From NCBI GenBank assembly GCA_963718295.1, contig CAVQYV010000004.1, forward strand, positions 372,001 to 436,000: DNA of 64,000 bases, written 5' to 3'. Below, in pieces: positions 1-64,000 of this stretch. The DNA is from CAVQYV01 sp963718295 [NCBI: uncultured Methylomirabilota bacterium]. Its GTDB lineage: Bacteria; Methylomirabilota; Methylomirabilia; CAVQYV01. Every line of letters begins with the position of its first letter. The stretch's first letter is position 1. The translations under genes and the position numbers were made by a program. The notes under the pieces are model-generated. The model saw nothing but the letters and a program-made list of their open reading frames with translations. It was not told where the DNA came from and did no database searches.

Positions 1-108
1 GGAAAGGGACATGAGACCTATCAAATCCTGGGGGAGGGCGTTATTCCCTTCGACGATCGAGAAGTGGTGAAGATCTGTATCGAGAAAAGACTGAAGCAGC
101 AGGAATGA
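1..108 (+). CDS. murE: UDP-MurNAc-tripeptide synthetase MurE, C-terminal end (partial)
   Basis: The window opens inside a frame that reads GKGHETYQ and then PFDDREVV before a TGA at 106-108. GKGHE-TYQ followed by FDDRE is the conserved C-terminus of MurE, the cytoplasmic ligase that adds the third peptide residue to UDP-MurNAc-L-Ala-D-Glu. Only the last 35 residues are present, so substrate choice (meso-DAP or Lys) cannot be read. The stop overlaps the murF start in an ATGA arrangement, as expected for translationally coupled dcw genes. Confidence 0.88.
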
Positions 109-1517
109 ACGACTATCTTACCACAGAAAAGATCCTAAAGGTCACGGGGGGCAGGCTGATCCGGGGAGATGCAAAGGATCGGGTTGGATCCTTCTCCACA
201 GATACTCGAACGCTCCAGGCGGGGGACCTCTTCATCGCCCTCAAGGGGCCGAATTTCGATGGCCATGGTTTCGTCGGGGAAGCCATCCGGAAGGAGGCCA
301 GGGGGGCCATCGTCTCTGCCGATGGCGGCTTGGCGGGTGAGGGACTCGATATTCTATTACAAGTAGAAGATACTTTAGCTGCATTGGGAGACATCGCCCG
401 TCTATGGCGAGGTCAGCACCCGATTCCCCTGGCTGCAGTCACCGGGAGCACCGGAAAAACGACAACCAAAGAGTGGGTCAGCCAGATTCTCTCCCAGCGT
501 TTCAATGTCCTTTCCTCTCCCGGCACCCACAATAACCTGATTGGACTGCCCTTGACCCTCCTGGGATTGAGGAAAGACCATCAGATCGCGGTGGTCGAGT
601 TGGGAATGAATGCTTCCGGGGAGATCCGTCGCCTAAGCAACATTTGCCAGCCCGATATGGGGCTGATCACCAACGTGGGGCCGGCCCACCTGGAGTTTCT
701 GGGATCCTTAGAAGGGGTGGCAGCCGCCAAGGCGGAAATGCTCGATTTCCTAAGAGGAGAAAGGGTATCCATCCTCAATGGAGATGATCCCCACCTTAGA
801 TCCCTGATCGCAAGGTCTCCAGGACGATGCCTCACCTACGGTCTCTCCTCTCGATGGGATTTCTGGGCGGAAGGGATTTCGGCAGGAGGAGAGGGCATCG
901 AGTTCCTACTCCATCATGAGGGCAGAAGCATTCCCGTGCGTCTTCCCCAGTGGGGTCGGCACAGTGTCTATAATGCCCTGGCAAGCACAGCCATTTCGGT
1001 CAGGTGCGGCCTCAGCCTGGAAGAGATTCGGGAAGGTTTAGGTCTGATCCATCAGCCTCCTATGCGGATGGAGAAGGTTCTCCTCCCCGGGGGAGTGACC
1101 TTGATCAACGACTCTTACAACGCGAATCCCATGTCCATGAGGGCGGCATTGTCCGCCTTTTTTGAAATGAAAGGGGAGGCTCGGGGAATCCTGGTACTGG
1201 GAGACATGCTGGAACTGGGCTCCCAGGGCGAGGTCCTGCATCGGGAAATCGGGGCCCTCCTTTCTTCCTACAGCAATATTGGCGCATTGATTGTCATAGG
1301 CCCCCAGAGTTGGGCTTTGGCGGAGGAGGCCAGTATGAAGGGGCTCTCGGCCCCTATTCACCTTTGCCAGGATCATGGGGAGGCCTCTTCAGTTTTGGAA
1401 GAGAGCCTGAAGCCGGGCGATTGGGTTCTACTGAAGGGTTCGCGAGCCATGAGGATGGAAAAGGTCTTGGAAGATCTCCGCCAACATGCTGTATTATCTT
1501 CTCTTTCCCTTACATAA
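105..1517 (+). CDS. murF: UDP-MurNAc-tripeptide--D-Ala-D-Ala ligase MurF
   Basis: This cytoplasmic ATP-dependent ligase adds D-Ala-D-Ala to the UDP-MurNAc-tripeptide, completing the pentapeptide precursor. The 470-residue product has the usual length. It shows the N-terminal Mur ligase domain ([14 protein letters not shown] near residue 33), the ATP-binding loop [11 protein letters not shown] at about 113-123, the central [12 protein letters not shown] motif and the C-terminal [11 protein letters not shown] segment typical of MurF. The start ATG at 105 overlaps the murE stop, and the 3' end overlaps mraY by 32 bases, so the genes are coupled in one operon. Confidence 0.96.
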
Positions 1518-2568
1518 GTATTTCATCGTTTTCAACGTATTCCGGTACGTGACCTTTCGGACGGGTGGGGCCATCTTCACCTCCTTCTTGATCAGCCTGC
1601 TCGTGGGTCCGGCAGTGCTGAAGATGCTGAAACGATATCAGATTCAGCAGCAAATCCGGCCCGATGGCCCACAGAGCCATCTTCATAAGGCAGATACCCC
1701 AACCATGGGAGGAATTCTCATCCTCCTGGCGATCGTGTTCTCCACTCTGCTGTGGGCGGATCTGGGCAATCGCCTCGTCTGGGTGTGCCTGTTCTCCCTT
1801 TTGGCGATCGGGGGGGTGGGATTCTTCGATGATTTCCTGAAGCTCACCCGAAAGGATAGCCGGGGCCTCTCTCCCCGTTATAAGATCTTCTGGCAGGTGA
1901 TGCTTGGCCTCTCAGTGGGCCTCTATCTCTATTTTTGGCCGACCGGCGCCAATGTAACGAGGTTGGCCATCCCCTTTTTCAAGATGTGGCTTCCGGATTT
2001 GGGCATATTCTATATCCTGCTGGTTATGGTGGTGATCGTCTCCACTTCCAACGCGGTGAACCTCGCCGATGGATTGGATGGCCTCGCTATTGGCCTGTTC
2101 TTGATGGCCTCCGCCACCTACGCCCTTATGGCTTACCTGGCAGGGCATGCCTCGGTGGCCAGATATCTGCAAATTCTTTTCGTGCGGGGGGCGAGTGAGG
2201 TGACCGTCTTCTGCGGGGCCATGGTGGGGGCCAGCATCGGCTTCCTATGGTTCAACACCTATCCGGCTCAGGTTTTCATGGGAGACGTGGGGTCCTTGGC
2301 GCTGGGTGCAGCCTTGGGGACCGTCGCCGTGATCATCAAATCGGAGCTGCTTTTGCTGATTGTGGGAGGAGTCTTCGCCCTGGAAGCGGCCTCGGTCATC
2401 CTCCAGGTCTTCTCATTTCGGACGATCGGCAAGAGGGTATTCCGGATGGCCCCCATCCACCATCATTTCGAGTTGAATGGGCTTACCGAACCCAAGATCA
2501 TCGTTCGTTTCTGGATCCTTTCTTTTATCCTTGCGCTGATCTCTCTGACTACCTTGAAGTTGAGGTAG
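1486..2568 (+). CDS. mraY: Phospho-MurNAc-pentapeptide transferase MraY
   Basis: This integral membrane enzyme transfers phospho-MurNAc-pentapeptide to undecaprenyl phosphate, giving lipid I. The 360-residue product begins [13 protein letters not shown] and reaches RYVTFRTGGA, the classic MraY N-terminus. Catalytic signatures are visible: HKADTPTMGG, FFDDFLK, NAVNLADGLDGLAIG, FMGDVGSLALGA and MAPIHHHFE. About ten hydrophobic segments are spread along the length. The start lies inside the end of murF. MurD follows three bases after the stop. Confidence 0.97.
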   Translation: MLYYLLFPLHKYFIVFNVFRYVTFRTGGAIFTSFLISLLVGPAVLKMLKRYQIQQQIRPDGPQSHLHKADTPTMGGILILLAIVFSTLLWADLGNRLVWVCLFSLLAIGGVGFFDDFLKLTRKDSRGLSPRYKIFWQVMLGLSVGLYLYFWPTGANVTRLAIPFFKMWLPDLGIFYILLVMVVIVSTSNAVNLADGLDGLAIGLFLMASATYALMAYLAGHASVARYLQILFVRGASEVTVFCGAMVGASIGFLWFNTYPAQVFMGDVGSLALGAALGTVAVIIKSELLLLIVGGVFALEAASVILQVFSFRTIGKRVFRMAPIHHHFELNGLTEPKIIVRFWILSFILALISLTTLKLR

Positions 2569-2571
2569 GAC

Positions 2572-3957
2572 TTGAAAAGCTTTCAAGGCAAAAGGGTTAC
2601 GGTGGTGGGTTTTGCGCGGAGCGGAAGGGCCGCAACGGAGCTCTTGGTGGAAGCGGGGGCCCAGGTGAAGGTGAGCGAGGCATCGCCTTGGGATCGGATG
2701 AGCCGGGATACCCTTCGTCGCCTGATCGAAAAAGGCGTAGAATTCGAATTCGGCGGGCATGGCCGGGAGAGTCTTCTGGGGGCAGAGGTGATCGTGCTTA
2801 GCCCCGGCGTCCCATTGAATTTGTCGCTATTGAGAGAGGCGCGCCAGCAGGGAGTGAGGATCATCGGGGAGGTGGAGCTGGCCTCCCTCTTTACCCGAGC
2901 GACCTTTGTGGGTGTCACCGGGAGCAATGGCAAGAGCACGACGGTCAGCCTGCTGGGCGAGATGCTGAAGGCAGCGGGGAGACCGGCCCTGGTGGCCGGC
3001 AACATTGGGACTCCCCTGTGCGATGTGGTCCGTGGTCTTTCCCCGGAGCATATTGTGGTGATCGAGCTTTCCAGCTTCCAGCTGGAGACGATCGAGAGAT
3101 TTCGTTGTCACATCAGCATCCTGCTGAACGTGACCCCTGACCATATGGATCGATATCCCGATTTGAAGGCCTATGCCCAAGCCAAGGCTCGGATCTTCGA
3201 GAATCAACAAGAGACTGACTTTGCGATCGTCAATGGCGATGACGAGATCAGCATATCCTTGACTTCCGGCATGAGAGCCCAGCGCCTCCTTTTTAGCCGC
3301 CGAGGGCCGGTAGATGAGGGCTGCTGTCTCGGAGGCGAGGTTCTGGTATTCCGTTGGAGGGGAGATTCCCAAGAGATCTGCTCAACGTCGGAAATCACCA
3401 TCAAAGGGGTTCACAACTTGGAGAATGCCATGGCGGCCACGGCTGCCGCGTCCCTGCTGGGACTGGATCGGATGAGCATCAGGGATTCGCTGCGTGATTT
3501 CCCCGGCCTGGAGCACCGACTGGAGTTAGTGGGGATGCAAGATGGGATTCGCTTCGTCAATGACTCCAAGGGGACCAATGTAGGGGCGGTATTGAAATCT
3601 CTGGAGAGCTTCGAGTCCCCCATCATCCTGATTGCCGGAGGAAGGGACAAGGGGGGCGACTTCTCTCCCCTGGCTGCCATGGCTGTAGGAAGAGTCAAGG
3701 CCTTCATCTTGATGGGTGAGGCCCGGGAGAAGATGCGCAGAGCCCTGCAGGGCTCTGCGCCGATCCTGGAGGCTGCCAATATGGGGGATGCGGTCTCGAA
3801 GGCCAGCTCGGTTGCCGAAAGAGGGGACATCGTGCTCCTCTCGCCCGCTTGCGCCAGCTTCGACATGTTCGCCAACTTTGAAGAACGAGGGAAGGTATTC
3901 AAGACTGAGGTTCTCCGCCTGATGGCGGGGGAAATGGGGAAGTCAGGGCATGCATAG
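2572..3957 (+). CDS. murD: UDP-MurNAc-L-alanine--D-glutamate ligase MurD
   Basis: This cytoplasmic ligase adds D-Glu to UDP-MurNAc-L-Ala. The 461-residue product has the N-terminal Rossmann-like UDP domain (VTVVGFARSGRAATELL, residues about 8-24), the ATP loop GVTGSNGKSTTVSLLGEML near residue 115, and the C-terminal motifs NDSKGTNVGA and GGRDKGGDF. The chosen start is a TTG three bases after the mraY stop, because the frame begins KSFQGKRVTVVG immediately after it; no ATG fits. The 3' end overlaps ftsW by 8 bases. A perfect 26-nt palindrome lies inside the coding sequence at 3735-3760. Confidence 0.95.
   Translation: MKSFQGKRVTVVGFARSGRAATELLVEAGAQVKVSEASPWDRMSRDTLRRLIEKGVEFEFGGHGRESLLGAEVIVLSPGVPLNLSLLREARQQGVRIIGEVELASLFTRATFVGVTGSNGKSTTVSLLGEMLKAAGRPALVAGNIGTPLCDVVRGLSPEHIVVIELSSFQLETIERFRCHISILLNVTPDHMDRYPDLKAYAQAKARIFENQQETDFAIVNGDDEISISLTSGMRAQRLLFSRRGPVDEGCCLGGEVLVFRWRGDSQEICSTSEITIKGVHNLENAMAATAAASLLGLDRMSIRDSLRDFPGLEHRLELVGMQDGIRFVNDSKGTNVGAVLKSLESFESPIILIAGGRDKGGDFSPLAAMAVGRVKAFILMGEAREKMRRALQGSAPILEAANMGDAVSKASSVAERGDIVLLSPACASFDMFANFEERGKVFKTEVLRLMAGEMGKSGHA
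3735..3760. repeat. Perfect 26-nt palindrome inside murD
   Basis: The 13 bases from 3735 (GCGCAGAGCCCTG) are followed directly by their exact reverse complement, with no loop spacing. It encodes an ordinary-looking stretch of MurD (RRALQGSA), so no break in the gene is implied. It could form a strong mRNA hairpin or cruciform, or be a chance result of codon choice. Confidence 0.8.
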
Positions 3958-5056
3958 GGGCCCTTCCTTCGACAAGTTGCTCTTCACCAGCACCCTGGCC
4001 CTGATCACCTTAGGGATCCTGATGATCTACAGCTCCTCGGCGATCCGGGCCCAGGAGAGGTTTGGAGATCCCTACTTTTTCCTGAAGAGGCAACTGGTCT
4101 GGGCATTTCTGGGAATCTTGGTCATGATTTGGGTGATGAACCGGGACTATCGAGGATGGCAGAGATTGGCCTTTCCCTTGTTCCTGTTTTCCTTCCTTTC
4201 CTTGATCTTGGTCCTCATTCCCCATGTGGGGGTGAAGGTAAACGGGGCCCGCAGATGGATCTCCCTCTTCGGCCTCTCCTTTCAGCCCGCAGAGCTGGCC
4301 AAGATCGCCCTGGTCGTCTTCCTGGCCTATCTGGTTGCCAAGAAGGGACTACAGGTGAAGGAGTTCAGCCACGGCCTTTTGCCATTGCTCGTGGCCACCG
4401 GAATCCTCATTATTCCGATCTTGCTCCAGCCAAATTTCGGCAATGTGGTAGTCCTTCTGTCCGTGGCCCTCATGATCTCATATCTGGGGGGTGCGCGGAT
4501 CTGGCACCTGATGCTGCTTTCCCTGGGATCCATCCCTTTCCTGATCCTGATCATGATGAACTTTACTCACGCCCGGTCTCGACTCTTGGCGCTGATCGAT
4601 CCCTCCCGGGTTCCGGAGAGCGCCAGGTATCAGATCAAGCAATCTTTCTATGCCTTGGGGCCGGGAGGCCTGTTGGGCCGAGGGTTGGGCGACGGGATCC
4701 AGAAGCTATTCTATCTCCCCGAGCCCCACACCGATTTCATTTTTGCGATCATCGGCGAAGAGATGGGGTTTCTGGGGGCCTCCTTGATCATTCTGCTTTT
4801 TGCAATCATCCTGTGGAGAGGAACGCGCATCGCACTCCGGGCCCCCGATCCCTTCGGTCGCTTTGCTGCCATGGGGATCACTTGTCTGATCGTATCGCAA
4901 GCCCTGATCAATGTGGGCATGGTGATGGGTCTCCTCCCCACCACCGGCCTTCCGCTTCCCTTCATCAGCTTTGGGGGGTCCTCTTTGATCCTGAGCCTCA
5001 TGGAGATCGGGATCCTGTTGAACATCTCCCATCAAGTGGAGCTGCGGGCTTCGTGA
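3950..5056 (+). CDS. ftsW: Lipid II polymerase / division protein FtsW (SEDS family)
   Basis: This polytopic inner-membrane peptidoglycan glycosyltransferase acts at the division septum with a class B PBP. The 368-residue product has about ten hydrophobic segments. It carries the SEDS signatures GARRWI, SFQPAELAK, the ALGPGGLLGRGLGDGIQKL stretch, LPEPHTDFIFAIIGEE, and PTTGLPLPFISFGGSSL near the C-terminus. FtsW rather than RodA is favoured by its place between murD and murG in the dcw cluster. It overlaps murD by 8 bases at the start and murG by 4 bases at the end. Confidence 0.95.
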   Translation: MHRGPSFDKLLFTSTLALITLGILMIYSSSAIRAQERFGDPYFFLKRQLVWAFLGILVMIWVMNRDYRGWQRLAFPLFLFSFLSLILVLIPHVGVKVNGARRWISLFGLSFQPAELAKIALVVFLAYLVAKKGLQVKEFSHGLLPLLVATGILIIPILLQPNFGNVVVLLSVALMISYLGGARIWHLMLLSLGSIPFLILIMMNFTHARSRLLALIDPSRVPESARYQIKQSFYALGPGGLLGRGLGDGIQKLFYLPEPHTDFIFAIIGEEMGFLGASLIILLFAIILWRGTRIALRAPDPFGRFAAMGITCLIVSQALINVGMVMGLLPTTGLPLPFISFGGSSLILSLMEIGILLNISHQVELRAS

Positions 5057-6156
5057 AAGTCCTGATCGCGGCGGGGGGCACGGGAGGACATGTCTTTCCC
5101 GCCCTGGCCATTGCCTGCTCCCTGCGAAGGAGGAGGGAAGAGGCAACGGTGGAATTCGTGGGCACCGCAGGAGAGATGGAAGCAAAGTGGTGGCAGGCGG
5201 CGGGATTTGCCTTTCATCGGATGGAGATTTCAGGCCTGAAGGGAAAGAGGCTGGGGGCCATGATGAGATCTCTGGCTCTCTTGCCTCATGCCTTGGGGAG
5301 GAGCTGGAGCATCCTGTCCCAGGCCCGTCCCCAGGTCGCAGTGGGGGTGGGAGGATATGTCTCGGGCCCCCTGATCCTCATCGCGGCGATCAGGGGGATT
5401 CCCACGTTGATCCATGAACAGAATTTCTTCCCCGGTTTGACGAACCGTCTTCTCGCTCCTGTGGTAAGACAGGTAGCCCTCGCCTTTCCCGAGAGCGCCC
5501 AGTTCTTCACTCGGGGGAGGGGGAAATTGACCTATACCGGAAATCCGATTCGCCGAGAGATATTGGAGGGCAAGCGGGAGGAGGCGGAAAAACGCTTCGA
5601 GCTCAGTTGTCACCACTTTGGCATTCTCGTTTTTGGAGGATCACAAGGAGCCAGCAGGATCAACGGGGCGGCCCTGGAGGCCCTTCCCCATCTGGCCTCC
5701 CTCCGCGAGCAGATTCAATTTCTTCATGCCAGTGGGGAGAAGGATTTCATCAAAGTGCGCGAAGGCTACGCACGCAGCCATTTCCGGGCCAAGGTCTACC
5801 CCTTTATTCAGGATATGGCCTCGGCCTACGCCCTGGCCGACCTGGTCATCTCTCGCGCCGGGGCGGGCACCATTGCCGAATTGGCGGCACTGGGAAAGCC
5901 TTCCCTCCTCGTTCCCTATCCCTATGCGGCCAATAACCATCAGAGGTATAATGCGGAGGCCTTGGTCTCTCGGGGTGGCGCAAGGTGGATATTCGACCAT
6001 GATTTGGATGGGCCCTCCCTGGCCCGGATGATCGAGGAGACCTTCAAGGATCCTCAGGGAAGAGAGACCATGGGGAGGAGGGCGAGATCCCTGGCCAAGA
6101 TCGACGCCGACGAGCAGATTGCAGATCTGATCGTAAAGCTGGCATCTCAACCCTGA
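5053..6156 (+). CDS. murG: UDP-GlcNAc:lipid I GlcNAc transferase MurG
   Basis: This peripheral membrane GT-B glycosyltransferase converts lipid I to lipid II on the cytoplasmic face. The start is a GTG at 5053 overlapping the ftsW TGA. The open frame extends further upstream, but the product from here begins KVLIAAGGTGGHVFPALAIA, the canonical N-terminal G-loop. Further motifs are GVGGYVSGP, HEQNFFPGLTNR, FGGSQGASRIN and the UDP-GlcNAc site RAGAGTIAELAALGKPSLLV followed by PYAANNHQ. Its 367 residues match the family length. Confidence 0.95.
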   Translation: MKVLIAAGGTGGHVFPALAIACSLRRRREEATVEFVGTAGEMEAKWWQAAGFAFHRMEISGLKGKRLGAMMRSLALLPHALGRSWSILSQARPQVAVGVGGYVSGPLILIAAIRGIPTLIHEQNFFPGLTNRLLAPVVRQVALAFPESAQFFTRGRGKLTYTGNPIRREILEGKREEAEKRFELSCHHFGILVFGGSQGASRINGAALEALPHLASLREQIQFLHASGEKDFIKVREGYARSHFRAKVYPFIQDMASAYALADLVISRAGAGTIAELAALGKPSLLVPYPYAANNHQRYNAEALVSRGGARWIFDHDLDGPSLARMIEETFKDPQGRETMGRRARSLAKIDADEQIADLIVKLASQP

Positions 6157-6180
6157 TGTAGGATCTTCGAGGTTGTATCT

Positions 6181-7560
6181 ATGCTACCAAAAGTAAAGAG
6201 AATTCACCTTGTGGGAATCGGGGGCGTAGGGATGTGCGGGATCGCCGAAGTCCTCGCCAATCTCGGCTATCGGGTGTCTGGCTCTGACCTCAAGGCGTCG
6301 GAGAACACCAAACGCCTGGAGACCTTGGGGGTTAAGGTCTTCGTTGGTCATCATCCCTCACAGGTGGGAGGATCAGATGTGGTGGTGCGCTCCTCGGCGG
6401 TTCCCCCGAGCAATGTGGAACTGGTGGCCGCCAAGGAGAAATCGATTCCCATCATTCCTCGGGCGGAGATGCTGGCCGAACTCATGCGCATGAAACATGG
6501 GATTGCAGTGGCAGGGACCCATGGAAAGACCACTACCACATCCCTGATATCGGCCATCTTGGCCAAGGCGGGACTCGATCCCACCATCGTCATTGGGGGC
6601 AAGCTGAACAGCTTAGGATTCAATGCTCGCCTGGGGAGGGGGGATTACCTGGTGGCAGAGGCGGATGAGAGCGACGGCTCCTTCCTCAAGCTCTCGCCCA
6701 CCCTTGCGGTGATTACCACCATCGATGAGGAGCACCTGGATTATTATGGTACTCTGGATCGGATCAAGGCCACGTTCTTGGAGTTCGTCAATAAGGTCCC
6801 CTTCTATGGGGCGGCGGTCCTATGCCTGGACCAGATCAATATCCAGGAGATCTTGCCCGGGATTGAGAAGCGGATCGTCACTTACGGACTTCACTCCCAG
6901 TCAGATGTCAGCGCCCGCGGGATTCGATTCGCTGGCTTTCGCTCCACTTTCGAGGCCCTTTCCCAGAACCAGTTGCTGGGAAAGGTTTCCCTCCAGATCC
7001 CCGGATTGCACAATATTCTGAATGCCTTGGCGGGGATTGCCGTGGGGCTGGAATTGGAGATTGAATTCCCGGTGATCCGTGAGGCCTTAGAGGAGTTTGC
7101 GGGTGTCGCCCGTCGCTTTCAGGTAAAGGGAGTGTTCTCCCCGGATATCATATTGGTTGACGATTACGGCCATCATCCAGCTGAGATAGCGGCGACGCTC
7201 AAGGCCGCGAAAGACGCCTTTGAGCGGCGGGTGGTGGTGATCTTTCAGCCCCATCGATATACGCGGACCCAGTTTCTTTTGACCGAATTCTATCATGCCT
7301 TCCATCAGGCGGATGTCCTGATCGTTACCGATATCTATCCTGCGGGAGAGGAACCGATCCCCGGGATCAGCGGGGTCCTGATTGCTCGGGGGGTCAGGGA
7401 TCGCGGCCACAAGGAAGTCTATTTTGTGAAAGAGAAGGAGAAGATCTGCGATCTGGCAGCAGGGCTGATCCAACCGGGGGATCTGGTGCTAACCCTGGGG
7501 GCAGGGGACATATGGAAGGTGGGAGAGAGATTGGCGGAGAGGTTGGGCGCAAAGGCCTAA
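6181..7560 (+). CDS. murC: UDP-MurNAc--L-alanine ligase MurC
   Basis: MurC adds the first amino acid, L-Ala, to UDP-MurNAc in the cytoplasm. The 459-residue product opens IHLVGIGGVGMCGIAEVL (Rossmann-type UDP domain). It continues with the ATP loop AGTHGKTTTTSLISAIL near residue 111, EADESDGSFLKL, the HLDYYG segment and the C-terminal DDYGHHPAEI and FQPHRYTRT motifs that are diagnostic of MurC. It is separated from murG by 24 bases and precedes murB, so it belongs to the same transcription unit. Confidence 0.97.
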   Translation: MLPKVKRIHLVGIGGVGMCGIAEVLANLGYRVSGSDLKASENTKRLETLGVKVFVGHHPSQVGGSDVVVRSSAVPPSNVELVAAKEKSIPIIPRAEMLAELMRMKHGIAVAGTHGKTTTTSLISAILAKAGLDPTIVIGGKLNSLGFNARLGRGDYLVAEADESDGSFLKLSPTLAVITTIDEEHLDYYGTLDRIKATFLEFVNKVPFYGAAVLCLDQINIQEILPGIEKRIVTYGLHSQSDVSARGIRFAGFRSTFEALSQNQLLGKVSLQIPGLHNILNALAGIAVGLELEIEFPVIREALEEFAGVARRFQVKGVFSPDIILVDDYGHHPAEIAATLKAAKDAFERRVVVIFQPHRYTRTQFLLTEFYHAFHQADVLIVTDIYPAGEEPIPGISGVLIARGVRDRGHKEVYFVKEKEKICDLAAGLIQPGDLVLTLGAGDIWKVGERLAERLGAKA

Positions 7561-7583
7561 ACCTGTAAGCCAACTGGAGGCCA

Positions 7584-8492
7584 TTGGGCAGAAGGAAGTT
7601 CGTCTCTTGGGCAATCAGCAGGTGGCAGGACTCAGCCCTCCCGGATGAGCCGCTCTCTTCGCACACCTCTTGGAGGATCGGAGGCCCCTGCGACCTGATG
7701 ATCTTTCCCCGGGGGCTGGGAGATCTGAGGGAGATCTTGGAGGAGGCCGGCAAGGAGGGAGAGGCCCTTTTCGTGATGGGGAGAGGAACCAATCTCCTGG
7801 TGCAAGATGGGGGAATCCGGGGCACGGTGATTAACCTGAGCAGGGGCCTGAAGGATATCCGATTGGCCGATAACGGGGCGGAGGCAGGTGCCGGAGTGAG
7901 CCTGTCCAGGCTCGCAGATCGGACCGCCCAGGCAAACCTTTCAGGCCTTGAATTTGCGGCGGGGATTCCGGGCACGGTGGGAGGGGGCATCAAAGGAAAC
8001 GCCGGCGCTTATGGGGGTTCCATCGATCGGGTCTTGGAGCATGTCTGGGTGATGGATTGGCAGGGCCAGGAACACCGGTTCCCCCGCGAAGTCCTGGCCT
8101 TCTCCTATCGAAGTTGTGTCCTCCCTCGGGAGGGGATCATCGTGGCCGCGCATTTCGGCCTCCGGAAGGAGGAGCTGGCCCTGATCCAGGAAAAGATGGA
8201 GGATTTTCAGAATCAGAGGAGAAAGGGACAACCGCTTCGGGCAAAGACGGCCGGATCGGTTTTCAAGAATCCTCCCGGAGGATATGCCGCCCGAATCATA
8301 GAGTCTTTAGGCCTCAAGGGGAAGACCATCGGTGGGGCCAGGATTTCAAAGATCCATGCGAACTATATCGAGAATCTCGGCGGCGCGAAGGCCTCGGATG
8401 TGATGGCACTCATTGAACTCATACAGGGGAAAGCGCAGAAGGAGTTAAGTCTCAGGCTGGACCTTGAAGTTCAGGTCGTGGGAGAGGGATGA
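7584..8492 (+). CDS. murB: UDP-N-acetylenolpyruvoylglucosamine reductase MurB
   Basis: This FAD- and NADPH-dependent reductase makes UDP-MurNAc. The 302-residue product shows SSHTSWRIGGPCDLM at the N-terminus, the FAD-binding GRGTNLLVQDGGIRG and GLEFAAGIPGTVGGGIKGNAGAYGG segments, YRSCVLPREGIIV, and the C-terminal AGSVFKNPPG with the catalytic serine, then GARISKIHANYIENLG. The start taken is a TTG at 7584 downstream of CTGGAGG, with short spacing, so the true start is slightly uncertain. It overlaps ddl by 4 bases. Confidence 0.94.
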   Translation: MGRRKFVSWAISRWQDSALPDEPLSSHTSWRIGGPCDLMIFPRGLGDLREILEEAGKEGEALFVMGRGTNLLVQDGGIRGTVINLSRGLKDIRLADNGAEAGAGVSLSRLADRTAQANLSGLEFAAGIPGTVGGGIKGNAGAYGGSIDRVLEHVWVMDWQGQEHRFPREVLAFSYRSCVLPREGIIVAAHFGLRKEELALIQEKMEDFQNQRRKGQPLRAKTAGSVFKNPPGGYAARIIESLGLKGKTIGGARISKIHANYIENLGGAKASDVMALIELIQGKAQKELSLRLDLEVQVVGEG

Positions 8493-9412
8493 AGATCGAT
8501 CGCCGCATCGGAGTGTTGATGGGGGGGACTTCTGCGGAGCGGGAGGTCTCACTTCGCTCGGGGAAAGCCGTTGAAGCTGCTTTGCGGGCCCAGGGTCTGG
8601 AAGTGGAGGCGATCGATGTAGGCTCCGATATAGTGGAAGAGCTCAGGGGAAAGAGGGTGGAAGTGGCCTTTATCGCCCTCCATGGGAGAGGGGGCGAAGA
8701 TGGAACCATCCAGGGACTTCTGGAATGGCTCGGCATTCGCTACACTGGATCGGGAGTCCTGGCCAGCGCCCTGGCCATGAATAAGGTGTATTCCAAACGG
8801 CTATTTCAGTCCTCCGGGTTGCTGACTCCTCCCTACCGGGCCTTAAGGAGCGTGGATAATGCGGCGATGTCTGCTTTGCTGGGTGAGCTTGGATTGCCGG
8901 TGGTGGTTAAACCGCTGGAAGAGGGATCCACCATTGGAGTGAGCATCGTTCGGGAGGAGGAGGAACTGGAGCCTGCCTTCCAGCGAGCGTTCGATCATGG
9001 CTGCTGCATCCTCGTCGAAAAATACATCCCCGGCAAGGAGATCACAGTGGGCATCCTGGGGGAGGAGCCGCTGCCTCCCATCGAGATCGTGCCTGCCTCC
9101 GGATTCTATGATTATCGCGCCAAATATACCGCGGGCCTAACGCAGTATCGGGTTCCTCCTCCGCTGCCGCGCCCTTTGCTCTCTCGGATTCAAGAGGTCG
9201 GAATGGGCGCCCATCGGGCGCTGGGATGCAGCGGCTTCTCCCGGGTGGATTTGCGACTGGATGACGATGGAGCACCCTATGTGTTGGAGGTCAATACCGT
9301 CCCTGGCATGACAGAGACGAGCTTGCTGCCCAAGGCAGCAGCGGCAGCGGGTTATGATTTTTGCGCCCTGACCCGAAAGATCCTGGAGCTGGCCCTTCAG
9401 GAGGAGGTCTGA
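8489..9412 (+). CDS. ddl: D-alanine--D-alanine ligase
   Basis: This ATP-grasp ligase makes the D-Ala-D-Ala dipeptide used by MurF. The 307-residue product shows GVLMGGTSAEREVSLRSG at the N-terminus, HGRGGEDGTIQGLLE, the ATP-binding PVVVKPLEEGSTIGVSIV, the substrate-loop ASGFYDYRAKYT and the metal-binding EVNTVPGMTETSLLPKAA. These fit a chromosomal DdlB-type enzyme. The ATG overlaps the murB stop. ftsQ begins two bases after the stop, behind a GGAGGAGG ribosome site inside ddl. Confidence 0.95.
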   Translation: MKIDRRIGVLMGGTSAEREVSLRSGKAVEAALRAQGLEVEAIDVGSDIVEELRGKRVEVAFIALHGRGGEDGTIQGLLEWLGIRYTGSGVLASALAMNKVYSKRLFQSSGLLTPPYRALRSVDNAAMSALLGELGLPVVVKPLEEGSTIGVSIVREEEELEPAFQRAFDHGCCILVEKYIPGKEITVGILGEEPLPPIEIVPASGFYDYRAKYTAGLTQYRVPPPLPRPLLSRIQEVGMGAHRALGCSGFSRVDLRLDDDGAPYVLEVNTVPGMTETSLLPKAAAAAGYDFCALTRKILELALQEEV

Positions 9413-9414
9413 AC

Positions 9415-10269
9415 ATGCGGAAATGCCAGCAGCAGATCCGCAGAGTTCCTAATTCCTCCCGCCTGCGGGTGAGCCAAAGGCCGGCTCCTCGACATAGAGC
9501 GAGAAGATTGAGGAGGTCAATCCTGCTCCTTCTTTTGGGCTTGCCCCTGCTTGGGTTCTCCGGTCGTTGGTCCTACAGGCAGTTTCAACAGTCTCCCCTA
9601 TTCCGGGTGGAGGCCATTGAAGTCGAGAGATGCATGCAGATTTCTCCCCGGGAGGTGTGGAACGCTTTGCAGTTAGGTCCGAATGAGAATATCCTTCTGC
9701 TTGATCTCCCCGAGCTGGCGGGGCGGGCGTGCAGCAACCCCTGGATTCAGGAGGCTTCCATTCGCCGCGACCTGCCTCATACCCTGCTGGTGAGAATCGT
9801 GGAGAGAAGGCCAGCGGGTATCCTCTCGGGTGAGAACCCCTATTTGGTGAGCGAGGACGGGATGATCTTGGCCTCGCTGAAGGCAAGGCGAGAGGAATAC
9901 GCCAACCTGCCTTACATTCGGTTGGCCGGTCGGGGGCAGTTTCAGGTAGGAGATAGGATCGAATCGGGGCTGTTTCAGAGGTCTCAATTCCTTTGGCGCG
10001 AGTTCAGCCGGACCCTAAAAGGTATGGGGGTCCCGATTCGCGAAATCTGGGAAGCGAAGGATGGCGACCTCACCCTGTACTTGGGCAGGAGGATGCCAGC
10101 TATTCGACTGCACCCGGACTCGTTGGAGGAGCAATTCCCCAGGTTAAAGACGGTCTGTTCACTGAGCGGGGGAAACTGGGGTTCATTGGACTATATCGAC
10201 CTGCGGTTTTCGCGGAAGGTCATACTGAAACTCAAAGAAGGAGGAGGTGAGAGATTTGGCAAAGGATAG
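9415..10269 (+). CDS. ftsQ: Cell division protein FtsQ (POTRA domain)
   Basis: FtsQ is a bitopic inner-membrane divisome protein that recruits FtsB and FtsL. The start ATG at 9415 has an ideal GGAGGAGG upstream; the frame is open further upstream but that part overlaps ddl. The 284-residue product has a basic cytoplasmic tail, one transmembrane helix (LLLLLGLPLLGF, about residues 38-50), a POTRA domain (FRVEAIEVERCMQISPREVW through SIRRDLPHTLLVRIVERRP) and a C-terminal beta domain. Conservation is low as usual, so the assignment rests on architecture and on its place between ddl and ftsA. Confidence 0.9.
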   Translation: MRKCQQQIRRVPNSSRLRVSQRPAPRHRARRLRRSILLLLLGLPLLGFSGRWSYRQFQQSPLFRVEAIEVERCMQISPREVWNALQLGPNENILLLDLPELAGRACSNPWIQEASIRRDLPHTLLVRIVERRPAGILSGENPYLVSEDGMILASLKARREEYANLPYIRLAGRGQFQVGDRIESGLFQRSQFLWREFSRTLKGMGVPIREIWEAKDGDLTLYLGRRMPAIRLHPDSLEEQFPRLKTVCSLSGGNWGSLDYIDLRFSRKVILKLKEGGGERFGKG

Positions 10270-11494
10270 CGGCCTGGTGGTGGGCTTGGATGTAGGAACC
10301 ACCAAGATCTGTGCTGTCGTTGGGCAGATCGACGATGATGGGGCCATTGATATCATTGGCATTGGAGTCCACCCCTCCAAAGGATTGCGCAAGGGAGTGG
10401 TGGTGAATATTGACAGCACCGTTGAGTCCATCCAGAAGGCCGTGCATGAGGCAGAGTTGATGTCGGGAGTGCAGATCGATTCCGCTTTCGTCGGTATCGC
10501 GGGAGGGCACATCAAGGGCTTCAACAGCCGCGGGGTGATCGCCATCTCCGGAAAAGGCCGGGAGGTCACCCAGGCCGATGCGGATCGGGTGATCGATGCT
10601 GCCAAGGCAGTCGCTCTTCCGGTGGACCGGGAGGTCATTCACGTGCTCCCTCAGGAGTTCATCATCGACGACCAGGGAGGGATCAAAGAACCCCTGGGGA
10701 TGTCCGGGGTGAGACTGGAGGCAGAGGTCCACATCGTGACCGCAGCGGTGACTTCCGCTCAAAACATCATCAAGTGCGTGAACCGGGCGGAGATTGAGGT
10801 GTCCGACATAGTCCTGGAGCAACTTGCCTCGGCGGAGGCAACCCTGCTTCCCGATGAAAAGGAATTGGGTGTGGTCTTGCTCGATATCGGGGGCGGGACC
10901 ACGGGTATGGCCATCTTCCTGCGGGGGAGCATCTGGCACAGCTCGGTCATATCTTTGGGGGGAGAACATATCACCAACGATATCGCCATTGGCCTGCGCA
11001 CCCCCTCCCACGAGGCGGAGGAGATCAAGAAGAAGTATGGATGCGCCATGACCTCGCTGGTGAAAGGGGACGAGACGATAGAAGTTCCCAGCGTGGGTGG
11101 GCGAAAGGCGCGCGTCCTGTCCCGACAGCTGCTCTGTGAAATCGTTCAACCCCGGGTGGAGGAGATCTTCTCTCTGGTGAACCGGGAAATCCAGAAGACG
11201 GGATATGAGGATGCCATCGCAGCGGGGATTGTAGTCACGGGGGGAACCTCCAAGATGGAGGGGATGGCGGAGCTGGCAGAGCAGATCTTCGATCTCCCGG
11301 TAAGGATGGGTGTGCCCAAGGGGGTGGGAGGATTGGTGGATGTCATTTCCAGCCCCCAGTACGCAACCGGGGTGGGTCTGGTTCTTTATGGGGCCGCCCA
11401 TCGCACCCAACGGCGATTCCGGAAGGCCTCCGACCGGGTGATATTCAATAAGGTATTCAGTCGAATGAAGGAATGGTTTGACAGTTACTTTTAG
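10256..11494 (+). CDS. ftsA: Cell division protein FtsA
   Basis: This actin-like ATPase tethers FtsZ to the membrane. The product shows the phosphate-1 motif GLDVGTTKICAVVGQ, the SHS2-type 1C subdomain (AFVGIAGGHIKGFNSRGVI), phosphate-2 VVLLDIGGGTTGMAIF and the adenosine motif IVVTGGTSKMEGM. The C-terminus (VFSRMKEWFDSYF) looks like the amphipathic membrane-targeting helix. The start is chosen at TTG 10256, about 9 bases behind a GGAGGAGGTGA Shine-Dalgarno sequence. The in-frame GTG at 10247 sits inside that sequence and is less likely. It overlaps ftsQ by 14 bases. Confidence 0.95.
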   Translation: MAKDSGLVVGLDVGTTKICAVVGQIDDDGAIDIIGIGVHPSKGLRKGVVVNIDSTVESIQKAVHEAELMSGVQIDSAFVGIAGGHIKGFNSRGVIAISGKGREVTQADADRVIDAAKAVALPVDREVIHVLPQEFIIDDQGGIKEPLGMSGVRLEAEVHIVTAAVTSAQNIIKCVNRAEIEVSDIVLEQLASAEATLLPDEKELGVVLLDIGGGTTGMAIFLRGSIWHSSVISLGGEHITNDIAIGLRTPSHEAEEIKKKYGCAMTSLVKGDETIEVPSVGGRKARVLSRQLLCEIVQPRVEEIFSLVNREIQKTGYEDAIAAGIVVTGGTSKMEGMAELAEQIFDLPVRMGVPKGVGGLVDVISSPQYATGVGLVLYGAAHRTQRRFRKASDRVIFNKVFSRMKEWFDSYF

Positions 11495-11607
11495 GATCCA
11501 AGAGGCGCCAGGATCTGTCTTCGGAATCCTCGCCAGGCAAGAAATGCAGTTGGTATCGGATGAAATGAGGCCCGCTCCAAAAGTCGAGGCCAGAAAGGGG
11601 GTAGGGG

Positions 11608-12756
11608 ATGAGCTTTCTATTCGAGGATGAATCGGAACGCCCGGCCAAGATCAAGGTGATTGGGATCGGTGGGGGTGGAGGCAATGCGGTTTACCGAATG
11701 GCCACCTCCAATTTCGAAGGAGTGGAGTTTGTGGTGATCAATACCGATGCCCAAGCCCTTAAGGCTGCTCCAGTTTCTTCCAAGATCCAGATTGGAGAAA
11801 AGCTGACCAAAGGGTTGGGGGCGGGTTCCAATCCTGAGATCGGCAGGAAAGCCGCCATAGAGGATACCGATAAGATCCTCAGCATCTTGGAGGGTTGCGA
11901 TATGGTTTTCATCACTGCCGGCCTCGGGGGAGGGACAGGAACCGGAGCCTCGCCGATCGTGGCCAACCTTGCCAAGGAAATGGGGATCCTCACGGTCGCG
12001 GTGGTGACCAAGCCCTTCGATTTTGAAGGCAAGGTAAGGGCGAGGCAGGCAGAAGAAGGCCTGATGGAGCTCAGGGCCGGGGTGGACACCCTGATTGCAA
12101 TTCCCAATCAGCGTCTGCTCAATGTGGTGGAGAGGCAGACCTCCTTCCTGGACGCGTTCCGGATCGCCGATTCGATTCTCCAGCAGGCCGCCCAAGGGAT
12201 ATCCGATCTGGTCGTCGTCCCGGGCATCATCAATTTGGATTTCGCCGATGTGCGCACGATCATGTCCGAGAAAGGCCTTGCCCTGATGGGTACGGGGACG
12301 GCCAGCGGGGAGAGCCGGGCCGCGGAGGCCGCTAATCGTGCCATCAACAGCCCGCTGCTCGAGGATATATCGATCGAAGGGGCCAAGGGCGTGCTCATCA
12401 ACATCACGGGCTCCTCCAACCTCTCCCTCTATGAGGTCAACGAGGCCTCTTCGGCGATCTCCCAGGCGGCCCACCCCGATGCTCATGTCATCTTCGGGGC
12501 TGTGATTGATGAAAAGCTGGCGGATGAAATGAAGGTGACGGTGATCGCCACCGGGTTTGATTCGATCGCCAAGAAAATGGATGAGGACTCGAAGGCGACT
12601 GACTTCCGAACGATCCATGGCAGAAACCTTGACCGGCCCACCTATCTGCGGAAGAAAGGTAGGTCCCAGGACGGCAGACCTGATCAGCTAATCCTGCGGG
12701 CGTTCGACGAGGAGGATTTGGAGATCCCTACCTTCCTGCGGAAGCAGGCCGACTGA
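11608..12756 (+). CDS. ftsZ: Cell division GTPase FtsZ
   Basis: FtsZ is the tubulin-like GTPase that forms the cytokinetic ring. The 382-residue product has KVIGIGGGGGNAVYRM, NTDAQAL, the tubulin signature GLGGGTGTGASP near residue 110, the T7-loop region NLDFADVRTIMSEKG, and the conserved C-terminal peptide EIPTFLRKQ that binds FtsA and other partners. It lies 113 bases after ftsA and closes the dcw cluster. An AAAGGGGGTAGGGG ribosome site precedes the ATG. Confidence 0.97.
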   Translation: MSFLFEDESERPAKIKVIGIGGGGGNAVYRMATSNFEGVEFVVINTDAQALKAAPVSSKIQIGEKLTKGLGAGSNPEIGRKAAIEDTDKILSILEGCDMVFITAGLGGGTGTGASPIVANLAKEMGILTVAVVTKPFDFEGKVRARQAEEGLMELRAGVDTLIAIPNQRLLNVVERQTSFLDAFRIADSILQQAAQGISDLVVVPGIINLDFADVRTIMSEKGLALMGTGTASGESRAAEAANRAINSPLLEDISIEGAKGVLINITGSSNLSLYEVNEASSAISQAAHPDAHVIFGAVIDEKLADEMKVTVIATGFDSIAKKMDEDSKATDFRTIHGRNLDRPTYLRKKGRSQDGRPDQLILRAFDEEDLEIPTFLRKQAD

Positions 12757-12877
12757 TCGGATTTCGCGATCCGAGGAGGAAAAGGGCCGGAAACCTGGAT
12801 CTGCGGGTGGTCGTCGGCCGAGTCTTTCAGGGGCAACCGTGACCCCTGTCAGAGGGTGGAAACTGGAATGCCTTTTC

Positions 12878-12897
12878 GGCCTGGAAGAAGGCCTTTT
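12878..12897 (+). terminator. Possible weak terminator between ftsZ and the radical SAM gene
   Basis: GGCCT and AGGCC form a 5-bp stem around a 6-base loop and are followed by TTTT. The rest of the 230-base gap 12757-12986 holds a small hairpin just after the ftsZ stop (CGGAT..ATCCG) and a T-run near 12949, but no riboswitch that I recognise. Confidence 0.35.
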
Positions 12898-12986
12898 GCC
12901 TGGCCGTCAAGCGGAGGATCCCTGTCCCACAGGAAAGAGGAGGCGGGGTTTTTTTCTATCCCAATGAAGATCAGGCTAGCCGATCG

Positions 12987-14675
12987 ATGTCCTGGAAGCT
13001 GAAAGAGAAGGCCCGCAAACTCCTATCCGAAGAGAGGGGCACGGTATACAAGTCACCCGGGGGCAAGATATCCGTGGCCCTTATATACCCCAATACCTAT
13101 CATGTGGGAATGTCCAATCTCGGCTTTCTCGCAATCTATTATTATCTCAATGCCCATCCCTTTATCCTCTGCGAGCGAGCTTTCCTGCCCAATCCCGAGG
13201 ATCTCCCTGAATACCAAAGGACCCAGTCTCCTCTTTTTTCCCTGGAATCGGGTCGGCCCCTCTCTTCCTTTGATGTCCTCGCCTTTTCGGTTTCCTACGA
13301 GAACGATTACCTCAATGTCCTGAGGATTCTGGATCTGTCTCAGGTCCCGTTATTGGCCGAGCAGCGAACCCCCAATGATCCTCTGGTCTTCATGGGAGGG
13401 ATCTGCGCCCTCTCCAATCCCGAGCCACTTGCAGACTTCGTCGATCTCGTTTTTTTGGGGGAGGGAGAAGACACTTTCCCCCAGATCATCGAGCGTTTTC
13501 AAGTCCAGAACTTCGGAAGTGAGGGCGGAAGGGAAACCTTCTTAGCGGAGGTGGCCCAGGTCGAGGGAGTCTATGTGCCGCGATTCTATCACTTCTTCTA
13601 CGATAAGGGCGGCTTCCTTCAGGGTCTCGATGTTGAACCCCCTGCCCCTCCCCGAGTGCGAAAGCACCATGTGAGGGATGTCGATCGATACCCCATCTTA
13701 GGCTATGTGCGCACGCCCCACACGGAATTCGGGGACATGCTGCTTCTGGAGATTAACCGGGGTTGCAAGAGGAGTTGTCGTTTCTGTTTGACCGGGGAGG
13801 TCTATCGGCCCTTTCGCTTCCGAAGCAAGGAAGTCCTCCTCCATTCCGTGCGCGATCACGCCCTCCCCTCAGAGAAGATAGGTCTGGTAGGTGCCTGTAT
13901 TTCCGACCATCCGGAGATCGAAGACCTTTGTAAGGATTTGTTGGAGAACGGGTATCTGTTGTCCGCCTCCTCCCTGCGGGTGGGATCTCTGTCGGATCGA
14001 CTCCTGGATCTTCTGGCCCAGAGTGGCCAGAAGACCATCACCTTGGCCCCGGAGGCCTCCTCGGAAAGGCTCCGCAGCCTCCTCGGTAAGCCCCTGAGCG
14101 AGGCGGAGTTGTATTCCACCATCGAGGGAATCCAAAAGCACGGAATCCCCAACCTCAGGTTCTATTTCATGGTAGGACTACCGACGGAGAGGGAAGAGGA
14201 AATAGAGGGGATTGCCGCAGCGGCCAAGAAGGCAAAGCACCTCATGCTATCTGCCTCCAAAGACAGCCGCCGATTGGGGCAGATCACCCTGAGTGTCAAT
14301 GCCTTCGTCCCCAAGCCCTGGACGCCATTTCAATGGCTGGGACTGGAGGAGGTAGGCCGGCTGCAGCAGAAGCTGGGGAGGGTCAAAAAAGCACTTCAGG
14401 GCATAGGAAACATTGCCTGCTTCCATGATCAGCCTCAATGGGCCTATATTCAAGCTTTGCTAGCCAGAGGGGATCGGCGGGTGGGGGAACTCCTCCTCCT
14501 GGTCCTTCGCCTGGGAGGACAGTGGAAGAGGGCGGCCCGGGAATGGAATTTCAACCCGGATTTCTATGTCTATCGATCCCGTCCAATGCAGGAGGTCTTT
14601 CCCTGGGATCATCTGGATGTGGGGGTGAGGAAGGAAGAGCTGCTCGAAGAATTTCAACGGGCGTCTCTGTCCTGA
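12987..14675 (+). CDS. B12-binding-type radical SAM protein (TIGR03960-like)
   Basis: The 562-residue product has an N-terminal region resembling the cobalamin-binding fold of large radical SAM proteins (VALIYPNTYHVGMSNLGFLA, then FMGGICALSNPEPLADFVD and FLGEGEDTFP). It is followed by a radical SAM core with NRGCKRSCRFC, the CxxxCxxC ligand set for the 4Fe-4S cluster, near residue 257. The arrangement matches the TIGR03960 group, often joined to or followed by a TIGR03936 domain that is absent here. The substrate is unknown. pgeF starts two bases after its stop, so co-transcription is likely. Confidence 0.8.
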   Translation: MSWKLKEKARKLLSEERGTVYKSPGGKISVALIYPNTYHVGMSNLGFLAIYYYLNAHPFILCERAFLPNPEDLPEYQRTQSPLFSLESGRPLSSFDVLAFSVSYENDYLNVLRILDLSQVPLLAEQRTPNDPLVFMGGICALSNPEPLADFVDLVFLGEGEDTFPQIIERFQVQNFGSEGGRETFLAEVAQVEGVYVPRFYHFFYDKGGFLQGLDVEPPAPPRVRKHHVRDVDRYPILGYVRTPHTEFGDMLLLEINRGCKRSCRFCLTGEVYRPFRFRSKEVLLHSVRDHALPSEKIGLVGACISDHPEIEDLCKDLLENGYLLSASSLRVGSLSDRLLDLLAQSGQKTITLAPEASSERLRSLLGKPLSEAELYSTIEGIQKHGIPNLRFYFMVGLPTEREEEIEGIAAAAKKAKHLMLSASKDSRRLGQITLSVNAFVPKPWTPFQWLGLEEVGRLQQKLGRVKKALQGIGNIACFHDQPQWAYIQALLARGDRRVGELLLLVLRLGGQWKRAAREWNFNPDFYVYRSRPMQEVFPWDHLDVGVRKEELLEEFQRASLS

Positions 14676-14677
14676 AG

Positions 14678-15501
14678 ATGGGCGCAGATCATTTGGACTT
14701 CAGATATCTACAGCTCCCCTCTCTGTGCGGATATCCCGGACTGTTCCATGGCTTCAGCACCCGCAGGGGAGGAGTGAGTGGGGGTGCTTTCTCCTCTCTG
14801 AACCTGAGTTTCGAGGTGGGAGATGATCCCGACGCTGTGGAGGAGAATCGCAGCCGCCTCCGATCGGATATGGGAATTGAGAATCTCCCCTGGTAAAGGT
14901 CAGGCAGGTGCATGGAGACGGCATATCGGTCATCGGGGAAGAGACCGTGAAGAGACCAGGATTTCCCGAGGAGCTCCTCTCTCACCCTGCTGATGCACTC
15001 GTCACTGGTATTCCGGGCGTCACTCTGGCGATCTCGGTGGCCGATTGCGTCCCTATCCTGTTGTTCGATCCCCGAAAGAGGGTAATTGCCGCAGTTCACG
15101 CAGGGTGGAGAAGCACAGCCGCCGGATTGGCAGATAAGGTGGTCCGTACCCTGAGAGAGACCTTCGGCACCCGGCCCGAGGATTGTGTGGTGGGGATTGG
15201 GCCCTCCATTGGGATCTGCTGCTATGAAGTAGATAGGCCGGTCATGGAGGCCTTTGCTGAGTTCTTTCCCAACTGGGAGGGTTTGGTGAGGGATAGGGGG
15301 GAGGGCCGCTGGCATCTCGATCTGGCGCAGGCGAACAGGATATTGCTCCAGGAGTCCGGAGTCAACCCGAAGGCGATATCCTCCTCTGGACGCTGCGTAT
15401 CCTGTTGCCGGGATCTCTTCTTCTCCCATCGGCGGGACGGAAAGAGAACCGGGCGCATGATGGGGCTTATTGCAATAAAGAAGATTGAGGTAGGGCAATG
15501 A
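14678..15501 (+). CDS. pgeF: Purine nucleoside phosphorylase / laccase-domain protein PgeF (YfiH), frameshifted
   Basis: This is a peptidoglycan-editing or purine nucleoside phosphorylase-type protein of the DUF152 (Cu-oxidase_4) family. The N-terminal frame runs from ATG 14678 through GLFHGFSTRRGGVSGG to a stop at 14894-14896. The rest (VRQVHGDGISVIGE, ADCVPILLFDP, AVHAGWRSTAAGLA, CCYEVDRP) is in another frame ending at 15501. Adding one C to the CCCC run at 14887-14890 restores a continuous 274-residue protein reading ENLPLVKVRQVHG, the usual length. A sequence error or a recent single-base loss explains it. The stop overlaps yggS. Confidence 0.85.
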
Positions 15502-16187
15502 ATCGGATTCAGGAGAGACTCACCGAGGTGAAACGGCGGATGGCGGAGGCAGCCACTCGTGCGGGAAGAGACCCTCAGGTCGTGGAGCTGGTCGCAGTTT
15601 CCAAGACTGTGGGCATACCCCTGATTCGTGAGGGAATTGAGGCAGGAATTGCGATCTTGGGGGAGAACCGGGTTCAGGAGGCGGAAGGAAAGATCTTGGA
15701 GCTGGGTCGCCCGGTGAAATGGCACCTGGTGGGCCACCTTCAAAGTAACAAGGCAAAACTGGCAGTTTCCCTCTTCGATCTCATTCACTCCCTGGATTCC
15801 CTTCATCTGGCAGAGGCCCTCCAGCGGCAAGCCATGGCCCAGGGAAAGACGATTCCTGTGTTGGTCGAAGTCAATCTGGCCCAGGAAGGGAGCAAAGCAG
15901 GAGTATCGGTCGAGGAGGTGCCCCACATCCTTCGGTCGGTCTCCCTCATGAGTTGTCTGCGGGTCTTGGGCCTGATGGCCGTCCCTCCATTTCTGGAGGA
16001 GGCCGATCAGGCTCGACCGTATTTCCGTCGGCTGAGGCAACTGGCAGAGAACATCTCCGCGATGGGGATCGACAATATCGAGATGATCCATCTCTCCATG
16101 GGAATGAGTCATGACTTCGAGACTGCTATCGAGGAGGGGGCGACTTTGGTGCGGATCGGGACTGCAATCTTCGGCCCTCGGGGCTGA
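15498..16187 (+). CDS. yggS: PLP homeostasis protein, YggS/YBL036C family
   Basis: This cytoplasmic pyridoxal-phosphate-binding protein is involved in PLP and amino-acid homeostasis. The 229-residue product shows VELVAVSKTVGIPLIREGIE with the PLP lysine, LGENRVQEAEGK, WHLVGHLQSNKAK, VLVEVNLAQEGSKAGV and the closing SMGMSHDFETAIEEGATLVRIGTAIFG. Its length is typical. Following pgeF with a 4-base overlap is a common arrangement in Gram-negative genomes. Confidence 0.93.
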   Translation: MNRIQERLTEVKRRMAEAATRAGRDPQVVELVAVSKTVGIPLIREGIEAGIAILGENRVQEAEGKILELGRPVKWHLVGHLQSNKAKLAVSLFDLIHSLDSLHLAEALQRQAMAQGKTIPVLVEVNLAQEGSKAGVSVEEVPHILRSVSLMSCLRVLGLMAVPPFLEEADQARPYFRRLRQLAENISAMGIDNIEMIHLSMGMSHDFETAIEEGATLVRIGTAIFGPRG

Positions 16188-16220
16188 GTCATCGCTGATT
16201 GAATGAAAGGGGGAAAAGAC

Positions 16221-16642
16221 TTGGCGACCACCAAGAAGAAGTTGCTGGATTTGATGAATGATGACCTTGCTTGGGAATACACCGCTGCCATCCAGTATGT
16301 TCAGCACGCCGGTGTCCTTACCGGCGCCCAGTTTGGGGACATCAAAAACGAGATCATCCTGCATGCCAATGAAGAGCTGCAACATGCGATCACCCTGGCA
16401 GATCAGATCGATTACCTGGGGGGCATCCCGACGGTCAAAGTCTATCCGGCCCAGACCTCTCCTGATAACGAGGTGATGTTGCAGCAGGACCTGGATGGAG
16501 AGAACGGCGCTATTGCTCGCTACAGTGCTCGAATCGAGCAAGCAGAAGAGTTGAAGCTGCTCCATTTGGCCCAGCAGCTTCGCCAGATCCTGATCATGAA
16601 CAGGAGCATGCCATGGATCTGGAACAGGCCCTGGGGAAGTAG
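16221..16642 (+). CDS. Small ferritin-like (bacterioferritin-type) protein, frameshifted at the C-terminus
   Basis: The product reads MATTKKKLLDLMNDDLAWEY, then EIILHANEELQHAITLADQI, with Glu and His ligands placed as in bacterioferritin/DPS-like four-helix proteins. The observed frame runs on to 16658 as nonsense (NRSMPWIWNRPWG). Inserting one G after ATG at 16596-16598 gives EQEHAMDLEQALGK and a stop at 16640-16642, a natural C-terminus with the expected ExxH pair. A TTG start at 16221 has AAGGGGG upstream; an ATG at 16203 lacks one. The corrected length is 140 residues. An iron storage or oxidation role is inferred from the family. Confidence 0.75.
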
Positions 16643-16713
16643 CTCCGGTCCCCGATGATGTTCCAAATGAATTCCAATCTCAAGAGTGAAATATCTCGCA
16701 GGAGGGTCCCAAG

Positions 16714-17214
16714 ATGGAAGCCTTGGAGGCGCTTTATACTCGAAGGAGCGTGAGACGTTTCCGGAGCGATTCGGTGGAGAGGTCCCAGATCGAGAGGATC
16801 GTCGATGCAGGCAGGTTGGCCGCCACGGCCAATAATCGGCAGCCTTGGGAATTCGTGGTGGTCCTGGATGAAGCTACGAGAAAAGAGATCGCGGGGATCA
16901 CCGACTACGGAAAATTCATCGCCCAATCCCCCGCCTGTATTGTCACCTTTTGCAAAGAGACCAAATATTATCTGGAGGATGGGAGTGCGGCCACCCAGAA
17001 TATGCTGGTCGCTGCCCGGGCATTGGGACTGGGCTCCTGTTGGGTGGCGGGGGACAAGAAAGCCTACGCCGAAGAGATCCGGAGCCTGTTGGGATTGCCC
17101 GAGGGGTATAAGCTGATCAGCCTGGTGGCGATTGGGCATCCCGCCGATTCCCCCTCCGGGTTCGGCAAGCGAGCACTGAAAGAGGTCCTCCACTGGGAAA
17201 GATTCGGTACTTAG
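16714..17214 (+). CDS. Nitroreductase-family flavoprotein
   Basis: The 166-residue product carries the FMN-binding pattern of the nitroreductase fold: YTRRSVRRFRSD at the N-terminus, AGRLAATANNRQPWEFVVV, and SAATQNMLVAARALGLGSCWV with GLPEGYKLISLVAIGHPA near the C-terminus. It is of the compact single-domain type. The substrate cannot be deduced. A GCAGGAGGG ribosome site precedes the ATG. It is the last intact gene before a decayed stretch. Confidence 0.88.
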   Translation: MEALEALYTRRSVRRFRSDSVERSQIERIVDAGRLAATANNRQPWEFVVVLDEATRKEIAGITDYGKFIAQSPACIVTFCKETKYYLEDGSAATQNMLVAARALGLGSCWVAGDKKAYAEEIRSLLGLPEGYKLISLVAIGHPADSPSGFGKRALKEVLHWERFGT

Positions 17215-17276
17215 TGCCCCATCCCCAAAATCGGTTACGTCGGCAAAATGGAGGGGGCGCACGCCGAGGGTGGGTG

Positions 17277-17296
17277 ACGGGGGGGCGCCCCCCCGT
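17277..17296. repeat. Perfect 20-nt GC palindrome
   Basis: AC, seven G, CG, seven C, GT forms an exact self-complementary 20-mer. It is flanked by near-symmetric outer arms CGCCGA (17262-17267) and TCGGCG (17305-17310). A further inverted pair, ATCACG / CGTGAT, lies just downstream. There is no T-run, so it is not a standard terminator. It may be a REP-like element or a cruciform. The surrounding 17215-17418 holds no gene I can support. Confidence 0.8.
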
Positions 17297-17418
17297 GGCG
17301 GGGTTCGGCGGAATCACGGGACGAGGGGAGCGTGATGGAGCGCCATGGGAGCGCAACCCCAAATCGGAGTGCTTCGTCTCCGGGAAAGCATTGGTATGAC
17401 ATTTATGAAACGGAGCAC

Positions 17419-18089
17419 TTAGCGGGAGAGATCCTCTGGGTGAGGCAGAAGCTTTCGAATTTCTCCTGCCCCAGCCGCCACGATTTCGGCCATCTTGCTT
17501 TGTACCAGGGAGGAAGGCTCCAATCCCCACTCCAGGCTCGCCGGCTCGATGCCGATGACCAGGCAGGGCGGAGGATCCTTCTCCAGGGCCATGATCCGCA
17601 GCACTTGCACTGCATCTACCTGGTGCAGGGAGAGGGGATGATCCGCTTGGGCTTCGATCAGTTGCTGTCCGTCCAAGAGGTAAATGCTTCCCGGTGGCCC
17701 ATCCGCCTTCATCGCATCGATGAAGGATTACCTGCCTCGCCTCCTGCATCTGAAAGAGGAAGTCCAGGAGGCATCGTTCCAGCCTCGATAAGCTCAACGG
17801 ATGGCGGCAGCGAAGACCTCTTCAGCTCTCGCACCACATGCACTCCCACCCCTTCGTCTAGCACGAATACCCCAGCGGGGAACAGCTTCTGGCTGCCCTC
17901 GTCGTCCAGGTCAAAGAGGCCGTAACAGAGGAAGTTCTTGCATCCCGCGCCAATCGACAGATAGTCTTTGTAGGCAGAGGCAACCAGATACACCGTGGGC
18001 AAGTAGACCTGGTCGATGAACTCCTGGAGCTCTCGGAGCCGCCACAGGAAGTTGGTCACCTTGTCTAGGGTGAGGATCTCAGGGCTGAA
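17419..18089 (-). pseudogene. [NiFe]-hydrogenase large-subunit fragment joined to a HyaD/HycI-type maturation protease remnant
   Basis: Reading the minus strand down from 18089, about 75 residues match the middle of a group 1 [NiFe]-hydrogenase large subunit: RELQEFIDQVYLPTVYLVAS, AYKDYLSIGAGCKNFLCYG, then KLFPAGVFVL. Near 17860 the same frame turns into a hydrogenase maturation endopeptidase: DEGVGVHVVRELK and VELIEAGT. Two single-base shifts follow (about 17774 and 17722), giving in turn LLDFLFQMQEARQVIL, then IDAMKADGPPGSIYLLDG, LSLHQVDAV and LVIGIEPASLEWGLE. This is the full protease order. An upstream in-frame stop and loss of the subunit's ends and active-site cysteines mark it as a deletion remnant. 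Confidence 0.8.
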
Positions 18090-18121
18090 TTATCCAGCCT
18101 GAATGTTCCTAAAGTTTCCTA

Positions 18122-18150
18122 TTGACCCGCGAATGGGGGCCTGCTATAGG
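18122..18150 (+). promoter_or_regulatory. Sigma-70-type promoter for the cold-shock gene
   Basis: TTGACC at 18122-18127 and TATAGG at 18145-18150 are separated by 17 bases, close to consensus. A transcription start near 18157 would give the downstream cold-shock gene a leader of about 150 nt. Long leaders are characteristic of cspA-type mRNAs, where the leader folds differently with temperature. Confidence 0.6.
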
Positions 18151-18305
18151 CATTGTCTGCATCGAATGGAATCCCAGAAGCACCAAAGGGATGAAAGGGT
18201 TCCGGGCTCTGCGTTTCTTGTTCCCGTCAGTTCTGATATCCTCGGCGTCCATAAGGGAATCCACACCTAAGAGGACTTTGGGAAGCTGAAAAGGGGGAGA
18301 AAGGA

Positions 18306-18506
18306 ATGGCCAGAGGCAAGGTGAAGTGGTTTAGTGACTCCAAAGGATTCGGATTCATTGAGCAAGAGGACGGAAATGAGATCTTCGTCCATTTCTCCGC
18401 CATCCAGACTGAGGGATTCAAGTCTCTGCGGAAGGTGGATGAAGTAAGCTTTGAGGTGGTTGATAGTCCCAGAGGCCCAAGGGCAGATCATGTCATGAAG
18501 TTGTGA
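18306..18506 (+). CDS. Cold-shock domain protein (CspA family)
   Basis: This is a small single-stranded nucleic-acid-binding protein, probably an RNA chaperone. The 66-residue product has the CSD core [20 protein letters not shown] with RNP1 (KGFGFI) and RNP2 (EIFVHFSAI). The C-terminal part, including RADHVMKL, is typical of the family. GGGGGAGAAAGG precedes the ATG. It stands alone between two degraded minus-strand genes. Confidence 0.95.
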
Positions 18507-18909
18507 TTCATAGGAGCTCCGTTGATTATGGGCAGAATCCCCGTCTCTGTTGCCCGTGTCCTATTTCCATCCTGTTTCCCAGTGGCCAAAGCCACTCCCA
18601 TGCCTTTCCGCTCGCCCTTGGGGAGTCTCCCACGGCGATTCAGGCGCCATGCCCAAACGAGAACTCCCTCGCCGCAGGGAAGCTACATGCCCAACTGAGG
18701 CTCCAAGGCAGCCACACCGCGGCCAAGCGAAAAAAACAACGAAGATTCGTGCATGCGAAGATTGGCTGTCAGCCAAGAGGCATTGCCCAAAGCCATAGGG
18801 CGAGCTTCTGTGGGAATCTGCGTCCATCAAAGGCCTTGCCGGGCGAGGCCAAAGGAATCCCGCGCCTTCGCGGGGCGTATGTCGTGAGGCGCACCTTATC
18901 CAACGCCCT
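18507..18909. other. Intergenic stretch without a recognisable gene
   Basis: No open frame here looks like protein. It contains two GC hairpins downstream (minus-strand sense) of the broken methyltransferase: CCCGCG/CGCGGG with a 4-base loop near 18868 and GGCCT/AGGCC near 18840. Neither is followed by a T-run. Confidence 0.5.
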
Positions 18910-19698
18910 CTATTTGAGCAGTTGGATTGCCTGGTAGTAACTGAGCGAACGGAGCCAAGGGAGGGCACGAAACAGTGACTCATCCCGTCGGTGGAGCCTG
19001 GCTTCCCAGGAGGAGAGGAGAGGGAGGCGGCGAAGTTCGAAGAGCATGGCGGTGCCAACCCGCCCAACCCGTGAGAAAATCCCGGCCATGAGCTCGAAAT
19101 CCTTCCGTGTAAGAGGGTGTTCGGTTCTGACAACGTAAGATCCCAAAGTGACGGGCGAGATAGCGAGGAACCCACATCATGACGGGATTTAGGGCAGTCG
19201 TTTCGATAAAGACTTCTTGACCTTCGGCCTTTGCGCAGGACCCGGAAGATCTCGTGAAGACAGAGGGGCAGATCGGTATGATGGAGGGCGTCTATGCCCA
19301 CTATCACATCAAAGCTTTCATCTGGAAAGTCCAGGTCCTCCGCTGGCATTTCCCGAAACCCGATCCGCTCCGCCACCTGATTGAGAAGGGCATTTTGACG
19401 GGCAATATCCAGGGCCAGGGAGGACAAGTCGATACCCGTGACTTTCCTGGCTCCTCTCAGCGCCCATACGATAGCGCTCTTTCCCCGGCCGCAGCATAGA
19501 CCGAGCACGGTCTTGCCTTGGATATTCCCCAAGAGATCAAAAAAATACCGGATCCTCAGCAATGGAATGAAGCAAGTCCTGGGGAGAGATGCGAGTCACG
19601 CCGAATTGGGGGTTTCTGGCGAGGTCGTCCCGTAGACGGGCATCGAAGAAATCAGTCTCATAATGCTGGATTTCCGTCCGCTTTTTCACTTTGGTCAA
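18910..19698 (-). pseudogene. Class I SAM-dependent methyltransferase broken by three frameshifts
   Basis: Starting from a TTG at 19698 or GTG at 19689, the minus strand reads RTEIQHYETDFFDARLRDD and SIAEDPVF. It then shifts at the T-run matching 19539-19545 to FDLLGNIQGKTVLGLCCGRG (SAM motif I), GIDLSSLALDIARQNA and DESFDVIVGIDALHHT. A second shift near 19227 gives EVFIETTALNPVMMWVPRYL. A third near 19141 gives SYVVRTEHPLTRKDFELMAG and a natural end QAIQLLK at 18910. Removing one base at each site yields a continuous protein of about 260 residues. The target is unknown. Decay or poor sequence are both possible. Confidence 0.72.
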
Positions 19699-20232
19699 TC
19701 TTTCGCCAAGATACGTCAACCATCCTATATCATCTCCGAGGAATGCATGCAGACCGAAAAGGGATGCTGATGCATCGCACGGATATATGGGAGTCAATTT
19801 CATCCTGGCCATTGCCGAGAAATTCACTGACCCCTTGACGGACAGTCCGGGTTGATCTATAAGAGCCAGCGGAACCGAAGGCGTGCCCGGAGAACGGATC
19901 TACATATTTGATGGCGATGGCAGGCAAGAACGGGAAGTGTCTGGCAAAACGGGGGTTTGTGGCGGATCCCTGGGGTTGGGGGCGGGCTCTTTGTGTTGCC
20001 GGAGCGTGCCTTGCAAGATGGTCCTTCCGGTGGGGTCAAGGGACACATAAGAATCGGTATCTCCTTCATCTTTGAGGGGGGCCGGCCTGTGGACGGGGAC
20101 CTTGACTGTGCTTGCGGCCAGGCAGCCAGCATGAAGGGCGGGAGGTATACCCTGCATGATCAGGGATGGTGGGATGTGGTGTCCGTAAACAGATGACGAG
20201 AAGGCAAATAGACGAGAAGAGAGGGAGCGAAA
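19699..20232. other. Intergenic stretch upstream of the creatininase gene
   Basis: I see no gene I can name. A + strand frame at 19957-20196 starts with GTG and includes KGHIRIGISFIFEGG and GRYTLHDQGWWDVVSVNR, which looks mildly protein-like but lacks a ribosome site and any family resemblance that I recognise. It may be a remnant. The last 30 bases supply the ribosome site GAAGAGAGGGAGCG for the next gene. Confidence 0.4.
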
Positions 20233-21045
20233 ATGATCCATCGGGCGAGAGGGAACAAATACATGTATGGCGAGCTTACCTGGCCGGAAATGAAAGAGGC
20301 AATAGCCCAGCAGCGGGTCGTACTCCTGCCGATAGGGACGATCGAAAATCATGGGCACCACCTCTTTCTGGAGACAGACAACTTCCTGGTCACCCATGTG
20401 TGCCGAGCCACGGCTGAGAAAATTCCCGAGGAGGTGCTGGTCATGCCACTGGTGCCTTATGGCTTCAATTGGCACCACATCGACTTCCCTGGGACCATCG
20501 GGATCCAGGCGGATCATTTCATCCATTATTGTCTGGATATCACAAAGAGCGTCGCATACCACGGGTTCAAGAAGATTCTCATCGTCGACGGCCATGGCTC
20601 CAATGTTCCCTTCCTTGACATTGTGGCGCGCCGCACTATACTGGAGACGGAGGCGCTGTGCGCCTCCTTCATCTATACTGCCCTGGTGGGAGACTTCCTG
20701 AAGGAGATACGGGAGTCACCCTTCCCCGGGGGGATGGCCCATGCCGATGAGCTGGAGACCTCTCTGACCTTGCATCTGGAGAAGGAGAGAGCAAATATGT
20801 CCCTGGCCAAAAAGGAAATAGGCATGTTGCCTTCCGAGTTCATTTGGCACGATCTGGCGGGTGGCTCTCCAGTGGCGATGATGGAGTGGTGGAGCACTTT
20901 TTCCCAGAGCGGGGTGTTGGGAGATCCTACCACGGCCACGGAGGAGAAAGGGAGGGCGATTTTCGAGAAGGTGATTGAACGGATGGTTGAGCTGGTGAAA
21001 GAATTCAAGGCTCGACCCATTCGGCCTCGACGGGATCAGCATTGA
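20233..21045 (+). CDS. Creatininase-family metal-dependent amidohydrolase
   Basis: The 270-residue product has the family's metal and catalytic pattern. LLPIGTIENHGHHLFLETD (about 31-49) corresponds to the usual GSxEqHGpHLPLxTD. HHIDFPGTIG (81-90), DGHGSN (119-124, usually NGHGGN) and GGMAHADELETSLTL (167-180) follow. Family members open cyclic amides or formamides: creatininase, the FAPy deformylase ArfB, and mycofactocin MftE. The substrate here is unknown. It has no signal peptide, so the enzyme is cytoplasmic, although the following three genes encode exported proteins. The downstream gene starts at its stop (TGATG), indicating coupling. Confidence 0.85.
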   Translation: MIHRARGNKYMYGELTWPEMKEAIAQQRVVLLPIGTIENHGHHLFLETDNFLVTHVCRATAEKIPEEVLVMPLVPYGFNWHHIDFPGTIGIQADHFIHYCLDITKSVAYHGFKKILIVDGHGSNVPFLDIVARRTILETEALCASFIYTALVGDFLKEIRESPFPGGMAHADELETSLTLHLEKERANMSLAKKEIGMLPSEFIWHDLAGGSPVAMMEWWSTFSQSGVLGDPTTATEEKGRAIFEKVIERMVELVKEFKARPIRPRRDQH

Positions 21046-21638
21046 TGAATTGGCGCACGAGCAAACTGCAAAAGAGAAAAGATGGGAGATTTCTACCATT
21101 CCTTGCCAGGCAGGGCCTCCCGTGGTTTCTCTTTTTGGCAACCCTGGGTTGGGTCTGGGGATTCCCCCTCAGGGGTGAGACACAGATACTGGGCGGCCCT
21201 GCCAGCCAACTGGAGCGAGCCAAGGAATTCAGCGGGCATGCAAGTCCCTATGTGGCGGTAGGATTGCGGATGGGGGAGAAGGCCATGAAGAGGCTGGGTT
21301 CGGACAAATACACGGGGATGACCATCCAGGTGGAATGCATTCCCAGGGCTCCGTATTGTATGCTGATCGATGGCCTTCAGCTCTCCACCGGTTGTACCTT
21401 TGGAAATCGTACGATCGAGTTCATTCCCGCGCCCCGGATCCGCGTCATCTTCACCAATACGCAGACGAGAGAAAAGGTCAGCTATGTGCCGGCCGAGGGC
21501 CTCAGGACCATGATCGAGGAGTGGTCAAGGACCTGGAAGAGCGAAGAGACGGTCGCCCTCTTGATCTATGCAGTTCCATCGGAGTCTTTGCTCTTTCGGG
21601 AAGTGAAGCCGCAAGAAGGGACTGCAAACATAAAGTAG
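21045..21638 (+). CDS. Exported FmdE-like protein
   Basis: The 197-residue product has a basic N-terminus and a hydrophobic segment (WFLFLATLGWVWGF, about residues 27-40), so it is exported or membrane-anchored. The rest resembles the FmdE domain (PF02663, found with formylmethanofuran dehydrogenases): HASPYVAVGLRMGEKAM, then CMLIDGLQLSTGCTFGN. In typical FmdE the first motif is H-x-C-P/G; here the cysteine is serine. The second motif keeps both cysteines. Export of an FmdE domain is unusual. Function is unknown, perhaps metal or cofactor binding. The start ATG overlaps the creatininase stop. Confidence 0.65.
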   Translation: MNWRTSKLQKRKDGRFLPFLARQGLPWFLFLATLGWVWGFPLRGETQILGGPASQLERAKEFSGHASPYVAVGLRMGEKAMKRLGSDKYTGMTIQVECIPRAPYCMLIDGLQLSTGCTFGNRTIEFIPAPRIRVIFTNTQTREKVSYVPAEGLRTMIEEWSRTWKSEETVALLIYAVPSESLLFREVKPQEGTANIK

Positions 21639-21908
21639 AATGGATTTGGGGGGTGTAGAGCATACCGGTGATATCGTAAGGATTTCAAAGAAAAGGAGGC
21701 ATAGGGACCGAATTTCCTCCGGCGGAAAAATGGGTTCCGGTAAGATCTGACCACGGGGTCTTGTCAGGGGAAAGGGGTTGGGGTACACTTGGGGGGTTCG
21801 AACTTGAAGTCGAGGGGAATCCCGATGGAGAGTAGGGTAGCATAGGCTTGGGCTGACCCTCGAAGCGTAGGATTTCACTGTAAGATTCAGAAAGGAGAAT
21901 AGGGGGAG

Positions 21909-22736
21909 ATGGCAAAAAGAAGTTCTATGTGGATGAGGGTAGGTCTTTCACTCCTGGGAATCATGATTGTCCTTTCGGGCTCGCAAGAGTTGCGCGCGGA
22001 GCCGTCTCAAGATGCCTCGGCCGTGGCCAACCAGTTCCTGCAGGCAGTCAGCCAGGGCGATTCGGCACGCGCTTTCGAGCTTTGCTCTTCGGGCCTCCGC
22101 CGAGGAAAGACGGCAGAGGACTTCCTCAAGTCGCCGGAGATCGCAGACACCTTCTCCGGTATGAAATCCTGGGAGACAGTGCGGGTCTTGGAGAAGGGAA
22201 GCACGCTGACTATCCTGGTTAAGCTGTTGCGGGGCGAAGGAAAGGAGGGGATGCGGGCGATTGGGATCGGCTGCCTCAAAACGAGCAGCGGGTTTCGGGT
22301 CCGGGACTTTTCCCTGAGTCCATGGGTTTCTTCGGAGGCACGATTTCTCAGGTATCTTGCCGACTTATACGCCCGCATGGATTCTCTCGACTTGGCGGAG
22401 CAAGAGACACAAAAGGCCTACTCCCTCGACCCTAACGATCCCAAGGTTTCGGGATTCCTGGGCTACGTTTACCTGGAAAAGAAGGTCAAACTCGACGAGG
22501 CGCAACGGCTGATCCAGGCGGCCCACGAGAAGGAGCCGAATGATCCGGAGTTCATGGATTTTTTGGGGTGGGCCAACCACATCGCCAACAAGAGGCAGGA
22601 ATCTGTGGATTGGTTCGATAAGGCGAGGGCAGCCTTTGAAAAGACGGAGGGTTATCTGTCGAGTCCCGAGTACGTCCGTTTCTCGTCCCATGTAGACAAG
22701 GCCAAGGCGAAGGGATGGACTCCCACTCAGACCTAA
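21909..22736 (+). CDS. Exported tetratricopeptide-repeat protein
   Basis: The 275-residue product starts with a Sec signal (VGLSLLGIMIVLSGSQELRA, cut after about residue 30). It is followed by a region of about 100 residues resembling an NTF2/DUF4019-like fold (ANQFLQAVSQGDSARAFELC, VLEKGSTLTILVKLL). TPR-like helices come next (LADLYARMDSLDLAEQETQK, PKVSGFLGYVYLEKKVKLDE, then PEFMDFLGWANHIANKRQES). It probably acts as a periplasmic scaffold. AAAGGAGAATAGGGGGAG precedes the ATG. It sits between the FmdE-like and DUF362 genes, suggesting a shared exported system. Confidence 0.7.
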   Translation: MAKRSSMWMRVGLSLLGIMIVLSGSQELRAEPSQDASAVANQFLQAVSQGDSARAFELCSSGLRRGKTAEDFLKSPEIADTFSGMKSWETVRVLEKGSTLTILVKLLRGEGKEGMRAIGIGCLKTSSGFRVRDFSLSPWVSSEARFLRYLADLYARMDSLDLAEQETQKAYSLDPNDPKVSGFLGYVYLEKKVKLDEAQRLIQAAHEKEPNDPEFMDFLGWANHIANKRQESVDWFDKARAAFEKTEGYLSSPEYVRFSSHVDKAKAKGWTPTQT

Positions 22737-22795
22737 GATGAGATCTGGATTTGCATGGCAAGTTGACCGCAGACTCGTGTCAGGGAGGTAAGATA

Positions 22796-23959
22796 ATGAT
22801 GAAAAAGGCCTTAGTACAGGCGATGACCATCTTCGTTTCGTTGCTGATAGGAACCGCGATGAGCCTCGGGGCCGAGAAGCCTACGGTGGCCATCGTGAAG
22901 GCAGCGAAACATGATCTGGTTGCCGAAAGCTGGAGGATGAACTGGGAACGAAGCATCTCCCAGGGGGTGAATACCACAAGGAAATTTGACTACTTGCGGG
23001 CAGAATGGTCGAAGGAAAGTGAGAAGGCCATTGAGGCCATGGTGCGTGATGCGGTGGAGCTGGCCGGAGGATGGCCAGTGAAGGCGGGCGATGTGGTCCT
23101 GATCAAGCCCAATCTGGTGGCTTCCATGTTCTTCCTCTGGTACAGTGGAAAGCTTACGGAGGAGGATTATCAGGCGTGTCTCACCGATCCCCGCGTCGTT
23201 CGGGCCTTGGCGGTTATGGCTAAGGAATCCGGGGCCAGTCGGATCATGATCGGAGAGGGTCCGGCGGCCGGCGATGGTTGGGCCGCATATATGCAATGTG
23301 GATATGTAACCATGGCAGAGGATTTGGAAAAGGAAGGGGTGAAGGTGGAATTGCTGGATTTCACCGATGAACCCTACACCTGGGTGAAATCCAAGGGCCT
23401 GGCCAACCCCGAATATGCCGTCCCCAAGGTAGCGACCGAGGCCACTTGCCTCATCAGCGTTCCGGCCCTCAAGACCCACTCCATGACGGGGGTGACCGTG
23501 AGCCTCAAGAATGTGGCGGTGGGGTTGATGGCTGGCCGCGTGTATGGGTTTTTCAAGTACGGAGCACCTCACCAGAAGATCCCGGAATGGATTGTTGACA
23601 TGGCCTCCATATTCAAGATTCACTATACGGTAGTGGATGGGATCTGGGGTATGGAAGGCAATGGTCCTTTGAATGGAGAGCCAGTCAATATGGACCTGAT
23701 CATCGCGGGGGCGGATCCTGTGGCGACAGATGCCGTCTGCACCGCAATTATGGGCTTCAATCCCAAGAACATCGGTCATATCACCATGGCCGCCCAGAAC
23801 GGATTGGGGGTTGACGACTTGAATCAAATTACGGTGGAGGGTGAACAGGTCGCGGCTGTGGCCAAGAAATTCAAGGTGGTACCCGAGGACAATCGGTGGC
23901 CCTCCGAATATGGGGGAGTCAAGAATTGGGATGAGAGGCTAACCCTTTCCAGCAAATAG
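22796..23959 (+). CDS. Exported DUF362-domain protein
   Basis: The 387-residue product carries a Sec signal (ALVQAMTIFVSLLIGTAMSL, cut near LGA-EK) and one DUF362 domain. Signature segments are GDVVLIKPNLVASMF, ESGASRIMIGEGPA, VPALKTHSMTGVTVSLKN, VVDGIWGMEGNGP and GADPVATDAVCTAIMGFNP. DUF362 has no firmly assigned reaction. Many members carry ferredoxin-type clusters, but no CxxCxxC set is present here. Start ATG 22796 follows CAGGGAGGTAAGAT; an ATG directly after it is also possible. It is a paralogue of the tandem protein downstream. Confidence 0.82.
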   Translation: MMKKALVQAMTIFVSLLIGTAMSLGAEKPTVAIVKAAKHDLVAESWRMNWERSISQGVNTTRKFDYLRAEWSKESEKAIEAMVRDAVELAGGWPVKAGDVVLIKPNLVASMFFLWYSGKLTEEDYQACLTDPRVVRALAVMAKESGASRIMIGEGPAAGDGWAAYMQCGYVTMAEDLEKEGVKVELLDFTDEPYTWVKSKGLANPEYAVPKVATEATCLISVPALKTHSMTGVTVSLKNVAVGLMAGRVYGFFKYGAPHQKIPEWIVDMASIFKIHYTVVDGIWGMEGNGPLNGEPVNMDLIIAGADPVATDAVCTAIMGFNPKNIGHITMAAQNGLGVDDLNQITVEGEQVAAVAKKFKVVPEDNRWPSEYGGVKNWDERLTLSSK

Positions 23960-24335
23960 AAAACCATCTGGAGAATTGGGAATCCCAAAGAGCCTGGCAG
24001 GACTTCCCAGGCTGGTGCTTGGCTGCTCGGTGCAAAAAACTGTTGACAATGAGCCCGTGGTATTGATAGAAAGGAATCGCTTCTGGGCCGATAAGGGCCA
24101 CGACTCTGCAAGTAAACTTCTCGCCTGTCTCAGATGTTCAATTACCTTGTTTCCAATCTCCGGAGGAGTGTCTTTATCTCCTGGATTGGTGTTGGAAGGA
24201 GGTGATAGAGGCAAGGCACCTGAGTGGTCCATATCTTGAGATGAAGGGAGGTGACAAGGAGACGATTTCTTGCCAAGGTGGAGGTTTGTTCAAACCATCA
24301 ATGCTGGTAGGATGTAGAGAATTTGAGGAGTGGCC
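23960..24335. promoter_or_regulatory. Gap between DUF362 genes with a hairpin and a weak promoter-like site
   Basis: An inverted pair AGCCTGG / CCAGGCT lies near 23992-24015, without a T-run. A perfect TTGACA stands at 24043-24048, but the best -10 candidates 16-18 bases on (GATAGA, TAGAAA) are poor. The tandem gene may have its own promoter here. GAGGAG at 24325-24330 is its ribosome site. No gene is seen. Confidence 0.35.
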
Positions 24336-26685
24336 ATGAGAAAAACTTTGTTACTATCGATTCTGGCCCTGTTGGCCATGAGCTTGATGACTGGAACGGC
24401 GCTGGCCAAGGTCTCCATCGTCAAGGCCGATAATATCGACCTCTGTTTGAAGACCTATAAGTTCAACACCGACCGGACTTTCATGCAGGCTGCCGTCCCC
24501 GGCCGTGAGATGGATGTCATCTGTGCCGAGTGGACCAAGGAGTCCGAGGAATACATCGGCAAGCTGACCCGGGAGGCGGTGGAGCTGGCGGGTGACTGGC
24601 CGGTGAAGTCGGGCGATGTGGTATTGTTCAAGATTAACACCGTCATCTCCTTCACCGACTTCTGGAAGATGTGGGGGTATGCGCCTCACGCCAGCAAGGA
24701 TCCCCTCAAGATCCTGTGTCAGACGACGGATCCCCGCGTGGTCCGTGAGCTGTGCAAGATGGCCCACGAGTCAGGGGCCAGCCGGATCGTCATCGGTGAG
24801 GCCTCCAATGCGGGGCATGCCCTGGCCGCCATGCAGGGGTATGGCTACAATCATATGGTGGCAGATCTGGCCAAAGAGGGAATCGCTGTAGAGCTTCTGG
24901 ACTTCGATGATCCCGCTGCCTCGCCGGTGGTGTGGGTAGATACCCTCGGGCTCTGCAACAAAGAATATGCCATCCCCAAGATAGTGGCGGAAGAGGCGGA
25001 TGTCCTGATCAACGTGGCCCAACCCAAGTGCCACACGGTGGGCGGAATTACCTGCAGCCTGAAGCTCTGCACCGTGGGCCTGATGACTGCCCAGGTGTAT
25101 GGGACCTTCAAGCTGGCAGCCCCCCACCTGAAGTACGCGGAGTGGGCGGTAGACATCAACACCATCAAGAAAAAAGGCGGTTCCGGAACCATCCTGGTGG
25201 ACTACACCGTGATTGATGCCCTCTCCATCGGCGAGGCCGAGCAGGGTGCGGTGGGACCGGACACCTTCCCCGTCAACCTGGGACTGATCCTGGCGGGAAA
25301 GGGCGCCTTGGAGCCCGATATCGTGATGACGGCCATCATGGGCTTCAATCCCCAGAACTATGGGCAGTTCCGCCTGGCTGAGCAGCATGGTTTAGGCACG
25401 GCGGATCTCTGCCAGATCGAGGTGGTAGGCAAGAAGGTATCCGAGGTTCGCGAGAAGGTGAACCCGCCCATGCATGCCTGGAGGTGGCCGTCATCGGCTG
25501 GCAGCATCCTGGCCTGGGATAACGCCTATGACCCTCCAGCCTTCAGCGGTGAGGCCAAGGCCAAGGTAGGCATCGTCAAGGCTGATAATATGGACCTGGC
25601 TCTCAATACCGCAGAAGATCAATACCGCCAGGACCTTCATGCAGGCCTGCTATCCGGGCCGCAAGATGGATATCATCCGGGTGGAGTGGAGCAAGGAGTC
25701 GGAGGAGTACATCGGCAAGCTGACCCGGGAGGCGATTGAGCTGGCGGGCAACTTCCCGGTGAAGAAGGGCGATGTCGTTTACATCAAGCCCAACCTGGTT
25801 AACTCCTATGTCGATATGCATGAATGCCAGGCATTGACCTCTCCGGAGCAGCAGGCGCACCAGACCGATGTCCGCATCGCGCGGGAGATCTGCAAGATCG
25901 CCTGGGAGGCCGGGGCCAAGAAGATCATCATCGGTGAGGGAACTCGATCCGGTGCCGATTCCGCCTCCCTGGCCCACTGGGGTTACTATGCTATGGCAGA
26001 TGAGCTCAACGCCCAGGGAATGAGGATCGTGATCGAGCCGGTAGGTGAGGCGCCCTATACCTGGGTGAAGACGCTGGGCCTGTGCAATGCGGAGTATGCG
26101 ATGCCCACCTCCTTCATGAAGGAAGTGGATGTCCTGATCTCCGTGCCCCAGATGAAGTGTCATACCGTGGCTGGGACTTCCCTGTCCCTGAAGAACACCA
26201 CCATCGGCCTGCCGACCCACAAGGTCTATGGTACCTTCAAGCTGGCCCTGCCCCACCTGAAGTATGCGGAGATGTCGACCGAGATCAACGCCCTCCGCAA
26301 GAAGGACGGCAAGGGTACCATGCTGATCGACTACGTGGTGGTGGATGCCCTCTGGGCCGGTGAGGGTGATCAGGGCGGCGCCTGGGGTGGACCGGGGTCC
26401 TTCCCCGTTCCCATGGGCCTGATCATTGCGGGCTCCGACTGCGTGGCGACCGACTGCGTGACCACGGCAGTGATGGGCTTCAATCCGCACAACTATGGCC
26501 AGTATCGCATGGCGGCCCAGTATGGCCTGGGCTGCAACGACCTGAGCAAGATCGAGGTCGTGGGCAAGTCCATCAAAGAGGTGCAGGAGAAGCTGGTGGC
26601 TCCCATGCACACCTGGAGATGGCCGTCCGAGGCTGACCAAACCCTGGCCTGGGATGAGATCTGGCCTCTGCCTTGCGACAAATAG
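24336..26685 (+). CDS. Exported tandem-DUF362 protein (two domains), frameshifted between domains
   Basis: A Sec signal (LLLSILALLAMSLMTGTALA) is followed by two DUF362 domains that are close copies of each other. Domain 1 has EYIGKLTREAVELAGDWPVK, ESGASRIVIGEAS, QPKCHTVGGITCSLKLC and AIMGFNPQNYGQF. Domain 2 has EYIGKLTREAIELAGNFPVK, KCHTVAGTSLSLKNTTIGL, DCVATDCVTTAVMGFNP. In domain 1 the usual DPVATD motif reads GALEPD, so it may be degenerate. The frame changes by one base at 25608-25611 (one base too many). Correcting it gives a 782-residue protein that aligns without gap to domain 1 (LNTQKINTARTFMQ against LKTYKFNTDRTFMQ). As read, domain 1 ends at 25739. A strong terminator follows. Confidence 0.8.
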
Positions 26686-26713
26686 CACAGGGCTAAATCT
26701 TTTGCCCAAGATA

Positions 26714-26747
26714 AGGAGGGTTGCCTTCGGGCAACCCTCCTTTTTTT
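26714..26747 (+). terminator. Strong rho-independent terminator
   Basis: A 12-bp perfect stem (AGGAGGGTTGCC / GGCAACCCTCCT) with a TTCG tetraloop is followed by seven T. It lies 29 bases after the tandem-DUF362 stop and ends the island's transcript. The 300 bases from 26748 to 27047 hold no gene I can support. Confidence 0.95.
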
Positions 26748-27047
26748 ATCCGTACGGGGAAGTTACTTCGCGTATTTCGACAGATTCCGGCTTCCTGCCC
26801 ATTTCACCATTGCATTTCCGTCCTTTTCTCGGATGGTCTGGAACAAGACGGATGTCGCTCGATTGGCTCATGAAGGGAACCATGGCCCCCACCGCCGGTC
26901 CGAGGATGAAGATAAACGGGGTCATTCCCATAAGACAGACGGGGCCGGGGCCATCCCATCATTCAGTGGGATCGGGTGCAAGAATCGGAGAGGAAGGACA
27001 GGAAATGGCAATCTCATGTTCCTTGATGAAAGGGAGGATCAACTTAC

Positions 27048-28208
27048 ATGGGAACACATCCAAACCTCTTTCGCACCTCGAGAAGGATTCACACCGGAAT
27101 GGCATGTCTGGAAAGCCTTACGGAGGAAGTCTCACGGGTTTCTCCTTCTCAGATATTTCTGGTCGCAGATCCGGAATTAAAGAAGCTGAGCCTTTTTGAT
27201 CGGGTAGTCGGCTTGCTGAAAAAGTCAGGGTCGGTCGTTGAAGCGTTTGAGGGGATCGACATAGAACCGACGCTGAAGACGCTGGAGAGGTGCCTGGGAG
27301 CGATGGGCAAGAAGAGATTCGATCTGGTGGTCGGTTTGGGAGGGGGCAGCTCCATCGATGTAGCTAAGGTCGCTGCCGTCATGTTGAGCAACGATGGCCC
27401 CTTTCAAGAATACCTGGGAATCGAAAAGATCCCGAAGCCTGGCGCTCCAATGATCATGATTCCTACCACCGCGGGTACGGGAGCCGAGGTCACTCCCAAT
27501 GCCCTCTTCATCGATGAAGAGGAGAAGGTGAAGAAGTCCTTCGTCAGCTCCTACCTGGTTCCGGATGTAGCCATTGTGGATCCCGAGGTTACGGTAACCT
27601 TGCCGCCCGATATCACTGCCTCAACCGGAATGGATGCCTTGACCCATTGCCTGGAATCTTTCATCTCGCTCCGAGCCAACCCCATGAGCGAGCTCTTTTC
27701 CCTGGAAGGGATCCGTCAGATCTCGGGCTCTCTCCGTGAGGCCTATACCAACGGGGCGAATCTTAGAGCGCGGCACGCCATGAGCTTGGGTAGCCTCTGT
27801 GGGGGAATCGCCCTTACAAATGCAGGAACCACTGCCGTCCATGCGCTGGCCTATCCTTTGGGCGGACGTTATGGAATCTCTCACGGCATATCGAATGCCA
27901 TCATGCTCCCCTATGTAATGAAGTATAATTGCTTGAGTGACATGGGAAAATATGTTCAGATCGCCATGGCAATGGGTGAGGATGTCTCCGGCCTCAATCA
28001 GAGGCAGGCCGCTTTTAGGGCTGTCGATGCGATCTTCCAGCTGGCCGAGGACATAAGAATTCCGCTCCAGCTGAAGGAATTAAAGATCTCTGTGGAGGCA
28101 ATTCCAGAAATGGCTGCTGACGCCATGAAATGGGGCCGCCTCCTGACGAACAATCCCCGCCAAATGACGAGGGAAGATGCTGCAGCCATATACTTGGAAG
28201 CGGCGTAG
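27048..28208 (+). CDS. Iron-containing (group III) alcohol dehydrogenase
   Basis: The 386-residue product has the NAD-binding GLGGGSSIDVAKVAAVM (about 99-115), PTTAGTGAEVTPNA and the metal-binding segment TGMDALTHCLESFIS with further His at AVHALAYPLGGRYGISHGISN. These His/Asp positions match the Fe-ADH family (butanol, 1,3-propanediol or hydroxyacid-oxoacid transhydrogenase types). The N-terminal RRIHTGMACLESL corresponds to the family's PxxIxxGxGxxxxL. GGGAGG lies 10 bases before the ATG. The substrate is unknown. It is separate from the DUF362 transcript because of the terminator. Confidence 0.9.
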   Translation: MGTHPNLFRTSRRIHTGMACLESLTEEVSRVSPSQIFLVADPELKKLSLFDRVVGLLKKSGSVVEAFEGIDIEPTLKTLERCLGAMGKKRFDLVVGLGGGSSIDVAKVAAVMLSNDGPFQEYLGIEKIPKPGAPMIMIPTTAGTGAEVTPNALFIDEEEKVKKSFVSSYLVPDVAIVDPEVTVTLPPDITASTGMDALTHCLESFISLRANPMSELFSLEGIRQISGSLREAYTNGANLRARHAMSLGSLCGGIALTNAGTTAVHALAYPLGGRYGISHGISNAIMLPYVMKYNCLSDMGKYVQIAMAMGEDVSGLNQRQAAFRAVDAIFQLAEDIRIPLQLKELKISVEAIPEMAADAMKWGRLLTNNPRQMTREDAAAIYLEAA

Positions 28209-28226
28209 GAGGAACATATCGCGATA

Positions 28227-28260
28227 GGGGAGAGGCTCTTTCCCTTGCCTCTCCCCCTCC
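28227..28260 (+). terminator. Probable terminator after the iron alcohol dehydrogenase
   Basis: GGGGAGAGGC (28227-28236) pairs perfectly with GCCTCTCCCC (28247-28256) across a 10-base pyrimidine-rich loop. The tail is weak (CTCCAGTTTC), so efficiency is doubtful. From 28257 to 28468 I see no gene. Confidence 0.55.
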
Positions 28261-28468
28261 AGTTTCTATGCGCTCATGACCTGACGGATTGAGAGAGAAT
28301 GGCTCCTCGGTTCAAAAGATCCAGGAGGAGATCCCGCGCTGCCTGGAGCCCCCGCCCCTGATTGCACCCCGCACGCTTCCTTCTCTTACCCATCCCAAGC
28401 CGCCTTCATTCAGGCTTTTCCTTCACCCTTCGAGTCCCAGCCGTCATGAATCCCCGGGCGCTTTCTCC

Positions 28469-28497
28469 TTGACAACTCCAAGGCCCGCTGTTATAAG
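28469..28497 (+). promoter_or_regulatory. Sigma-70-type promoter for the SDR gene
   Basis: TTGACA (28469-28474) and TATAAG (28492-28497) are spaced by exactly 17 bases, one of the best consensus matches in the window. Transcription would start near 28504, leaving a leader of about 200 nt before the short-chain dehydrogenase, with AT-rich sequence at its 3' end. Confidence 0.7.
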
Positions 28498-28610
28498 ATT
28501 CGTGCCTCCGGAGAGGGATTGGTGGCGATTGTATAGCGGTTCTTCCCGGAACTCGATCCCCGGGTCCGCTCTGGTTTGCCAGTCGAGTTCACAGGGAAGA
28601 TATCTAATTA

Positions 28611-28631
28611 ATGCAAATACTTGAATTGCAT
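28611..28631. promoter_or_regulatory. Candidate operator: inverted repeat in an AT-rich patch
   Basis: ATGCAA and TTGCAT form a perfect inverted repeat with a 9-base spacer. The region 28595-28692 is markedly AT-rich compared with the GC-rich surroundings. A second short inverted pair (CATTT / AAATG) overlaps the upstream in-frame ATG at 28693. Regulation is inferred only. Confidence 0.4.
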
Positions 28632-28716
28632 ACCTAAAACCGAAATATTAGGATTATTTGATTAATAACTGGAAATGATAGGCATTTCATAAATGACTGG
28701 CATTGGGAGCAGAGAA

Positions 28717-29499
28717 GTGAGATCCACCAACTTCGACTTGAGTGGAAGAGTCGCCATTGTCACCGGAGGAGGAACAGGGATTGGCAAAGGCATGGCGATT
28801 GCATTGGCTCAGAATGGGGCAGATGTGGTCGTTGCCAGCCGAGATTCATCCCATCTCAGGGAGACGGTCCTGCAAATAGAGGGCATGGGCAGGAAAGGGT
28901 TAGGCCTGCAGGCAGATGTGCGTGATGTAGCTCAGATCTCCAAGTTGGTGGAGACCGCAATGGATGCCTTCGGAGGGATTGACATTCTGGTGGCCAATGC
29001 GGGCGTGAACCGACGGATTCTTGCGGCAGATATCACCGAGGAAGACTGGCACTACATCGTAGATACAAATCTCAAAGGGACTTTCTTCAGTTGCCAGGCG
29101 GTCGCCAGACACATGATCCCTCGAAAGAAGGGAAAGATCATTACGATCGGGTCATTGACTTCCTTTATGGGATATCCAATGGTTGGCCCTTATGCAGCCA
29201 GCAGGGGTGGAATCGTGCAGCTGACGAAAGTGATGGCAGTGGAGTGGGCCCCCTACCATATCAATGTGAATACGATCTCTCCGGGGTGGTATAAGACCCC
29301 ACTGACAGGTGCGGTCTTTGAAGACCCAGATTGGGTACAAAGGACCTGTAATCGGATTCCCCTGGGAAGGACGGGTACACCTGAAGACCTAGGGGGAGCT
29401 GTAGTATTTCTGGCCTCGGATGCCTCCGACTATATCACGGGGGAAATGATCTTTGTCGATGGGGGGCTGAAGGCGGGTTATGACCTCTGGAAGTACTGA
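28717..29499 (+). CDS. Short-chain dehydrogenase/reductase (SDR)
   Basis: This is a classical SDR oxidoreductase. It shows the NAD(P) motif VTGGGTGIGKGMAIAL, DILVANAGVN, a catalytic Ser in IGSLTSFMG, the YAASRGGIVQLTK active-site Tyr-x3-x-type segment (YxxSR in place of YxxxK), and a C-terminal GEMIFVDGGLKAGY. The lysine of YxxxK is replaced by glycine in the run YAASRGG, which is unusual, so activity needs caution. GTG 28717 is chosen because GGGAG lies 7 bases upstream; the ATG at 28693 adds eight residues but has no ribosome site. It resembles gluconate 5-dehydrogenase or 3-oxoacyl reductase types. Confidence 0.88.
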   Translation: MRSTNFDLSGRVAIVTGGGTGIGKGMAIALAQNGADVVVASRDSSHLRETVLQIEGMGRKGLGLQADVRDVAQISKLVETAMDAFGGIDILVANAGVNRRILAADITEEDWHYIVDTNLKGTFFSCQAVARHMIPRKKGKIITIGSLTSFMGYPMVGPYAASRGGIVQLTKVMAVEWAPYHINVNTISPGWYKTPLTGAVFEDPDWVQRTCNRIPLGRTGTPEDLGGAVVFLASDASDYITGEMIFVDGGLKAGYDLWKY

Positions 29500-29640
29500 G
29501 GAAGCCGAGGAGCCCAATCGAAGATACCAGGCGAAGGGAAAGAAACAAGAAGAGCAGGGACTTCTTACGTTCGAGGACCCCTCCCCGGTTTGCTGGGCAG
29601 AGCTTTCAAACCTGCACCACCTGATCACCGGAGGAAGCTG

Positions 29641-29922
29641 ATGGCAAGGGGACAAGAGTCAGATACCCAGGTCCAGGATTTCGGGTTTTCTAGCGTGATC
29701 CTCATGTTTCGAACCTCCGGCCTGATTGGCTTGGGGGAGATACCGGACCCCCTTGCTGAGGAGGCCAAGAAGGATCTGACTCAGGTCAAGCACAGCATCT
29801 TCCTCCTGGAGGTGCTGAAAGAGAAGACCAAGGGAAATCTGACCTCCAACGAAGAAGAGATCCTGGATGCTGTCTTATATGAGCTTCGAACGAAGTATCT
29901 TCAGGAGATCAAGGATCGTTGA
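29641..29922 (+). CDS. DUF1844 small protein
   Basis: The 93-residue protein is acidic at its N-terminus. It contains the DUF1844 core: FSSVILMFRTSGLIGLGEIP, then EEAKKDLTQVKHSIFLLEVL and LTSNEEEILDAVLYELRTKY. The family is common in Acidobacteria and Desulfobacterota-like bacteria and has no known function. Start ATG 29641 follows GGAGGAAGCTG, and an upstream in-frame start at 29590 lacks a site. It overlaps the next gene's probable start by 4 bases. Confidence 0.85.
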   Translation: MARGQESDTQVQDFGFSSVILMFRTSGLIGLGEIPDPLAEEAKKDLTQVKHSIFLLEVLKEKTKGNLTSNEEEILDAVLYELRTKYLQEIKDR

Positions 29923-32126
29923 TCCCATATTCTATGGTAGGGGAAGGCCCCAGCATATTGGGTCCATGTAACGTGCCCGAGTCATGTCGATGCAGGACTC
30001 GTAAACTCCATTTCTGGCCTCTCTTCTCCTTTTTCCTTTGTCTAACCTCTCTGCCTTACAGGAGCAGTGAGGCATTTGGAGATTACGAATTTCACAGGAT
30101 CCAGGCCGCCCAGGAGCTGAGGGGGGAGGTTCTTGAGTTTTCCCAGGAAATAAAAGGATTGGGGAAGGAAGGGAAGGAGTCAGGGCTGGAAGAGAGGGCA
30201 GAAAAGGCCATTGTCCTCCGGAAAAGCAGCCTGATGAACAATCCCTTTTACCACTTGATAGCGGGAGAAATCTACAGTCGAGGCAATGAAAATGAAAACG
30301 AGAAGGCGGCAGGTGAGTGGAACAAAGCCCGCGCACTCGCCGGCGAGGACGTCTTTCTACATTGGCTGCTGGTCAAGGAACTTTGCCACAATGGGCGACA
30401 TGAGGAGGTAAAGACTGGGATCCAGGAAATCTTGAGGGCTTTTGAGCGAACCGGACCCAAGAGGCTTCCCTTTTTGGCATCCGAGTCACTCCGCCTGGCA
30501 GAGCAGTTGCGAGGTCGCCACCTGCCAAGGCTTGCCCTTGACCTCACCGACGTTGCCCTTTCGCTGGATCCCCGATCCCCGGAGCCCCATTTTCTAAGGG
30601 CCTCCTTAATTTGGCAAGAAGAGAAATGGGGCATGAAGAGGATTTCGAGGGAGATGGTTTCCGGCTCTCTAAAAATGGTGAGGGAAGATATGGGCCTTCG
30701 TAGCCTGTCCGCCAACATACTGTCTGCCTCGGTCTGGACCTATTTCATCCTTCTCCTCATGTTCGGAATGGTACTTTTTTTTAAATATGAGTCCCTTGTG
30801 CGCCACGAGTTAATGGAAAGTCTGAAGATTTATTTGAGCCTTCGGATCGGGAGCCTCCTCCTCTGTCTTTTCTACTTGATCCCCCTTTTCCTTTTCTTGG
30901 GGTGGATTTGGCTGGCTTTTTTCTGGATCTTTCTCATATTTCCCTTTTGCATGTGGAAGGAAAAGGCAGCCTTGACTCTGCTGATCGTCGTACTCTGCGC
31001 TCTACCCCTTTTCTATCGATATTCGGCCTGCCTGCAGATCGCCAGAGATGACCCTTGGACAAGGGCAGCGATGGAAATAGAGGACGGCCGAGCTGGCGAG
31101 GGGGCGTCGAGCTTTCTTACACAATTCGCCGCGAGCCACCCCGAAGATCCATTCTCCCATTTTTATCTGGGCCTCCTTTTCAAGGGGAATGGAGAATGGA
31201 ATCAGGCCGAAAAGGAATTTCAGGTCTGCCTTCAACGCCTCCCTGATTGGGCCATCGCCCATAACAATTTAGGGAACATCTATTTCGTAGAGAAGAGATA
31301 CGACGAAGCGGAAAAGGAATATAAGTCAGCCATAAAGGATGATCCGGATGTAGCCTCCACCCACGCAAATCTGGGGCTGCTTTATGGCTTCTATCCACGT
31401 CGCCTCCGGCTCGAGGAGTCTCGATCCGAATTCGAGAAGGCAGAGAAATTGGATCCGGGCATTACGCCGAGAATGGAATCCCTGGATCTGGCTTCGATTG
31501 GACGATACCTATTCTACCAGGGTTTGCCAAGGGAGGAATTTTGGGGGAGAATCCGGTCCTCTTCCCGGGAGAGTGGCCTTTTGGCCGAGTCGCTCTGGGG
31601 AGAAAGGATCAGGTTCCTTTCCCTTGATTCTCTGATATACTTTCCCCTCTTGCTGCTCTCCTTGGTCTGGATATCTTGGGGAGTTCGAGGACGGGGGCCA
31701 AATCCCAGGTTCTGCCTGGGGTGTGGCAAGGAATTCTGCAAGCTTTGTGATGGAGGATCCGCCAGAGGTGCCCTCTGCAGGTCTTGTGAAGCAATCCTTC
31801 ACTCGCGCGAGGCCATGAGCCCTCAAGTTCGCACGGAGAGATTGATAGAAAAGGAGCGCCGTGAGGAGAAGAGAAAGGCATGGGTGCGCATCCTCTCGCT
31901 TCTCCCGGGCGCGACCTGCTTCTATTTGGGGAAGGTCGGCTCAGGGCTGACCCTTTCGACGGCTTTCTTCTTTTTGCTGTTTCTGTGGACGGGCTGGTCG
32001 GAGATTGTTCCGACTGCCGATCCGTTCTCGCGATATTTCCCGCTCACGAAGGCGACTATCTTCTTGGCCTCGTTGCTTCTCCTCTACGGCAGTTCGATCC
32101 GTCGGGGCCTCAGATGGTCCTCTTGA
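29919..32126 (+). CDS. Large TPR membrane protein with C-terminal zinc ribbon
   Basis: The product has up to 735 residues. It has a hydrophobic N-terminal segment (FWPLFSFFLCLTSL), an alpha-helical periplasmic part, and a cluster of membrane helices in the middle (SVWTYFILLLMFGMVLFF, then LLLCLFYLIPLFLFLGW). TPR repeats follow (PFSHFYLGLLFKGNGEWNQA, AIAHNNLGNIYFVEKRYDEA, ASTHANLGLLYGFYPRRLRL). Near residues 587-611 there is a cysteine ribbon of three CxxC pairs, then two or three more helices. It probably has a scaffold role. The TTG start at 29919 is doubtful; ATG 29934 is the alternative. Confidence 0.7.
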   Translation: MIPYSMVGEGPSILGPCNVPESCRCRTRKLHFWPLFSFFLCLTSLPYRSSEAFGDYEFHRIQAAQELRGEVLEFSQEIKGLGKEGKESGLEERAEKAIVLRKSSLMNNPFYHLIAGEIYSRGNENENEKAAGEWNKARALAGEDVFLHWLLVKELCHNGRHEEVKTGIQEILRAFERTGPKRLPFLASESLRLAEQLRGRHLPRLALDLTDVALSLDPRSPEPHFLRASLIWQEEKWGMKRISREMVSGSLKMVREDMGLRSLSANILSASVWTYFILLLMFGMVLFFKYESLVRHELMESLKIYLSLRIGSLLLCLFYLIPLFLFLGWIWLAFFWIFLIFPFCMWKEKAALTLLIVVLCALPLFYRYSACLQIARDDPWTRAAMEIEDGRAGEGASSFLTQFAASHPEDPFSHFYLGLLFKGNGEWNQAEKEFQVCLQRLPDWAIAHNNLGNIYFVEKRYDEAEKEYKSAIKDDPDVASTHANLGLLYGFYPRRLRLEESRSEFEKAEKLDPGITPRMESLDLASIGRYLFYQGLPREEFWGRIRSSSRESGLLAESLWGERIRFLSLDSLIYFPLLLLSLVWISWGVRGRGPNPRFCLGCGKEFCKLCDGGSARGALCRSCEAILHSREAMSPQVRTERLIEKERREEKRKAWVRILSLLPGATCFYLGKVGSGLTLSTAFFFLLFLWTGWSEIVPTADPFSRYFPLTKATIFLASLLLLYGSSIRRGLRWSS

Positions 32127-32135
32127 GAGGAAGTC

Positions 32136-33185
32136 ATGTCAGTTGAAGGGACTTTCAAGGACTCTCCCATTTCCGATATCCTCCAATGGATCGATTCGGC
32201 GCGGAAAACGGGAATCCTATTCCTGGAGTCTGGGAAGCAGGAAATCAAGATCTTCTTTTCCGGGGGAAAGGTGCTGTGGGCTGAGGACAATGTCCGCAAT
32301 CCAGAGATGAGGCTGGGGATCATCCTGACGGAAACCGGGAAAATCGATCAGAGTCAGCTGAATGAAGCCTTAGCCCGCCAGAAGAAGACTGAGCAGTTGC
32401 TGGGGGTCGTTCTGCTGGAAATGGGATACCTCAAGGGATTGGAGTTAGAGAGGGCAATGCAGCGCCAGGTCATCGAGACTGCATCCTCCGTGCTTCAATG
32501 GAATGACGGGCGATACCGATTCTCCTCGCATAGGGACTTGAACATCGACGAGCGCCTGGTGGAGCCAATTTCCGTCCCGGTTCTCCTTTCGGACGGGATA
32601 GGCCTGGGGGAACGGCGGGAATCGATCGAGGAGGAGATCCCCTCGCTGGGAAATCCTCTGGAGAGGAGTCCGGGAGACGAGGTTGAAAAGGAACGCTTGG
32701 CCGAGTGGGTTCCCGAGGGGTCCTCTTGGGGGAAGGGATCTTCATGGGAAGTCCACGAGGGGAAGCCTATTGTCTCTCCCTCACAAGGAGGATCGCCCAA
32801 AATCGTCCCTATCGGGGTGTCCGCGATTGTTCTCCTATTGATCCTCTTTCAAGTGGTAATCCTCCGCTCAGACGTCCGGGTCCTTATTCCTTTATCCCTC
32901 TCCGGCGAGAATAAAGTGGCCTTGGCCAAGGCCTACCAGGCCAAGTTTGAGGTCGAGGGATGGAGTGAGGCCGTCCGCCATTTCTATGCCCAGCAGGGTG
33001 TTTTGCCCAGGTCTCTGGAGGAGTTGAAAGCGAGGGAGAAAGGGATGGGTTTAAGGGAGCGGGACCCCTGGGGGAGGACCTACCGGTATCAATCCGAAGA
33101 CAGGACATTTCGCATCGTTAGCTTGGGGGCGGACGCACTCAAGGGAACGGCCGATGATATACAAGGAGGCGAGCCCTCCCAATGA
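32136..33185 (+). CDS. PATAN (DUF4388) domain protein with GspG-like C-terminus
   Basis: Residues 1-130 form a PATAN/DUF4388 domain (GTFKDSPISDILQWIDSARK, FSGGKVLWAEDN, ILTETGKIDQSQLNEAL, YLKGLELERAMQRQ). This type occurs next to regulators of motility and type IV pili. A linker and one transmembrane helix (IGVSAIVLLLILFQVVIL, about 227-244) follow. The C-terminus ends in a segment like the type II secretion pseudopilin GspG (DPWGRTYRYQ, FRIVSLGADALKGTADDI). The reverse of normal pilin topology makes it unusual. It follows the TPR gene by 10 bases. Confidence 0.7.
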   Translation: MSVEGTFKDSPISDILQWIDSARKTGILFLESGKQEIKIFFSGGKVLWAEDNVRNPEMRLGIILTETGKIDQSQLNEALARQKKTEQLLGVVLLEMGYLKGLELERAMQRQVIETASSVLQWNDGRYRFSSHRDLNIDERLVEPISVPVLLSDGIGLGERRESIEEEIPSLGNPLERSPGDEVEKERLAEWVPEGSSWGKGSSWEVHEGKPIVSPSQGGSPKIVPIGVSAIVLLLILFQVVILRSDVRVLIPLSLSGENKVALAKAYQAKFEVEGWSEAVRHFYAQQGVLPRSLEELKAREKGMGLRERDPWGRTYRYQSEDRTFRIVSLGADALKGTADDIQGGEPSQ

Positions 33186-33257
33186 CCTCGATGATCAATA
33201 TAGGAATCGTTTCCGGATCTTGGAGGGAAATCATTTCCGGGTGGAGCCTGAAACAAA

Positions 33258-34124
33258 ATGAAGGGTGAATTCCGACCATCGCCTTTCTTCTATGAGGAGA
33301 TCACCGATGAGGCCTTTACCTCGTACATCCAGAGGATTACCACTTCCTCATTATTGAGCAAAGAGGATGAACTGATCCTGGCGGAGCGGATCCAGAAGGG
33401 GGACGAGAAGGCCGTCAAAACCCTGGTTGAGTCCAACCTGAGGTTCGTGGTCAAGGTTGCTTTCCGCTACCGAGGCTGCGGTCTTTCTCTCCTGGATCTC
33501 ATCAACGAAGGCAATATAGGGTTATTGGAGGCGGCCAAGCGCTATTCTGCCAGTTTCGGGGTCAAATTCATTACCTACGCGGTGTGGTGGATCCGCCAGG
33601 CCATGCTCCAGGCTCTGGCGAACAACATGAGCGTCGTCCACTTGCCTCTCCGGAAGCTGCGAAGTTCTTTTCACGCGGGGGAAATCCGCGAGGATGCTAT
33701 GAGGAGGAGGGAACAGGGGGCGAGCGAGGAGGATTTGGCGAGAGAGTTGGATCTGCAACCAGACGAGTTAGAGGAGATCTTGCAGGAACCGCGTCGGTCA
33801 TGGGTAAATTCCTCCCTGGAGAGTGAGGAGCGATCCCACCCTCTTGAACTGGCTAACTCCCAAGCGCTTCCTGGAGCTGAAGAAGTGCTGATCCAGAAGT
33901 CCTTCCGGCGGGAGATCGAAGAGATCCTAAATCGGTTGAAGCCCAGAGAACGTCGAGTGATAGAGCTTCGCTACGGTTTGGGCTCGGAGGGGCCTCTCAC
34001 ACTGGAGGAGATCGGAAAGCGGATGAGGCTGAGCCGGGAGAGGGTTCGTCAAATCGAAGAGGGTGCCAAGAGTCGACTCCGAGTTTTTGCCAAGTCCCGG
34101 AGGCTTCAGGATTTCCTGAACTGA
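33258..34124 (+). CDS. Sigma-70 family RNA polymerase sigma factor
   Basis: The 288-residue product contains region 1.2/2 (LLSKEDELILAERIQKGDEK, LVESNLRFVVKVAFRYRGCG, LLDLINEGNIGLLEAAKRY, FITYAVWWIRQAMLQAL), a region 3 helix set and region 4 (LKPRERRVIELRYGL, LTLEEIGKRMRLSRERVRQI). There is no region 1.1, so it is a group 2 or RpoH-like alternative factor rather than the main RpoD. Which genes it directs cannot be read here. The flanking genes concern membrane and cytochrome functions. Confidence 0.92.
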   Translation: MKGEFRPSPFFYEEITDEAFTSYIQRITTSSLLSKEDELILAERIQKGDEKAVKTLVESNLRFVVKVAFRYRGCGLSLLDLINEGNIGLLEAAKRYSASFGVKFITYAVWWIRQAMLQALANNMSVVHLPLRKLRSSFHAGEIREDAMRRREQGASEEDLARELDLQPDELEEILQEPRRSWVNSSLESEERSHPLELANSQALPGAEEVLIQKSFRREIEEILNRLKPRERRVIELRYGLGSEGPLTLEEIGKRMRLSRERVRQIEEGAKSRLRVFAKSRRLQDFLN

Positions 34125-34191
34125 CCTCTATCAGGGGAAGGTCCTCATCTGGTTTTGTGATTGATTTGACATATTCGGAAAAGGAGAGAAA

Positions 34192-35588
34192 TTGAAGAAG
34201 GCGTGGAGGGGGTTAGGCCAGGTCAAATTGACCCTGGCTCTTTTTCTGTTTCTGGCTGTCAGCTCGATCATAGGAACGGTGGTCCCTCAAGGAGGCGATC
34301 CTGCATCCCACCTGCAAAATTACGGGGAATCGATCTTCAGATGGCTGAATCTCCTGGGGTTGCTTGACCTCTTTCACTCATGGTGGTTCATCTTCATTCT
34401 ATCACTCCTCTGTCTGAATTTGGTGGCGTGTTCCATCCAAAGGCTTCCCTCGCTGGTTAGGCCCATGAGTTCCCTTCCCATGCCGAGCGTCCAAGAGGGG
34501 GAGAAGGCCGATGCCTTCAGGCGTTCTTGGTCCGGCTTGCAGGGGGATCCCCGAGTCCAGATTGAGGAATTCCTGAGGCAAAGGGGATATGCAATTCGCG
34601 CTGTAGGGGAGTCTCCTCCGGGTCAGATATTCGCCTCCAAAGGGCGATGGTCCAGGATTGGACCATACGTGGTCCATTTGAGCGTCCTCATCATCCTTCT
34701 CGGGGCCACCATCGGGTCCCTGTTCGGGTTTCGAGGCTATGTCAACATCTTGGAGGGGGAGACGATCGACTCCTTTCAACTGCAAAATAGAAAGGGCGCG
34801 GACAAACTGGGCTTCAGCCTTCGGTGCGATGACTTTGAGGCAACCTATTATGAGGGTACCGGCAGGCCCAAAGACTACCGGAGCGATCTCACGGTGATTG
34901 AGGGAGGCAGGGAGGTTATGAAGAAGGTGGTAAGGGTGAACGAGCCCCTGATTTATAAGGGTATCTCTTTCTACCAATCCAGCTTCGGCAGCAGTGGGGA
35001 GGTCAAGTCGGTGACCCTTCTCCTAGAGAATACCCCCCCCGGGGAAGAATCCCTGAGATTCAAGGTTCCTATGGGAAAGCCGTATCCGCTGGCGGGGACG
35101 GGCTGGTCGGTGCAGATGCTGCGATTCCTCCCGGATTTCGCCTTAGATGAGCATCTCTCCCCCTTTTCCCGATCGGAGAAATTCAACAATCCCGCGGCAG
35201 AGGTCGAAATCAGAAAAGGAGACCGGCTAGTGTCCCGCACCTGGGCCTTTGCCAGGTTTAGGGGGTTTCATCCGGGGGGGAAAAGGATCGGCTGCATGTG
35301 GGCATCATTGATTACGAGGTTCCGCAGTATACAGGCCTCCAGGTGGGCTTCGATCCTGGATTGGCCTGGGTCTGGTTCGGTTTCAGCCTAATGCTGATTG
35401 GCCTGACGATCTGCCTCTTCGGGTCCGAGAAAAGGATCTGGATTCAGATAGCGAGAGAGGGGGAAAACAGGAAGGTGCAACTTGCAGGTCAATCGCGGCG
35501 AAGGGAGGAGGCCTTTGCCAGGGAATGGAACGAAATCTCCGCCGGGCTGGATGCGATAGCCATCTCCTGCCTGGATCGGAACGCTTGA
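34192..35588 (+). CDS. resB: Cytochrome c biogenesis protein ResB, frameshifted
   Basis: ResB works with CcsA in system II haem delivery and attachment to apocytochromes at the outer face of the inner membrane. The TTG start at 34192 follows AAAAGGAGAG. The product shows KLTLALFLFLAVSSIIGTVV, FHSWWFIFILSLLCLNLVAC, ASKGRWSRIGPYVVHLSVL with later FYQSSFG. The frame then breaks in the G-run 35274-35280. One extra G restores EKDRLHVGIIDYEVPQYTG, GLAWVWFGFSLMLIGL and a stop at 35586-35588, a 465-residue protein of normal length. As read it ends at 35391 in nonsense. ccsA follows 37 bases later. Confidence 0.88.
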
Positions 35589-35625
35589 TGGAGAGAGATG
35601 GCGATCTTGTAGAAGGAGCGGGAAT

Positions 35626-36459
35626 ATGAGTTTTTCTCATCTATTTGGAGCCACGATAGTCGCCTATTTTCTGGCCTCGGTTCTCTACATCTGCTACTCG
35701 GTCTTTCGAATCGATAACCTAGCAAAGGGCGCTACCATCTTTTTACGTCTGGGTTTCCTGGGCCAAACGATAGCCATTGTATGGAGGACCATCACGTCTT
35801 ATCTCCTGGGAATGGGGCATGCCCCCTTCTCCAATCTGTATGAATCCATGATCTTTTTTTCCTGGTGCATCGTATTGGTTTATCTGCTTTTTGAATGGAA
35901 AGTGAAACAGCCGGTTTTTGGTGCCTTTGTGATTCCCTTCGCTCTGCTGACCGCCGCCTATTCGGCAATCCTAAACAGCGAAATAGAGCCGCTCATCCCC
36001 GCCCTCAAGAGTAATTGGCTTCTGATCCATGTTTCCACCTCTTTCTTGGCTTATGGGGCCTTTGCGCTCTCCTTTGGGATCAGCTTGATGTACCTGGTAA
36101 AGATGAAAAATGGGGAAAAGAAAGTGAATGGAGGGCTCGGAACCATCCTTCCTGACGCCGGCCTCTTGGATGAGTACAGCTATAAGGCGATACTGGTGGG
36201 ATTTCCGCTTCTCACCCTTGGGATTCTGACCGGCGCGGTCTGGGCCCATTATGCCTGGGGGTCCTATTGGAGCTGGGATCCGAAAGAAACGTGGTCGCTG
36301 ATTGTCTGGCTCATCTATGCAGGCTTCCTCCACGCCCGTATCGTGGGAGGATGGCGAGGAAAGAGGACCGCCCTCATCTCCATCATTGGTTTTCTGGGGG
36401 TGATTTTTCTGTATCTGGGGGTCAACTTGCTCCTAAGCGGCCTTCACTCCTACGGTTAA
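35626..36459 (+). CDS. ccsA: Cytochrome c biogenesis protein CcsA (haem handling)
   Basis: This is the membrane partner of ResB. The 277-residue product has about eight membrane helices, the haem-binding WWD-type segment WGSYWSWDPKETWSLIVWL (about residues 209-227) and conserved histidines flanking it (AHYAW before, HAR and LHSYG after). LLIHVSTSFLAYGAFALSFG is another family block. GAAGGAGCGGGAAT precedes the ATG. With resB it forms a system II cytochrome c maturation pair, which implies exported c-type cytochromes. Confidence 0.93.
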   Translation: MSFSHLFGATIVAYFLASVLYICYSVFRIDNLAKGATIFLRLGFLGQTIAIVWRTITSYLLGMGHAPFSNLYESMIFFSWCIVLVYLLFEWKVKQPVFGAFVIPFALLTAAYSAILNSEIEPLIPALKSNWLLIHVSTSFLAYGAFALSFGISLMYLVKMKNGEKKVNGGLGTILPDAGLLDEYSYKAILVGFPLLTLGILTGAVWAHYAWGSYWSWDPKETWSLIVWLIYAGFLHARIVGGWRGKRTALISIIGFLGVIFLYLGVNLLLSGLHSYG

Positions 36460-36799
36460 CCTCAGTTGCCTCGTGGGGATGAGGACTTCCTTCCAACGCT
36501 CTGCTCATTTCCGTTCTCTTCTTTCAGCCTCAATCCTTCAAGCTGTGAAGACATTGAGAATGAGTCGAGATCGATAAGGCAATGGATGCGGCCGGGAAGC
36601 CGGAGGGCGGTGAGATCTCCCTCCGACCGGCAACCCTATCGGACGCACCGGCATCTTTAGTAATGGGAGAGTTGGCTGGATCCGTCAGGAGGAGGGCTTC
36701 TTGGGACTTGCCTCCCAGTACCATGAACGGGCGATTCTTGCAGTGAACCGAGACTCTCATCTGAATGGGCGAGATTGATGATCTTTCCCCTTGAAATCA
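36460..36799. other. Gap upstream of the hyp operon
   Basis: There is no intact gene. A strong hairpin stands near 36600-36630 (GCCGGAGGG paired with CCCTCCG..CGGC). Two frames look faintly protein-like: ISLRPATLSDAPASLVMGEL around 36613-36672, and GWIRQEEGFLGLASQYHERA around 36673-36732, ending at 36778. Together they could be the remnant of a small GNAT-like gene, but this is weak. A promoter for hypA should lie here, but none is clear. Confidence 0.35.
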
Positions 36800-37141
36800 A
36801 TGCATGAGCTGAGTCTGGCACAGAACATATTGGAGGTTGCCCTGCGCAATGCGAGGGATCAGGGGTTCGAGAAGATTCATTCCCTTCACCTCAAGATCGG
36901 GAGACTATCCGGGGTCGAGCCGGAGTCTCTATGTTTTTGCTTCTCAGTCCTGTCCGCTCATACGATCGCCGAGTCTGCTCGAGTCGAGGTAGAGAAGGTT
37001 CCCGTCCGGGGTAGATGTCGTGGATGCTCCACAGAATTTGAGCTTCAGGAGTTGGAGTTCCTGTGCCCGAGCTGCCGTGGTAACGAAATCGACCTGATAG
37101 CGGGGACCGAGATGCAACTTGACAGAATGGAGGTAGAGTGA
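36800..37141 (+). CDS. hypA: Hydrogenase nickel incorporation protein HypA
   Basis: HypA delivers nickel to the hydrogenase large subunit with HypB. The start is set at ATG 36800, because the product then begins MHELSLAQNILEVAL with the Ni-binding His2; an upstream in-frame TTG at 36791 would displace it. The zinc site is GRCRGCSTEFELQE with a second pair CPSC. The 113 residues are standard. It opens a compact hypA-B-F-C-D-E operon. Confidence 0.95.
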   Translation: MHELSLAQNILEVALRNARDQGFEKIHSLHLKIGRLSGVEPESLCFCFSVLSAHTIAESARVEVEKVPVRGRCRGCSTEFELQELEFLCPSCRGNEIDLIAGTEMQLDRMEVE

Positions 37142-37833
37142 TGGAGATCCGATTGTCCGAGGATCTCATGGAAGCCAACAATCAAGTGGCTGCAAGAATC
37201 TGGAGCTCTTTATCCAGGAAGGGCATACTCACCCTCAATCTCCTGAGCTCCCCGGGGACGGGGAAAACAACTCTGATCGAGAAGACGCTACAGAGCCTGA
37301 AGGGAAGGGCGAATGCAGTAATCATCGTGGGAGATGTTCAGACTTCCCGGGACAAAGACAGATATGAGCGAGCGGGGTTCAAGGCCGTTCAGATCAACAC
37401 CGAAGGTGGCTGCCACCTGACCGCGGGAATGGTCGAGAAGGCGCTGGAAAATCTCGATCTCACCGGCATCGAGATCCTTTTCATCGAAAATGTGGGAAAT
37501 CTGGTATGCCCGGCGGGCTTTCACCTGGGTGAGGATATGAAGGTGGTGCTCCTGAGCACCGCGGAGGGCGATGACAAACCAGCGAAGTATCCGAGCGCCT
37601 TCTTCCATTCCCAGGTCATGCTCATTACCAAGATAGATATCTTGCCTCTCACGAACTTTGATTTGGCCTCGGCCAAAAGTGATGCCCAGAAGATCAATCC
37701 CAGTCTGAAGATATTTGAGATATCCTCATTGAGGGGAACGGGGATGGGGGAATGGACGGATTGGATACTCGAGAGGGCGGCTGAGAAGAAGAGGAATTCG
37801 GGATCGAAAAATGATGGCGCGCTGCAGGATTAA
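37141..37833 (+). CDS. hypB: Hydrogenase/urease nickel insertion GTPase HypB
   Basis: This is a SIMIBI-class GTPase for nickel insertion. The 230-residue product has the P-loop LLSSPGTGKTTLIEKTL, VGDVQTSRDKDRYER, the metal-site region INTEGGCHLTAGMVEKAL, FIENVGNLVCPAGFHLGE and TKIDILP. It lacks the N-terminal CxxCGC motif and the His-rich nickel storage tract seen in some HypB proteins. ATG 37141 is chosen because GGAGG lies 7 bases upstream; a GTG at 37138 overlaps hypA. Confidence 0.95.
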   Translation: MEIRLSEDLMEANNQVAARIWSSLSRKGILTLNLLSSPGTGKTTLIEKTLQSLKGRANAVIIVGDVQTSRDKDRYERAGFKAVQINTEGGCHLTAGMVEKALENLDLTGIEILFIENVGNLVCPAGFHLGEDMKVVLLSTAEGDDKPAKYPSAFFHSQVMLITKIDILPLTNFDLASAKSDAQKINPSLKIFEISSLRGTGMGEWTDWILERAAEKKRNSGSKNDGALQD

Positions 37834-40093
37834 GATACAGGGAGTCGTCCAAGGGGTGGGATTTCGCCCCTTCGTTTTCCGCCTGGCCGAGGAAAGAGGA
37901 GTCCAAGGCTGGATCATCAATACCCCGGGGGGAGTTGAGATCGAGGCGCAGGCTGAAAAGGCTATTTTGGATCAGCTGGTGAACGATCTCCCCCTATTGG
38001 CCCCTCCTTTGGCCCAGATCGAAGGGATCTGGGTGTCGGATGGGATGCCTCTTTTGATGTACGAAGGATTTTCCATCCTGGAAAGCTCCCTGGACGCTGA
38101 GCGCTCCGCCATGATCTCACCCGATATAGCCACTTGCCCCGAGTGTCTCTTTGAGCTTCTCTCGGCCCAGGACAGGAGGTTTGGCTATCCTTTCCTGAAT
38201 TGCACGAACTGCGGACCTCGGTTCAGCATCATTCGGGATATCCCGTATGATCGGGGGCGCACTACCATGGAGGCCTTTTCCATGTGCCCCCTTTGCCGTG
38301 CCGAATACGAAGACCCTCGGAATAGAAGATTTCACGCCCAGCCTAATGCCTGTTGGGATTGTGGTCCTCAACTCCGCCTAAAGGAGCGTTCGGTGGCAGG
38401 CCGAGATTGTATCCGGGAGGCTTATGATCTCCTCAAGCAGGGGAAGGTATTGGCCATCAAGGGACTGGGCGGCTATCATCTGGCGGTGGATGCTACGAAT
38501 GCCGAGGCGGTGGCCTGTCTCCGGGCTCGCAAGCGGCGAGAGGAGAAGCCCCTGGCGATCATGGCCAAAGATACGGCCACGATCAGGGAGTTCTGCCAGC
38601 TGAGCCGGGAGGAGGAGGTGCTTCTTCAGAAGCCCGCTAGGCCCATTGTCCTGCTCAGGAAACGTTCCTTTTCTTTGATCGCGGAGGAGGTGGCTCCTGA
38701 CAATCGATTTCTGGGGGTATTCCTTCCCTACACCCCCCTCCATCACCTTTTGTTCTCTTATGAGGGAGAGGAGGGAAGGCTTCTGGCGTTGGTGATGACC
38801 AGCGGCAATCTCAGCGAGGAGCCTCTTGCTTATCAGGACCAGGAGGCAGAGCGGAGGCTGGCGGGGATTGCCGATGATTTCCTCCTCCACGATCGAGAAA
38901 TTCATACCCGTAGCGATGATTCCGTGAGCCGGGTCATTGCGGGCCAGGAGATGATCTTGCGAAGATCTCGTGGATATGCGCCCCTTCCGATTCGACTCAA
39001 TTCCGCTTCCCCCTTTCATATCTTGGGATGTGGGGCGGAATTGAAGAACACCATTTGCCTCTACAAGGGGGAGTACGCCTTTGTCAGCCAGCATATCGGC
39101 GATCTGGAAAACTATGAGACGCTTTCCTACTTCGAAGAGACCATCCGTCATCTAGGCCGTATCTTGGAGATTAAGCCCGAAGTGGTAGCCTATGACATGC
39201 ATCCCGATTATCTTTCCACCCAACACGCCTTGAGGCAGTCAGGATGGCAGAGGATCCCGGTCCAGCATCACCACGCCCACCTTTGCAGTGCCATGGCGGA
39301 ACACCGGTTAGAGGGGCCCTGTCTGGGAATCATCTGTGACGGAACTGGCTACGGAGCCGATGGCAAAATCTGGGGATGCGAGTTCATGATGGGAGACTAC
39401 CGGGATTTCACCCGTTTGGGTCATCTGAGGTATCTTCCGCTCCCCGGGGGGCAGGCATCGATCAAGAAGCCCTATCGAATGGCCCTGAGCTATCTGTACG
39501 CCTACGTGGGCGAAGACCTGGAATCATCCATATTTTGCAGGAGATTTCCACCTCAGGAAGTTCAGGCGGTAATCAGGATGGTAAAGGATGGCTTCAACTC
39601 CCCCTTGGTCTCCAGCATGGGCAGACTCTTCGATGCGGTCTCTTCCCTGTTGGGGATTCGGGATAGGGTCACCTTTGAAGGACAGGCAGCTATGGCGCTG
39701 GAGATGGCTGCGGAGGATTCCTGGGAGGGCCATTACGGGTATGCTGTGAGAAGGGAGAGGGAGGGATGGATTGTCGATCCGATCCCCTTGATCGCCGACC
39801 TCCTCGAGGACCTACGGTGCGGCACCGGAGTCTCCCGCATCGCAGCTTCCTTTCACAATACGGTTGTCCTCTTCTTGCAGGAGATGGCCCAGAAAATGGC
39901 GGAGGAAACCGGCCTGGATCGGGTGATACTGAGCGGTGGGGTTTTCCAGAACGGCTATCTGGTGGAGAGGCTGACGCAGGCCCTGGTGAAAGTGGGATTG
40001 GTTCCTGTCCTCCATCGAAGGGTTCCTCCCAATGACGGAGGGATCTCCCTGGGGCAGGTGGCTATTGCAAAGGCGCGAATGGCCCCCGCTTAA
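37811..40093 (+). CDS. hypF: Carbamoyltransferase HypF
   Basis: HypF makes the carbamoyl group that becomes the CN ligands of the NiFe active site. The 760 residues contain an acylphosphatase domain (IQGVVQGVGFRPFVFRLAEE), two zinc fingers (CPECLFELL..CTNCGPRFS, CPLCRAEY..CWDCGP), a YrdC-like domain (VLAIKGLGGYHLAVDATNAE, KRREEKPLAIMAKD) and a C-terminal Kae1-like carbamoyltransferase domain (YDMHPDYLSTQHA, QHHHAHLCSAMAEH, CDGTGYGADG, ILSGGVFQNGYL). It overlaps hypB by 23 bases. Confidence 0.96.
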   Translation: MMARCRIKIQGVVQGVGFRPFVFRLAEERGVQGWIINTPGGVEIEAQAEKAILDQLVNDLPLLAPPLAQIEGIWVSDGMPLLMYEGFSILESSLDAERSAMISPDIATCPECLFELLSAQDRRFGYPFLNCTNCGPRFSIIRDIPYDRGRTTMEAFSMCPLCRAEYEDPRNRRFHAQPNACWDCGPQLRLKERSVAGRDCIREAYDLLKQGKVLAIKGLGGYHLAVDATNAEAVACLRARKRREEKPLAIMAKDTATIREFCQLSREEEVLLQKPARPIVLLRKRSFSLIAEEVAPDNRFLGVFLPYTPLHHLLFSYEGEEGRLLALVMTSGNLSEEPLAYQDQEAERRLAGIADDFLLHDREIHTRSDDSVSRVIAGQEMILRRSRGYAPLPIRLNSASPFHILGCGAELKNTICLYKGEYAFVSQHIGDLENYETLSYFEETIRHLGRILEIKPEVVAYDMHPDYLSTQHALRQSGWQRIPVQHHHAHLCSAMAEHRLEGPCLGIICDGTGYGADGKIWGCEFMMGDYRDFTRLGHLRYLPLPGGQASIKKPYRMALSYLYAYVGEDLESSIFCRRFPPQEVQAVIRMVKDGFNSPLVSSMGRLFDAVSSLLGIRDRVTFEGQAAMALEMAAEDSWEGHYGYAVRREREGWIVDPIPLIADLLEDLRCGTGVSRIAASFHNTVVLFLQEMAQKMAEETGLDRVILSGGVFQNGYLVERLTQALVKVGLVPVLHRRVPPNDGGISLGQVAIAKARMAPA

Positions 40094-40123
40094 GCCCAAA
40101 GTCCTTTGAAATGAGGTGAGATT

Positions 40124-40336
40124 ATGTGTATCGCGGTTCCGGGGAAGGTGTTGAAGGTGGAAGGAGATGTGGCCACCGTCTCTTTCGGTGGGAGTGTACG
40201 CCAGGCGAATCTGGACCTGGTAGAGGGAATCCAGGAGGGTGAGTACATCATCGTCCACGCGGGATTTGCGATTCGTAAGCTGGATGAAAAGGGAAGCGGC
40301 AGAGACGCTGGAGCTGATGAGAGAGGCGGGGCTTGA
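40124..40336 (+). CDS. hypC: Hydrogenase assembly chaperone HypC
   Basis: This small chaperone holds the Fe(CN)2CO group with HypD and passes it to the large-subunit precursor. The 70 residues begin MCIAVPGKVLKVEGDVATVS, with the essential Cys2, and contain NLDLVEGIQEGEYIIVHAGF. GAGGTGAG precedes the ATG. It overlaps hypD by 4 bases. Confidence 0.95.
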   Translation: MCIAVPGKVLKVEGDVATVSFGGSVRQANLDLVEGIQEGEYIIVHAGFAIRKLDEKGSGRDAGADERGGA

Positions 40337-41430
40337 AATACATTGATGAGTTTCGCGATTGGAAGCTCGCGCAAGATCTGGCATCCAGGATCAGCAGATG
40401 CTCGGTCAAGTCCTTAAACCTGATGGAGGTATGCGGATCCCACACCGTCTCCATCTTTCGCCATGGGATTCGAGATCTTTTGCCGGCCACGATTCGTCTC
40501 CTTTCCGGCCCTGGATGCCCGGTTTGTGTGACAGCCAAGAAGGACATCGACCAGGCCCTTGCCTTAGCCCGCACCCCGGGCATAATATTTGCCACCTTCG
40601 GCGATATGATGCGGGTTCCCGGGTCCGGCGGCAGCTTGCAGGATGTCAGGGCCCAGGGAGCCGATGTGCGCATTGTTTATTCTCCGCTGGAGGCCCTGCA
40701 ATTTGCCCAGATGGAGCGACAGAAGAAGGTAGTATTTTTCGCCGTGGGCTTTGAGACCACCTCCCCCCTGATTGCAGCCACCGTCAAGAGGGCAATTTCC
40801 CTGGGATTGGAGAATTACCATATCTTCTCTGTTCATAAACTGATCCCCCCTGCACTGAGGTCTCTGGTCTCCTCCCAGGAGGTGAAGATAGATGGTTTCC
40901 TGCTTCCCGGCCACGTGAGTGCCATGATCGGCTCCGGGCCCTATCAGTTTTTGGCGGAGGAATTCCGCACCCCCGCCGTGATCTCTGGGTTTGAACCATT
41001 GGATATCCTCCAGTCGATCTGGATGCTGGCCCAGCAGGTGGAAAGAGGGGAAGCCAGCGTTCAGATTCAGTACGATCGGGTGGTGGCTTCGGAGGGAAAT
41101 TGGAAGGCCATACGGTCGGTCGAGGAGATCTTCCGTCCCGTGGATGATCATTGGCGGGGGCTGGGGGTGATTCCCCTGTCGGGACTCAAGCTTCGGGAGG
41201 AGTGGTCGAGATGGGACGCGGAGGGGCACTTCGACCTGCACTTCGTCTCCGAGTCGGATCACCCGGAATGCCAGTGCGGAAAGGTTCTCAGGGGGGTATT
41301 CCTGCCTACCGACTGTCCGCTTTTCGGCAATGTCTGTTCCCCGGAAGATCCCTTGGGTCCTTGCATGGTTTCATCGGAGGGGACGTGTTCGGCCTATTAC
41401 CGCTATGGAAAAGGATCGAGGGTTTTATGA
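40333..41430 (+). CDS. hypD: Hydrogenase formation protein HypD
   Basis: HypD is a 4Fe-4S protein that assembles the Fe(CN)2CO unit. The 365-residue product has MEVCGSHTVSIFRHGIRDLL, LLSGPGCPVCVTAKKDID, FVAVGFETT-type FFAVGFETTSPLIAATVK, LLPGHVSAMIG, and the C-terminal cluster cysteines (CQCGKVLRG, CPLFGNVCSPEDPLGPCMV, SEGTCSAYYRYG). The TTG start at 40333 overlaps hypC. The stop overlaps hypE at ATGA. Confidence 0.96.
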   Translation: MKYIDEFRDWKLAQDLASRISRCSVKSLNLMEVCGSHTVSIFRHGIRDLLPATIRLLSGPGCPVCVTAKKDIDQALALARTPGIIFATFGDMMRVPGSGGSLQDVRAQGADVRIVYSPLEALQFAQMERQKKVVFFAVGFETTSPLIAATVKRAISLGLENYHIFSVHKLIPPALRSLVSSQEVKIDGFLLPGHVSAMIGSGPYQFLAEEFRTPAVISGFEPLDILQSIWMLAQQVERGEASVQIQYDRVVASEGNWKAIRSVEEIFRPVDDHWRGLGVIPLSGLKLREEWSRWDAEGHFDLHFVSESDHPECQCGKVLRGVFLPTDCPLFGNVCSPEDPLGPCMVSSEGTCSAYYRYGKGSRVL

Positions 41431-42467
41431 AGGAAAAAGGCCAAGATCCCTCCCCTGGCATCGAAAAGATCCTGCTGGCCCATGGCGCCGGAGGAAGAAT
41501 GGCCCATCAGCTGATCGCAGGCCACCTTCTTCCATCCTTGTCGAATCCTCATTTAGACCAGTTGGATGATTCGGCCATCCTGAAAATGGGAGATTTCCGT
41601 TTGGCCTTTACCACGGATTCCTACGTGGTCGATCCCCCCTTCTTCCCGGGAGGAGATATTGGAAGGCTGGCCGTGTGCGGAACGGTGAATGACCTTTCCA
41701 TGGTAGGCGCCAGGCCGCTCTATCTTTCTCTTTCTCTGATCATGGAAGAGGGGCTTTTGCTCTCGGATTTGGAAAAGATCGTTGCCTCCATCCAGGCGGC
41801 GGCCCAGGAGGCAGGGGTGCTCATTGTCACCGGGGATACCAAGGTGGTGGGAAAGGGAGGGGCGGATGGGATTTTTCTCAATACCTCCGGGATAGGGGTT
41901 ATTCAGGATCCAGGGATCTTTATTTCCGGCAGCAACGCCCAAGTTGGCGATCAGGTGATCCTGAGTGGAAGCATCGCCGATCACGGAATCGCTGTGATCT
42001 CCCGACGGGAAGGGTTCTTCCTGGGAGAGGACCTTGAAAGCGACGTGGCCCCCCTGAATGGGCTGGTTCAGGATATGCTAAGAGTCAGCAGGGAGGTTCA
42101 TGTGCTCCGAGATCCCACCCGGGGAGGACTGGCCACTGCCCTGAATGAGATCGCAGAGCAGTCTTCAGTGGGGGTCGTATTGGAGGAGTCGAGGATTCCC
42201 GTTCGGGAGTCGGTTCGGGGTGCGTGCGAATTGCTGGGGCTGGATCCCCTGTATGTGGCCAATGAGGGAAAGCTGGTGGCCATGGTGAAGAAGGATGCCG
42301 CCGGATCCGTTTTGGAGGCGATGAAGAATCACCCTCTCGGCAGGGGGGCGGAGATCATCGGCGAAATTACGGAGAATCCCAAGGGGATGGTATTGCTGAG
42401 GACGAGAATAGGGGGGACCCGAGTGGTGGATATGCTGACCGGGGAGGCCTTGCCTCGGATATGCTGA
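41427..42467 (+). CDS. hypE: Hydrogenase expression/formation protein HypE
   Basis: HypE is the ATP-dependent dehydratase that turns HypF's carbamoyl group into cyanide. The 346-residue product begins at ATG 41427; the frame is open upstream but overlaps hypD. It shows LLAHGAGGRMAHQLIAGHLL, FTTDSYVVDPPFFPGGDIG, CGTVNDLSMVGARPLYLS, VTGDTKVVGKGGADGIF, RDPTRGGLATALNEIA and the C-terminal PRIC with the catalytic cysteine. It ends 14 bases from a convergent gene. No hydrogenase structural gene lies downstream in the window. Confidence 0.96.
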   Translation: MKEKGQDPSPGIEKILLAHGAGGRMAHQLIAGHLLPSLSNPHLDQLDDSAILKMGDFRLAFTTDSYVVDPPFFPGGDIGRLAVCGTVNDLSMVGARPLYLSLSLIMEEGLLLSDLEKIVASIQAAAQEAGVLIVTGDTKVVGKGGADGIFLNTSGIGVIQDPGIFISGSNAQVGDQVILSGSIADHGIAVISRREGFFLGEDLESDVAPLNGLVQDMLRVSREVHVLRDPTRGGLATALNEIAEQSSVGVVLEESRIPVRESVRGACELLGLDPLYVANEGKLVAMVKKDAAGSVLEAMKNHPLGRGAEIIGEITENPKGMVLLRTRIGGTRVVDMLTGEALPRIC

Positions 42468-42481
42468 GATTATACTGCCCT

Positions 42482-43951
42482 TTAAATCCCTACGGGGACA
42501 TCTCTCTGGAAAGTGGCGATGCCTCCTTTCTGGCTAACGATCCGGATGTTGAGCACGAACCTGCCGCTGGGTATTTTTCTGAAGCTGACCCGAAATCGGC
42601 CCTCTTTATCCGCTTGCATGGATACGGTGTTGATGGAGAGGGAAGCGGATGGCTCCGTAGTCCCTTGGATGTGTACGTTATTCCCTTCTCGCCCTGCAAT
42701 AACCACCAGGTTATCAATCTTGAAGGGCACGCCCTCCGCAGTATACTTTAGCTGAAAGATCTCCTCATCGCTGAATCCACCCTCCGAGCCGCCAGAATTA
42801 AAGCTGCTTACCCTCCAGAAATAAGTCCCAGCCTCCAGCCTTTCCACTTCATAAAGCTGAGATTCCAAGGGCTTGAAATCGACGATCGGATCGAAGAAAA
42901 ACTGATCCTGTGCGATCTGCAAGTGATAGGCCTTAGCCCCTGAGGCCTTCCCCCACACGAAGGTGACCTTTCCTTGCTGGGGATTGGGGAAGACAAGTTG
43001 CCTCATGTCGATCGGAGTAACCAAGGAAGGGGGTGGGGCCAAAGGAGAAGGAGAGGAAATGATCTGGGAATTCCGGGTGATTGTGACCTCTTGATTCTCC
43101 GTCACCTTGACGGTTTTATCTTGGCTGGAGATGTCGGCAGCTCCGGAGTGAACCCGGATCCTGCTGTCGTTCTCGGAGGAGACTTGGACCGCCAGATTCG
43201 CCTTTTCGACCTTTGCCACAGCGGTGGGCATTTCGATCCGGAATTCAGAGGTCCTGGTACCCTGGCCTTTGATCTTGGCCTCGACGTCTGACACCATCAG
43301 GCGGATAGAAGATTTCTTGGTCCTGGTATTGATATCCTCGGAGAGATTTCCCATGACAATGAAAGAATTGGGCTTTACCCGGAGGATGCTGGCATCATCG
43401 AAGGCTATTTGGATCTGAGAGTTGGAGAAGGTTCGAATCTGATCCTCGGGAGACAGCTTCATCCCTGCGGTTGCGGGCTGCCAGGATAATTCCTTGGCTC
43501 GCTTGAACTCCACCTTTCCTGAGACGCCGGAGACAGTGGCAAACCTGGCGGCAGTGGCACTTTCTTCCGTCGATTGGGATTGGGCATGGTGGGCCAGCAT
43601 ATCCGCTTGGACTGCGTGATCGTATGCGGTCTTGAAGTCTCCTGCATCGAAGAATCGCTTCGCTTTGGTAAGCTCTTGGGATGCCTGGGCAAATTTCTCG
43701 TAGGCGAATATTTCGGCCCCTGTTCCCGAGGCTTTTAGGATGGATTTCTCCGCCGCACTGATTGCCTCTTTCGCCTTCTCTGCCATGGTGGACCCTTGCA
43801 CAAAGAAGAAGGCCAGAAGGCCGCCGATAAGGAGCAGGACAAATAGGATCGTGATCCAAGCATAAAGTGCTCTCCGGGAGATGACCAGGACTTTCCAATC
43901 TAAGCGCTTTCTCCAATTTGCTCCCTTGACGGAAGATGAAGGGGCAGGCAT
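42482..43951 (-). CDS. FecR-domain membrane protein
   Basis: The 489-residue product has one N-terminal transmembrane helix (YAWITILFVLLLIGGLLAFF, about 31-50), a helical region (AKEAISAAEKSILKASG, FAQASQELTKAKRFFDAG) and a FecR domain (VSGVSGKVEFKRAKELSWQP, GMKLSPEDQIRTFSNSQIQI, DDASILRVKPNSFIVM). A fibronectin-like or carbohydrate-binding region (KVTFVWGKASGAKAYHLQIA, YFWRVSSFNSGG) and a beta-rich tail (VVIAGREGNNVHIQGTTEPS) follow. It probably acts in the periplasm. It is the last gene of a three-gene signalling transcript and convergent with hypE. Confidence 0.78.
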   Translation of the reverse strand: MPAPSSSVKGANWRKRLDWKVLVISRRALYAWITILFVLLLIGGLLAFFFVQGSTMAEKAKEAISAAEKSILKASGTGAEIFAYEKFAQASQELTKAKRFFDAGDFKTAYDHAVQADMLAHHAQSQSTEESATAARFATVSGVSGKVEFKRAKELSWQPATAGMKLSPEDQIRTFSNSQIQIAFDDASILRVKPNSFIVMGNLSEDINTRTKKSSIRLMVSDVEAKIKGQGTRTSEFRIEMPTAVAKVEKANLAVQVSSENDSRIRVHSGAADISSQDKTVKVTENQEVTITRNSQIISSPSPLAPPPSLVTPIDMRQLVFPNPQQGKVTFVWGKASGAKAYHLQIAQDQFFFDPIVDFKPLESQLYEVERLEAGTYFWRVSSFNSGGSEGGFSDEEIFQLKYTAEGVPFKIDNLVVIAGREGNNVHIQGTTEPSASLSINTVSMQADKEGRFRVSFRKIPSGRFVLNIRIVSQKGGIATFQRDVPVGI

Positions 43952-43962
43952 CTCGTTCCTCG

Positions 43963-45648
43963 TCAGTTCTTCCTTTGAAGTCGCCCACTCTCGAAGAGAC
44001 CAACGAAGGCTTCCACTACGGCAGGGTCGAACCGAGTTCCGGACCAGGCCACGATGCTTTCGACTACATAGTTCAAATCCATTGCCTGCTGGTAAGGGCG
44101 ATCGGAGGTCATTGCATCAAAGGTGTCGGCGAGACATAATATCCGGGCTCCCAGGGGAATCTGATCTCCGGTCAAGTGATCGGGAAAACCGCTGCCATCA
44201 TAAGATTCATGGTGATGGCGCATGAGGGGAACGATGTCGCGCAGCTGCTTGATGGGAGCCATGATATTCGCACCCAGGACCGGATGTTGTTTGATCAGGG
44301 TGTATTCCTGGTCCGTCAATCTATCGGGTTTTCTCAAAATGTGGGTATCGATTCCGATCTTTCCGATGTCGTGCAATAGAGCGGCCACGTTGATCTTCTC
44401 TTTTTCCCTGGTCGATAGCCTCATCTCTTCCGCTAAGGCTAAACTATATTGGGTCACCCTTTCCGAATGACCTCGGGTATAGGGGTCTTTGGCATCGATG
44501 GCGGCAGCCAGAGACCTGACCGTGCTCAAGAACATGTCCCGCATGTTCTCATCGTAGATCTGTAACTGCCGGGTCATGTAATTGAAGGTCTCGGCCAAGG
44601 TGCCAATCTCATTCTTGGTGCTAACCTCGATGCGACCGCTGAAATTTCCACCGGCGATGGAAAGGGCTCCCTGGGCAAATGTTTGGATCGGGTTGCTGAG
44701 ACGGCGGGCGAAGCCAATTCCCACTCCCCCTGCCACGATCGCTGCCACCAGGCCCCAGATTATGGTTTGGCGCTTCATATCCACCAGGGAGCGATAGGCA
44801 TCTTCCCTGGGCTCTTGGATCACCACCCCCCATCCCATGTTCTTTGCTGTGGCGTAGGCTCCAAGCATCTCCCTTCCGCTCTTGTCCCGGAAGGGAATGG
44901 TGCCACCCGTCTTGCCCAGGAGGAGGTAGTTCTTCACGATCTCTTCATCCTTCATATCCTCTTCCTGTAGCACCCGGACGCGATTGGGATGGGCGATGAG
45001 TCTGCCTCGATTGTTGACCAGGTAAGCGTGGCCCTGGCGACGAACCCGGATCCTGGAGATCAACTCGTTGATCTCCTCCAAGGTAATCAGTGCGGAAAGT
45101 GCTGCGATCGTCTGTCCCGAATCGTTCTTGACGGGCTCGTACACCAATAGGACTGGGGTCTTGGGTGAGCCGGTGATAAAGGTGGTACTGACCGCCCGTT
45201 TTCCTTGAAGGGATTCCTGAAGCAGGCCCTCTCTCATTTTCCCGTATTCGGAGAGGGAGGGTATGACGCGGTCGGCACGATATGCGGATTCCACCTCATT
45301 TCCTGAGGGATCGATCAGGGCCAGTCGGAGGATGGTGGGATATTGCTCCAGGAAAAAGAGAAGCAGCTTTTCCCGACGGTCTTCGGTCTTGGAGGGGGCT
45401 GTCTCTAGAACCTGGGTCTTGGCTATCACTTCCAGTTGTTCGAAGATCCGACCCATGAAATTGGAGACCTGGTTGGCCGTATCGGTTGCCAGCTGGGTGT
45501 GGAGAAGAAGCAAGTCATTCTCCAAGACTTCCTGGTTGATGCGAATGAGCGTGTAGGCGGAGATCAGGAGGGGGACGACGGCAAGGATGACCAGGATCAC
45601 GAGGAGGTGATAAAGGATCTGGTGACGTCTGGGGGTCTTTCTAAGCAC
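43963..45648 (-). CDS. Membrane c-di-GMP phosphodiesterase: dCache-HAMP-HD-GYP
   Basis: The 561-residue product has an N-terminal helix (YHLLVILVILAVVPLLISAY), an extracytoplasmic Cache sensor (about 40-290, with VNNRGRLIAHPN and GWGVVIQEP), a second helix, HAMP (SNPIQTFAQGALSIAGGNFS) and an HD-GYP domain. That domain has HDIGKIGIDTHILRKPDRLT, then HHHESYDGSGFPD and LADTFDAMTSDRPYQ. The GYP signature reads GFP. HD-GYP enzymes hydrolyse c-di-GMP to pGpG/GMP. It overlaps the GGDEF gene by 8 bases, pairing synthesis and breakdown in one operon. Confidence 0.92.
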   Translation of the reverse strand: MLRKTPRRHQILYHLLVILVILAVVPLLISAYTLIRINQEVLENDLLLLHTQLATDTANQVSNFMGRIFEQLEVIAKTQVLETAPSKTEDRREKLLLFFLEQYPTILRLALIDPSGNEVESAYRADRVIPSLSEYGKMREGLLQESLQGKRAVSTTFITGSPKTPVLLVYEPVKNDSGQTIAALSALITLEEINELISRIRVRRQGHAYLVNNRGRLIAHPNRVRVLQEEDMKDEEIVKNYLLLGKTGGTIPFRDKSGREMLGAYATAKNMGWGVVIQEPREDAYRSLVDMKRQTIIWGLVAAIVAGGVGIGFARRLSNPIQTFAQGALSIAGGNFSGRIEVSTKNEIGTLAETFNYMTRQLQIYDENMRDMFLSTVRSLAAAIDAKDPYTRGHSERVTQYSLALAEEMRLSTREKEKINVAALLHDIGKIGIDTHILRKPDRLTDQEYTLIKQHPVLGANIMAPIKQLRDIVPLMRHHHESYDGSGFPDHLTGDQIPLGARILCLADTFDAMTSDRPYQQAMDLNYVVESIVAWSGTRFDPAVVEAFVGLFESGRLQRKN

Positions 45649-47071
45649 TCTCTCTGCCCGCCTCGAAGATCTTCTGGGTCTTGCTGCCCTTGGCCATGTA
45701 CATGGATTTGTCCGCGAGCCGGATCAGATCCTCTTTCGTCCTGGCATGAGAAGGATAGGAGGCCACCCCAAAACTTGCGCTTACCCTGATCGAGAGCCCC
45801 ATATCCGCCAGGAAGCATTGGTTGGAGATCAATACCGACAGCCTCTCGGCCAACTTGCACGCAGTCTGGGTATCCGTCTGGGGAAGGATAATGACGAACT
45901 CATCCCCTCCATATCTGGCCACGAAATCGACCTCTCGGAGGTTGTTTTTCAGAAGGACCGCCACTTCTCGGAGTACCTGGCTGCCCATGAGATGTCCGTA
46001 GGTATCATTCACTGGTTTGAAGTTGTCCAAATCCATAAAGAGGAGGGAGAGGATCCCGTGATATCGATCCACCCTCTTGATCTCTCGATCGAGCACCTGG
46101 TAGAAGTACCGGGCATTATGAACTGTGGTCACGTCGTCAGTTATGGACAGATCCTCCGTCTTCTGATAGAGCCGCGCATTCTCGATGGCAATGGCAGCAA
46201 AATCAGCAAGGGCAGAGAGGAGATTGAGGTCTCTCCGGTCGAAGGGGCCGCCCTCCACCTTATTGATCAGCTCGATCACTCCCAGCACCTTCCCTTTACT
46301 GATGAGTGGTATGCAGAGAATCGATTTGATCTCAGGGGTGGTATGGGCATTTATATCCCTGAGGAAACGAGGATCCTTCGATACGTCGGGAATCACAAGG
46401 GGCTTGGCCTCCTTCGCTACCCAACCGGGAATTCCTTGCCCGATCTTGATTCGGTGGTCTCTGCCCCGATCGGAGCGATTCCCCGCCCCGACTTCAAAGA
46501 CCAGATCATTCATCTCCTCGTCCACCAAAAGCAGCGACCATGCCTCACAGTGGATGATGTTGGTCATATTCTTTACGATGCCACTGAGGACCCTCTTCAC
46601 TTGCAGGGTGGAGGTAATGGTCTTTCCGATCTCATTGAAAATCGTCAGCTCCAGTTCCTTCATCTCCAGCTTCCCGCCCAGGTCCCGAGTTCCCTTTCGG
46701 AGTTGGTAGATCTCCGATGCTAACCTCACCATGGCCAGGAACTCCTGTTCCTTGAGCGGCATCACATGCCACCAAAATAAGCCTTCCAATTCAGGATGGA
46801 ATTCCTTGGGCGGTTCTCCCTGAAGAAGGAATAGGATGGGCAGGTCGGGATTTAACTCTAAGATTCGATGGAGGGTTTCCCGCAGCGCGTTATCGAAGAC
46901 CGACGAAGCCACCAAGGCCATCTCGATCTCACTGTCGGTGGGGAGGGCGGCCCTTTCAGGCAAATCCAACAGCAAGATGGGATGGAATCCATCCCGGATC
47001 AGAGACTCCAGGATCTCGGACTCCAACACCTCGTTGGCATCGACGATCAAAATGCTCCTGATGGGTTCCAT
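45641..47071 (-). CDS. Receiver-like, GAF and GGDEF domain diguanylate cyclase
   Basis: The start at 47071 is chosen because AGAGGA precedes this ATG; the open frame reaches 47212 but that part is not conserved-looking. The product has 476 residues: a response-regulator-like N-terminus (IRSILIVDANEVLESEILES), a coiled stretch, a GAF domain (IKIGQGIPGWVAKEAKPLVI, SILCIPLISKGKVLGVIELI) and a GGDEF domain with the active RYGGDEFVIILP. The inhibitory I-site REVD sits five residues before GGDEF, so product feedback is expected. It makes c-di-GMP. Confidence 0.92.
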   Translation of the reverse strand: MEPIRSILIVDANEVLESEILESLIRDGFHPILLLDLPERAALPTDSEIEMALVASSVFDNALRETLHRILELNPDLPILFLLQGEPPKEFHPELEGLFWWHVMPLKEQEFLAMVRLASEIYQLRKGTRDLGGKLEMKELELTIFNEIGKTITSTLQVKRVLSGIVKNMTNIIHCEAWSLLLVDEEMNDLVFEVGAGNRSDRGRDHRIKIGQGIPGWVAKEAKPLVIPDVSKDPRFLRDINAHTTPEIKSILCIPLISKGKVLGVIELINKVEGGPFDRRDLNLLSALADFAAIAIENARLYQKTEDLSITDDVTTVHNARYFYQVLDREIKRVDRYHGILSLLFMDLDNFKPVNDTYGHLMGSQVLREVAVLLKNNLREVDFVARYGGDEFVIILPQTDTQTACKLAERLSVLISNQCFLADMGLSIRVSASFGVASYPSHARTKEDLIRLADKSMYMAKGSKTQKIFEAGRESA

Positions 47072-47394
47072 AGGACATCCTCTTGCCGGAGTGTACCCCG
47101 CAGGCTTCGCTTTCTGGGAAAGGAGGGACACAACCCGATATAAAACCGCTTCATTGCCGGGCAGTCCCGCCCTGTGGGCGGGCAGCTTCACTACGAGGGC
47201 ATATATTAGCAAAGGATTTCGAAAAATCCAAAGGAATATTTCTTGATAATCCAGAAGGGCTCTGATATTTTCCGCGCCGATCTTCCAGGGAGTATCGGAG
47301 GAGAGGTAGGGGCGGTCGCATTCCCCCCTCGTTTCAGGGGATCTGAGAGATAAGACTCCCTTGGGTCCGAGTCTGGTCGCAGGAGGATGGAAAG
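47072..47394. promoter_or_regulatory. Divergent intergenic region with a GC hairpin
   Basis: This separates the minus-strand signalling operon from the plus-strand YhaM-like gene and must hold both promoters. A perfect 7-bp hairpin CCCGCCC-TGT-GGGCGGG lies at 47166-47182, flanked by GCTTC-type repeats (CTTCATTGCC and GGCAGCTTC). AT-rich sequence at 47200-47250 may carry the promoters, but no clear -35/-10 pair stands out. Confidence 0.4.
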
Positions 47395-48390
47395 ATGGAA
47401 AGGCTCATGGTACAGGATCTGAAGAATGGCATGACGATCGCCCAGCCCTTTTGGGTCAAGGCCAAATATCAACGTCAGAAAAAGACGGGGGAGCCATTTC
47501 TGACCTTTTTGCTGGCGGATCGGACGGGGGAAATCGTCGGAATCCTTTGGGAAGGTTTCGATGAGGCACAACGTACCATCCAACCCGGAGATTTCGTACG
47601 GGTCAAGGCCTTCGTCGGCTCCTACCAGGGATCACCGGAGCTGAACGTCACCAAGATCGACAGGCTGGACCCCCAGGAGGTGAATCGGGAGGAGTTCTCG
47701 GCCTCTACCCGAAAGGACGTAGGCGAAATGATGGACTATCTGCGCGGGGTTTCAAGCTCCTTGAAAAACCTTCACCTCAGGGAACTCCTGAATCGGTTCC
47801 TGGGAGACGAAGCCTTCGTGGCCGCCTTCAAGGAATCTCCAGCGGCCAAAGGCCTTCATCACGTCTACTTGGGAGGGCTGCTGGAGCATACCGCCTCCGT
47901 GGTCAAGCTCTGCGAGGCCATCACAGGCCATTATCAGGGGATCGATCGCGATCTCTTGCTGGCGGGGGCTTTCCTCCATGACGTGGGCAAGGTGCAAGAG
48001 CTGCACATGGAAAAAGGGATCCCGGATTACACCGATCAGGGAAGGCTCCTGGGCCATATCGTGATCGGATCGCACATGGTGGAGGAGAAGATCCTTTCCC
48101 TCCCCGATTTTCCCACTCCCCTGAAATACCAGCTTCTGCACATCATCATCAGCCATCATGGGGAGCACGCCTGGGGTTCGCCCAAGCGACCCAAGACAAT
48201 CGAAGCTCTCATCGTCCATCACGTGGAGGACCTGGATGCCAAGGTGACCGCATTTCAGCAATTCATGATTCAGTCCAAAGACCCCCAGCGTCCGCACTGG
48301 ACCATCTATCACAAGGCCTTTGACCGCTATCTTTACCTGGGGGAGGCCGAGGATGAAGGCCTCTTAGGGGGCACCAAAAGTGAAGCTTGA
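47395..48390 (+). CDS. YhaM-like 3'-5' exoribonuclease (OB fold plus HD domain)
   Basis: The 331-residue product begins with a nucleic-acid-binding OB fold (FLTFLLADRTGEIVGILWEG, PGDFVRVKAFVGSYQGSPEL) and continues with an HD phosphohydrolase domain (HHVYLGGLLEHTASVVKLCE, LLAGAFLHDVGKVQEL, LLHIIISHHGEHAWGSPKRP). This matches the YhaM/CBF1 family of 3'-5' exonucleases. AGGAGGATGG precedes the ATG. It overlaps the next gene by 11 bases. Confidence 0.88.
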   Translation: MERLMVQDLKNGMTIAQPFWVKAKYQRQKKTGEPFLTFLLADRTGEIVGILWEGFDEAQRTIQPGDFVRVKAFVGSYQGSPELNVTKIDRLDPQEVNREEFSASTRKDVGEMMDYLRGVSSSLKNLHLRELLNRFLGDEAFVAAFKESPAAKGLHHVYLGGLLEHTASVVKLCEAITGHYQGIDRDLLLAGAFLHDVGKVQELHMEKGIPDYTDQGRLLGHIVIGSHMVEEKILSLPDFPTPLKYQLLHIIISHHGEHAWGSPKRPKTIEALIVHHVEDLDAKVTAFQQFMIQSKDPQRPHWTIYHKAFDRYLYLGEAEDEGLLGGTKSEA

Positions 48391-49195
48391 GGATTGGCTG
48401 GGATTCCTGCGGGAGACCGGATGCAAGCTGCGCAGCCAAGTGCTTTCCATCTCTGGTCAACCTCAGGCTCGGCTCGAGATTCGGGTGGGGGCGGGAGGTG
48501 ACACCACCACCTTCATCGACCAATGGGCCGAGGAACTCATCCTGGAGGAACTCTCTTTCCTCCAGTCCAGGGGCGAGGATTTTACCCTGCTCTCGGAGGA
48601 ATTGGGACGCAGGGATTTCGGTAAAGGGGGATCCTACTTGTTGGTGGATCCCATCGATGGGAGCCTGAATGCGAAGAGGGGGATTCCTTTCTTCTCTTCC
48701 TCTTTTGCCCTCATAGAGGGCGAGAGGCTTTCTGAAACCCAGCTGGGATTTGTGACGAATCTGGCCAATGGGGACGAATTCTGGGCCTTTCGCGGGTTGG
48801 GGGCCTTTTTCAACGGACGACCCATTGAGCCCAAGAAATCGGAAACAATAGAGGTCCTCGCCTATGAAGCGAATCGCCCCGACCTGGACGTATCTGCCAT
48901 TCTGCCCCTCCTGCCCCTCGCCACCCGCACCCGCTGCCTGGGATCCACCGCGCTGGACCTCTGCTACACCGCATTAGGACATATTGATCTCTTCATCATC
49001 CCTCGCTCTTCCCGGAGTTTCGATCTGGCAGCGGGAAAGCTGATACTGGAAGAGGTACAGGGGACTGTAACCGATCTGGAAGGGCGAGACCTGGGGGGTC
49101 TCTCCATCGATCTGAAGGCCAGGACCAGTCTGGTTGCCTCCTTCAGTTCCAAAATCCATCAACAGGCGATCGAGAGTCTGCGAAGGTCTCGATAA
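48380..49195 (+). CDS. Inositol monophosphatase family protein
   Basis: This is a Mg-dependent sugar-phosphate or inositol phosphatase. The 271-residue product has the metal-binding segment LLVDPIDGSLNAKRGIPFFS (DPxDGxxN type, about 90-109), an upstream Glu in LLSEELGR and the distal SRSFDLAAGKLILEEVQG, where the usual W-D pair reads F-D. The substrate (inositol-P, fructose-1,6-bisphosphate or PAP) cannot be told. The GTG start at 48380 lies within the YhaM-like gene. Confidence 0.88.
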   Translation: MKLEDWLGFLRETGCKLRSQVLSISGQPQARLEIRVGAGGDTTTFIDQWAEELILEELSFLQSRGEDFTLLSEELGRRDFGKGGSYLLVDPIDGSLNAKRGIPFFSSSFALIEGERLSETQLGFVTNLANGDEFWAFRGLGAFFNGRPIEPKKSETIEVLAYEANRPDLDVSAILPLLPLATRTRCLGSTALDLCYTALGHIDLFIIPRSSRSFDLAAGKLILEEVQGTVTDLEGRDLGGLSIDLKARTSLVASFSSKIHQQAIESLRRSR

Positions 49196-49346
49196 CAAGA
49201 AGCCCCCCTTGGTGATCGTTCGGGCAGGGCTGCTCATGATGAGCGGTTCGGACCCCGATGAGGCGGGACTCAATCCTGGAGATCCCGGTGGGTTCTCCTC
49301 CGGGGTCGGAAAAGCGAATCTTTACAAATGCTTAGGCCCTCAAGCT

Positions 49347-51836
49347 TCACTCGATCCCTAAGAAATCCGACAGGACTCGGGGTGGGCGCCTCCTCTGGGC
49401 CGAGGCGGTCGAGACAAGAAGATCCCTTCCGTCGGTGACGATGATGACGGCCCCCTCTCCCGCTGTGGAGAGCACCCTGGTCCCGGTTTTCTCAAATCGC
49501 TGTACGGTCTCGGGAGAGGGATGGCCAAATGGGTTGGAAGATCCGGCGCTGGCGACAGCAAACCTCGGTCGCACCGCCCGGATGAAGGGGGGAGTGCTGG
49601 AACTTCTTCCCCCGTGATGGGGGATCTTGATGATCTCGGCAGCAAGATCGAAATCCTTTTTCCTCAGAATCTGCCCTTCTGCCTCTGCCTCAATGTCTCC
49701 GGGAAAGAGGAACCGGATCTGCCCATAAGAGATCTTAAGGACCAAGGAATTATTGTTTACATCAGAGAAATCTCCCCGGGGGGAACCTCGGATAAGCTTC
49801 GCGGAGGGGTGAAGCACCTCTGCTTGCAGCGGAGCCGCCGGCTCGGGCCTGTCCCTCGCCTTTAGCTGCCTGATCCGAACGCGCTTTCGGTTTGCAAGGG
49901 AGCCTAATTCGCAGTAGAAGGGAGAGTGAAGGGGATCTCCTCCTGTCCATATCTCCCCCACCGGGAAATCTCTCAGGATCACCAGGAGCCCCCGGAGATG
50001 ATCTGGGTGAGGATGGGAGAGGATCATCCGATCGAGCCTTCCCACCCAGCGGTGCAGCAGATAATTCCTCACGACCTGCTCCCCGACGTCGAAATGTCCT
50101 TGTCGACTTCCTCCTCCATCTATTAGGATTGCCCCCTTCGCGGGCAACTCCAGGAGGGTACAGTCGCCCTGGCCCACATCCAGGAAGGTGACCCGGAGAT
50201 CCATACGATGGCTCCGGACATAGACCTTGGTGGCGATGAGGGATAGCATCAGGAAGACACTGAGAAGAGAGGCGATCTGGAACCAACGGCCCCTTCGCCA
50301 TTTGAGTCCGGGGATCAAGACCCCAAAATAGAGGCAGATCATGGCCGGTGAGGGGCCATAGATGAGAAATGAGGCCCCGGGCCATGAAGCAAAGAAGTGG
50401 GCCTGACGCATCATCTGGGCGATGAGGACCTGGAGCAGTTGGGCCAGCCCGGGGAGGCCGGGGAAATCGAAGATGGATAGGCCGGCAAAGAGGAGTCCCA
50501 AAGCGGTGATGGCTCCGCTCAAGGGGACAATGGTCACATTTGCCAAGACTCCCACCCATGAGGCTCGATGGAAGTGGTGCGCCAGGATGGGAAGGGTTGC
50601 CAGGGTGGCCGCCAGTGAAACCAGGAGGCAGGTCAGGAGCCACCTGAGAGGCCGGGTTAGATGGTTGAGCGGGAAGGCCTCCATCAGGATCAGGATTCCC
50701 AAGGTGGCACCAAAGGTCAGCTGAAATCCGGGCTCAAGCAGTTGGAAGGGATTCCAGAGCAGGATCAGCAATGCGGAAAGGGCGACGGTATTCGCCAGAT
50801 CTGCTTCCCGCTCCAAGATCAGGGCAGCCAGGAAGACGGTGGTCATGATGGCCGCCCGGACCACGGAGGCACCTCCCCCGGCCAGTACCGCATAGCACGC
50901 CACCCAGACGATGGTGAGCCCGGCCCTCGCCCGGAGGGGAAAGCGCAGAATTCGGAGTAGATAATAGAGGATCGCTGCCACCATGCTGACATTGAGGCCA
51001 GATATGGCGAGGACATGAAAGGTCCCCGAGCGTACAAAATCCTGCTTGGTGTTCTCGTCCAAGAGCGATCGCTCGCCCAAGGTGATGGCCTGGAGGACTC
51101 CCAGGTTGGGACCGATGACGTGGGCCGAGGCCCCCTCCAACATCCTGCCCCGAAAGTCATAGAGCCGGCCGAGGATGGTGGGCTCCTCCGGGCGACCCAG
51201 ATGCATCGGGACCTCATGGGGGTTCACCCGTCCCTCCAGATAGACACCCTCGGCGATTAAGTACCGGGTGAGGCAAAAGGCCCCCGGGTTCAGATATCCG
51301 CGGGGTCTTTCCAACTGGACCTGGAGGCGGATCCGCTCCCCGTATCCGAACTGATCGGGGTCCCCCCGCAAGGTGGCCCTGATTTTCCCCTGAAGGGGAA
51401 TGCCCCGGTCGCCCTGGAAAATGACGATCTGGTCCAGGATGATCCGAAGCTTCTTCGGATTAAGGGACATCGGGGGAGGCGTTTTCCCCTCCTCAATTTC
51501 CTGGGGCAGGGTCTCGGGCGGGGTGCAGAGGGTTCCTTCGATGAGGGAAGGCCGATTGAGGAATGTCCCCGGGATATTGGCGAGATGGGTCGGAGAGAGA
51601 GGATGGGCATGGCGCTGGTAGTAGAGGATTCCCAACAGGAAAAAGGCCAGGAGGATCAGGACGGTCAGCGTCGATGGCATCGATGGCCGAGAGCGTGCAA
51701 AGACCCAAAGGACCACCAGGAGCAGGGAGGCGAAGGCGAACCAGAGGAGAGGACTGGGGGCGGGGATCTGGATGACGGAGGCAAGGGCGATCCCGAGAGC
51801 ATAGGAACAGGCGACGGGAATAAGGGGCTTTTTCAT
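49347..51836 (-). CDS. comEC: ComEC/Rec2 family DNA uptake channel
   Basis: The 829-residue product has N-terminal helices, a soluble DUF4131 region with an OB-like part (LRIILDQIVIFQGDRGIPLQ), the Competence domain (GTFHVLAISGLNVSMVAAIL, AGGGASVVRAAIMTTVFLAA) with many helices, and a C-terminal metallo-beta-lactamase domain (VTFLDVGQGDCTLLELPAKG, MILSHPHPDHLRGLLVIL, IKIPHHGGRSS). This is the full-length architecture. The family forms the inner-membrane channel for single-stranded DNA in natural transformation. No other competence gene is in the window. The 150 bases to the convergent upstream neighbour hold no gene. Confidence 0.94.
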   Translation of the reverse strand: MKKPLIPVACSYALGIALASVIQIPAPSPLLWFAFASLLLVVLWVFARSRPSMPSTLTVLILLAFFLLGILYYQRHAHPLSPTHLANIPGTFLNRPSLIEGTLCTPPETLPQEIEEGKTPPPMSLNPKKLRIILDQIVIFQGDRGIPLQGKIRATLRGDPDQFGYGERIRLQVQLERPRGYLNPGAFCLTRYLIAEGVYLEGRVNPHEVPMHLGRPEEPTILGRLYDFRGRMLEGASAHVIGPNLGVLQAITLGERSLLDENTKQDFVRSGTFHVLAISGLNVSMVAAILYYLLRILRFPLRARAGLTIVWVACYAVLAGGGASVVRAAIMTTVFLAALILEREADLANTVALSALLILLWNPFQLLEPGFQLTFGATLGILILMEAFPLNHLTRPLRWLLTCLLVSLAATLATLPILAHHFHRASWVGVLANVTIVPLSGAITALGLLFAGLSIFDFPGLPGLAQLLQVLIAQMMRQAHFFASWPGASFLIYGPSPAMICLYFGVLIPGLKWRRGRWFQIASLLSVFLMLSLIATKVYVRSHRMDLRVTFLDVGQGDCTLLELPAKGAILIDGGGSRQGHFDVGEQVVRNYLLHRWVGRLDRMILSHPHPDHLRGLLVILRDFPVGEIWTGGDPLHSPFYCELGSLANRKRVRIRQLKARDRPEPAAPLQAEVLHPSAKLIRGSPRGDFSDVNNNSLVLKISYGQIRFLFPGDIEAEAEGQILRKKDFDLAAEIIKIPHHGGRSSSTPPFIRAVRPRFAVASAGSSNPFGHPSPETVQRFEKTGTRVLSTAGEGAVIIVTDGRDLLVSTASAQRRRPPRVLSDFLGIE

Positions 51837-51905
51837 GGGATCTTTCCAACTCAGACACTCTGGCCTGCAATCTACCAGCCCGGATGGAGGAGATCAACAA
51901 AATAG

Positions 51906-51911
51906 TATAAT
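51906..51911 (+). promoter_or_regulatory. Possible -10 element for lptF
   Basis: There is a perfect TATAAT in the short divergent gap between comEC and lptF, 75 bases before the lptF start. The -35 position (GATGGA/ATGGAG) is poor. An activator or extended contacts would be needed. Confidence 0.35.
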
Positions 51912-51985
51912 GAGGATTTACAGGTGGGGCCGTTTGATTTATCATCGCCCACTGTGGATTGAGGCTCAAGAGGGCAGGGAGAGAT

Positions 51986-53128
51986 TTGAAGATCATTGAT
52001 CGATACATCCTAAAGGAGATGGCCTCCGCTTTCTTCATCGGGATCGGTGCCTTCACCGTGGTTCTCTTGCTCGATAAGATCATCAGGCTTACCGAGATGA
52101 TCGTGACCAGGGGGATAGGCCTTCTGGTCGCCCTGCGCCTCTTCCTTTTCCTTCTTCCCTCCTTTCTGATCCTGACCATACCCATGGCGCTGCTCCTGGC
52201 CACTCTCACTACCTTTGGACGAATGGCCTCAGACCGGGAGATAACGGCCTTGAAGACCAGTGGAGTCAGCCTCTATCGCCTTCTTTTCCCCCCTCTCCTA
52301 TTTGCAACCGCAGCCTTTGTCCTGAACCTGTTTCTCTCCATTTACCTCCTGCCCTGGGGCTACCATGCCTTCAAGAACCTGCTGTTCCAAATCGCCCGCT
52401 CCCAGGTGAGCATGGCACTGCGGGAAGGGGTATTCAGCAGCAACTTCGGCGATTTCGTGATCTATGTGCGCGATATCAAGAGGGAAGGCAGCACCCTGGA
52501 GGGCATCCTTTTGTCGGACTCTCGCGAAAAGGGAAGCTTCAAGGTCATCATGGCCAGAAAGGGGGAGGTCGTCAGTGATCCGGAAGGGATGAAGACCATT
52601 CTCCGCCTCAGCGACGGTTCGATTCATCTTACTTACCCCAAGGACCCAGGCATGTATCGGGAACTGGCATTTGCCCAATATGAGCTCGTGATAGACTTCG
52701 GCCGTCTATCCGAGAATCCCCTGGGCAGAAGAAAAGAGGATCGGGAGATGACCTTCTCCGAGCTCCTCAGCAAGATTCGAGTGAAGAGACAAGTGGAGCT
52801 CCATCCCCACTATGTCACGGAATTTCACAGGAAGTTCTCTATTCCCTTCTCCTCTTTTCTCTTTGTCCTCATCGGAACCCCCCTGGGGATCCATGTGAGA
52901 AAGTCGGGGAGGTTCTCCGGTTTTTCCCTCAGTATCGCCCTGGCCCTGAGCTATTACCTGATCTATATTCTGGGGGAAACCCTGGGGGACAAGGCGGTCG
53001 TTTCCCCTGCCCTGGCGGTCTGGATTCCCAACATTTTGCTGGGTGGGGTGGGGACAGCTCTGCTTTTTTGGGAGGCCAAGGAGAAGGTCGTGGGATGGCC
53101 CTCCCTGGCTCTTAAGTCTCGGAAATGA
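51986..53128 (+). CDS. lptF: LPS export permease LptF
   Basis: This is an inner-membrane subunit of the LptB2FG transporter that extracts lipopolysaccharide towards LptC/A. With a start at TTG 51986 the product begins KIIDRYILKEMASAFFIGIG, the family N-terminus; the frame is open back to TTG 51959. Six membrane helices in two groups flank a periplasmic beta-jellyroll (about 120-255). VTEFHRKFSIPFSSFLFVLI marks the coupling-helix region. About 380 residues. lptG follows after 11 bases. Confidence 0.92.
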   Translation: MKIIDRYILKEMASAFFIGIGAFTVVLLLDKIIRLTEMIVTRGIGLLVALRLFLFLLPSFLILTIPMALLLATLTTFGRMASDREITALKTSGVSLYRLLFPPLLFATAAFVLNLFLSIYLLPWGYHAFKNLLFQIARSQVSMALREGVFSSNFGDFVIYVRDIKREGSTLEGILLSDSREKGSFKVIMARKGEVVSDPEGMKTILRLSDGSIHLTYPKDPGMYRELAFAQYELVIDFGRLSENPLGRRKEDREMTFSELLSKIRVKRQVELHPHYVTEFHRKFSIPFSSFLFVLIGTPLGIHVRKSGRFSGFSLSIALALSYYLIYILGETLGDKAVVSPALAVWIPNILLGGVGTALLFWEAKEKVVGWPSLALKSRK

Positions 53129-53139
53129 GGGACGGCTAA

Positions 53140-54219
53140 ATGAGACTGGTGGACCAGTACATCGCCCGGGAATTCCTACGGATCTTCAGCTTGGCCCTTG
53201 CGATTTTTATCTCCCTGTATCTGATCGTCGATCTCTTCGACAACACCTCCCGTTTCATCGACGCCGGGGCCACGCTGGAGGTGATCGTACAGTACTATAT
53301 GTTCAAGATTCCTAATATCGTCTTCCAGGTCCTCCCGGCCGCTGTGCTCTTCGCCAGCCTCCTGAGCCTGGGAAACCTGAACCGCTTCAATGAGCTCGTT
53401 GCCTTCAAGATGGGGGGGCTCAACCCCTATCGATTGGGGGGTTCGATCTTAATCCTTTCCTTCTCTTTTTTCCTGGCCGCCCTGGTGGTGAGCGAATTCT
53501 TCCTTCCCTTCATGAACGGGAAGGCCTTTGACATCAAGCGCACCCAGATCGAGCGACTTCCCCCCTTCACCTACACCAAAGAGAATGACATCTGGTATCG
53601 GGCCCGGAGCAACCGGATGCTGCATATCTCACTGGTCGACGTGGAAGCACAAAAGCTCTATGGCTTGAGCATCTTCGAGCTGGGAAAATCGGCTCAACTG
53701 GCCAAGAGGTGGGATGCCAAGGAGGCACAGTGGACCGGGTCGGGCTGGATCTTGCGAGGTGGCTTCCTCCGAACCTTTCGGGATGGAATGCTTTCGGCCG
53801 TTCAGGAATTTTCCGAGATGAAGACCGATCTGCCTGTAACTCCCCTTGAGTTCGCCCGAGTGGAAAGGGAGCCGGAGGAGATGAATTTCCGCGAACTCAA
53901 GGCCTACATCAAGAAGCTCTCTGCCAGCGGGGTTCGGACGGTGAGATACAAGGTAGATCTTCAAATCAAGATGAGCATTCCTTTCACCAGCCTGATCATG
54001 TCCCTCTTTGGAATCTCCTTCGCCCTGCGGGCCAGAAGGGGAAGCCTGCTCGTCAGTGCGGGGATCAGCCTGCTGGCGGGGCTGGGATACTGGATTGTGC
54101 TGGCGTTAGGGATCTCTTTGGGCCACTCCGGGGCATTGCCTCCCTTCTGGGCTGCCTGGGGAGGAAATATCCTCTTTGGAACGGCAGGCTTGCTGCTGCT
54201 TTCAGGGGCGAGAACATAG
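53140..54219 (+). CDS. lptG: LPS export permease LptG
   Basis: This is the partner of LptF in the LPS transporter. The 359-residue product begins MRLVDQYIAREFLRIFSLAL and has three N-terminal helices, a periplasmic beta domain (NDIWYRARSNRMLHISLVDV, WTGSGWILRGGFLRTF) and three C-terminal helices with VDLQIKMSIPFTSLIMSLFG and WAAWGGNILFGTAGLLLL. Together with lptF it shows that the organism makes LPS or a related outer-membrane glycolipid. Confidence 0.93.
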   Translation: MRLVDQYIAREFLRIFSLALAIFISLYLIVDLFDNTSRFIDAGATLEVIVQYYMFKIPNIVFQVLPAAVLFASLLSLGNLNRFNELVAFKMGGLNPYRLGGSILILSFSFFLAALVVSEFFLPFMNGKAFDIKRTQIERLPPFTYTKENDIWYRARSNRMLHISLVDVEAQKLYGLSIFELGKSAQLAKRWDAKEAQWTGSGWILRGGFLRTFRDGMLSAVQEFSEMKTDLPVTPLEFARVEREPEEMNFRELKAYIKKLSASGVRTVRYKVDLQIKMSIPFTSLIMSLFGISFALRARRGSLLVSAGISLLAGLGYWIVLALGISLGHSGALPPFWAAWGGNILFGTAGLLLLSGART

Positions 54220-54249
54220 CCATCGGCTGTATCGGGGGGAAGAGCCATC

Positions 54250-54519
54250 ATGATGCTGAAACTGGATCTATGGGTGTTGATTGGATTGGCCGCACAGGTC
54301 TTGTTTTCCATGCGCTTTGTCGTCCAGTGGATTGCCTCGGAGCGGAGAAAACAGAGTGTCATCCCCATTAGCTTTTGGTACCTGAGCATCGCAGGGAGCC
54401 TGGTGCTGCTCTTGTATGCCATCCATCGCCAGGACCTCGTTTTCACATCAGGGCAGGCCTTTGGTACGTTCGTTTACGTCCGAAATCTGATGTTGATCTA
54501 TCGCCGGCGTCCCTCCTGA
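54250..54519 (+). CDS. Lipid A biosynthesis N-terminal domain (LAB_N) membrane protein
   Basis: The 89-residue protein has three helices and the LAB_N pattern (LIGLAAQVLFSMRFVVQWIA, SVIPISFWYLSIAGSLVLLL, FGTFVYVRNLMLIY). In other bacteria this domain stands alone or at the N-terminus of glycosyltransferases that modify lipid A. Being directly after lptFG supports an envelope-lipid role. Its last 22 bases overlap the convergent dehydrogenase gene. Confidence 0.88.
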   Translation: MMLKLDLWVLIGLAAQVLFSMRFVVQWIASERRKQSVIPISFWYLSIAGSLVLLLYAIHRQDLVFTSGQAFGTFVYVRNLMLIYRRRPS

Positions 54520-55505
54520 CGGGAATAGACCTCCGGGTTCACCACGCCACTGGGCCGTTCGTTCCGTAAGACCTGGATTACGTTTTCGGCGGATCGGAGG
54601 CTCATCGCCCGTAGCGCCGGATAGGTCGCGCCTCCCACATGGGGGGTGAGAACCACGTTGGCAAGCCCCAGGAGCGGGCTCTGTTGCAGGGGCTCCTTTT
54701 CATACACGTCCAGGCCGGCTCCGGCTATCCAGCCTTCTTGCAGTGCTCGAATCAGGGCGGACTCGTCGACGATGATCCCCCGGGAGGCGTTGATGAGGTA
54801 GGCAGTGGGCTTCATCTGCCTCAGCTGCGACTCGCCTATGAACTTTCCGCTCTCGGGGGAGGGGGAAAGGTGGATGGTGACGAAGTCGGAGGAGGAAAGG
54901 AGTTCTTCGAGGGAGACATATCGAATTCCGTATTCCTCGGCGAATCTTTCATCCTGAACTTTGTCGTAGGCCAGGACCCTCATTTCGAATCCCTTGGCCC
55001 GCCTGGCCACTGCCTTTCCGATGCGGCCGAGACCCACGATCCCCAGGGTTTTCTCCGATACGTCCTCAGCAATGATCAATTCCCATCGACCCTCCCGCAC
55101 GGCTCGATCCAGTTGAGGAATCCTCCGGGCTGCCGCCATGATCAGGGCAAAGGCGAGATCGGCGGTGGCATTCACATTGGCCTCCAAGGTGATGGTGACA
55201 ATGATCCCCTGGTCGGAGGCGGCCGCAAGATCCACGTTATCCACCCCCACCCCCAAACGAGAGATCACCCTGAGCTGCGGAGCAGAGTCGAACACCCTTC
55301 GGGTCAAAGGCTCCTCCACCCCGGCGATGATCGCCTCCTTGCCCCCTAACAGGCTGATGAGGGTCTCCTCGCTCCAGGAGCCTGCAGGCCTTCGCTGGAG
55401 GTCATATTCCAAGCCTTCGCCAGCCAACAGATCGAAGGCCTCAGGATGGTGGAGTCCGAAGATGTGAGAGGTGATGAGAACCTTGTCCGAGGTGCGTTTT
55501 TGCAT
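54498..55505 (-). CDS. D-isomer-specific 2-hydroxyacid dehydrogenase (phosphoglycerate dehydrogenase-like)
   Basis: The 335-residue product has the NAD-binding LGIVGLGRIGKAVARRAKGF (about 146-165), VISRLGVGVDNVDLAAASDQ, NASRGIIVDESALIRALQEG and the catalytic Arg/Glu/His set ending in VVLTPHVGGATYPALRAMS. It resembles the SerA catalytic part without an ACT domain, so serine synthesis is possible but not proven. The start at 55505 has CGGAGG upstream; an in-frame ATG at 55547 does not. Confidence 0.88.
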   Translation of the reverse strand: MQKRTSDKVLITSHIFGLHHPEAFDLLAGEGLEYDLQRRPAGSWSEETLISLLGGKEAIIAGVEEPLTRRVFDSAPQLRVISRLGVGVDNVDLAAASDQGIIVTITLEANVNATADLAFALIMAAARRIPQLDRAVREGRWELIIAEDVSEKTLGIVGLGRIGKAVARRAKGFEMRVLAYDKVQDERFAEEYGIRYVSLEELLSSSDFVTIHLSPSPESGKFIGESQLRQMKPTAYLINASRGIIVDESALIRALQEGWIAGAGLDVYEKEPLQQSPLLGLANVVLTPHVGGATYPALRAMSLRSAENVIQVLRNERPSGVVNPEVYSRQEGRRR

Positions 55506-55770
55506 GATAGCCTCCGGGTTGGATGTGGAGTGTGATGCTTCCTGCATCGATCCTTCTTCTGCGACTTTTCCACTTTACGAAATCTCCTTTCTATGGCCTT
55601 CTTCAGGATGCAGGGCGGGTGTAACCTCGAAGGCCCCGCATAAGGGTTGGAAAGCCCATAGGCCCCCGCGACGGCCCGAACCACCTCCTCCATGATCTCT
55701 CCAAGAAAGACCTGGTAATGTCTCGAAAGAAGCGTGATCCCTTGGCGGCAGGATCTCCATGGATCCTTGA

Positions 55771-55929
<159 letters not shown>

Positions 55930-55992
55930 GACATAACCCTGGGGGCACCACTGCTGAGGGCAGCCGACAAATGGAATCCTCTGGCACTCTTC

Positions 55993-56817
55993 CTATTTCC
56001 TTTGGCAGCCAGGGCAATAATAGGTGGCTCGGCCGCCCAGGTTCCGCTTCAAGATGATACCCTCGCAGCGAGGACAAGGCGATTCGATTCGGCTGTAGAC
56101 CTGCAAAGACTTCTGGTGGCCGCCTCGCCTTCCCTCGGCATCCTGAAAGCTGATGATGCTGGTTCCACCCTCATCGATTGCCGCGCTCAGGACCCTCTCC
56201 ATCGCCCGGCGTAATCTCCCCAACTCGGGTCGGGTGAGGTCGCGTGCCGGTTTCCATGGATCAATGGAGGAATCGAAGAGGATCTCGCTGGCGTAAATGT
56301 TGCCAATCCCCGCGATCAGACGCTGATCCATTATTACCTGTTTGATGGGAGCCGACCGTCTCTTGAATGCCTTTCCCAATTCAGACAAGGAAATTCCGCC
56401 GACCAGCGGCTCCCATCCCAGGCGGCTCAGTTCAGGGATCCTCTCCAGGGGCAGGAGAGGGTAAAATCTGATGCGCCCAAAAGTCCGGGGGTCGGCATAG
56501 TGAAGCTCTGAGCCATCATGAAACCGGATGAGCAGATGAGTGTGTTTGCCGGGGGTCTTGGATTGCGGGAAGAAGATTAGGCTGCCACTCATTCCCAAAT
56601 GGAAGAGCAAAGAGAAGTCCTTTCCCTGAAGGATGAGATACTTTCCCCGCCGAAGGCAGGTCACGAACCGATGGTCCAGGATTTCCTTCCGGATGTGTTT
56701 CTTGGTCATTGGATCTATGACCCGCTTTCCCGCCACTCGCACCTGGCGGATCCGTTTTCCGAGGACCAGCCGAGCTAAGGCCGATCTGATAGTTTCCACC
56801 TCGGGAAGTTCAGGCAC
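55993..56817 (-). CDS. mutM: Formamidopyrimidine-DNA glycosylase MutM (Fpg)
   Basis: This is a base-excision repair enzyme for 8-oxoguanine and FAPy lesions. The start is placed at GTG 56817, because the mature protein must begin PELPEVETIRSALARLVLGK with the catalytic Pro and Glu; the open frame upstream would hide them. It also has FHLGMSGSLIFF, YADPRTFGRIRFY, QRLIAGIGNIYASEILFDSS-type helix-two-turn-helix and a C-terminal zinc finger (CPRC..CPGCQRK). The 274 residues are normal. Confidence 0.95.
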   Translation of the reverse strand: MPELPEVETIRSALARLVLGKRIRQVRVAGKRVIDPMTKKHIRKEILDHRFVTCLRRGKYLILQGKDFSLLFHLGMSGSLIFFPQSKTPGKHTHLLIRFHDGSELHYADPRTFGRIRFYPLLPLERIPELSRLGWEPLVGGISLSELGKAFKRRSAPIKQVIMDQRLIAGIGNIYASEILFDSSIDPWKPARDLTRPELGRLRRAMERVLSAAIDEGGTSIISFQDAEGRRGGHQKSLQVYSRIESPCPRCEGIILKRNLGGRATYYCPGCQRK

Positions 56818-56878
56818 CGAAGACTCCTTCCAATTTTTTTTTGCGCATACATAAGGCCTCGCTATTCCCACTCTCCAT

Positions 56879-56907
56879 TTGCCTTTACATGACCCCAAGA
56901 TTATGAT
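56879..56907 (+). promoter_or_regulatory. Sigma-70-type promoter for the EF-G2 gene
   Basis: TTGCCT (56879-56884) and TATGAT (56902-56907) have a 17-base spacer. They lie in the divergent gap between mutM and the translation-factor gene, 47 bases before its ATG. Confidence 0.5.
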
Positions 56908-56953
56908 AAGCAAAAAGTCGTCCTAATGGGAATACTAAAATACGGAGGTTGGG

Positions 56954-59044
56954 ATGAGGAAATTCGAGATATCCAAAATTCGCAATATCGGACTCATCGG
57001 TCACGGGGGTGAGGGAAAGACCTCTTTGACCGAAGCGATGCTGTTTTCTTCCGGTGCGACCAATCGCCTGGGACGAGCAGAGGATGGCACCACCACTTCC
57101 GATTTCGACGAAGACGAGATTGCACGAAAGAACAGCATCAGCTCATCCATTGCCTTTTGTGAATGGCGGGGACACGAGATCAATCTGATTGACACCCCGG
57201 GCTTTTCCAATTTTCTGGCCGATACCAAGCTCTCCCTCCGGGTGGCGGATTCGGCAGTGGTGGTGGTCAGTGCGGTCTCGGGGGTGCGGGTTCAGACGGA
57301 AAAGGTCTGGCAGTTCGCCGATGAATATGAACTTCCGAGATTCCTCTTCATCAACAAGATGGACCGGGATATGGCGGACTTCTTCCGAACCGTGGAGGAG
57401 ATTCGAGAGGGCCTTTGCCCGGTGGCAATCCCCCTCCAGATCCCGATCGGGGCAGAGGCCTCATTTCAGGGGATGATAGACCTCCTCTCCTTGAAGGCAC
57501 TCACCTTTAGAGAGGGGATGGATGGCAAATACGATCTGAAGGAGATGCCCCCCGACCTCAAGGAGAAAGCGGAGGAGTGGCGGAGCAAGCTGATGGAAAC
57601 CGTTGCCGAGACCGATGATTCGCTGTTGGAGAAATACTTGGAGGTGGGGGAGCTGAGCCTCGATGAGTTGAGCGAAGGTCTCCGGCGGGCGACCTTTGCC
57701 AGAAAGATCGTCCCGATCCTCTGCGGCTCAGCCACCCGGAACATGGGTGCCACCCCTCTCATGGATCAGATCATCTCCTGGTGCCCTTCCCCTCTGGACC
57801 GTCCGAACATCGAAGGAGAGAACCCGAAGACCAAAGAGAAGGAGACCCGAAAGGCGGCAGAAGAGGAGCCCCTGGCAGCCCTCGTCTTCAAGACATTGGC
57901 GGATCCTTATGCGGGGAAGCTGACCCTCTTCCGGGTCTATTCGGGTCATCTCGATTCCGATTCCTCGGTTTATAATGCCAGTAAAGGCATCAGGGAGCGG
58001 GTGGGACAACTGGTTCAATTGCGAGGCAAGAACCAGGTCCCGGTGTCCACCCTGGGTCCGGGGGAGTTGGGGGCCATGGTAAAGTTGAAGGAGACCAGCA
58101 CCGGAGATAGCCTCTGCGACGAAAAGTCCCCCATCCTGTTTCCTGCCGTCACGATCCCCCAACCTGTGATCTCCCTCGCTATCGAGCCCAAATCAAAGGG
58201 AGATGAGGAAAAACTCTCCTCCGGCCTGGCTCGCCTGGTCGAGGAAGATCCCTCGCTTCGATTCGGTCGAGACCCCCAGACCAAAGAGGCCCTGATTTCC
58301 GGGGTGGGGGAGATGCATCTGGATATCGCCGTGGCGCGATTGAGGCGAAAATTCGGGGTGGAGGTCAATGTCAAAACGCCCAGAGTCCCCTACAAGGAGA
58401 CCATTCGTGCTTCTTCGGAGACGCAGGGGAAATATAAGAAGCAGACGGGAGGACGTGGCCAGTACGGAGACTGTTGGGTGAAGGTGGAGCCTCTCCCCCA
58501 CGGGGGAGGTTACGAGTTCGTCAATCAGATCGTGGGAGGGGTCATCCCCCGGCAATACATCCCGGCGGTGGAGAAGGGCGTCATCGAGGCCATGGAGGAG
58601 GGCGCCCTCGCAGGGTATGCCGTAACGGATATCAAAGTGACCCTCTACGATGGGTCTTATCACCCTGTCGATTCCTCGGAGATGGCCTTTAAGATCGCGG
58701 GCTCGATGGGCTTCAAGAAGGCGGTGTTAGGGGCCTCACCGGTGCTGTTGGAGCCCATCATGAACGTGGAGGTTATAGTTCCCGACGAATCGATGGGCGA
58801 TGTCATTGGCGATCTCAACAGCAAACGGGGGCGAGTGCAGGGAGTGGAGGCAAAGAGTAAGATCCAGGTCATCCGGGCCCGAGTCCCCCTGGCGGAGATG
58901 CTCAGATATGCCTCGGAGTTGAAATCCATGACCGGGGATCGTGGAGACTACAGCATGGATTTCTCTCACTACGAGGAAGTCCCCGGCCACATTCAGGAAA
59001 AGATCATCGAGCAGTCCAAGAAGGAGAAAGAGGAAGAGCAGTAG
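56954..59044 (+). CDS. fusA2: Elongation factor G-like protein (EF-G2 type)
   Basis: This is a translational GTPase of the EF-G family. The 696 residues show a P-loop GHGGEGKTSLTEAMLF (canonical EF-G has GHIDAGKTT), DTPGFSNFLADTKLSLRVAD, FINKMDRDMADFF, domain II-III segments and the domain IV block GKYKKQTGGRGQYGDCWVKV. The altered P-loop and the short switch region (DGTTTSDFDEDEIARKNSIS) place it with EF-G2 paralogues as in Thermus and Mycobacterium, not with the main FusA of the str operon. Its cellular role is less certain. The C-terminus is lysine- and glutamate-rich. Confidence 0.88.
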   Translation: MRKFEISKIRNIGLIGHGGEGKTSLTEAMLFSSGATNRLGRAEDGTTTSDFDEDEIARKNSISSSIAFCEWRGHEINLIDTPGFSNFLADTKLSLRVADSAVVVVSAVSGVRVQTEKVWQFADEYELPRFLFINKMDRDMADFFRTVEEIREGLCPVAIPLQIPIGAEASFQGMIDLLSLKALTFREGMDGKYDLKEMPPDLKEKAEEWRSKLMETVAETDDSLLEKYLEVGELSLDELSEGLRRATFARKIVPILCGSATRNMGATPLMDQIISWCPSPLDRPNIEGENPKTKEKETRKAAEEEPLAALVFKTLADPYAGKLTLFRVYSGHLDSDSSVYNASKGIRERVGQLVQLRGKNQVPVSTLGPGELGAMVKLKETSTGDSLCDEKSPILFPAVTIPQPVISLAIEPKSKGDEEKLSSGLARLVEEDPSLRFGRDPQTKEALISGVGEMHLDIAVARLRRKFGVEVNVKTPRVPYKETIRASSETQGKYKKQTGGRGQYGDCWVKVEPLPHGGGYEFVNQIVGGVIPRQYIPAVEKGVIEAMEEGALAGYAVTDIKVTLYDGSYHPVDSSEMAFKIAGSMGFKKAVLGASPVLLEPIMNVEVIVPDESMGDVIGDLNSKRGRVQGVEAKSKIQVIRARVPLAEMLRYASELKSMTGDRGDYSMDFSHYEEVPGHIQEKIIEQSKKEKEEEQ

Positions 59045-59283
59045 GGGGGCACTGGATTCCAGCGCAGACTGACAGGGCTGAAATGGACTGCGAAGGGCTC
59101 CATGCCCTGGGTTCTGGGTAAAGTCAGGTGGATCGCCGGAATTGCCATTTCCTCTCTTTTTTGCATATCTATCGCTCGGGAAGGGAAATGATGGATCCCA
59201 TTGGCAAAGAGGAGATCAACGAGGCCGTATGAAATAAAATCCTTGCATGGTGAGCAAAGATATGTTAATTTTTTAGTCCAGAT

Positions 59284-59312
59284 AGAGTGGGCCACGCCCA
59301 CTCTTTCCTTTT
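59284..59312 (+). terminator. Terminator or attenuator in the rimP-nusA-infB leader
   Basis: A perfect 9-bp stem (AGAGTGGGC / GCCCACTCT) with a CAC loop is followed by TTCCTTTT. It lies 34 bases before rimP. It may end fusA2 transcription or act as a leader attenuator for the NusA operon, which is autoregulated in other bacteria. The rest of the 300-base gap 59045-59345 has no gene; an AT-rich stretch at 59225-59275 could hold a promoter. Confidence 0.65.
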
Positions 59313-59345
59313 GTGAAGCAAGACAGAACATAAGAAGAGAGAAAA

Positions 59346-59843
59346 ATGCCCTCTCCCAGAGATCAAGTCGTCTCCCGGATCAAGGAAATCCTGATCCCTG
59401 CCCTGAATTCTCTCGGGCTGGAATTGGTGGAAGTGGAATATCGTCCGGAGAGCAGAGGTTGGGTGCTGCGGGTCTACCTCGATAGAGAGGGCGGTGTGAC
59501 CTTAGAGGATTGCCGGAGGGTGAGTGAGCAGGTGGGAGACCTCCTGGATGTAGAGGATCTCATCGATCACCGCTATCGCTTGGAAGTCTCCTCCCCGGGA
59601 TTCGATCGGCCCTTGGTGAACGAGAAGGATTTCGTGCGATTTGCGGGGCAGCGGGCTCAAATTACCACGGATGAGCCCATCACCAACCAAAAGAATTTTC
59701 AGGGAAGGATCTTGGGGGTATCGGACCACAAGATTCTGATCGAGCGGGAGGAGGGGCAAAGGCTGGAGATTCCGTACGGGAGAATCGTAAGAGCCCGCAT
59801 CCTCCCAGAATTCTCAGGGAAAGGAAAGGTAAGGAATTCATGA
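59346..59843 (+). CDS. rimP: Ribosome maturation factor RimP
   Basis: RimP assists 30S subunit maturation. The 165-residue product has LNSLGLELVEVEYRPESRGW, VLRVYLDREGGVTLEDCRRV, DLIDHRYRLEVSSPGFDRPL and a C-terminal SH3-like barrel (FQGRILGVSDHKILIE, EIPYGRIVRARI). It overlaps nusA by 4 bases and starts the conserved rimP-nusA-infB operon. Confidence 0.94.
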   Translation: MPSPRDQVVSRIKEILIPALNSLGLELVEVEYRPESRGWVLRVYLDREGGVTLEDCRRVSEQVGDLLDVEDLIDHRYRLEVSSPGFDRPLVNEKDFVRFAGQRAQITTDEPITNQKNFQGRILGVSDHKILIEREEGQRLEIPYGRIVRARILPEFSGKGKVRNS

Positions 59844-61129
59844 GGCCGGAATTGGTTCAGGCGATCGAGCAGATGGGTAGAGAAAAAGGCATCGATCGTT
59901 CCGTTTTGATTGAAGCGGTGAGCGCCGCCCTCCTCTCTGCCTCCCGTAAGGCTCTCGGATCGCCCGTAGATCTCAAGATTTGCTTCGATGATCAATCGGG
60001 GAGATTCCGCCTCTACTCCCAGATGAAGGTTGTCGAGATGCCGGTGAACTGCAAATTCGAAATCTCCTTGCCGGAGGCCCTCAAGATTCGTGCCGATGCG
60101 GCTGTGGGGGAACAGGTTGAAGTGGAGGTGGAGCCCCAGGTCTTTGGGCGGATTGCCGCCCAGACGGCCAAACAGGTGATCATCCAGAGAGTGAGAGAAG
60201 CGGAGCGCTTGGAGTTGTATCGCAGTTTCAAGGCCCGGGAAGGGGAGCTCATTCATGGCGCAGTGCAACGAATCACCAGGGGCGGTATTGTGGTCGACTT
60301 GGGCAAGACCGAAGGCCTCCTCCCCGCCAAAGAACAGCTGTCCAATGAGGAATATCGACCGAGAGACCGGATTCGAGCTTACATTTTGGAGGTGAGAAAA
60401 ACCTCCAAGGGCTCCCAGATCATCCTCTCCCGCACCCATCCGGCCTTTCTGATCAAGCTCTTTGAGGCGGAAGTCCCGGAGATCCACGAGGGGCTGGTAA
60501 GGATCAAGTCGGCTGCGCGGGAACCGGGGGAAAGGGCCAAAATCTCCGTGGTCTCCAAGGATCCCAATGTCGATCCGGTCGGCGCGTGTGTGGGGTTTCG
60601 AGGGGTCAGAGTGCAGGCAATCGTCAAGGAGCTCCAGGGGGAAAAGATCGATATCATCCCCTGGAAGGAAAACGCGGGCGAATTCATTGCCCACGCCCTG
60701 GCTCCGGCGGCGGTAACGCAAGTGAGTGTGGATGAAAAGGCACACATCCTTAACGTCGTTGTGGCTGACGATCAGCTCTCCCTTGCCATCGGGAAAAGGG
60801 GGAGGAATGCGCGTCTGGCCTCCAAGCTTGTCGGGTGGAAGGTGGACATAAAGAGCGTCTCGGCGGTCAGCAAGGAGGCCGAGAGGAAGAAAGAACTTCG
60901 GAGAAGGCAGGTGTCTGCCCTTCAATCTTTGCCGAGCATAGGAGAGAAGATGGCAGAGAGGCTTGCGGATGCGGGATTTCTTTCGCTGGAGAAGATTGCC
61001 TATGCCCCTTTGGATGTGCTGAAAGCAGTGAAGGGCATCGGAGAAAAAACGGCGGAGAAACTGGCTTCTGCGGCCCTTGAAGTATTGACCTCCGGAGGAG
61101 AAGTCAGGAAAGGCGAGGCGAAATCATAG
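59840..61129 (+). CDS. nusA: Transcription elongation/termination factor NusA
   Basis: NusA modulates RNA polymerase pausing, termination and antitermination. The 429 residues have the polymerase-binding N-terminal domain ([20 protein letters not shown]), an S1 domain ([20 protein letters not shown]), KH1 and KH2 ([40 protein letters not shown]), and a short C-terminal helix-hairpin-helix part ([37 protein letters not shown]). The acidic repeats of enterobacterial NusA are absent. Confidence 0.95.
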
Positions 61130-61148
61130 AAGCCAGGAGGTGATTTGG

Positions 61149-63415
61149 GTGCCGAAGGTTCGGGTCTATGAACTGGCGAGGGAATTCGATTTGCCCAACA
61201 AGGAGATACTGGACGAGCTCACCCAGTCGGGCATTATCGTCCGTAGCCATAGCAGCAGTGTGGACGAGGGGGAGGCCAGGGCTGCCCTAAAGGCTGCCTT
61301 TGCGAAGAAGAAGGTGATGAAGGCCCCGACTTCAGCCCCGCAAGAGGCAACAGAGGCGCCTGCCAAACCGGGAGTTAAGAAAATGACTCCCCCCGCGAGG
61401 GCCAAGGTCTCTCCTGAGAAGTCGGCCAGGGTCCAGCCCCCAAAGGTCGCCACGTCGCCCGGAACCAAAACCGTCCCTCTGGTCCCCCAAGAATTGCCTC
61501 AGGGAGAGGTGACCAGGAAAGCAGCGGTGTTGGATCATCCCGAGGTGGCAGTCCCATTGCCCTCCCCGACTCCTGCTGGAAAAGAACCGGATGTCGTGCT
61601 CGCCGAGCTGCAAAGGGCTGAGGCCCCGGGCCGGGAGCTTCCTCCGGATGAGGCCCTGAGGGAGGTGAAACCGCCTTCTCCCATAAGGATCAGCGAGTCG
61701 GTTACGGTGAAAGAGTTATGCGACCTGTTGAACATCAGCCCCAGTGAGGTCATCAAGAAACTGATGAAGATGGGCATCATGGCCAACATCAATCAGATGA
61801 TCGAGGGAGAGGTCGCCAAGACAATCGCTTCCCGGTTTGGATTCACGGTGGAAGTGGAGCCCCTGGAGGCAACGACGGAAGTCAAGGAGGAAGAGGCAGT
61901 TCAGCTCGTGGCCCGATCCCCGGTGGTAACCATCATGGGCCATGTGGACCACGGGAAGACCTCCCTCTTGGATGCAATTCGCCACACCAATGTGATTGCC
62001 TCCGAATTCGGGGAAATCACCCAGCACATCGGGGCATACGAGGTGGAACTGGACAAGGGCAGGGTCGTCTTCCTGGACACCCCTGGCCACGAGGCCTTTA
62101 CTGCCATGAGGGCGAGGGGGACCCAGGTTACGGATATCGTCGTTCTGGTGGTAGCGGCTGATGACGGGGTAATGCCCCAGACCATCGAGGCGATCAACCA
62201 CGCCAAGGACGCCAAGGTCCCCATTATGGTGGCAATCAACAAGATCGACAAACTGGATGCGGATCCGGGTAAGGTTCGGCAACAGCTGTCGGATTATGGG
62301 CTGATATCCGAGGAGTGGGGAGGGCAGACCATCTTCGTCGAGATCTCAGCGAAGAAACGGACCGGGATCGAAAACCTACTGGAGATGCTGCTCTTGCAGG
62401 CGGAGATCCTGGAGCTGAAGGCCAATCCCGACTCTCGGGCAAAGGGTACCATTGTGGAAGCCCGATTGGACCGGGAAGGGGTCCAGTGGCCACGGTCCTG
62501 GTGCAGGGTGGGACCCTCAGGGTAGGGGATGCCTTTCTGGCGGGAGAGTATTTCGGAAGGGTGAGGGCCATGCTGGACGACAAGGGAAAGAGGGTGGAGA
62601 AGACGGGTCCCTCCAAGCCGGTAGAGGTATTTGGCTTCTCCGGAGTCCCGACGGCAGGGGAGGCCTTCCTGGTGGTTCCCGATGAGAAAAAGGCTCGTAT
62701 GATCGCGATTTCCCGGGCGCAGAAGCATCGGGAAGAGGTGATTGAGGCCAAGCCTCGCATAACCCTGGATGATCTTCATCGCCAGATCGAAGAGGGTGCG
62801 GTGAAGGAATTGCGGATGATCATCAAGGGGGACGTTCAAGGGTCGGTTGAGCCTGTGCAGGATTCACTGGAGAGAATTGGCACCGCAGCCGTAAAATTGA
62901 AGGTCATCCATAGTGGCGTAGGAGCCATCACCGAGTCGGATGTCGCCCTGGCCTCCGCCTCCAACGCGATCATCCTGGGGTTCAATGTGAAGCCGGAGAT
63001 CAAAGCCCAGAAATTGGCGGCCCAGGAAGGGGCAGAAATCCGGCTCTACAATGTGATCTATGACGCGATCAACGAGGTAAAGGCAGCCATGGAGGGCCTT
63101 CTGGAACCCAAGTATGTAGAGAGGATGCTCGGGCGGGCGGAAGTGAGGAATACCTTCACCATCGCGAGATCTGGGGCCATCGCTGGCTGCTACATCCTGG
63201 AAGGAAAAATAACGAGAGATGCTCCTGCAAGGGTATTGCGGGGAGGTCAATCCGTCTATGAAGGAAAGATAGACTCCCTTCGACGCTTCAAGGACGATGT
63301 GAGGGAGGTCAGCGCGGGTTACGAATGCGGTATGTCCATCCTGGGATTTTCCGACATCAAGGTCGGCGATCTGATTGAGACCTACGAGTTGGAAAGAGTA
63401 GCACAAAAGCTATAG
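61149..63415 (+). CDS. infB: Translation initiation factor IF-2, frameshifted
   Basis: This GTPase places initiator tRNA on the ribosome. GTG 61149 ([16 protein letters not shown]) is chosen because AGGAGGTGAT ends 6 bases upstream; GTG 61140 overlaps that site. It has an N-terminal IF2N domain, a Pro/Ala/Lys-rich linker, a second IF2N, and a G domain ([44 protein letters not shown]). The frame ends at 62525. Adding one G to the run 62473-62475 restores [20 protein letters not shown] and the rest of domains II-IV to 63415, 755 residues. An essential gene is unlikely to be truly broken, so a sequence error is likely. Confidence 0.92.
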
Positions 63416-63503
63416 GCGGAGCAGATGCCCGGATGAGGCCAGATATGAGGGCAAGGGCATCCGCGCTTGGATAGGGCATACGGAAGTGGATCAGGGAAGA
63501 GGG

Positions 63504-63788
63504 ATGATCATCGGGACTTGCCAGATCGAGCTCCTCATCGCCAATAATCACTCCCTCAAGGGAAAACGCAGGGTCATCAAGAGCATCAAGGACCGGGTTC
63601 GATCGAAGTTCAATGTATCCATCGCCGAGATCGGACACCAAGAGGAGTGGCAAAGATCGACATTGGGAGTTGCCTGTATCAGCAATGACCTGGGCCTAGT
63701 AGATTCCATCCTCAACAAGGTATTGAACCTCATTGAGACCTCCTCAGATGCCACCCTCATCGATTACCAGATCGAGATCCTCCCGTGA
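63504..63788 (+). CDS. DUF503 protein
   Basis: The 94-residue product matches DUF503 (IIGTCQIELLIANNHSLKGK, SKFNVSIAEIGHQEEWQRST, GVACISNDLGLVDSILNKVL). The family sits between infB and rbfA in many genomes and is presumed ribosome-related without proof. ATG 63504 is chosen for its AGGGAAGAGGG site; an in-frame start at 63486 is weaker. The 88 bases after infB contain no gene. Confidence 0.9.
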   Translation: MIIGTCQIELLIANNHSLKGKRRVIKSIKDRVRSKFNVSIAEIGHQEEWQRSTLGVACISNDLGLVDSILNKVLNLIETSSDATLIDYQIEILP

Positions 63789-63893
63789 GTCTCATTACTG
63801 CCCATTCGCAAATCCCTCCCCGCTCTGCGGCGGGAAGCTTCAGTCCGCCTGACCCTGATTTTGGGGATCTGGGGGCTACATTTCGGTCCATTA

Positions 63894-64000
63894 ATGCAGA
63901 CTAACCGGCTCGAACGGGTAGCTCAGCTCCTCAAGCAGGAAATCGGCCAGCTGATCCAGCGGGACCTGAAGGATCCGCGCATCGGATTTGTGACGATTAC
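63894..64000 (+). CDS. rbfA: Ribosome-binding factor A RbfA, N-terminal part (cut by window end)
   Basis: The frame opens RLERVAQLLKQEIGQLIQRD and continues LKDPRIGFVTI, the conserved N-terminus of RbfA, a KH-type 30S maturation factor. Only 35 residues lie in the window. Its place after infB-DUF503 is the usual one. Confidence 0.9.
   Translation, partial: MQTNRLERVAQLLKQEIGQLIQRDLKDPRIGFVTI

Follow-up and report, generated by a model that had tools for sequence, protein, structure and literature searches.

Introduction

Lactate racemase (LarA) and its DUF2088 relatives are nickel-pincer racemases and epimerases that depend on a rare nickel cofactor, the nickel-pincer nucleotide (NPN). According to two reports, Lys184 of LarA carries NPN covalently, His200 is a nickel ligand, His174 and His108 are catalytic and Arg75 contacts the phosphate (PMC11770544, PMC12611868). 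Which proteins use NPN in genomes that lack LarA is an open question (PMC11796402). A clan link between LarA and the DUF362 family has already been published (PMC11770544), and the literature on DUF362 (COG2006, PF04015, IPR007160) within reach of our search, outside which most subscription papers lie, assigns the family neither NPN nor any function. DUF362 is widespread; we find it in 354 of 395 genomes drawn from the phylum studied here.

The present work concerns a gene run in a 64,000-nucleotide stretch of DNA (the window) from an uncultured Methylomirabilota bacterium. Its DUF362 sequences look unrelated to LarA, yet they have a predicted LarA fold and putative equivalents of the NPN-binding lysine and of His174. 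This makes DUF362, a large and uncharacterised family, a candidate, open to experimental test, for the proteins that use NPN where LarA is missing. If DUF362 does bind NPN, the family would gain both a cofactor and a mechanism.

Results and Discussion

Analysis of the window and of its open reading frames (ORFs) establishes that the five-gene run and its terminator, all on the + strand, are real. The run starts with a creatininase-family amidohydrolase of 270 aa (20233-21045; PF02633, 4.1e-66) that also matches PDB creatininases at 3.5e-20, and whose gene is overlapped by 4 bases by that of a 198 aa FmdE-domain protein with a TTG start (21042-21638; PF02663, 5e-16; PDB 2gvi, 8.8e-6). There follow a TPR protein (21909-22736; PF13428, 2.8e-7), a single-domain DUF362 protein of 387 aa, denoted w1 (22796-23959; PF04015, 3.6e-46), and two tandem DUF362 copies, w2a (24330-25739; GTG start; 3e-20) and w2b (25639-26685; 1e-21). 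An alternative TTG start for w1 is present at 22751 in the ORF list. PF04015 scores for w1, w2a and w2b are 158.2, 73.6 and 78.4 bits, to be compared with a gathering score of 24. The run closes with an intrinsic terminator (26713-26742; a 13-pair stem, 8 of the pairs G-C, then a T-run), the strongest in a scan that returned 8 sites against a shuffle mean of 7.5, that is, no excess overall. The domain families, the overlap of the first two genes and the strong terminator are therefore as originally predicted. With 270 and 370 bases separating some of the genes, a single transcript across all five is doubtful. Neither Rfam families nor tRNA genes were detected when the window was scanned for them.

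The count of five genes also stands, with the difference that the last of these, described originally as one tandem DUF362 protein, consists of two ORFs in different frames (24330-26685 overall). A comparison of frames places w2b one base out of register with w2a shortly before 25639. IF-2 in the same window is likewise distributed over two frames (61140-62525 and 62315-63415), so that the frame change in the DUF362 tandem could equally well be genuine or stem from an indel in the assembly. The frame shift, together with a KPN motif that reads KIN in w2a, could be taken to mean that 24330-26685 is a decaying pseudogene and that only 22796-23959 is active, a situation compatible with either of the roles for DUF362 considered below. 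We regard such decay as unlikely: w2a and w2b, sisters in our tree with 100/100 support, both retain K-x-H-x9-K and the histidine that follows it, the terminator lies directly after w2b, and the splitting of an essential gene, IF-2, in the same window points to assembly indels.

Four of the proteins had been proposed to carry export signals. Using best 12-residue hydropathy, a crude score for which cytoplasmic MurC reaches 1.97, we obtain Sec-like N-termini with no twin Arg for the TPR protein (2.74), w1 (2.21) and w2a (2.61), in agreement with the proposal, while the value of 1.64 for the FmdE protein leaves a possible but ambiguous signal. The creatininase-family protein scores 1.29 and looks cytoplasmic, as had been claimed. 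Most other DUF362 proteins are missing this extra N-terminal stretch, and the seven that are of the exported type form one clade with 100/100 support in a tree of 35 listed proteins.

An AlphaFold2 (AF2) model of w1 was obtained with pLDDT 80.7 and pTM 0.84; it is built from 10 sequences, and residues 252-258, which adjoin H259, fall below pLDDT 50. (An earlier prediction from the three window sequences only, with pLDDT 43, was discarded.) Foldseek searches with the w1 model gave 19 matches at E<=1e-3, 18 of them to lactate/malate racemase or LarA-like chains and the remaining one to 4nar, an unnamed Thermotoga protein. The highest VIA Z score is for 6d6z (17.5; 2.8 Å over 213 residues), with 5huq at 16.6 (3.1 Å over 210); LarA-type enzymes as a group span 15.2-17.5, followed by 4nar at 13.6 and the next chain at 6.1. 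The N-terminal fold of LarA is thus predicted for w1. At the level of profiles PF04015 is the sole Pfam family at E<=0.1 for w1, w2a and w2b, none of which matches Lar_N (PF09861).

In order to compare active-site residues we used all 55 distinct DUF362 ORFs scoring >40 bits, none being removed for absence of the motif. In w1 numbering H228 and K238 are invariant (55/55), the K226 column contains 54 Lys and 1 Arg, and a His is found 13-23 residues past the K238 equivalent in every protein (at 14-21 in all of the 35 listed first); the motif occurs anywhere in 88 of 5500 shuffled sequences. K-x-H-x9-K is present as well in a DUF362 protein outside the set (L038, 8810-9919). When the 55 sequences are aligned by hhalign with 12 LarA ORFs, taken from 20 LarA regions plus L040 and selected by their own HxxAGxSGGxK motif, the conserved H and K of DUF362 and the histidine downstream of them fall onto LarA His174, Lys184 and His200 (Prob 85.6%, E 5.6e-6). 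The first 35 DUF362 sequences give the same register with Prob 27% and E 7e-4 (4.7% in global mode). HMM-to-sequence alignments in both directions agree on it with weak scores (best 13 bits; w1 1.7 bits), and both methods, the HMMs in either direction, put K238 opposite the lysine of SGGRK. The set of 35, used for the motif list, the tree, the first hhalign run and the HMM alignments, was listed by hand and left out L016, L017, L019, L020, L021, L024, L026-L031, L090 and later additions. Four distant DUF362 loci from viral contigs (query A3) were added to deepen the alignment; query A2 found no DUF362 locus in viral contigs, and a phage search gave one weak match.

Judged from these alignments, K238 is the putative equivalent of Lys184 and H228 that of His174. 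The later histidine lies at +15 from the lysine in the common type of DUF362 protein, at +21 in the exported clade (H259) and at 16 in LarA; the alignment to His200 was reached for the common type, and H259 of the exported clade adjoins the low-confidence loop noted above. No conserved His is found at the position of LarA His108 among the 55 aligned proteins. The acidic column E154 (33 Glu, 22 Asp) is three or seven residues off His108 in two hhalign registers, and the K104 column (49 Lys, 6 Asn) is not aligned onto Arg75. Glu154 as a substitute for His108 and Lys104 as one for Arg75 were both dropped because neither register supports them.

We place at about even the chance that the three DUF362 domains of the window are exported LarA relatives that bind NPN or an NPN-like cofactor. 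The basis for this assignment was computed here, namely the domain family, the predicted fold, the conservation of residues, the single exported clade and the presence of larEBC beside relatives. From it we infer a cofactor, a chemistry, a type of substrate and a loading of the exported protein, as follows. By analogy with LarA, Lys238 would hold the NPN cofactor, His259 would serve as the fourth nickel ligand and His228 as acid/base. Because His108 has no conserved counterpart, the site would contain one histidine or would use another residue in that role, perhaps (and this is a guess) the conserved acidic residue at 154. The protein would then act outside the cytoplasm on a hydroxy compound, isomerising or oxidising it, with hydride passed to the pyridinium ring in the process. 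A broader proposal, to which we give somewhat less than an even chance, is that DUF362 is the NPN-using family, or one of them, in NPN makers that lack LarA, many cyanobacteria included, with a single-histidine LarA-type site and one branch outside the cytoplasm. Such a branch would require NPN, or NPN loading, on the periplasmic side. Sec cannot transport a folded holo-enzyme, and the combination of a Sec-type signal with a covalent cofactor made in the cytoplasm counts against NPN in exported DUF362 proteins.

Gene neighbourhoods bear on the same issue. In two related genomes (loci L001 and L041) an exported DUF362 gene has larE, larB and larC as neighbours, each of which scores above its NCBIfam equivalog cut-off. 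At L001 the DUF362 protein is a 77% identical relative of w1 that adjoins a larE-larB-larC run in divergent orientation. In both runs larC is shorter than usual, covering 1-335 of 375 model positions. One genome (G001) has four Lar_N matches, and its lar genes could therefore serve LarA. On a Streptomyces plasmid (NZ_CP109481.1; L143), from another phylum, DUF362 lies 3.8 kb from contiguous larE-larB-larC within an NRPS cluster, with no LarA HMM match in 28 kb. The window itself has no lar gene by tblastn with six LarB/LarC/LarE proteins. DUF362 is matched in 3 of 72,556 plasmid records, a figure that may miss divergent members because E<=1e-5 was required and two queries were used. Of the three, the Streptomyces record alone carries lar genes in the vicinity; in the Acetoanaerobium record larB-larC is 755 kb from DUF362, and the Subdoligranulum record shows no lar genes in the 26 kb examined.

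Among LarA-less genomes LarC is found in 78 of 85 with DUF362 vs 12 of 33 without (p 1.8e-9). This co-occurrence was set aside as evidence: small genomes make up most of those without DUF362, so that genome size is a confounder; LarC is present in 10 of 11 LarA-less, DUF362-less genomes of at least 2.4 Mb (sizes for 26 of the 33). Two of 14 control genomes have LarC but neither DUF362 nor LarA.

The same data can be read in another way, which we consider rather unlikely: DUF362 proteins would have the LarA fold with Lys and His conserved for some other ligand, and would be binding proteins or NPN-free enzymes. The ligand could be some other nucleotide, a metal ion, or a bound sugar or organic acid. 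The missing His108 counterpart fits such a role, as do the Sec-type signals, hard to reconcile with a cofactor attached covalently in the cytoplasm. DUF362 is moreover unlinked to larC in 20 of 20 larC regions (10-19.5 kb each, from 18 genomes without a Lar_N match and 2 with a weak one), and Bacteroides ihuae, one of the control genomes, has DUF362 without LarC. However, the residues that are retained correspond to the ones with which LarA binds NPN and nickel, and larEBC adjoins DUF362 in two unrelated groups. We prefer binding of NPN or an NPN-like cofactor.

The original prediction regarded the five genes as a candidate undescribed system. No conserved neighbourhood was found in relatives, and we reject a conserved five-gene system, since no region examined joins DUF362 with FmdE or creatininase. 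The closest relative found, that of L001, retains the DUF362 gene only, neither creatininase nor FmdE being matched within 10 kb. Four related genomes searched whole contain creatininase in two cases (31-33% identity) and FmdE in none. Across the phylum, 169 of the 395 genomes have an FmdE match, the best at 39%. Twelve FmdE regions were examined and all lack creatininase and, by blastp as well as HMM, DUF362; the 32 DUF362 regions examined, many on short contigs, contain neither FmdE nor creatininase. We take the creatininase, FmdE and TPR genes to be neighbours specific to the lineage and not components of conserved machinery.

It had further been suggested that the run is a periplasmic metal or cofactor handling pathway. 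Cofactor handling was the right direction; periplasmic handling of Mo/W is without direct support, and in no region examined do exported DUF362 and exported FmdE occur together with creatininase. The link drawn between DUF362 and iron-sulfur or molybdenum enzymes overlooks a nearer kinship with the nickel enzyme LarA. That FmdE and TPR proteins partner DUF362 in a metal or Mo/W cofactor pathway is, in our view, highly improbable. An FmdE domain and export signals do exist in the run, and in L001, L034 and L041 an exported DUF362 gene lies no more than ~7 kb from a gene for an aldehyde:ferredoxin oxidoreductase, a member of a tungsten enzyme family. Against this, the gene set is not conserved in relatives, none of the window ORFs covered by a general domain scan was named as a transporter of Mo/W or an enzyme of pterin metabolism, and the window FmdE protein lacks a Cys found in 9 of 10 FmdE proteins compared, reading GHASP where 8 of the 10 have GHxCP.

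Comparison with Known Systems

The first protein of the run resembles the creatininase family (1j2t, 3a6h) in matching PF02633 over its whole length, and differs in falling below the curated NCBIfam cut-offs for creatininase, MftE and IolN. As a DUF362 protein w1 is a clear member of PF04015; for the NCBIfam Npun_F2552 family NF052623, where the cut-off is 500 bits, it scores 99. Unlike DUF362 at large, the window proteins belong to the exported clade with its N-terminal extension and have no CxxCxxCxxxC, a motif present in 2 of the 35 DUF362 proteins first listed and in no member of that clade.

Similarity to the LarA/DUF2088 enzymes (5huq, 6d6z, 9eia) resides in the predicted N-terminal fold (Z 16.6-17.5), where w1 model residues 35-381 at most match ~33-301 of LarA, in the putative equivalents, by alignment, of Lys184, His200 and His174, and in larBCE beside some relatives. 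The differences are the lack of a Lar_N match for w1 at E<=0.1 and of a His108 counterpart in DUF362, an identity of 13-17%, and the export signal of w1. Loss of one of two catalytic histidines is shared with the LarA-like enzymes 9q3j and 9q3k, which have the same fold (Z 15.2-15.4). These have a single catalytic histidine, with His174 replaced by Asn and His108 kept (PMC12611868), while DUF362, the reverse, keeps the His174 equivalent and lacks His108.

Gene Set and Its Conservation

The genes originally predicted at 20233-26747, encoding a creatininase, an FmdE domain, a TPR protein, a DUF362 protein (w1, 22796-23959) and further DUF362 sequence, are borne out, all on the + strand, and a good terminator closes the run. 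The tandem DUF362 gene that had been described holds as to its DUF362 sequence and not as to its being a single gene, as that sequence is divided between two ORFs, 24330-25739 and 25639-26685, whose reading frames are one base out of register. Because the IF-2 gene is likewise spread over two frames across 61140-63415 (61140-62525 and 62315-63415), assembly indels are suggested as the origin of the split. As to the export signals that had been noted, that of the FmdE protein is weaker than those of the other genes. A division and cell-wall (mur/fts) cluster lies upstream of the set; downstream are an iron alcohol dehydrogenase and an SDR and, beyond these, cytochrome c assembly and hydrogenase maturation genes, the latter at about 37138-42467. 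The DNA is probably chromosomal. On the minus strand, 17709-18059 holds a fragment matching the [NiFe]-hydrogenase large subunit (PF00374, 8.8e-10), and 18561-19562, a 333-residue ORF, is perhaps a broken gene, since its methyltransferase domain extends over only the N-terminal 114 residues or so.

A scan of genome contigs gave a sole relative, L001 (CP070704.1, Deltaproteobacteria MAG bin55; genome G001), in which a DUF362 protein shares 77% identity with w1; the gene for this protein has no creatininase, FmdE or TPR match within 10 kb. DUF362 matches to w1 occur in 86 of 99 relatives of G001, and among them G001 stands apart (E 2.9e-204), followed by G004 (39%, 2.4e-66), with all remaining relatives at 6e-36 or worse. 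Creatininase is found in two of four close genomes (31-33% identity) and FmdE in none of the four, while 169 of 395 genomes drawn from the phylum have FmdE matches, the best at 39%. A conserved system of creatininase, FmdE and DUF362, as had been proposed, finds no counterpart here: no two of these families occur together in 12 FmdE and 32 DUF362 regions, many of them short contigs, the absence of DUF362 from the 12 FmdE regions having also been checked by HMM. A five-gene system is thus not supported. Two other loci, L066 and L067, encode FmdE proteins whose starts resemble those of exported proteins or lipoproteins; the L067 protein also lacks the GHxCP cysteine (it reads GHIGP).

lar Genes Beside DUF362

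The first clue to what DUF362 is comes from L001 and from L041, a locus of G004 (a relative of G001), where genes for a periplasmic binding protein, an exported DUF362 protein, larE, larB and larC are consecutive and have a ThiF-type gene next to them. According to PMC11770544, the nickel-pincer nucleotide (NPN), which lactate racemase LarA uses, is the product of LarB, LarE and LarC. In both loci the larE, larB and larC products score above NCBIfam equivalog cut-offs. The larC of these runs is shorter than usual; another, longer LarC is encoded elsewhere in G001 and in G004 and therefore the set beside DUF362 is an extra one. In L001, L034 and L041 alike, exported DUF362 genes have aldehyde:ferredoxin oxidoreductase genes in their vicinity, and in L034 glycolate-oxidase-type GlcD/GlcF genes lie downstream.

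A second linkage is found on a Streptomyces sp. NBC_01450 plasmid (NZ_CP109481.1), where a DUF362 gene (10275-11531, minus strand) adjoins a cyclase gene and where, next to it on the + strand, DAHP synthase, isochorismate synthase, larE, larB and larC follow in a row, with 3.8 kb separating the start of larE from DUF362; after this run comes an NRPS gene on the minus strand. There is no LarA HMM match within the 28 kb of this locus, and its 6000-26600 portion is an NRPS cluster, apparently for a natural product, that contains the NPN cofactor genes. DUF362 matches occur in 3 of 72,556 plasmid records, and the other two have no lar genes near DUF362. Three viral-labelled IMG/VR contigs (L120, L121, L122) carry DUF362 genes with the same K-x-H-x9-K motif, their neighbors resembling, by eye, AMP ligases, glycosyltransferases or nucleotide-sugar dehydrogenases.

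Predicted Fold and Active-Site Residues

The AlphaFold2 model of w1 (pLDDT 80.7, pTM 0.84) was built from an alignment of ten sequences, only those of the window and of loci from the related-locus search. A Foldseek search with this model gave 19 chains at E<=1e-3, 18 of which come from lactate racemases, malate racemases and LarA-like enzymes, the other being 4nar, a Thermotoga protein with no function assigned to it. In VIA-align the racemases and LarA-like enzymes reach Z values of 15.2-17.5 and 4nar reaches 13.6, after which Z drops to 6.1; the match of the predicted structure spans mostly the N-terminal two thirds of LarA. A distant kinship is already in print, as PMC11770544 used DUF362 as an outgroup in its LarA study because the two families share Pfam clan CL0471.

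In LarA, as described in PMC11770544 and PMC12611868, Lys184 carries the covalently bound NPN, His200 coordinates the nickel, His108 and His174 act as the acid/base pair and Arg75 holds the phosphate. Comparing profiles of 55 DUF362 and 12 LarA proteins (Prob 85.6%, E 5.6e-6) places the DUF362 K-x-H-x9-K motif on LarA EPHxxAGxSGGRK, with the following His of both families in line; a profile of 35 DUF362 proteins gives the same register (Prob 27%, E 7e-4), and HMM-to-sequence alignments in both directions agree with it, with weak scores. In w1 numbering, H228, K238 and D312 are each invariant (55/55), and a His follows the K238-equivalent lysine in all 55 proteins; three other columns are Lys 54/Arg 1 at K226 (Arg in Streptomyces), Glu 33/Asp 22 at E154 and Lys 49/Asn 6 at K104. 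The lysine-to-His spacing, 16 in LarA, ranges from 14 to 21 among the first 35 DUF362 proteins; the most frequent type has 15 and the exported clade 21. The motif arises anywhere in the sequence in 88 of 5500 shuffles. No conserved His occupies the LarA His108 position in the profile alignments of the 55 proteins, and replacement by Glu154 was rejected, this residue falling three or seven residues off His108 in two profile registers, so that DUF362, judged from these alignments, would retain no more than one member of the catalytic histidine pair.

Distribution and Export

Several results speak against the use of NPN by DUF362. Once genome size is considered, co-occurrence of DUF362 with LarC no longer counts as support. 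DUF362 is absent from all 20 larC regions taken from LarA-poor genomes, and no lar genes are present in the 64-kb window. LarC is accompanied by neither DUF362 nor a clear LarA in twelve genomes (G102, G119, G139 and nine others), where NPN may have an additional user or LarC some other role. LarC without LarA occurs in 4 of 14 control genomes, two with DUF362 (Synechococcus elongatus, Haloferax volcanii) and two lacking it (Corynebacterium glutamicum, Methanocaldococcus jannaschii); a further control, Bacteroides ihuae, has DUF362 without LarC.

The exported proteins form a clade (100/100) comprising w1, both tandem copies, two L001 proteins and those of L034 and L041. A Sec-like N-terminal signal (hydropathy 2.1-3.2) is present in six of the seven; the second tandem copy, without a separate start, is the exception. 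In most of the remaining 28 DUF362 proteins the N-terminus lies near the first strand, and these score 0.5-1.9. The twin-arginine pattern used occurs in none of the seven and in two other DUF362 proteins. For a Sec-exported enzyme, cofactor attachment in the cytoplasm is implausible; this leaves two possibilities, that NPN or a precursor of it gets to the periplasm, or that the exported branch has a different ligand.

Comparison with Known NPN Enzymes

By analogy, the exported DUF362 proteins most likely work like LarA. They do not match the Lar_N profile (PF09861) and lack the counterpart of His108, and so are not members of the LarA (DUF2088) family. Use of NPN by DUF362 is a hypothesis that can be tested with published tools and that fits the question posed in PMC11796402 as to which proteins use NPN in genomes lacking LarA; its authors expected these NPN users to have a fold distinct from that of LarA; in contrast to that expectation, DUF362 is distinct from LarA in sequence and not in predicted fold.
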